Shown: positions 1 to 27,547 of the stretch, piece by piece | Numbering within the stretch: the stretch's first letter is position 1 | How the letters are laid out: the number at the start of each line of letters is the position of its first letter | From: a virus | DNA: 27,547 bases | Reading direction: 5' to 3' (one strand) | IMG/VR virus record: IMGVR_UViG_3300037502_002660 | Span: 1 to 27,547 of that record | Program-made: the position numbers and the translations under genes | Notes under the pieces: model-generated | Told to the model about the DNA's origin: nothing | Database searches by the model: none | The model's input: the letters and a program-made list of their open reading frames with translations, nothing else

Positions 1-2694
1 AATCTTGAACAGAAACTTGCTGACTTACTAGACACCCGCGATTTCCACCCCGAAATGTTGGGCAAAGACGGTCGTCCGTCTGATGCAGACAAAGCCAAAA
101 CATTCAGTTTTGATTATGTAAGCAGCACAGGCAAAAATTACGGAACCATGGTTGTTATCTTGGGCGCTGACAATGAGATGTACATCATGTATGGCGATAA
201 TCTAGGCAAAACAATCGAGGATCCCGAAGACCGTAGTGAATTTTTTGATTTCCAACAGCAACTCAGCGATTTGGCCAACCGCAATCGTTGGACAGCCACT
301 CTCGCAGATATCAGCAAGCTCAAGCGAGTACAAGCCGGTATTGCTGCTATCAAAGAAGGCCTTTTTGAAGGATACTACGGCACACGCCGAATCAGCTACG
401 CAGGCGAACCTACCGAAGCTCGACTAATGATCAAACACAATCGGACCCTAGGCGAAAATGACGCACGATTCCGATATGTTGAAAGTATTTTTATTGAAAC
501 TGCTGATGGCGAGCGTTTCAAGCTTCCATACACAAACATGACCGGTGCACGAGCCATGCTTGAACATGTACGTCAAGGTGGTAAACCTTACGACATTCGT
601 GGCAACCATATCTGCGAAATGGTCACAGAACTCAAGGTCCTAAATCGTTTCAATCGTGCAGCTGGTACTCGCATGATGGAAGGTGTTACTCAACAAATTG
701 TTGAACAAGCCCAACAGTATTACAGCAAGTTGCGAGAAAGTCTCAAGCATCTTGGTAGTAGCCGCGGGTACAACACATATTTTGAAAGCTGGCATCCGCT
801 GGACGTTCAAGAACAAGAAAGCTTGGTAGAAGATATCAAGACCATGTTCATTGAACAAACATTAGACACACGTATCGAAGCCGCACTTCCGTTGCTGGCT
901 AGAATACAGCAACAAGGAAATGATATGAAAGAAGCAGAAATTTTTGAAAGCTGGATTAACAATCTAGCCGAGGGCACCTGGAACTTACCAGAGACTCCTG
1001 AGCAAGTTGCCAAACTAAAAGAACTCATGAGCAAAGAACTTATTGTTGGTCCCGATGCTACCAACGCTACTGAGCAATTATATGACTTGGTAGGCGACGA
1101 TCAGTTGTTTGATCGTCTTGGTGATCTAGCTCAACGTGATCCACGAGCAAACGCCTGGAACGACACAGACGTTATGAATCGACTACGTGAATTGGGCATT
1201 GAAACAGAAACACAAGCACCTGCTGGTGCCGAAGATGACGTAGCACCAGCTGACTCAACTGCTGCACCTGCTGCACCTGCACCAGTGCCTCAACAACCTG
1301 TTGCAGAAGAACTCAATGCCATGCGCAAAGCAGCCGGATTGCCAGTGGTAGAAGGTCGCATACTCGACGAAGGCGGCGAAACATTAGGTCATATCATGGA
1401 TCGTTTCAAACACGAAATTGACCAGTTTGAAAAAGGTGGCGATCTGGACGACGATTTGTACTATGCCTTGTTTGACTACTACTCAGACCACGGTGAAATT
1501 CCCTACGGCATTGCCAAGGGTCGTGATGGAGATCCGTTTGAATGGGTAACAGATAGACTAGATCAAGAACTGGGCACAGGCAACCATGCTCTACGCCAGG
1601 TGCCCGAAGCTGACGTTACCGCTACTTTTGAAGCTGATGCTGCTGCTGTGTTTGGCGAAGGCACAGGTTGTAATCACACCATGGAAGGTGAGTATTGCCC
1701 TGAGCACGGTCTCATGGAATGTGGCAGCTACATGGAAAGCATGGGCGGTACAGTGGCTGGTGCTGTTGCTCCAATGGAAGAAGGCGCTGAAGACAGAGAT
1801 AAACACTACTACCTACGTAATAACATCTGGAGAGTCATGGACGGTGACGAACTAGTACACGAATATACGCCCGACCGTTATGAAGTTGTTGGCGCCAAAA
1901 AGTTATTGGCTCAGTTTGACGATGAAGGCTACGATGTTACACACGTTATAAGCCCAATGGGAACTGTTACATACTTGTATGGCCAACCAGAAGACGACAT
2001 AGACGAAGGTGTTGTGGGCAACATGTTCAACAAAGCCAAAAGCATGTTTACAAAACCGGCACCAGCGGCAGCACCAGCTCAACAGGCAGCCCCGGCAGCC
2101 CCGGCAGCTCGACCAGCTGTAGTTCCAGATGCGGCCACACAAGCAAGAATTGCAGCCGCCCCACAAGGGTATGATCCAAACACTGGCAAGCCACAAGTTG
2201 CTGCCAAAGCCGCACCTGGCGCAGTAGCAAAAGGTGGCACAATGGACATGACTAAAAAAGTCACACCAGCAGCAAAACCAGCAGCACCAGCTCCTGCGGC
2301 ACCGGGCGGAGTTCAAGGTATCAAGAACAATGTTGATGTTAACACATTACAAAAGTTCAATGGCATAGTGGATGTAACACCTAAAATAAAACCGCAAATC
2401 AAAGACGCCAAAGGCAGAACTTGGACAAAAACAACTGCTGGGTGGACAATGGATGGGTCAAACAGAACTATTGGTCGCCAAGACAGCACATATCAATCAT
2501 TTGATGATGCATGGCGTGTGGCCAATGGTGCTCAACCTGGCAACGTAGGTGTTCCAGGAGCGCAACAACCAGCGGTAGCCGAAGGCAATGACGATCCCAT
2601 AAACAGCAACAGTGCAATTACTGGTGCCTACTATGAAAGCAAATCTGATGATGCATTGCTGGCTAGAATAAAAAGCCTGGCCATGATCAAGTGA
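1..2694 (+). CDS. Large conserved phage protein of unknown function, 5' end outside the window
   Basis: The reading frame is open from base 1 and stops at TGA 2692-2694, so the gene is 5'-partial (897 residues visible). The first in-window ATG (55) is probably internal, because the frame upstream of it codes sensibly. The N-terminal two thirds is globular and acidic. A Cys/His cluster around 1669-1730 (C-x-H, then CPEHG, then a further Cys) could bind zinc. An Ala/Pro-rich low-complexity linker lies at about 2056-2310, followed by a small C-terminal domain ending in a charged helix. I recall similar proteins among aquatic T4-like phages with no assigned role; position and size would suit a virion or virion-associated protein, but nothing here proves that. 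Coding is certain, function is unknown. Confidence 0.85.
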   Translation, partial: NLEQKLADLLDTRDFHPEMLGKDGRPSDADKAKTFSFDYVSSTGKNYGTMVVILGADNEMYIMYGDNLGKTIEDPEDRSEFFDFQQQLSDLANRNRWTATLADISKLKRVQAGIAAIKEGLFEGYYGTRRISYAGEPTEARLMIKHNRTLGENDARFRYVESIFIETADGERFKLPYTNMTGARAMLEHVRQGGKPYDIRGNHICEMVTELKVLNRFNRAAGTRMMEGVTQQIVEQAQQYYSKLRESLKHLGSSRGYNTYFESWHPLDVQEQESLVEDIKTMFIEQTLDTRIEAALPLLARIQQQGNDMKEAEIFESWINNLAEGTWNLPETPEQVAKLKELMSKELIVGPDATNATEQLYDLVGDDQLFDRLGDLAQRDPRANAWNDTDVMNRLRELGIETETQAPAGAEDDVAPADSTAAPAAPAPVPQQPVAEELNAMRKAAGLPVVEGRILDEGGETLGHIMDRFKHEIDQFEKGGDLDDDLYYALFDYYSDHGEIPYGIAKGRDGDPFEWVTDRLDQELGTGNHALRQVPEADVTATFEADAAAVFGEGTGCNHTMEGEYCPEHGLMECGSYMESMGGTVAGAVAPMEEGAEDRDKHYYLRNNIWRVMDGDELVHEYTPDRYEVVGAKKLLAQFDDEGYDVTHVISPMGTVTYLYGQPEDDIDEGVVGNMFNKAKSMFTKPAPAAAPAQQAAPAAPAARPAVVPDAATQARIAAAPQGYDPNTGKPQVAAKAAPGAVAKGGTMDMTKKVTPAAKPAAPAPAAPGGVQGIKNNVDVNTLQKFNGIVDVTPKIKPQIKDAKGRTWTKTTAGWTMDGSNRTIGRQDSTYQSFDDAWRVANGAQPGNVGVPGAQQPAVAEGNDDPINSNSAITGAYYESKSDDALLARIKSLAMIK

Positions 2695-2702
2695 TTTAAA
2701 TA
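2695..2702 (+). promoter_or_regulatory. TTTAAATA late-promoter-like box
   Basis: TTTAAATA matches 7 of 8 bases of the T4 late consensus TATAAATA. It ends 5 nt before the second ATG (2708) of the following gene and overlaps the first ATG (2702). No Shine-Dalgarno site is visible. Similar boxes precede four other operon-head genes in the window. Function is inferred. Confidence 0.35.
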
Positions 2703-3289
2703 TGGGCATGCTGAATTTTAGTAATGCCCAACAAATCCTCCCCACAGTCTGGCGATTGCCAGACTTTTTCTTGGACTATGAATCTGTGCAGCGCAGTTAT
2801 CGCAGCGCAGAGCAAGCATGGACCACACAGTATCCCAACCGTTTACTGACTCCTTGGGGGTCCAACGCCATGCTAGAGTCTGCGCTATCGCAAGCACCTG
2901 ATCAGATCAAACAACTAACTGGACAAGCGGTGCAACAGCAAGTGATCTATTCCAGCATTGACTTGAGTGGCAGTCAAATCATGATGCATAGGTTACACAA
3001 GGATATCAAATGCTTTATACAAGTGTTCATGGGCGCAGAACCCGCTCCTGAAATGTCAAGTGTGTTCTGCAATAACTTAACTGTAAATGCAGATCACCCT
3101 GAAGATTACGCAGACATATCTGAATTCAAGCCTGAAGACTTGGTCAAAATAAAATACCGTCCCAACGAAGCCTGGTTAATGATCAATCAACCTAGATGTT
3201 TCTTTGGAACGGCATATGAAGTTGCACCTAACTCGGTGCGCGAAACTGTTAACTTACACTTTGGCGCGGAACTGCCAGCAAGCACTTAA
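2702..3289 (+). CDS. 2OG-Fe(II) oxygenase-like protein lacking the distal histidine
   Basis: 195 aa. The C-terminal half has the layout of a phage 2-oxoglutarate/Fe(II) dioxygenase: an HKD triad (H99, D101) in a beta-strand context, then about 65 residues on a CFFGT segment, and R180 in a VRETVNLHFG strand that would bind 2-oxoglutarate. In related enzymes the middle segment usually reads F/W-H-G, giving the third iron ligand; here the position is Phe (F168). The protein may be non-catalytic or bind metal differently. The start could be ATG 2702 or ATG 2708; neither has a Shine-Dalgarno site, and the TTTAAATA box sits better with 2708. The last 36 bases overlap the end of the convergent oxygenase gene. 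Substrate unknown. Confidence 0.6.
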   Translation: MGMLNFSNAQQILPTVWRLPDFFLDYESVQRSYRSAEQAWTTQYPNRLLTPWGSNAMLESALSQAPDQIKQLTGQAVQQQVIYSSIDLSGSQIMMHRLHKDIKCFIQVFMGAEPAPEMSSVFCNNLTVNADHPEDYADISEFKPEDLVKIKYRPNEAWLMINQPRCFFGTAYEVAPNSVRETVNLHFGAELPAST

Positions 3290-3799
3290 TCTAGTACCGG
3301 TGATAGTGTCTGCATGATGCTCTTTGAGATCAGTGTTTAAGTTGATGTAGCCTGTGTTGGGAACAAAATCAAAACGTGTGCGCGGGTCGCTGTGTGTAAA
3401 CTCAGTACCATGCACATCTCCGTGTGTCCACAAGTACACTTGATAAGTTACCACCAGTAATTCTGCATCACTGTGATAAGGGCAATGCCATCCACTGAGA
3501 TCCAGCCACATCTTGCATTCTGCAGGCATCAGCTTGAGGCCAGTAATCTTTTCTAGTTCAGGCATGATTGTGGGAGCCATAGACTGAATCTTGTGCAACA
3601 TAGGGCTGTTTGGTGTCAACTGCAAACGATACTCCAAGCAGTCAGGGTGGCGGTGCCACGAGTCTGTATGATTTAAGTGTGTTGTGGATAATTCTTGGAA
3701 TGTGTCCGGACCAAAGCAATTTTTCACGCTCCAAAGTTGATTAGCAACAGATTGGACTTCTGCGTCTGAATCGTAAATGTGGTGTGTTGTCATAGTCAT
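3254..3799 (-). CDS. 2OG-Fe(II) oxygenase-like protein
   Basis: 181 aa. The C-terminal half carries the expected iron and co-substrate motifs: YHSD (H109, D111), a distal His pair (H161/H162) in KEHHAD, and R170 in TGTRLSACWQFR. The family hydroxylates or demethylates proteins, nucleic acids or small molecules using O2 and 2-oxoglutarate; the substrate here is unknown. It lies 27 nt downstream of the minus-strand glycosyltransferase-like gene. A TAAATA box sits directly before the start, and the second ATG (3793-3791) is 7 nt from it, so initiation may occur there. No Shine-Dalgarno site is seen. Its 3' end overlaps the neighbouring convergent gene by 36 nt, and both proteins share the same fold signature. 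Confidence 0.7.
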   Translation of the reverse strand: MTMTTHHIYDSDAEVQSVANQLWSVKNCFGPDTFQELSTTHLNHTDSWHRHPDCLEYRLQLTPNSPMLHKIQSMAPTIMPELEKITGLKLMPAECKMWLDLSGWHCPYHSDAELLVVTYQVYLWTHGDVHGTEFTHSDPRTRFDFVPNTGYINLNTDLKEHHADTITGTRLSACWQFRAKV

Positions 3800-3800
3800 A

Positions 3801-3808
3801 TATTTACT
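3801..3808 (-). promoter_or_regulatory. AGTAAATA late-promoter-like box
   Basis: On the minus strand AGTAAATA lies 1 nt before the first ATG and 7 nt before the second in-frame ATG of the 2OG oxygenase gene. It matches 6 of 8 bases of the T4 late consensus. Function is inferred from position and from recurrence of the motif. Confidence 0.35.
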
Positions 3809-3826
3809 AGTAAAAACCAGCAGTTG

Positions 3827-5167
3827 TTACATTTTGGTTTGCTCTAACGCAAATGGTGAATGAATAAACTGTTGTATATCTTTCAGTTGTTGCTGAGGCA
3901 ACGCCATGATCACGCTAAAGTTGTGCTCAACAACATCTCTCAATCGGGCATACACTGACCTTGGATCTTCGGTATTCTTTAGCCTAACGATTTGTTCCCA
4001 GGCCATTTCGTAACGTTTTTTGTTGTCCAGCTCGTTGTCGTAGCTTTCGTCAATGATGTCACTGTGGAATGTACGGAAACCTAAACTATGCAATCGTGCT
4101 AGCAGTCCAGCGCTACCAACCATAATAAAGATACGTTTGGCAAACAAACACTTGGCTGTTTTTTCAGTCAAGAACGACGCCTGACCAATGTCTGACGTTT
4201 CGCAAACAATACTGTACCAACTGGATTGGTATATTCCCCAAGGAACAATACAGCTCATGGGAACGTTATCTCCGGGGATGTCAAAGCCTGGACGATGAAC
4301 AAGGTTTACACTGTACTGCCCCCTTGCGTCAAGGTCTTTGGTTTGATCTTTGAATTGTGTCACAATCGGATCTTCAAGGCCTGCTAGTGCTGGACTCTGG
4401 TAGCGATCTATGGTTCCGTGCGCAGCAAAGCCTTTTGGGTCAATCTGTTTGATCAATGTTGTGTCATTGAAATACGGACTTGGTTGAAGGTTAACAATGC
4501 ATTGGTCCATGAAGTCTGACTCTAATAGACGATACATCAAATACAGCCGGCTAGTTTTGACGGTGCCAGCAAGCACATCAAACATGTATTTTCTGAATGG
4601 GGTATTGTATTCGTTGATATCCAGATGCTGGTTTGCGTTGACAACATAGTTAAAAAAACTCAGCTGATTTGAATAAAATCTATCTGTTGGCGGATTGGTG
4701 TAAGACATATGACCGGCAAATACACATTTGATCTTGTCGTTGTGAACAGCATAGTTTATGTCTCCATAGATGCGTGGCCACCAGTTGTTCATTTGCTCAG
4801 TAGAGTAGGTAATAATAAGGTCTGCCCAATTTAATGCCAGGTCTACAATCTCGTTTGGATAGCCTTGGATAGGGCCAGAATCAGACACTTGCCCACTAGC
4901 AAGATGCCGCCTAACATGCTCGTAGAACAAGATAGCAACCTTTTTGCGTTGGTCTTTGCTAAAGTTGATCTCGTTGGCATTAGGTGGTCGAACACCACGG
5001 TAGATTTCTGCTTTGGGGAAGAACTCAATGCCTTGCTGTAGTGCATAGGCATACTCCCACCAAGTGTGGGGGTCCCACACAAACCATTCAGTCTGGTCTT
5101 TCATCGCAGGGTTGCTGGCCCACACGCAATTGTGAGTGTCGTAGATGTAAAAGGCGTTGTTCTCCAT
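3827..5167 (-). CDS. Glycosyltransferase-like protein (GT-B/fucosyltransferase-like C-terminal region)
   Basis: 446 aa. The C-terminal third (about residues 315-395) has the pattern seen in fucosyltransferase-like GT-B proteins of phages: a YSIVCET strand, FLTEKTAKCLFAKR, then a hydrophobic strand ending in VGSAGLLARLHSLGF, and IDESYD. In such proteins the E-K-T-x-K segment contacts the nucleotide-sugar phosphates. The N-terminal region is probably an acceptor-binding domain and has no motif I can name. Starts at ATG 5167 with no Shine-Dalgarno site; an AATAAGTA box ends 5 nt upstream. It heads a two-gene minus-strand unit with the oxygenase. It is distinct in sequence from the glycosyltransferases at 11-18 kb. 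Donor and acceptor are unknown. Confidence 0.6.
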   Translation of the reverse strand: MENNAFYIYDTHNCVWASNPAMKDQTEWFVWDPHTWWEYAYALQQGIEFFPKAEIYRGVRPPNANEINFSKDQRKKVAILFYEHVRRHLASGQVSDSGPIQGYPNEIVDLALNWADLIITYSTEQMNNWWPRIYGDINYAVHNDKIKCVFAGHMSYTNPPTDRFYSNQLSFFNYVVNANQHLDINEYNTPFRKYMFDVLAGTVKTSRLYLMYRLLESDFMDQCIVNLQPSPYFNDTTLIKQIDPKGFAAHGTIDRYQSPALAGLEDPIVTQFKDQTKDLDARGQYSVNLVHRPGFDIPGDNVPMSCIVPWGIYQSSWYSIVCETSDIGQASFLTEKTAKCLFAKRIFIMVGSAGLLARLHSLGFRTFHSDIIDESYDNELDNKKRYEMAWEQIVRLKNTEDPRSVYARLRDVVEHNFSVIMALPQQQLKDIQQFIHSPFALEQTKM

Positions 5168-5172
5168 TGTTG

Positions 5173-5180
5173 TACTTATT
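5173..5180 (-). promoter_or_regulatory. AATAAGTA late-promoter-like box
   Basis: Minus-strand AATAAGTA followed by CAACA and then the ATG of the glycosyltransferase-like gene. Almost the same arrangement (CATAAGTA, TCAACA, ATG) occurs before the glycosyltransferase at 16593. No Shine-Dalgarno sequence lies in between. Confidence 0.35.
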
Positions 5181-5204
5181 GAACAAAAAAGTTTGCCTTT
5201 TGTA

Positions 5205-5233
5205 TTGTGATGCTAAATAAAAGCGTATACAAT
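5205..5233 (+). promoter_or_regulatory. Possible sigma70-type promoter for gp32
   Basis: TTGTGA (5205-5210), 17 nt, TACAAT (5228-5233). This is 4 of 6 and 5 of 6 matches to consensus. It would give an mRNA leader of about 75 nt before the gp32 ATG. A TAAATA string also lies in the spacer, so a late-type promoter is an alternative. Tentative. Confidence 0.3.
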
Positions 5234-5259
5234 ACAACTTGTATGCACAGGCAACTAAC

Positions 5260-5275
5260 ATCTAAATTTTTAGAT
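5260..5275 (+). promoter_or_regulatory. Hairpin in the gp32 leader
   Basis: ATCTAAA pairs with TTTAGAT around a 2-nt loop (or 6 bp with a 4-nt loop) about 40 nt before the gp32 start. The leader also holds two copies of AGGCAACT, at 5249-5256 and 5289-5296. T4 gp32 represses its own translation through a structured leader, so a similar role is possible but not shown. Confidence 0.25.
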
Positions 5276-5314
5276 AGGCATATAACATAGGCAACTTATC
5301 AAGGAGAATATACT

Positions 5315-6313
5315 ATGGCATCATTAGCAGAAATTCGCGCACGTTTACAGGCAGCAGAAAACAAAGGAAAAGAAGGTAGCACCGGAGGCGGTGACCGCAG
5401 CATTTATCCACACTGGAACATGGAAGAAGGCCAAAGCGCCACACTACGCTTCCTCCCAGATGGCAATCCCAAAAACACTTTCTTCTGGCAAGAACGAGCA
5501 ATGATTCGTCTACCCTTCAACGGCGTCAAAGGCGAAATGGACTCCAAGCAAGTTATGGTTCAAGTACCTTGCGTGGAAATGTGGGGCGAAACCTGCCCTA
5601 TCTTGACAGAAGTGCGCACATGGTTCAAGGACAAGAGTCTTGAAGACATGGGTCGCAAATACTGGAAGAAGCGTTCTTACATCTTCCAAGGCTTCGTTCG
5701 TGAGAACCCACTGAGCGATGACACTACCCCAGAGAACCCAATCCGTAAGTTCATCATTGGTCCTCAAATCTTCACCACCATTAAAGGTGCGTTGATGGAT
5801 CCTGAACTGGAAGAACTGCCAACTGACTACCTGCGTGGCCTGGATTTCCGTATCAGCAAAGGCTCAAAAGGTGGCTTTGCTGACTACAACGGAAGCAAGT
5901 GGGCACGTAAAGAGTCTGCTCTTACTGAAGAAGAACAAGCTGCCGTTGAGAAGCACGGCTTGTTTGACTTGAGCACATTCCTGCCCAAGAAGCCAGGCGA
6001 AGTTGAACTCAAGGTCATCAAGGAGATGTTTGAAGCATCTGTTGACGGTCAACCGTACGACACAGAGCGTTGGGGACAGTACTTCCGTCCTGCTGGTGTA
6101 AATGCACCGGGCGGCAGCACAGGCTCCGAAGACGCCGCTCCTGCAGCCGCTCCTGCTCCTGTAGCAAGCAAGCCTGCTGTGACTGACGATGATCCTCCGT
6201 TTGACACAGACGAAGGTACTACCGCGGCCTCTGCTCCTGTAGCAAAGCCTGCCGGTGATAGCAAGAACGCACAAGACATTCTTGCTATGATCCGCGCACG
6301 TCAGGCCAAGTAA
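5315..6313 (+). CDS. 32: gp32-like single-stranded DNA-binding protein
   Basis: 332 aa. In T4, gp32 coats ssDNA at forks and recombination intermediates and recruits UvsY and UvsX. Here a short basic N-terminal helix (SLAEIRARLQA) corresponds to the cooperativity region. The core follows with ATLRFLPDG, FFWQER, IRLPF and a CVEMWGETCPI segment whose two cysteines recall the T4 zinc region, although the full H-C-C-C set is not obvious. From about residue 265 comes an Ala/Pro-rich acidic tail containing DDDPPFD, then a basic end IRARQAK. The start is fixed by a strong AAGGAG (5301-5306). A terminator follows and then uvsX, so the recombination genes are clustered. The tail end resembles the N-terminal helix, which is unusual. 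Confidence 0.85.
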   Translation: MASLAEIRARLQAAENKGKEGSTGGGDRSIYPHWNMEEGQSATLRFLPDGNPKNTFFWQERAMIRLPFNGVKGEMDSKQVMVQVPCVEMWGETCPILTEVRTWFKDKSLEDMGRKYWKKRSYIFQGFVRENPLSDDTTPENPIRKFIIGPQIFTTIKGALMDPELEELPTDYLRGLDFRISKGSKGGFADYNGSKWARKESALTEEEQAAVEKHGLFDLSTFLPKKPGEVELKVIKEMFEASVDGQPYDTERWGQYFRPAGVNAPGGSTGSEDAAPAAAPAPVASKPAVTDDDPPFDTDEGTTAASAPVAKPAGDSKNAQDILAMIRARQAK

Positions 6314-6328
6314 TATATAATTACTTCA

Positions 6329-6360
6329 TACAAGGGCGCAATGCCCTTGTATTCTTTTTT
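6329..6360 (+). terminator. Rho-independent terminator after gp32
   Basis: A perfect 9-bp stem, TACAAGGGC / GCCCTTGTA (6329-6337 and 6343-6351), with loop GCAAT and a T-rich tail TTCTTTTTT. It separates gp32 from uvsX, so gp32 can be expressed at a higher level than the downstream genes. Confidence 0.88.
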
Positions 6361-6373
6361 CTATAGGTGAACT

Positions 6374-7435
6374 ATGGGTAAACCATTTGACATTTCAAAA
6401 TTCCGCAAGGAAATCACAAAAAGCATCGACGGTCTAAGTATCGGCTTCAACGACCCTACAGACTGGATCAGCACAGGCAACTATGCCTTGAATTATCTTA
6501 TCTCTGGAGACTTTAACAAAGGTGTTCCGCTGGGCAAGGTAACTGTGTTTGCTGGCGAATCGGGTGCAGGCAAGAGCTACATCTGCTCAGGCAACATTAT
6601 CAAGAACGCACAAGAGCAAGGCATCTATGTTGTGCTGATTGACTCAGAAAACGCACTAGACGAAGCTTGGCTGCATGCACTTGGTGTAAGCACAGACGAA
6701 AGCAAGCTCTTGAAGTTGAGCATGGCCATGATTGATGACGTGGCAAAAACTATTGCTACATTCATGAGCGATTACAAAGCCTTGCCCGATGGTGAGCGTC
6801 CCAAGGTCATGTTTGTTATTGACAGTTTGGGCATGTTGTTGACTCCCACAGACATTAACCAGTTTGAAGCAGGCGAAATGAAGGGTGATCTTGGCCGTAA
6901 GCCAAAAGCTCTCACTGCCTTGGTGCGTAACTGTGTGAACATGTTTGGTTCATACAATGTAGGCTTGGTTTGTACCAATCACACATACGCATCGCAAGAT
7001 ATGTTTGACCCCGATGATAAAATCTCAGGCGGTCAGGGTTTCATCTACGCCAGCTCTATTGTGGTTGCCATGCGCAAACTCAAGCTCAAAGAGGACGAAG
7101 ACGGTAACAAAGTTACAGACGTTATGGGTATTCGTAGTGCCTGTAAAGTCATGAAAACTCGCTATGCAAAACCCTTTGAAGGTGTGCAGGTCAAGATTCC
7201 TTATGAACAAGGCATGAGCCCATACAGCGGCCTAGTTGACTTGGCTGAGAAGAAAGGCATGCTCAAAAAGGACGGTAATCGACTGATGTTTGTGACCAGT
7301 GAAGGCGAGATCATCAAACAGTTCCGTAAAGCATGGGAAGCCAATGAAGAAGGCTGCCTTGACAAGATCATGGCAGACTTTGCAAATCAATCTGACAAGG
7401 TAAGTACCACTGAAAGTGACAGCGAGGAGGAATAA
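6374..7435 (+). CDS. uvsX: UvsX-like RecA-family recombinase
   Basis: 353 aa. ATP-dependent strand exchange protein of T4-type recombination-dependent replication. Walker A GESGAGKS is at residues 61-68 and Walker B KVMFVIDSLG at about 144-153. These are followed by the L1/L2-side segments with GLVCTNHTYAS and KISGGQGFIYAS, which are characteristic of UvsX. The C-terminus is acidic (ESDSEEE), as in other UvsX/RecA proteins where the tail moderates DNA binding. Length is close to T4 UvsX (about 390), slightly short. The ATG at 6374 is preceded by AGGTGA. Its stop overlaps the next start (TAATG), indicating translational coupling with the small acidic protein, radical SAM gene and uvsY-like gene downstream. 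Confidence 0.93.
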   Translation: MGKPFDISKFRKEITKSIDGLSIGFNDPTDWISTGNYALNYLISGDFNKGVPLGKVTVFAGESGAGKSYICSGNIIKNAQEQGIYVVLIDSENALDEAWLHALGVSTDESKLLKLSMAMIDDVAKTIATFMSDYKALPDGERPKVMFVIDSLGMLLTPTDINQFEAGEMKGDLGRKPKALTALVRNCVNMFGSYNVGLVCTNHTYASQDMFDPDDKISGGQGFIYASSIVVAMRKLKLKEDEDGNKVTDVMGIRSACKVMKTRYAKPFEGVQVKIPYEQGMSPYSGLVDLAEKKGMLKKDGNRLMFVTSEGEIIKQFRKAWEANEEGCLDKIMADFANQSDKVSTTESDSEEE

Positions 7436-7698
7436 TGCATTCACACATTGCCAATGAAATTTGGAGCGAGCTCAAGAGATATGTAAACACTGTTGATCGT
7501 AGCGAAGCTGCGGAAACCCTGGTTTCGATCTTGATCGACAACGACGAAGATCCAGAAACCATAAGAGACACGTTCAAACATGACTCGGACATAAAACTTG
7601 CACTTACCAGCTACCTCGACGACAACTCTTTTGATGAAGAAGAGGAAGAGGAAGAGTACATTGACGAAGACGACTACAACGCCGATGACGAATGGTAA
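7435..7698 (+). CDS. Small acidic protein encoded directly after UvsX
   Basis: 87 aa. The N-terminal half is predicted helical (SHIANEIWSELKRYV onward). The C-terminus is extremely acidic, with an unbroken run of seven Glu followed by Asp/Tyr residues. ATG 7435 overlaps the uvsX stop as TAATG and is preceded by GAGGAGG, so the start is well supported. An acidic tail could mimic DNA or bind a recombination protein; its coupling to uvsX favours a recombination accessory role, but this is inference. Small genes beside uvsX occur in other aquatic T4-like phages. The 3' end overlaps the next gene by 14 nt. Confidence 0.75.
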   Translation: MHSHIANEIWSELKRYVNTVDRSEAAETLVSILIDNDEDPETIRDTFKHDSDIKLALTSYLDDNSFDEEEEEEEYIDEDDYNADDEW

Positions 7699-8941
7699 TA
7701 GTATCTTCCCTATTCAAAACGCATCAGCGTGTGTGTTTAAATGGGGTTGGAATACTTTTAGACTTTACAACGGCAAGTCATCAAGTTGTCATCGAGTGAC
7801 TCCGGTGCAGATATCAGCGGATACCTTTGATTCATTTCATAACACCCTTGAAGTTGTTGACGATCGTCAACGCATGCTTCGGGGGGAGTGGCCCAAATCT
7901 GGGCGCGGATGCGAATACTGCAAAAACATCGAAGATGCTGGTGGCACAAGCGATCGACTGTATCACAACAATATTCCAGGACTGACACCTGAAGATTTCG
8001 GTACAGGGGAACTAGAGGTTACTCCGCGCATTAGCGAGATTTACTTGAACAATACTTGTGATCTGGCATGTGTGTATTGTTTGCCAATGTTCAGTTCCAA
8101 AATAAATCAAGAACTCAAGAAATTTGGCCCATACCCAATCGGCATAGCAGCAGTGGACAAAACGCCACAGCGCGATGAGTTGTTTGCTTTGTATATTGAC
8201 TGGTTGAAAAACAATGGATCTAAACTGTCCAGGCTTAGTATTCTTGGTGGTGAACCTTTGTTACAAAATGAACTTTGGCAAATTTTAGAAATTCTACCAG
8301 GATTGAAAAACAAAAATCTAGAGTTAGCTGTAAATACCAATCTCAACAGTTCAATCGAAACTGTGCAAAGATTTGTTTCTGTCAGCAAAGATTTAACTGT
8401 GTCCAGAGCAGTCAAACAAGTACACATAAGTGCTAGCCTAGATTGTTGGGGACCGCAAGCAGAATTTGTTCGGCACGGGCTGAAGTTAGAAAATTGGCAA
8501 CGAAACTTTGAATTTCTAATGCAACATCGCTGGTTGTCGTTGTCGGTGCACCAGGTGTTGACTTCGCTAACTATCAAAACAGCAATTGATCTTCAAAGAA
8601 AAATTGCAGAATATAAAAAGACCAATCCTAAAATTTTACAAGACTACCACGTGGTTGATAGCGGACTTGAAAAAATTTATCACCCAGACATTTTTGGCAA
8701 AAACTTTTTTCAAGACCAACTGAATATGTTGTTGGAAGAGTTTCCAGTGACCACAGAATGGGACAATCAATCTCGAAAGAGGTTGGATGGTATTGTGCGT
8801 TTGTTCGCAACAGGAGATATGCAGATCGATAGGTTGCAAATGCTAAAACAAACACTAAACATGATTGATCAACGCCGCAGTACTGATTGGAAAAGTCTTT
8901 GGCCAGAAATCAATCAATATTTCAGCGAGAACAACATCTAA
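7685..8941 (+). CDS. Radical SAM protein with N-terminal twitch-like Cys-rich region
   Basis: 418 aa. The CxxxCxxC cluster-binding motif is CDLACVYC (C125, C129, C132), followed by a partial TIM-barrel with ILGGEPLL (the GGE motif that binds SAM) and strands ending in NTNLN and HISASLDCWG. Before it lies a Cys-rich N-terminal part: ACVFKWGW, SSSCHRVT, and GCEYCKNIE (C76, C79) followed by SDR. This layout matches the radical SAM group annotated as having an N-terminal twitch domain, which may hold a second Fe-S cluster. Chemistry and substrate are unknown. ATG 7685 was chosen because homology begins shortly after it; the frame stays open further upstream but is only a shadow of the acidic gene. 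The ribosome site is poor, so coupling to the preceding gene is likely. Its stop overlaps the next ATG. Confidence 0.8.
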   Translation: MTNGNSIFPIQNASACVFKWGWNTFRLYNGKSSSCHRVTPVQISADTFDSFHNTLEVVDDRQRMLRGEWPKSGRGCEYCKNIEDAGGTSDRLYHNNIPGLTPEDFGTGELEVTPRISEIYLNNTCDLACVYCLPMFSSKINQELKKFGPYPIGIAAVDKTPQRDELFALYIDWLKNNGSKLSRLSILGGEPLLQNELWQILEILPGLKNKNLELAVNTNLNSSIETVQRFVSVSKDLTVSRAVKQVHISASLDCWGPQAEFVRHGLKLENWQRNFEFLMQHRWLSLSVHQVLTSLTIKTAIDLQRKIAEYKKTNPKILQDYHVVDSGLEKIYHPDIFGKNFFQDQLNMLLEEFPVTTEWDNQSRKRLDGIVRLFATGDMQIDRLQMLKQTLNMIDQRRSTDWKSLWPEINQYFSENNI

Positions 8942-9393
8942 TGTGGTACAGTCGAGTCGTTGCCAATCTTGGTGCTATACCTGATTTCATAGCTCACTAC
9001 GAGCGTGAGTTAGAAGACGCCAAGCGAGAATGTCGTATCGGTGGTCTAGTAGAAAAATCTATCAAAGAACTGCCAGGACATACTGAACATAGATTTAACC
9101 AGCTTCAAGAAATCGAAGCTGTGTTAAACTATCTCAATATTCAACTGCGTAAGATACGCCGCAAGCATTTTCAGAAATATCTAGAAGGCTATGCACGAGC
9201 ACTAACTAGTCGTGATGCTGAAAAATATGCAGACGGCGAAGATGAAGTGATCGACTTCGAAACAATCATCAACGAAGTGGCCTTGCTACGTAACAAGTGG
9301 CTGGGCATTATGAAAGGTCTAGAAACCAAACAATGGCAAATGGGCCATATTGTTAGGTTGCGCTCGGCCGGTATGGAAGACATTACAGTATAA
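8941..9393 (+). CDS. uvsY: UvsY-like recombination mediator
   Basis: 150 aa (T4 UvsY is 137). UvsY displaces gp32 and loads UvsX on ssDNA. The protein is all-helical by appearance. A central Lys/Arg-rich helix (QLRKIRRKHFQKYLEG) is followed by an acidic loop and a C-terminal helix, LLRNKWLGIMKGLETKQWQM, ending in HIVRLRSAGMEDI. That order matches the T4 protein, in which the last part reads as a long helix ending in IKHIQDMRAFEAG. The start ATG 8941 overlaps the preceding stop (TAATG). Position after uvsX and the shared operon support the call. Similarity is by pattern only, so confidence is moderate. Confidence 0.6.
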   Translation: MWYSRVVANLGAIPDFIAHYERELEDAKRECRIGGLVEKSIKELPGHTEHRFNQLQEIEAVLNYLNIQLRKIRRKHFQKYLEGYARALTSRDAEKYADGEDEVIDFETIINEVALLRNKWLGIMKGLETKQWQMGHIVRLRSAGMEDITV

Positions 9394-9394
9394 T

Positions 9395-10495
9395 ATGAGT
9401 TATTTGTTTACTAGTGAGAGTGTGTCAGAAGGACACCCGGATAAAGTTGCAGACGCTATCAGTGATGCAATCTTAGATTTAGTTATGGCTGAAGAAAACC
9501 CTGCATTACGGTGTGCATGTGAAACTTTGGTCACAACAAACATGGTCACAGTTGCCGGTGAGTACAAAGGTGTACTAGAGAAACAAGAAGTAGAAGATGT
9601 TGTACGTGAAACAATCAAACACATTGGCTACGAACAACCCGGCTTCGATTGGAGAACTGTAAAAATCTACAACGAATTGCATGCTCAAAGTGCAGACATT
9701 GCATTGGGTACTGATAATTTTGGTGCTGGTGATCAAGGCCTAATGTTTGGGTATGCCTGCAACGAAACTGATGCATACATGCCCAGCGCCATCTATTGGA
9801 GTCACCGTATTGTGGAAGCACTTGCACAGGCTCGTAAAAATGGTGTACTGGGATGGTTAGGCCCAGATGCCAAAAGCCAGGTAACATTCGAGTACGACGA
9901 AACAAATCGACCTGTACGTATTGCCAAGGTAGTTTGCAGTACTCAGCACAGCGAATCTGTGGACATTGATTTTGTGCGTCGATATGTAGAGCTTGCAATT
10001 CGCAACATTTTGCCCGGACAATATGTAGATGACAAAACTGAATTCTTTATTAACCCTACTGGTCGATTTGTTATTGGTGGCCCTGATGGTGACACTGGGC
10101 TTACTGGCCGTAAGATTATTGTTGATACTTACGGCGGTTACAGTGCTCATGGTGGCGGAGCCTTCAGTGGCAAAGATCCTACTAAAGTGGATCGTAGTGC
10201 CGCTTACATGATGCGATATATTGCCAAGAACATTGTGGCAAGCGGTCGAGCACCTTGGGTTACTTGTCAAATCAGTTATGCCATTGGTCTCAAAGACCCT
10301 ATGAGTTTCTATATAGAAACTTATTCGCCAACTTTGAGTAGAGAGCTCACACAGCAAATACAACAAACTGTAGATCTCACGCCCCGAGGTATCATTGAAC
10401 GTTTTGATTTGTTCCGCCCAATCTACAGCTCAACTACCAATTACGGACACTTTGGCAAGGACTATTTGCCTTGGGAAAAGATTGACTTGTTCTGA
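9395..10495 (+). CDS. metK: S-adenosylmethionine synthetase
   Basis: 366 aa; bacterial MetK is about 384. The enzyme makes SAM from methionine and ATP. All key motifs are present: GHPDK (13-17), GAGDQGLMFGYA (110-121), PDAKSQVT (157-164), GGPDGDTGLTGRK (228-240) and the phosphate-binding loop GGGAFSGKDPTKVDRS (253-268). The protein is complete and looks active. ATG 9395 lies one base after the uvsY-like stop, so it is in the recombination operon. Phage-encoded MetK is uncommon. Nearby SAM users are the radical SAM protein at 7685 and two methyltransferases at 13829-15027. Alternative: it may simply replenish host SAM after degradation or heavy DNA methylation. Confidence 0.95.
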   Translation: MSYLFTSESVSEGHPDKVADAISDAILDLVMAEENPALRCACETLVTTNMVTVAGEYKGVLEKQEVEDVVRETIKHIGYEQPGFDWRTVKIYNELHAQSADIALGTDNFGAGDQGLMFGYACNETDAYMPSAIYWSHRIVEALAQARKNGVLGWLGPDAKSQVTFEYDETNRPVRIAKVVCSTQHSESVDIDFVRRYVELAIRNILPGQYVDDKTEFFINPTGRFVIGGPDGDTGLTGRKIIVDTYGGYSAHGGGAFSGKDPTKVDRSAAYMMRYIAKNIVASGRAPWVTCQISYAIGLKDPMSFYIETYSPTLSRELTQQIQQTVDLTPRGIIERFDLFRPIYSSTTNYGHFGKDYLPWEKIDLF

Positions 10496-10502
10496 CCACT
10501 GG

Positions 10503-10510
10503 TTTAAATA
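10503..10510 (+). promoter_or_regulatory. TTTAAATA late-promoter-like box
   Basis: TTTAAATA (7 of 8 to TATAAATA) ends 5 nt before ATG 10516 and lies in the short gap after metK. No Shine-Dalgarno site is visible. It would drive the glycan cluster as a near-leaderless transcript if active. Confidence 0.4.
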
Positions 10511-10515
10511 GCAAT

Positions 10516-11274
10516 ATGAAAATTGTTATTGTTACCGGGGGTTTTGATCCCTTACACTCTGGACACATTGCCTACTTCAAAGCTGCTAGAACGCTAGGAG
10601 ATAGGTTAGTTGTAGGACTTAACTCTGATGAATGGCTTACCCGTAAGAAAGGTAGGCCTTTCATGCCTTTGCAAGAGCGCATGGCTATTGTGGGCAATCT
10701 TGCTGTGGTTGACGAAGTTGTGGTTTACAACGACGACGATGGATCCAGTTGCGATGCTATCCGTATGGTGAAATCACGATACCCCACTGCTGAAATCATT
10801 TTTGCCAACGGTGGGGATAGAACACAAGATAACATCCCCGAAATGTCAGTGCCTGACGTTGAGTTTGTGTTTGGTGTTGGTGGTCATGACAAAAAGAACA
10901 GCTCAAGTTGGATTCTTGAAGACTGGAAGAAACCACGCACTGAACGCACCTGGGGTTATTATCGAGTGTTGCACGAAGTGGGTGCCAACACCAAACTCAA
11001 AGAACTCACAGTCAATCCCAAAACATGCTTGAGCATGCAACGACACGAACGTCGTGCTGAGTTTTGGTTTGTGGCCGAAGGCGAAGCCACAGTGTACACA
11101 GTAGACCCTTACAGTACAGATTATGATTTGATGGCCAGTCCAGCACGACACCAACACACTTGGATCAAACTTGGCGAGTGGCATCAGTTGTGCAACGAAA
11201 CTGATCAGCCACTAAAACTAATTGAAATACAGTACGGCGAAGATTGCGTGGAAGAGGATATTGAGCGCAAATGA
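10516..11274 (+). CDS. Nucleotidyltransferase (cytidylyltransferase-like) fused to a cupin domain
   Basis: 252 aa with two domains. Residues 1-140 are a TagD/RfaE-type nucleotidyltransferase: GGFDPLHSGH with the catalytic HSGH at 14-17, then LVVGLNSDEWLTRKKGRP, FANGGDR, and a KNSSSWIL segment in the place of the ISSTR signature. Residues 141-252 form a cupin resembling the type II mannose-6-phosphate isomerase domain: TWGYYRVL, SMQRHERRAEFWFVAEGEA with metal-ligand-like H and E residues, and EWHQLCNETDQPLKLIEIQ. The likely role is activating a phosphorylated sugar or polyol with CTP (or ATP) and perhaps isomerising a related sugar. It opens the glycan cluster and overlaps the next glycosyltransferase gene by ATGA, suggesting that it supplies the donor. 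Confidence 0.8.
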   Translation: MKIVIVTGGFDPLHSGHIAYFKAARTLGDRLVVGLNSDEWLTRKKGRPFMPLQERMAIVGNLAVVDEVVVYNDDDGSSCDAIRMVKSRYPTAEIIFANGGDRTQDNIPEMSVPDVEFVFGVGGHDKKNSSSWILEDWKKPRTERTWGYYRVLHEVGANTKLKELTVNPKTCLSMQRHERRAEFWFVAEGEATVYTVDPYSTDYDLMASPARHQHTWIKLGEWHQLCNETDQPLKLIEIQYGEDCVEEDIERK

Positions 11275-11951
11275 AAGCCATTCCTGTATTTGTAGGATAT
11301 GATCCTAGAGAAGCCATAGCCTATCACACCTGTGTAAACTCAATCATTCGCAATAGTTCTAGACCTGTTGCTATTGTGCCTGTGGCATTGAATCTGTTTC
11401 GAGATTATTCAGAAACGCACACAGATGGATCAAATCATTTTATCTACACACGTTTCTTGGTACCACACTTGATGGAGTACACAGGATGGGCTATCTTTAT
11501 AGATGGCGACATGATTGTACGTGGGGATATTGCTGAACTGTGGGAATTGCAAAATCCTTATAATGATGTCATGGTAGTCAAGCACGATTACAAGACTCGA
11601 ATGACTGAGAAGTATCTAGGGTCCAAGAACGAAGATTATCCACGCAAGAACTGGTCGAGTGTTATACTCTGGAACTGCAATAGTTTTCCCAATCGCAAGC
11701 TCACTCCTGAGTTTGTACAAAAAGCAACTGGCGCCGAACTACACAGATTTACCTGGCTGGACGATGCTCGTATAGGCGAACTACCTCGAGAATGGAACTG
11801 GTTGCCCGATGAATACGGGCCAAATGCCGACGCCAAGTTACTGCACTACACACTTGGTACGCCATGCTTTCATGAGTTCGCTGATACTCCACAAGGAGAT
11901 GAGTGGCATCGAGAGCGAATCTATACTGAATATTGCCAGCAAAGACTATGA
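11271..11951 (+). CDS. GT-A-type glycosyltransferase (GT8-like)
   Basis: 226 aa. It begins with VFVGYDPREAIAYHTCVNSI, a nucleotide-sugar-binding start typical of a GT family shared by phages and aquatic bacteria. It continues to FIYTRFLVPHLM and the metal-binding DxD motif in FIDGDMIV (D78, D80). NWSSVILWNC and HYTLGTPCF follow, recalling the GT8 family. It should transfer a sugar from a nucleotide donor to an unknown acceptor in the cytoplasm. The start overlaps the upstream stop as ATGA, and a purine-rich GGAAGAGG lies upstream. Its stop overlaps the following GT-B-like gene in the same way, so the products are probably made in fixed proportion. Confidence 0.82.
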   Translation: MKAIPVFVGYDPREAIAYHTCVNSIIRNSSRPVAIVPVALNLFRDYSETHTDGSNHFIYTRFLVPHLMEYTGWAIFIDGDMIVRGDIAELWELQNPYNDVMVVKHDYKTRMTEKYLGSKNEDYPRKNWSSVILWNCNSFPNRKLTPEFVQKATGAELHRFTWLDDARIGELPREWNWLPDEYGPNADAKLLHYTLGTPCFHEFADTPQGDEWHRERIYTEYCQQRL

Positions 11952-12922
11952 GTGAAGAACAAGAAGATTTGGCACCATTGCCTAGACATCAGCTAGACAT
12001 GGTCACTCCTGAAATTGCAGAAATATTCCAGGATATACTGAAGTATCGTGTAGACCCCACAGGGGAATACTACGGGCAAACTGTAGAAAACATTTCAGCT
12101 AGAATAGCTGCACTCAACACATCAGCATGTGCAGCAATTTCTTCCGACGGCAAGGAGCCTAAGTTTTCAGAAAAAGGTCACATGTACGATCCCATCTTAC
12201 AAAGTTTTATTCAAGGGTCCGGCGGCCGCATCAGCACTTGGTCCAAGGAAGAGCAGTCAATGACTCCTGTGATACTGCGTGGTATTACCAAACGAAAAGA
12301 AATGGCAGCATGCCGAGCTAGTGGTCGAGACTTCTACTACATGGATACTGGCTATTTTGGTAACGGAAAAAAGAAAACCTTTCACCGTATTACCAAAAAT
12401 GATGTACAATATTTTGGACCTATCATTGATCGGCCTAGGGACAGACTAGAAGCCACAGGAATACAATTGGTCAAGTTTCGTCGAGGTAGCAACATTTTGC
12501 TAGCTCCTCCTAGCCAGAAGTTGTTGAATCTCTACAACATCAATCTTGAGCAGTGGCTGATAGATACACAAGTAGAAATTAAAAAACACACTGATCGTCC
12601 TATTGTTGTGCGCGAGAAGCAAAGCCGTAGTGTGCGGCAGAGCACTGATACCATGGCCATGGCGTTAGAGCAGGATGTACACTGCCTGGTTACATTTTCA
12701 AGTATCGCAGCCACTGAAGCACTGTTGCTGGGCAAGCCTGCTATTACGCTAGGACCCAATGCAGCCGCTCCGTTGTGCAGTAAACAATTGTCTGAAATAG
12801 AACAGCCATATATTCCCAGTTTAGACGAAGTAAATCGTTGGGCTGCACACCTGGCCTATTGCCAGTTTACAGAACCTGAAATGCGCGATGGCACAGCATG
12901 GCGGATTCTCAATGGCCAATGA
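11948..12922 (+). CDS. GT-B/KpsS-like glycan transferase, paralogue 1
   Basis: 324 aa. The C-terminal half has the pattern of capsule-type GT-B enzymes (KpsS/KpsC-like): ILLAPPSQK, a DRPIVVREK strand, then HCLVTFSSIAATEALLLGKP, SEIEQPY and a helix WAAHLAYCQFTEPEMRDG. The S-x-A-A-T-E segment probably holds the nucleotide donor. The middle part (LRGITKRKE, FYYMDTGYFG, FHRITKN) matches the minus-strand gene at 15020-15802 almost segment by segment, so the two are duplicates; this copy has an extra N-terminal region of about 85 residues. Starts at ATG 11948 in an ATGA overlap. No signal peptide, so probably cytoplasmic. Exact donor and linkage unknown. Confidence 0.7.
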   Translation: MSEEQEDLAPLPRHQLDMVTPEIAEIFQDILKYRVDPTGEYYGQTVENISARIAALNTSACAAISSDGKEPKFSEKGHMYDPILQSFIQGSGGRISTWSKEEQSMTPVILRGITKRKEMAACRASGRDFYYMDTGYFGNGKKKTFHRITKNDVQYFGPIIDRPRDRLEATGIQLVKFRRGSNILLAPPSQKLLNLYNINLEQWLIDTQVEIKKHTDRPIVVREKQSRSVRQSTDTMAMALEQDVHCLVTFSSIAATEALLLGKPAITLGPNAAAPLCSKQLSEIEQPYIPSLDEVNRWAAHLAYCQFTEPEMRDGTAWRILNGQ

Positions 12923-13841
12923 CGTTGTAGTCTATGTTAGTTCTGTAGCTAACCCTCGCAAGCATGCCAGGAAGATACAGTGTTTGGAAAGCTTCGCTGA
13001 AGGTGTAAAACAATCCGGCGATCCTGTGCGGGTGGAATGGGACTATCAATATCGCCCTGCTAAATTGGCAGTGATTCTGGGCTGGGCTAGTACCAATACT
13101 GGTGGTCCCAATATTACCTTGCGCAAACAAATCATTGCCGAACAGGCTCGTCGTGGCGGTCACACCATGTGCATAGATGCCAGCTGTTTCAAGTACCTGG
13201 ACAACACTGGTACCTATTTGCGCTACAGTCTTGGAGGACCATTCTATGACAAAGCAGAATATGCCAACCGCAACAGTACAGCAGACAAATGGAACGAAAT
13301 ACGTGCCAGCTTGAATGTGGATCTCTTGCCCTATACTGGTAGCAAACGTGGGCATGTACTGGTATGCATGCAACGAGACGGCGGTTTTGCAATGAAAACA
13401 CTGGATCCTTTGGATTGGCTAGAACAAAAAATTGGACAAATACGTCAATACAGCAGAAGACCAATAGTGATTAGACCGCATCCAGGTTCGTATGAGGCTA
13501 GAGATTTTGTGAAGTATCAATCACGACACTATGCGAATCTTGATATCATGGTAGTTGACCCAAGAACCAGCACACTGTTGGACAATCTGGCAAATGCTCA
13601 TGCTGCGGTGTTTTTCAACAGCAGCGCCAGCGTGGCAGCAGCGTGTTCTGGAGTTCCTGTGTTTGCTGATGATTCCAGCTGTGTGAGTTGGTCAGTGGCC
13701 AACAAAGATATTTCTCGAATTGAACAACCACAACAGTTTGAGCGTGGCCAATGGATCAATGACCTAGCGGCTGCACACTGGAGTGATCAAGATGCGCGAG
13801 AAGGGCGCATCTATCAAAAGTTTTTGCCTTACTTGCGCTGA
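12912..13841 (+). CDS. GT-B/KpsS-like glycan transferase, paralogue 2
   Basis: 309 aa. Same architecture as the preceding protein but diverged: GHVLVCMQRDGGFA, RRPIVIRPHPGSYEAR (the RPHP motif of capsule-type transferases), AHAAVFFNSSASVAAACSGV, and SRIEQP near the end. The N-terminal part contains TMCIDASCFKYL and LRYSLGG in the place of the MDTGYFG segment of paralogue 1. ATG 12912 overlaps the upstream stop by 11 nt and has GGCGGAT a few bases upstream; an ATG 24 nt earlier is possible but would deepen the overlap. The 3' end overlaps the convergent methyltransferase gene by 13 nt. The probable role is addition of a sugar or polyol phosphate unit. Confidence 0.7.
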   Translation: MANDVVVYVSSVANPRKHARKIQCLESFAEGVKQSGDPVRVEWDYQYRPAKLAVILGWASTNTGGPNITLRKQIIAEQARRGGHTMCIDASCFKYLDNTGTYLRYSLGGPFYDKAEYANRNSTADKWNEIRASLNVDLLPYTGSKRGHVLVCMQRDGGFAMKTLDPLDWLEQKIGQIRQYSRRPIVIRPHPGSYEARDFVKYQSRHYANLDIMVVDPRTSTLLDNLANAHAAVFFNSSASVAAACSGVPVFADDSSCVSWSVANKDISRIEQPQQFERGQWINDLAAAHWSDQDAREGRIYQKFLPYLR

Positions 13842-14389
13842 ACAATTAGATCATAGTTGTGGCCCTTGACATGTGGCCATGTTGCAGTTTTGTCTACTAC
13901 CTTGATCTTTTCCCACACAATGTCCACGTTCATGGTAGCCAGTATCTTTGCACGCCACCACTCAGGCAGTTCTACTATTAAATGAGCATTGCGCCCATCT
14001 GGTAAGTCCTTTTTAGCAGGATAGCAAGCGATCCTAAAACATCCACAGCGTTCGATCTTGCTGTCAATGACTCGCAGTGTTTCGTCTAAGTAAGAAGGTT
14101 CAATGTGCTCAATAGCGTCTGTACTGATCACAGCGTCATAGGTGCGTTTGGGTAGTTGGCGGAATTGCGCACTACCTGGATCATAACCTTCGCAGAACGT
14201 ACCCGGGTGCTGTTCTTGGATAGCACGTATCAGTCCGCCTTGCCCACAACCAAAGTCCAACAAGCTTGTGGGTTGATACTGTGCTAGAAAGTCTCGGACA
14301 ATAGGATAGCTCTTGTAACCATTGTCAAACTTACCACCTTGATGTAGCTGTGCAAGTTGCTGTTGATATGCTGTATCGATTATTGCCAT
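13829..14389 (-). CDS. Class I SAM-dependent methyltransferase
   Basis: 186 aa. Motif I is LLDFGCGQGG (43-52), the acidic residue of motif II is in EGYDPG, and motif IV reads VISTDAIEHIE, so the SAM-binding half is complete. The family includes small-molecule and glycan methyltransferases; the substrate cannot be read. ATG 14389 was chosen because it lies within the last 10 bases of the FkbM gene and the domain begins directly after it; a longer frame up to 14437 exists but sits entirely inside the upstream gene. It is the last gene of a four-gene minus-strand operon in the glycan cluster, which points to methylation of a glycan or its terminal sugar. Confidence 0.8.
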   Translation of the reverse strand: MAIIDTAYQQQLAQLHQGGKFDNGYKSYPIVRDFLAQYQPTSLLDFGCGQGGLIRAIQEQHPGTFCEGYDPGSAQFRQLPKRTYDAVISTDAIEHIEPSYLDETLRVIDSKIERCGCFRIACYPAKKDLPDGRNAHLIVELPEWWRAKILATMNVDIVWEKIKVVDKTATWPHVKGHNYDLIVQRK

Positions 14390-15027
14390 CCCATGATCCA
14401 ATCGTCTTTGACCTGATCCAAACGTACCATGCCCCAATCCTGTAACAAACCAATGGCAGCATGTTGCCCGTAGTCTTTGGTGTACATTTCGTGTGGCTTT
14501 TGTTCCACTACAACAACAGGACGATTGCGACGGATAGTATCCTGCGCACCGTATAGCACACGATACTCGTAGCCTTCGCAGTCGATTTTGATGTAGTCCA
14601 CGTTCTCTAGCCGCAAGTTATCCAGGCGGATCACAGTGGTTTCTCCGCCTCGTGTATTGGGATCAATGTGAGTGTGTCCTGTATTGCCTTCGGTTAGCAC
14701 CATTGTGACTTGTTGGTCGCGATCACCCAGTGCTTCTGTACGCACAGTTAGGTTCTCTGCTACTACGTTTTTGCTCAAGCAATCGCGGAACATGGCCACA
14801 GGTTCAAAGGCTATGACTTGATCAAACCGCTTGACCAAACTGCGACTCCAAAGTCCCACGTTTGCCCCAATGTCCAGTGCAACACGGTTCTTTTTGACAT
14901 ATTGCATGCTACGATCGCGCACTTGATATTGGTATTCAGCAGGTCCGCCCTTGCTTACACTCTTTTCAATCATTTTTGGGAAGTGATCTTCCATGTCTGG
15001 AAACCACCAGCCTCTATGTTCATACAT
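14380..15027 (-). CDS. FkbM family methyltransferase
   Basis: 215 aa. SAM-binding motif ALDIGANVGLWS (50-61), the ribose-binding acidic residue in IAFEP, and the FkbM hallmark strand YIKIDCEGYEYRVLYGA (145-161) followed by RPVVVVEQ. FkbM enzymes O-methylate sugars, polyketides and related hydroxyls, and often occur in polysaccharide loci. The start has a clear AAGGAG inside the end of the upstream gene and overlaps it by 8 nt. The neighbouring glycosyltransferases favour O-methylation of a glycan, which could cap it or mask it; this is inference from context. Confidence 0.88.
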   Translation of the reverse strand: MYEHRGWWFPDMEDHFPKMIEKSVSKGGPAEYQYQVRDRSMQYVKKNRVALDIGANVGLWSRSLVKRFDQVIAFEPVAMFRDCLSKNVVAENLTVRTEALGDRDQQVTMVLTEGNTGHTHIDPNTRGGETTVIRLDNLRLENVDYIKIDCEGYEYRVLYGAQDTIRRNRPVVVVEQKPHEMYTKDYGQHAAIGLLQDWGMVRLDQVKDDWIMGWQ

Positions 15028-15802
15028 TTAATATCTCCTTTGCAAGCCCGGACTTGAGCTCATTGATGTGAAACTGTCCATATGCTAGATGATGCGCCCA
15101 GGCTTCAACTTGATCGCGTGGTGCTAACCAGGGTGTATCTATCTTGCTTAAATCTGTATTGGCCACAGGCAGAGCAGCGTTACTGGGTGCCAACACAAAC
15201 GCAGGAACACCTTGTATCACAGCTTCTGTGGCTGCTATGCTATTGAATGTGACCACAGCGTGTACATCTGCAAGTGCATGTTCGAATGCATTGGCCACTC
15301 TAACCTGTCGGTTTTTTGTGCGCTGACGTATCTCCACAGGGCGATCTGTGTGGCGCTTGATTGTGGCCACTGTGTCTGCCAGCCACTTTTCTAGTTCTAT
15401 TTCATAAAACTTGCAGGGCTTTTCGTCTGGTGCTGCAATCAATATTTTACGCCCTGACTGCCAAGGCTTTAGTTCAATTCCGTGTCGTTCCCAGCGGTCA
15501 GCAGGCCGAGCAACAATATTTCCGTGTTGCAAGTTGTTGGGCACAATCCTGTGCCACAATTTCCAACCATGTGGATTTTGTAAGCTGACTCTGTTGCCAA
15601 AGTATCCAGAATCCATGTACAAGAACTCACGCTGATCTGTCCAGCACCGTTTGATTATTTTGTGCTTCATTATGCCCCGAATCAGCAAAGGCTCTGTGCT
15701 GTCTTCATAGCGCCAGGTTTCCAGTGTAGTAGGCTCAGCACCACAGCCGCGAGCAAACATTTCTACATATTCGTCGTTGCTGTTTTTGTTGAGAAATATC
15801 AT
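15020..15802 (-). CDS. GT-B/KpsS-like glycan transferase, paralogue 3
   Basis: 260 aa. Closest relative in the window is the plus-strand gene at 11948: both share LxRGIxKxK, the FLYMDSGYFGN segment, WHRIVPNN versus FHRITKND, ILIAAPDEKP, HTDRPVEIR, HAVVTFNSIAATEAVIQGVP and a final helix WAHHLAYGQF. It lacks the N-terminal region of about 85 residues of that copy. ATG 15802 forms an ATGA overlap with the upstream glycosyltransferase; a TTG 6 nt earlier is possible. Being on the opposite strand from its twin, it probably arose by inverted duplication or separate acquisition. Function inferred as in the other members. Confidence 0.7.
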   Translation of the reverse strand: MIFLNKNSNDEYVEMFARGCGAEPTTLETWRYEDSTEPLLIRGIMKHKIIKRCWTDQREFLYMDSGYFGNRVSLQNPHGWKLWHRIVPNNLQHGNIVARPADRWERHGIELKPWQSGRKILIAAPDEKPCKFYEIELEKWLADTVATIKRHTDRPVEIRQRTKNRQVRVANAFEHALADVHAVVTFNSIAATEAVIQGVPAFVLAPSNAALPVANTDLSKIDTPWLAPRDQVEAWAHHLAYGQFHINELKSGLAKEILNV

Positions 15803-16593
15803 GACCAATATTGTTCTTGACGTTGCACTTTTAAATCAGTGGCCAAGCTGCGCCCTGTATTTTTTCTAGCACCTTTTAAATGGTCCAGGTAAGCGCCCCA
15901 CTCTGAATTGATTAAAGGATGACCTTCGCCGGTGATCAAATGACTGCTCCAGTCTAGTTCGGCACAATGCACCATTTTTCTTATTTCGTCGAACACATAG
16001 CTGTCGTGCCATTCCGCGTAGTGGAATATTCTGTCATGATCGTAGGCTTCTTGAAAACGTTGCACAAAATGCTGTCCATTGCGGCTGGCAAGATTGATGG
16101 CATACAGTCCGCATTCACTGAATTTGCCACGGCGACCCAAAAAGCAAAGTTCACGATCATCGGGACACAGTTGTGCAATGCGCTGTTCTGTGATGTTACT
16201 GTGGCAGACCATGTCTGCATCCATCCAAATCAACCAGTTGCTGGTGGTTCGAGCAGCGGCAAATATAGCATAGACCTTGTGTGCAAAACGCACAGCGTCC
16301 CATTTGAATCCTTTGCCAGCGTCTTTTCTTTTGGCACGCACAGGATCTGCTGACACATCGCCATTGGCCTTGGGCACACCGCGCCAACGTGTTTTAAATG
16401 CCACTAGTTCAGCACTGGCAGCTTCTAGATCAAACACTCGTAAATTGGGCGCAGACTCAGTAACTGTGCAGCCTTCAGCGTAGACCTGTAATTCTACTGT
16501 GCTGGGCCAAGTTTGCAAAAAGGTCTGGATCATTCTGCGTCCGTATTTCTCGTAACCCGCCGCATTAAATGTGGTAACTACTGTGTATTTCAT
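15799..16593 (-). CDS. GT-A-type glycosyltransferase-like protein
   Basis: 264 aa. It starts as a nucleotide-sugar fold (YTVVTTFNAAGYEKYGRRM), has a basic region RVAFKTRW to GFKWDAVRFAHKVYAIF, and then the metal-binding DAD in NWLIWMDADMVC (125-127). SECGLYAIN and EWHDSYVFDE follow and could hold the acceptor site and catalytic base. ATG 16593 heads the minus-strand operon and has no Shine-Dalgarno site; a CATAAGTA box lies 6 nt upstream. Only 11 bp separate this start from the divergent gene start at 16605. Its partner is the GT-B paralogue immediately downstream, with an ATGA overlap. Confidence 0.72.
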   Translation of the reverse strand: MKYTVVTTFNAAGYEKYGRRMIQTFLQTWPSTVELQVYAEGCTVTESAPNLRVFDLEAASAELVAFKTRWRGVPKANGDVSADPVRAKRKDAGKGFKWDAVRFAHKVYAIFAAARTTSNWLIWMDADMVCHSNITEQRIAQLCPDDRELCFLGRRGKFSECGLYAINLASRNGQHFVQRFQEAYDHDRIFHYAEWHDSYVFDEIRKMVHCAELDWSSHLITGEGHPLINSEWGAYLDHLKGARKNTGRSLATDLKVQRQEQYWS

Positions 16594-16599
16594 TGTTGA

Positions 16600-16607
16600 T
16601 ACTTATG
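16600..16607 (-). promoter_or_regulatory. CATAAGTA late-promoter-like box
   Basis: Minus-strand CATAAGTA, then TCAACA and ATG 16593. It overlaps the start codon of the divergent gene at 16605. It matches the arrangement before the glycosyltransferase-like gene at 5167. Position-based inference. Confidence 0.35.
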
Positions 16608-17456
16608 ATCAAAAACATAGCCTATTTTCCTTTACAGTGCGCTCTCAATTCTGCACCAGTCATGAGCGCTGTGTTAGACAGTCTGCAGGCAAGTGGAATT
16701 CAAACACAAGAGAATTCAATGCACAGTGATGCGGCTATTATTTGGTCAGCACTGTTCCACGGACGCATGGCCAAAAATCGACAAGTATACGAGCACTATC
16801 GCAGAGAAAACAAACCTGTAATCATTGTGGAAATTGGTGCACTATATCGCGGCAACACCTGGAAAATTGCAGTGAACAATATTACAGCTCAGGGCTATTA
16901 TGGGCACAGAGATAATTTAGATTGGGACCGTCCGCGCAAATTAAAGATTAGTCTAGCGCAACAATTAAAGACGCGGCCGCACGTTATATTGGCCATGCAA
17001 CACAGCCGCAGTCTGCAGGTAGAGCACATCGCAAACATGACAGAATGGGTGCGTACTACCTTGGGCACACTGCGCAACAACACAGATCGTCCCATAGTAA
17101 TACGCCCGCATCCACGTTGCAACACACCCTTGTTCCCATTGCCCCCGGGCGTGACTATAGAACATCCGCAAAAGATTGCAAACACCTACGACAGCTTTGA
17201 CATGCATTTTGATTGTCACGCTGTGGTCAATATCAATTCAGGACCGGGCATACAAGCTGCTATTGCTGGCGTTCGCCCGGTGGTAGACTCATCCAGTCTT
17301 GCGTGGCCTGTTGCAGTGGGCTATGCAGACATTGAACAACCTTATGACATAGATCGTGACACCTGGCTCACGCAAATATGTCACACTGAGTACACTGTAG
17401 AAGAAATACAAAGAGGCATATGGCTAAAAAGATTAGAGAACGCACTGACGACATAA
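16605..17456 (+). CDS. GT-B/KpsS-like glycan transferase, paralogue 4
   Basis: 283 aa. C-terminal motifs match the other three members: HVILAMQHSRS, TDRPIVIRPHPRCN with the RPHP motif, HAVVNINSGPGIQAAIAGVRP, YADIEQPYDIDRDTW and a terminal helix. The N-terminal half differs: LNSAPVMSAVLDSLQASG and VIVEIGALYRGNTWKIA. Closest in style to paralogue 2. ATG 16605 is preferred; an upstream TTG at 16593 would overlap the divergent start. No Shine-Dalgarno site is seen. The 3' end overlaps the next glycosyltransferase by 37 nt, so the two are probably translated together. Confidence 0.68.
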   Translation: MIKNIAYFPLQCALNSAPVMSAVLDSLQASGIQTQENSMHSDAAIIWSALFHGRMAKNRQVYEHYRRENKPVIIVEIGALYRGNTWKIAVNNITAQGYYGHRDNLDWDRPRKLKISLAQQLKTRPHVILAMQHSRSLQVEHIANMTEWVRTTLGTLRNNTDRPIVIRPHPRCNTPLFPLPPGVTIEHPQKIANTYDSFDMHFDCHAVVNINSGPGIQAAIAGVRPVVDSSSLAWPVAVGYADIEQPYDIDRDTWLTQICHTEYTVEEIQRGIWLKRLENALTT

Positions 17457-18160
17457 TTGATTGTGCATGTGTGATACACGGCGCAGGGTATACCTGGGAA
17501 TATGTGGAAAAATTGCACAGCATGTTGGAGCGTGTGCGTCCCGGTGGTATTCGTTTGCATGTTTATACTGAACATGATAGATCAGTTCCGCCTCACATGG
17601 TCAAGCATTGTTTGCAAGAATGGCCCGGCGTTTCGGGACCCAAGAAATCCTGGTGGTACAAATTGCAATTATTCAACAGAGATTTATTCAATGGCAATTT
17701 ATTGTATTTTGATCTTGACACAGTGATTGTGCGCGAAATAGATTGGATCACAGCACAGGACACTGATTATCTCTGGGGCATTAGGGATTTTCGTTATCTG
17801 CAAACTGGCCAACAACACAGCCTCAACAGCAGTGTGATGTGGTTCAATGTGTTCAAGTTTGGCTGGCTATGGGATGAGTTCAAACAAAAAGACCTGGCCA
17901 CAACCATGCGTAGATATCCCGGCGATCAAGATTACATACAGCATCAGGTAGGAGTCAATCGCTACAGACTCATGCCAGACTGGCAGTTTCAAAGCTGGCG
18001 CTGGCAATGTGTAGATGGCGGCTATGACTTCCCACAAAGGCGTCACAAGAATCCAGGCGCAGGGGCAAAAATAGAACCTAATACTTCTGTATTAGTTTTT
18101 CATGGCCGTCCCAAACCCCACGAAATTAAAGACAAACTAGTACAAGAACTCTGGCGCTAA
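17420..18160 (+). CDS. GT-A-type glycosyltransferase
   Basis: 246 aa. CACVIHGAGYTWEYVEKL begins the nucleotide-binding fold. SWWYKLQLFNRDLF leads to the DxD metal site in LLYFDLDTVIV (D98, D100), then NSSVMWFN, PGDQDYI and HGRPKPHEI. The order (WW-Y-K-L-x-L-F, then D-L-D-T) is familiar from glycosyltransferases in bacterial and phage surface-glycan loci. AGAGG precedes ATG 17420. It is the last gene of the glycan cluster: an early-type promoter starts 6 nt after its stop codon, so the next region is transcribed separately. Paired with the GT-B paralogue it overlaps. Confidence 0.78.
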   Translation: MAKKIRERTDDIIDCACVIHGAGYTWEYVEKLHSMLERVRPGGIRLHVYTEHDRSVPPHMVKHCLQEWPGVSGPKKSWWYKLQLFNRDLFNGNLLYFDLDTVIVREIDWITAQDTDYLWGIRDFRYLQTGQQHSLNSSVMWFNVFKFGWLWDEFKQKDLATTMRRYPGDQDYIQHQVGVNRYRLMPDWQFQSWRWQCVDGGYDFPQRRHKNPGAGAKIEPNTSVLVFHGRPKPHEIKDKLVQELWR

Positions 18161-18165
18161 AACGG

Positions 18166-18194
18166 TTGACCCGAATTGCCCTTTTTGCTATAAT
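18166..18194 (+). promoter_or_regulatory. Early sigma70 promoter cassette 1
   Basis: TTGACC (18166-18171), 17-nt spacer, TATAAT (18189-18194), then AAAGGAGCC before ATG 18222. First of six near-identical cassettes; the spacer here ends in TTTTTGC rather than AATTTGC. Confidence 0.9.
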
Positions 18195-18221
18195 AATGAC
18201 TTAGCAACAAAGGAGCCGGCG

Positions 18222-18347
18222 ATGCGCGAAATCGAATTCATGGAAGGTTATCGTATGATGCGAAGCGTGGGTGCAGACTGGCTGAGTTCTGTGTTCATGG
18301 CCTTTGTTTGGGTTTTGCGTGGCGACGAAATTTACGATCAGGAGTAA
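18222..18347 (+). CDS. Small early protein, 41 aa
   Basis: 41 aa, from ATG 18222 to TAA 18347, preceded by AAAGGAG (18209-18215) and a strong sigma70 promoter. The first half is charged and amphipathic (REIEFMEGYRMMRS); the middle is hydrophobic (LSSVFMAFVWVL) and could insert in or lie on a membrane; the end is acidic. No family recognised. Its position as first gene under a host-type promoter suits an immediate-early host-takeover or accessory role. The next gene starts 4 nt after its stop, using a CAGGAG that overlaps its last codons. Confidence 0.65.
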   Translation: MREIEFMEGYRMMRSVGADWLSSVFMAFVWVLRGDEIYDQE

Positions 18348-18351
18348 TACT

Positions 18352-18561
18352 ATGGGTTACAAAGTTTTGGGCATCCGGGACACTAAATGGCAACCCCGCA
18401 AAGGGCTAGAAGGTCCCTTCTATTACCCCAATGGTCAGGTGTTGTATTATGACCCAAAAGCCGGGGAATATTGGGATCCTACCACAGATTTTTACGTTTC
18501 CAACGATGATGTTGCAGAATTACAACAGGATTTTCTGCGATTTTTAGCAAAAACGAATTGA
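18352..18561 (+). CDS. Small early protein, 69 aa
   Basis: 69 aa. Rich in aromatic residues and glycine/proline (GPFYYPNGQVLYYDPKAGEY, then WDPTTDFYV), with a short C-terminal helix (DDVAELQQDFLRFLAK). The beta-hairpin-like repetition of Y/F-x-P/G suggests a small folded beta domain. ATG 18352 is supported by CAGGAG at 18339-18344; an upstream in-frame ATG (18304) lies inside the previous gene and is unlikely. Its TGA stop is embedded in the -35 hexamer of the next promoter. Function unknown. Confidence 0.75.
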   Translation: MGYKVLGIRDTKWQPRKGLEGPFYYPNGQVLYYDPKAGEYWDPTTDFYVSNDDVAELQQDFLRFLAKTN

Positions 18562-18586
18562 CCAATAATTAACCATTTGCTATAAT
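18558..18586 (+). promoter_or_regulatory. Early sigma70 promoter cassette 2
   Basis: TTGACC (18558-18563), 17-nt spacer, TATAAT (18581-18586). The -35 contains the TGA stop codon (18559-18561) of the upstream gene. AAAAGGGAG precedes ATG 18619. Confidence 0.9.
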
Positions 18587-18618
18587 ACTTACATATTAAC
18601 ACAAAAGGGAGCTGACAA

Positions 18619-18951
18619 ATGGTCAAACACGAAGACATGGTAGTTTACAAGAACATCGGCACTTACCATTTAGTAACTGACGATGGTTATGATGAGGATA
18701 CTGACACTTGGTATGAGCCGTTCAGGCACTATGAGGTTAGACACTTTAGTGGACTAGAAGTAACTGCTAGCTCAGTTAAAGAGTGCAAGAAGTGCCTGGA
18801 TGACTTCGAAGTCACTGCCCAGGAGATTCGTGCGGCCATCAACAAGCTCGCCATTTACGGCTATCGTGTGTTTAAAGAGCAGGAGTACAAAGATACTAGC
18901 ACTGACCCCAATGGCTTAAAGGCTTTTAGTCGAAACTACGCTATACTGTAA
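18619..18951 (+). CDS. Early protein of unknown function, 110 aa
   Basis: 110 aa. The acidic N-terminal half is probably beta-rich (MVVYKNIGTYHLVTDDGYDE onward, with HYEVRHFSGLEVTAS). A Cys pair (ECKKCLDDF) and a helix EIRAAINKLAIYGYRVF follow. AAGGGAG lies before ATG 18619, about 30 nt after the -10 of cassette 2. The following gene starts 15 nt after its stop without its own promoter, so the two share a transcript. Both this protein and its neighbour read as a small beta module followed by a helical segment. No family recognised. Confidence 0.75.
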   Translation: MVKHEDMVVYKNIGTYHLVTDDGYDEDTDTWYEPFRHYEVRHFSGLEVTASSVKECKKCLDDFEVTAQEIRAAINKLAIYGYRVFKEQEYKDTSTDPNGLKAFSRNYAIL

Positions 18952-18966
18952 TCATAGGAAACCAAA

Positions 18967-19389
18967 ATGAAACATACTATTATACTAGACAATGGTACCT
19001 ACTTGCAGGTCAATGACATGGGCTGGACTGAGCGTAAGACACCCAGGCAGTACAAGAATCTAGCAGAAGCCCAACATCATTTAAAGTGGGGCATTGGCAT
19101 GTGTCATACTAATGTTCAACTAAGAACAGATCGCATCGCGGCCTATCACAAGGACAAAGCCAAATTTGAAAAGGCTGTGGCCCAAGAACAAGCCCTGATC
19201 AAAGAATTAGAGACACAACCTTATAAAAAGGTGGCAGATCAAATCAAGCAGGCTCAACGTAACATTGATCAACTCACTGTTAAGTTTTATCCCACAAGCC
19301 GTCTTGAGGACTTCAAACGCGACACCAAGTTTTTGGCAAGTGCCAAAAGAGTGCTAGCCAACAACCCTAGAGTCATCCCTTTGTCTTAA
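18967..19389 (+). CDS. Early protein of unknown function with coiled-coil region, 140 aa
   Basis: 140 aa. A short beta-type start (HTIILDNGTYLQVNDMGW) is followed by a long charged helical region (about residues 56-105, with DKAKFEKAVAQEQALIKELE and DQIKQAQRNIDQL) that should form a coiled coil. The C-terminus is basic. A modest TAGGAA site precedes ATG 18967. It is co-transcribed with the gene before it from early cassette 2 and is followed by a hairpin at 19394-19419. No known family; the coiled coil suggests oligomerisation or binding to a partner. Confidence 0.75.
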   Translation: MKHTIILDNGTYLQVNDMGWTERKTPRQYKNLAEAQHHLKWGIGMCHTNVQLRTDRIAAYHKDKAKFEKAVAQEQALIKELETQPYKKVADQIKQAQRNIDQLTVKFYPTSRLEDFKRDTKFLASAKRVLANNPRVIPLS

Positions 19390-19393
19390 AAAC

Positions 19394-19422
19394 TAAGTGT
19401 GGCTAAAATGCCACACTTATTT
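19394..19422 (+). terminator. Hairpin with weak T-tract, possible terminator
   Basis: TAAGTGTGGC pairs perfectly with GCCACACTTA (19394-19403, 19410-19419) around TAAAAT. The tail (TTTC) is short, so termination is probably partial. The next promoter begins 4 nt later. Confidence 0.5.
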
Positions 19423-19425
19423 CGG

Positions 19426-19454
19426 TTGACCAATAATTCCCAATTTGCTATAAT
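19426..19454 (+). promoter_or_regulatory. Early sigma70 promoter cassette 3
   Basis: TTGACC (19426-19431), 17-nt spacer AATAATTCCCAATTTGC, TATAAT (19449-19454). TAAGGAGCC precedes ATG 19483. Confidence 0.92.
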
Positions 19455-19482
19455 ATAATATATTAAGAAATAAGGAGCCAAA

Positions 19483-19716
19483 ATGATTCATCAAAATATA
19501 CAAAAACTCATTAACGATTATCAAGAGATTCTGGATCGAAATCCCCTGGATCAGTCAGAAGATACTCAAAGTATTCTCATTCGTTTCACTCAAGCTCTTG
19601 CCACAGAACTAGGTGAGATTGTAGTAGCAAGCCCTTACAATGAAGGCGTTCGTATGTACTTTGATGAAAAAATTGCTCGCTACGAGATTAAAAAGAGCGT
19701 GGCACTTGTGAAATAA
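19483..19716 (+). CDS. Small early protein, 77 aa
   Basis: 77 aa. Largely helical (HQNIQKLINDYQEILDRN, then ILIRFTQALATELGEIVV), with a final YFDEKIARYEIKKSVAL segment. ATG 19483 has TAAGGAG and cassette 3 in front, so expression early after infection is likely. It is a single-gene unit followed by about 140 nt of non-coding, repeat-bearing DNA. No similarity recognised and no catalytic motif. Confidence 0.75.
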   Translation: MIHQNIQKLINDYQEILDRNPLDQSEDTQSILIRFTQALATELGEIVVASPYNEGVRMYFDEKIARYEIKKSVALVK

Positions 19717-19723
19717 AGTGGCC

Positions 19724-19777
19724 AAAAACTAGTACTTGAGTTTGCAGTTTTACCCGGTAAAACTAGTACTAAAGTAC
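19724..19777 (+). repeat. Direct and inverted repeats in a non-coding gap
   Basis: AAAACTAGTACT occurs at 19725-19736 and again at 19759-19770. Between and into the second copy lies a perfect inverted repeat, AGTTTTACC-C-GGTAAAACT (19746-19764). GTACT-AA-AGTAC follows at 19766-19777. These lie between a stop codon (19716) and early cassette 4 (19861). They may be an RNA structure, a binding site or a processing site; none is proven. Confidence 0.6.
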
Positions 19778-19860
19778 ACATTTTTCCCTCTCAGGGCGTT
19801 TAATTTCCCTAGATGTTGTGCAAGTGCATCAAAGCACACAAAAAACAGTATAAACCGCGG

Positions 19861-19889
19861 TTGACCGAATATTCCCGATTTGCTATAAT
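19861..19889 (+). promoter_or_regulatory. Early sigma70 promoter cassette 4
   Basis: TTGACC (19861-19866), 17-nt spacer GAATATTCCCGATTTGC, TATAAT (19884-19889). AATAAGGAGCC precedes ATG 19920. Confidence 0.92.
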
Positions 19890-19919
19890 AGAAGCATAGT
19901 AAGAAATAAGGAGCCACAA

Positions 19920-20096
19920 ATGAACTTCGAGCAAGCACTGGATGTAGTTGAGCAATACCAAGCTGATTGGGCCCTGCCCGGACTGCTGGAAACTCTGATG
20001 CAAATGGGTGACAACCTGGATGACCTCACAGACCGCGAGTGCCGTGCATACCGCGTGGTGTTCCGTGACATGGCCCGTTTGTTTGCTCCAGCATAA
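19920..20096 (+). CDS. Small early protein, 58 aa
   Basis: 58 aa from ATG 19920 to TAA 20096. Acidic and helical: NFEQALDVVEQYQADW, LLETLMQMGDNLDDL, then ECRAYRVVFRDMARLF. The leucine and aromatic spacing fits a small helical bundle. The start is fixed by AAGGAGCC and by cassette 4. It is a single-gene unit; the next cassette begins 6 nt after its stop. Function unknown; small acidic early proteins of phages often bind host proteins, but that is only a general expectation here. Confidence 0.75.
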   Translation: MNFEQALDVVEQYQADWALPGLLETLMQMGDNLDDLTDRECRAYRVVFRDMARLFAPA

Positions 20097-20101
20097 AACG
20101 G

Positions 20102-20130
20102 TTGACCGAATATTCCCAATTTGTTATAAT
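20102..20130 (+). promoter_or_regulatory. Early sigma70 promoter cassette 5
   Basis: TTGACC (20102-20107), 17-nt spacer GAATATTCCCAATTTGT, TATAAT (20125-20130). AAAAGGAGCC precedes ATG 20159. It shares the AAAACGGTTGACC upstream edge with cassette 1. Confidence 0.92.
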
Positions 20131-20158
20131 ACTTGTATAGTAACTAAAAGGAGCCAAC

Positions 20159-20566
20159 ATGCAGAACTGGACTGACAAAATCATCCATTGGAATCAACTG
20201 CCCGGTACCGAAGTCAAGCGTCTGCTCGACACCTGGGGCAAGAGCCCAGCAGAAATCGCCAAGTACGATAAAAAGCACGGATTCAAGAACGAGACAGTGG
20301 CTGTTCCGCATGTGTCTAACACCAAGAACCCTGTTGACTTTCCCAAGGCTCCTGCCAAAAAAGCAGTTGCCAAGACTGCGACTGTCAAGACTTCCACTCG
20401 TCAAAAGCACACCGGTGCTGACGGTGCTATCAAGTTTGTGGAGCATCGCAATCTCTACGTGGGATTCATGGGCGGCCGGGTTGTTGTAACCAAGCGCACC
20501 GCCGAGGCATGCAAGGTGTTCTTGCTTGAGAACTTTGGTATTGAGAGTGCCAAGGTTGACCAATAA
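20159..20566 (+). CDS. Early basic protein of unknown function, 135 aa
   Basis: 135 aa. The N-terminal part WTDKIIHWNQLPGTEVKRLL is a helix-forming segment, followed by a basic Ala/Lys linker (AKKAVAKTATVKTSTRQKH, about residues 64-83). A compact C-terminal domain, IKFVEHRNLYVGFMGGRVVV followed by TKRTAEACKVFL, has a beta-hairpin plus helix look. The linker is like those in nucleic-acid-binding proteins. Its final codons (Val-Asp-Gln-stop) are read through the -35 hexamer of cassette 6, so promoter and coding sequence overlap. No family recognised. Confidence 0.75.
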   Translation: MQNWTDKIIHWNQLPGTEVKRLLDTWGKSPAEIAKYDKKHGFKNETVAVPHVSNTKNPVDFPKAPAKKAVAKTATVKTSTRQKHTGADGAIKFVEHRNLYVGFMGGRVVVTKRTAEACKVFLLENFGIESAKVDQ

Positions 20567-20584
20567 ATCCCAATTTGCTATAAT
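20556..20584 (+). promoter_or_regulatory. Early sigma70 promoter cassette 6
   Basis: TTGACC (20556-20561), 17-nt spacer AATAAATCCCAATTTGC, TATAAT (20579-20584). The -35 lies inside the last codons of the upstream gene. AAAGGAGCC precedes ATG 20612. Confidence 0.92.
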
Positions 20585-20611
20585 ATTACTTTAAACAATA
20601 AAGGAGCCACC

Positions 20612-21634
20612 ATGTCAACAATTCGCGTCATTAGCGGTAACTACCGCGGTGTTCAAGTTCAAAACACAGATTTTGAACTGGTGTCAGGTTTCCAAACAGG
20701 TGCCAAAGGCAGTTATGTCACAGTCAAAAATGGCGGCAACTTTCCTCGTTGCCCCGATACGGTTCGTATTCGTGTTGACAATATCTCAGATATCGAGTAT
20801 ACTGCTGGCATGACTACAGACAACACCGTACATTTTGAGAAGACTGCCGCAGTTACGGAAACTGACGAGCAAGCAATGGATCGTATCCGCGAGCGCTTTG
20901 ACATTTTGCACGAGATGAGCAAAGCATGTGTCAGCGGCGACATTCGCGCTATGATTGTGTCGGGCCCGCCCGGCGTTGGCAAGAGCTTTGGCGTTGAGCA
21001 AGAGATTGACAAAGCCACTATGTTTGACAAGATTGCAGGCAAGCGTCTGCGAGCAGAAGTTGTCAAGGGCAGTGCCACTCCTATCGGACTGTACCAAACT
21101 CTCTACAAGTACAGCGACCCCAACTGTGTGGTTGTGTTTGACGACTGCGACAGCATTTTGCTGGATGACGTTGCACTGAACCTGCTGAAAGGTGCTCTGG
21201 ACTCAGGTAAAAAGCGCAAGATTTCTTGGCTTGCCGACAGCCGCATTTTGCGTTCAGAAGGTATCCCAGACAGTTTTGAATTCAAGGGCTCAGTAATCTT
21301 TATTACTAACTTGAAGTTTGACAAAATGAAATCGCAAAAGTTGCGGGATCACCTGGATGCACTGCAAAGTCGTTGCCACTACCTGGACCTGACTCTGGAC
21401 ACCATGCGTGACAAGATCCTGCGTATCAAACAAATTGCCAAGGATGGCGTGCTGTTTGCAGACTACGACTTTGAGCCCGAGACTTGCGATACCATCATTG
21501 AGTTCATGGACTCCAACAAAGATCGCCTGCGTGAAATGAGCTTGCGTATGGCTCTCAAGATTGCAGACTTGCGCAAGAGCTTTCCCAATAATTGGAAGCG
21601 CATGGCAGAAACAACTTGCATGAAGAGTGCCTAA
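20612..21634 (+). CDS. AAA+ ATPase, phage early protein
   Basis: 340 aa. Residues 1-65 form an N-terminal beta-rich region beginning TIRVISGNYRGVQVQ, reminiscent of a KOW/SH3-like fold. The AAA+ domain follows: Walker A GPPGVGKS (118-125), Walker B VVVFDDCD (173-180; the usual D-E is D-D), sensor 1 in VIFITNL (228-234) and a possible arginine finger near R254. A helical C-terminal domain includes LREMSLRMALKIADLRKSF. Related AAA+ proteins occur in many phages with unclear roles (chaperone, remodelling, DNA-associated). It is driven by cassette 6 and followed at once by four tiny genes. ATP binding is secure; the partner is unknown. Confidence 0.85.
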   Translation: MSTIRVISGNYRGVQVQNTDFELVSGFQTGAKGSYVTVKNGGNFPRCPDTVRIRVDNISDIEYTAGMTTDNTVHFEKTAAVTETDEQAMDRIRERFDILHEMSKACVSGDIRAMIVSGPPGVGKSFGVEQEIDKATMFDKIAGKRLRAEVVKGSATPIGLYQTLYKYSDPNCVVVFDDCDSILLDDVALNLLKGALDSGKKRKISWLADSRILRSEGIPDSFEFKGSVIFITNLKFDKMKSQKLRDHLDALQSRCHYLDLTLDTMRDKILRIKQIAKDGVLFADYDFEPETCDTIIEFMDSNKDRLREMSLRMALKIADLRKSFPNNWKRMAETTCMKSA

Positions 21635-21635
21635 A

Positions 21636-21743
21636 ATGAACAGCGACAGGGCTTTCTTTGGTACCATACTTGCCATGATGGCCCTGTTGTTTGGGCATCC
21701 TGTTGCGGCGTTTTTTATCTTTTTGATTGGTGTAATGTCATGA
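21636..21743 (+). CDS. Tiny membrane protein, 35 aa
   Basis: 35 aa from ATG 21636 to TGA 21743. After a charged start (NSDRA) nearly the whole chain is hydrophobic (FFGTILAMMALLFGHPVA, then AFFIFLIGVM), consistent with one bent or two very short membrane segments. It begins one base after the AAA+ stop and overlaps the next ORF by ATGA, so translation is probably coupled. Too short for homology reasoning; coding is supported mainly by the tight overlaps on both sides. Confidence 0.55.
   Translation: MNSDRAFFGTILAMMALLFGHPVAAFFIFLIGVMS

Positions 21744-27547: not shown

Follow-up and report, generated by a model that had tools for sequence, protein, structure and literature searches.

Repeated promoter–leader–ribosome-site cassettes at the joints of small-gene exchange in large T4-like phages

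The window analysed here, 27,547 nt in length, is a whole IMG/VR virus record (IMGVR_UViG_3300037502_002660) and a fragment of a T4-like phage genome; its T4-type assignment follows from genes for a gp32-like ssDNA-binding protein of the recombination machinery (5315..6313; phrog_1192), a UvsX-like recombinase (6374..7435; phrog_97), a UvsY-like recombination mediator (8887..9393; phrog_231) and UvsW. The array under study lies between the glycosyltransferase gene B (17420..18160; phrog_1962), which is its fixed left flank in 67 loci, and gene A (20612..21634; phrog_1250), which encodes a 340-aa AAA ATPase and forms the right flank. The genes in between, all on the + strand like every feature given here, are R (18222..18347; 41 aa, family in 3 loci), C (18352..18561; 69 aa, phrog_13298 of unknown function, family in 45 loci), S (18619..18951; 110 aa, family in 3 loci), x30 (18967..19389; 140 aa), K (19483..19716; 77 aa), J (19920..20096; 58 aa) and H (20159..20566; 135 aa). 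For x30 no close homologue was found among 80 relative loci, and none of the small cassette-led genes could be assigned a function from Pfam or PHROGs. The structure predicted for K is a three-helix fold (pLDDT 77) with no significant match in the PDB (best E 3.2); that predicted for H is of low confidence (pLDDT 54).

In agreement with the sequence-only reading, TTGACC-N17-TATAAT occurs at exactly 18166, 18558, 19426, 19861, 20102 and 20556, six times and always on the + strand, compared to a mean of 0.01 such cores in dinucleotide shuffles, none of which reached six. A 33-column matrix run over the 27.5-kb window scored these six at 40-53 and found no seventh, the next best site scoring 0.8. 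Within the window itself the cassettes are hence confined to the array, an observation that we counted against the explanation favoured below. All six have the extended -10 TG and near-consensus hexamers (-35 + TGn + -10), with 11 of 12 bases at consensus, and in five GG precedes the -35. The -10 is followed by an A-rich leader of ~20 nt, a Shine-Dalgarno (SD) sequence and an ATG that lies, from cassette 1 to 6, at 56, 61, 57, 59, 57 and 56 nt from the -35, as had been proposed (56-61 nt); a common SD in five of the six, also claimed, was found as AAGGAGCC. Cassette 1 (18164..18221; GG and -35 TTGACC at 18166, TGn/-10 to 18194, SD AAAGGAGCC, predicted +1 at 18201) heads genes R and C, and cassette 2 (18556..18618; -35 at 18558), which has AAAGGGAGCT as its SD, heads S with x30 as the second gene of the unit. 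They are followed by cassettes 3 (19424..19482; -35 at 19426), 4 (19859..19919; -35 at 19861) and 5 (20100..20158; -35 at 20102, with TGT-TATAAT), and by cassette 6 (20554..20611; -35 at 20556), which heads gene A. That each cassette stands before a new small gene thus requires amendment, given that the one at 20556 leads a conserved ATPase gene and those at 18166 and 18558 lead two genes each.

The cassettes overlap the ends of the genes that precede them. Gene C terminates at a TGA (18559-18561) that is part of the -35 of cassette 2, and H ends within cassette 6, where AAG GTT GAC CAA TAA writes its C-terminus KVDQ-stop. Of 131 cassettes, 32 have the end of the upstream gene at +4 (TTGA) and 11 have it at +11 (TTGACCAATAA), compared to a control rate of ~0.3% per position; the preceding gene often takes its stop from the cassette, either as the TGA in TTGACC or as the TAA in GTTGACCAATAA. 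At the other end, GGAGCC is typical of cassette-led genes, being present in 22 of the 55 that have GGAG versus 10 of 261 others (p = 6e-12). The claim that the cassettes mostly lack terminators between them was borne out, the one good candidate in the array being an intrinsic-terminator-like hairpin (19394..19419; TAAGTGTGGC..GCCACACTTA-TTT) 6 nt upstream of cassette 3.

We examined relatives through a protein search of viral contigs with the AAA ATPase, which gave 545 related places; the best 80 of the 545 (80-93% identity to the AAA protein, contigs up to 350 kb) were taken. The TTGAC-N18-TATAAT core was present 221 times in the 1.22 Mb of these 80, invariably on the strand that encodes the AAA protein, and 0 times in the reversed control. 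In 20 whole relative records, some of them near-duplicates of each other, an exact-core scan found 284 sites, confined to a single strand in each record (0 on the opposite one), and 8 in reversed controls. Four long records (210-350 kb) held 33 (G002), 34 (G006), 26 (G008) and 32 (G009) cassettes at a matrix score >10, in total 125, with 0 on opposite and reversed strands, although the matrix, unlike the exact-core scan, had been trained on + strand sites. Enrichment of the cassette elsewhere, a check that the earlier reading had suggested, is therefore evident at 26-34 copies per long relative (n = 4). Their co-direction (125:0) exceeds the 77% share of coding sequence that this strand holds (p = 1e-14), and they are clustered, 44-52% of the gaps between them being <1 kb versus ~10% expected. 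The cassette consensus is GG-TTGACC-AATAATTCCCAATTTGC-TATAAT. A 25-base pattern of the cassette recurs in at least 119 viral stretches and had no match in a 257-Gb cellular collection; in GenBank phages no match covered most of the consensus, 2.6 kb of a relative's DNA had no match there, and the cassette was absent from PA5oct and Cronobacter S13, named phages with a related AAA protein. A looser scan of viral contigs with 17 specified bases returned 20 single matches and was uninformative, and RegB (PF10715) had no match in five records, in a search whose control was likewise unmatched everywhere. The phages that carry the cassette are large, uncultured and from freshwater. Relatives encode a tmRNA of betaproteobacterial type, which makes freshwater Betaproteobacteria their candidate hosts.

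Alignment of 81 loci revealed variable combinations of cassette-plus-gene units between B and A; A is present in every locus because it was the search query, which does not apply to B. With commas for cassette breaks, the order R C, S x30, K, J, H, A of the window compares with C, K, J, H, A (L061), C, K, N, H, A (L055), C, x26 S, K, H, A (L036), C, J, H, A (L052) and C, Y, G, Z, A (L034), so that J follows K, C or E, and N follows K or E. Two loci (L090 and L094) are one cassette+N unit apart, with the right-edge cassette identical at 56/56 nt, and in another pair (L083 and L087) E is replaced by W between two cassettes. The expectation that genes but not cassettes would differ between relatives was thus realised, and the notion of a platform for small genes is supported, with the amendment that the process is one of exchange and loss no less than of acquisition.

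The joints themselves lie within the cassette. Gene K and its conserved 143-nt non-coding 3' flank (19717..19858) are maintained up to and including the -35 and -10 of the following cassette, divergence starting only in the UTR, and what then follows is J in the window and L061, H in L036 and N in L055. Other pairs with a common upstream and different downstream genes behave alike, and in the close cases identity is 0.81-0.88 up to the -10 and 0.34 in the UTR. For non-homologous genes of one genome, UTR identity is 0.441, compared to 0.388 +/- 0.010 after permutation, and spacer identity 0.674 compared to 0.618, with 0 of 500 permutations reaching the observed value in either case. Exact 19-21-nt UTR families precede unrelated genes, and other genomes have other families: ATACACATAGCAAAGCAAAAC in G002 and G008, ACTTGTATAGTAATTAAAA in G006 and ATACACATAAACAGCAAAC in G009. 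In 32 same-genome pairs of unrelated genes, which were picked for near-identical UTRs, the identity spans the promoter too, over ~50 bp from ~-4 to the start codon, and is ~0.25 outside the cassette (upstream of -4 and just past the ATG). Such identical cassette UTRs before unrelated genes within one genome uphold the suggestion that cassettes are copied as units. The argument first offered for it, conservation beyond what sigma70 needs, does not by itself imply copying, because T4 early promoters show extra consensus as well (PMC2988021). Likeness of cassettes within a genome could partly stem from selection for a lineage-specific optimum; the occurrence of several distinct UTR families per genome argues against a single selected one.

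Gene adjacency is also lost preferentially at cassettes. When both orthologues occurred in another genome, they were still adjacent at 13 of 50 cassette junctions, 140 of 229 plain gaps (40 nt or more) and 581 of 833 tight junctions, in a test that relied on mechanically called ORFs and on non-independent pairs of genomes. When size and region were matched, by taking downstream genes no longer than 150 aa and no farther than 5 kb from a cassette, 6/37 (16%) of the cassette junctions and 30/41 (73%) of the control junctions had kept adjacency (p = 4e-7). In compact genomes surviving breakpoints are necessarily intergenic, and the matched control addresses that.

What is read directly from the DNA, namely the cassette with its number of copies and its strand bias, the gene turnover, the shared UTRs, the junctions within cassettes and the adjacency loss, leads us to conclude that the cassette is probably a promoter, UTR and SD module that serves as a homology tract for recombination, copying and small-gene exchange. 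Each repeat would combine a strong sigma70-type (-35/TGn/-10) phage promoter, a short 5' UTR and a Shine-Dalgarno, most likely an early promoter for host RNA polymerase, judging from the -35/TGn/-10 arrangement, the single direction and the small genes, as in T4 (PMC2988021). A ~50-bp module present 26-34 times per long genome in one direction amounts to a scattered tract of homology. Cassettes would recombine with one another, probably through the phage's own UvsX/UvsY/gp32 system, which would replace, insert or delete the small gene in between and would also copy cassette sequence from site to site, and a gene coming in at a cassette would gain promoter and RBS at once. We infer sigma70 use, early timing, UvsX dependence and a part played by the small genes in taking over the host or countering its defences.

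Could the repeats instead be strong early promoters of an ordinary sort, which as in T4 resemble each other solely through selection for what suits host RNA polymerase and ribosomes best, and around which genes turn over by illegitimate recombination and selection for intact genes? T4 early promoters do consist of UP/-35/TGn/-10 plus further consensus (PMC2988021), and the most conserved columns of the cassette are its -35, TGn and -10, the hexamers among them being dictated by the search pattern. Yet selection on promoters accounts poorly for exact 19-21-nt UTR families that differ from genome to genome, for identity that ends at the cassette edges, for adjacency loss far commoner at cassette junctions than at matched gaps and for a clean one-unit indel with cassette edges, so that this reading is already disfavoured and rather unlikely. 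Nor is a gene-mobility element, whether a homing endonuclease or transposon-like, of which the cassette would be the footprint, anything but very improbable: a putative GIY-YIG-like gene of 112 aa (motif recognised by eye) is cassette-led in four genomes, but no mobility family in Pfam or PHROGs is matched by a cassette-led gene of the window, most events so far are cassette-to-cassette joints, and the aligned events show neither target duplications nor terminal repeats besides the cassette. Per-unit terminal repeats, target duplication and a mobility gene, as expected of a transposon or homing element, were thus not found, the aligned units being bounded by the cassette alone.

Closest in kind are the PeSLs of T4-type phages, reportedly named 'mobile regulatory cassettes' in Arbiol 2010 and Comeau 2014 (GBE). 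A PeSL is a composite of a terminator stem-loop and an early promoter (PMC4503421, PMC3950731), and small promoter cassettes of this kind are likewise repeated in hyperplastic T4-like regions at the joints of shuffled modules. Of the PeSL features, what appears to be an intergenic early-type sigma70 promoter, a place at shuffled-module joints in a plastic region and a T4-type genome are present here. A stem-loop score of at least 10 within 60 nt upstream is attained at 17% of cassettes versus 1% in shuffles, the array has one stem-loop plus promoter pair (19394-19454), its sole PeSL-like one, and relatives share the hairpin-promoter fusion seen at 22191-22244; these would fit true PeSLs of merely a new lineage. 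That is nevertheless unlikely, if somewhat less so than selection on promoters, since most cassettes, including five of the six in the window, have no adjoining strong terminator-like stem-loop, and since the common unit is promoter, UTR and SD, with identity that stops at ~-4 upstream. Unlike PeSLs as far as these sources describe them, the unit here includes UTR and RBS and often an upstream stop codon, and has the stem-loop in a minority of copies (one of six in the window). Its anatomy hence works like the mobile regulatory cassettes, yet most copies do not have the stem-loop by which PeSLs are defined.

As for T4 itself, its early promoters have one dominant direction, and so do the cassettes. 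The T4 early ('uber') promoters also share with them -35 + TGn + -10 and an extra consensus beyond the needs of sigma70 (PMC2988021), but this consensus differs from the cassette, which has TTGACC and CCC in the spacer, and it is for the cassettes that the analysis shows within-genome sharing of UTR/SD families. In archaeal viruses conserved early regulatory sequences have been used to find anti-defence genes, and there too near-identical strong promoters precede many small unknown genes and are more similar within a genome; they are, however, TATA/BRE promoters, and motif shuffling is not described in the available part of that source (PMC11065993). The haloarchaeal virus HGTV-1 has, ahead of most ORFs on one side of its genome, a motif with a TATA-like box and an inverted repeat that has been likened to PeSLs; this virus is archaeal, and the inverted repeat belongs to the motif (PMC3950731).

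Taking the preferred reading, of recombination between cassettes, a step further, we tentatively suggest, at somewhat less than even confidence, that the ~50-bp promoter-UTR-RBS module spreads and homogenises independently of the genes, as a distributed recombination joint that lends a stop to the gene before it and a promoter with an RBS or leaderless start to the gene behind it, so that nearly any small ORF inserted between two cassettes may be expressed at once and in one direction. The module would double as gene switch and as marker of exchange sites, and would give very large phages a concrete route by which small and mostly uncharacterised genes are acquired, shed and expressed, the evidence being sequence-level joints and not gene content alone. 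By analogy with the archaeal-virus motifs (PMC11065993), the cassette could also serve as a search key, the ORF right behind it being a candidate host-takeover or anti-defence protein.

In 21 of the 131 cassettes an ATG lies exactly 35 nt from the start of the -35, compared to 0-3 at neighbouring offsets, and this +35 ATG recurs in the same gene families across three or four genomes. The spike would place +1 at the A of CAT, with the ATG of these genes exactly at the predicted +1, and predicts leaderless early mRNAs.

Past the AAA ATPase gene that borders the cassette array on the right, the window carries a promoter of a second type (22191-22250), in which a terminator hairpin (GGCAGGCACTTCGGTGCCTGTC) is fused to the promoter TTGACTT..GTAACTATATAAT: the T-tract of the hairpin continues directly into TTGACTT, and an ATG lies 5 nt past the -10, at 22250. 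The same fusion is also found 3' of the AAA gene in relatives located by searching with the AAA protein (L037, L042, L044, L065 and L075), and is the nearest likeness to a true PeSL, the terminator stem-loop plus early promoter cassette of T4-type phages.

In the long relative G006, four cassettes (206636, 233287, 240365 and 329545), with orthologues in G002, G008 and G009, have their ATG at offset 35 from the -35 start, exactly at the predicted +1, and from this spacing are predicted to give leaderless early mRNAs; among the encoded products are one protein of 342 aa and a GIY-YIG-like one of 112 aa. Other cassettes have no ORF behind them (G002 288888, 288984 and 295731; G008 206673; G009 100899 and 104718); these lie inside or adjoin tRNA clusters, and several share CAAACGATCGAGTAG after the promoter.

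GOLLD RNA (RF02032), with an internal tRNA-Asn gene, lies at L140 12345-12808 and L157 7008-7472, within tRNA clusters of those relatives in which tRNA and tmRNA genes number 31-38 per 20 kb. Phage-borne permuted tmRNAs were found in L125 (1128-1593), L140 (6327-6862), L151 (2953-3295) and L157 (11362-11767); those of L125 (tag ANDSQFALAA) and L151 are betaproteobacterial-type, which points to freshwater Betaproteobacteria as likely hosts.

Within the array, the most frequent variable gene, C (18352-18561), has a weak, below-cut-off OCRE-like match (YYDPKAGEYWDPTTDFY). The 143-nt non-coding flank of gene K, another variable gene, is strongly conserved between phages (19717-19858) and is possibly an RNA structure or terminator. 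The array adjoins a likely glycan-making island, with an S-adenosylmethionine synthetase gene (9395-10495) followed by a cluster encoding glycosyltransferases, methyltransferases (FkbM) and a cytidylyltransferase/cupin protein (10516-18160).
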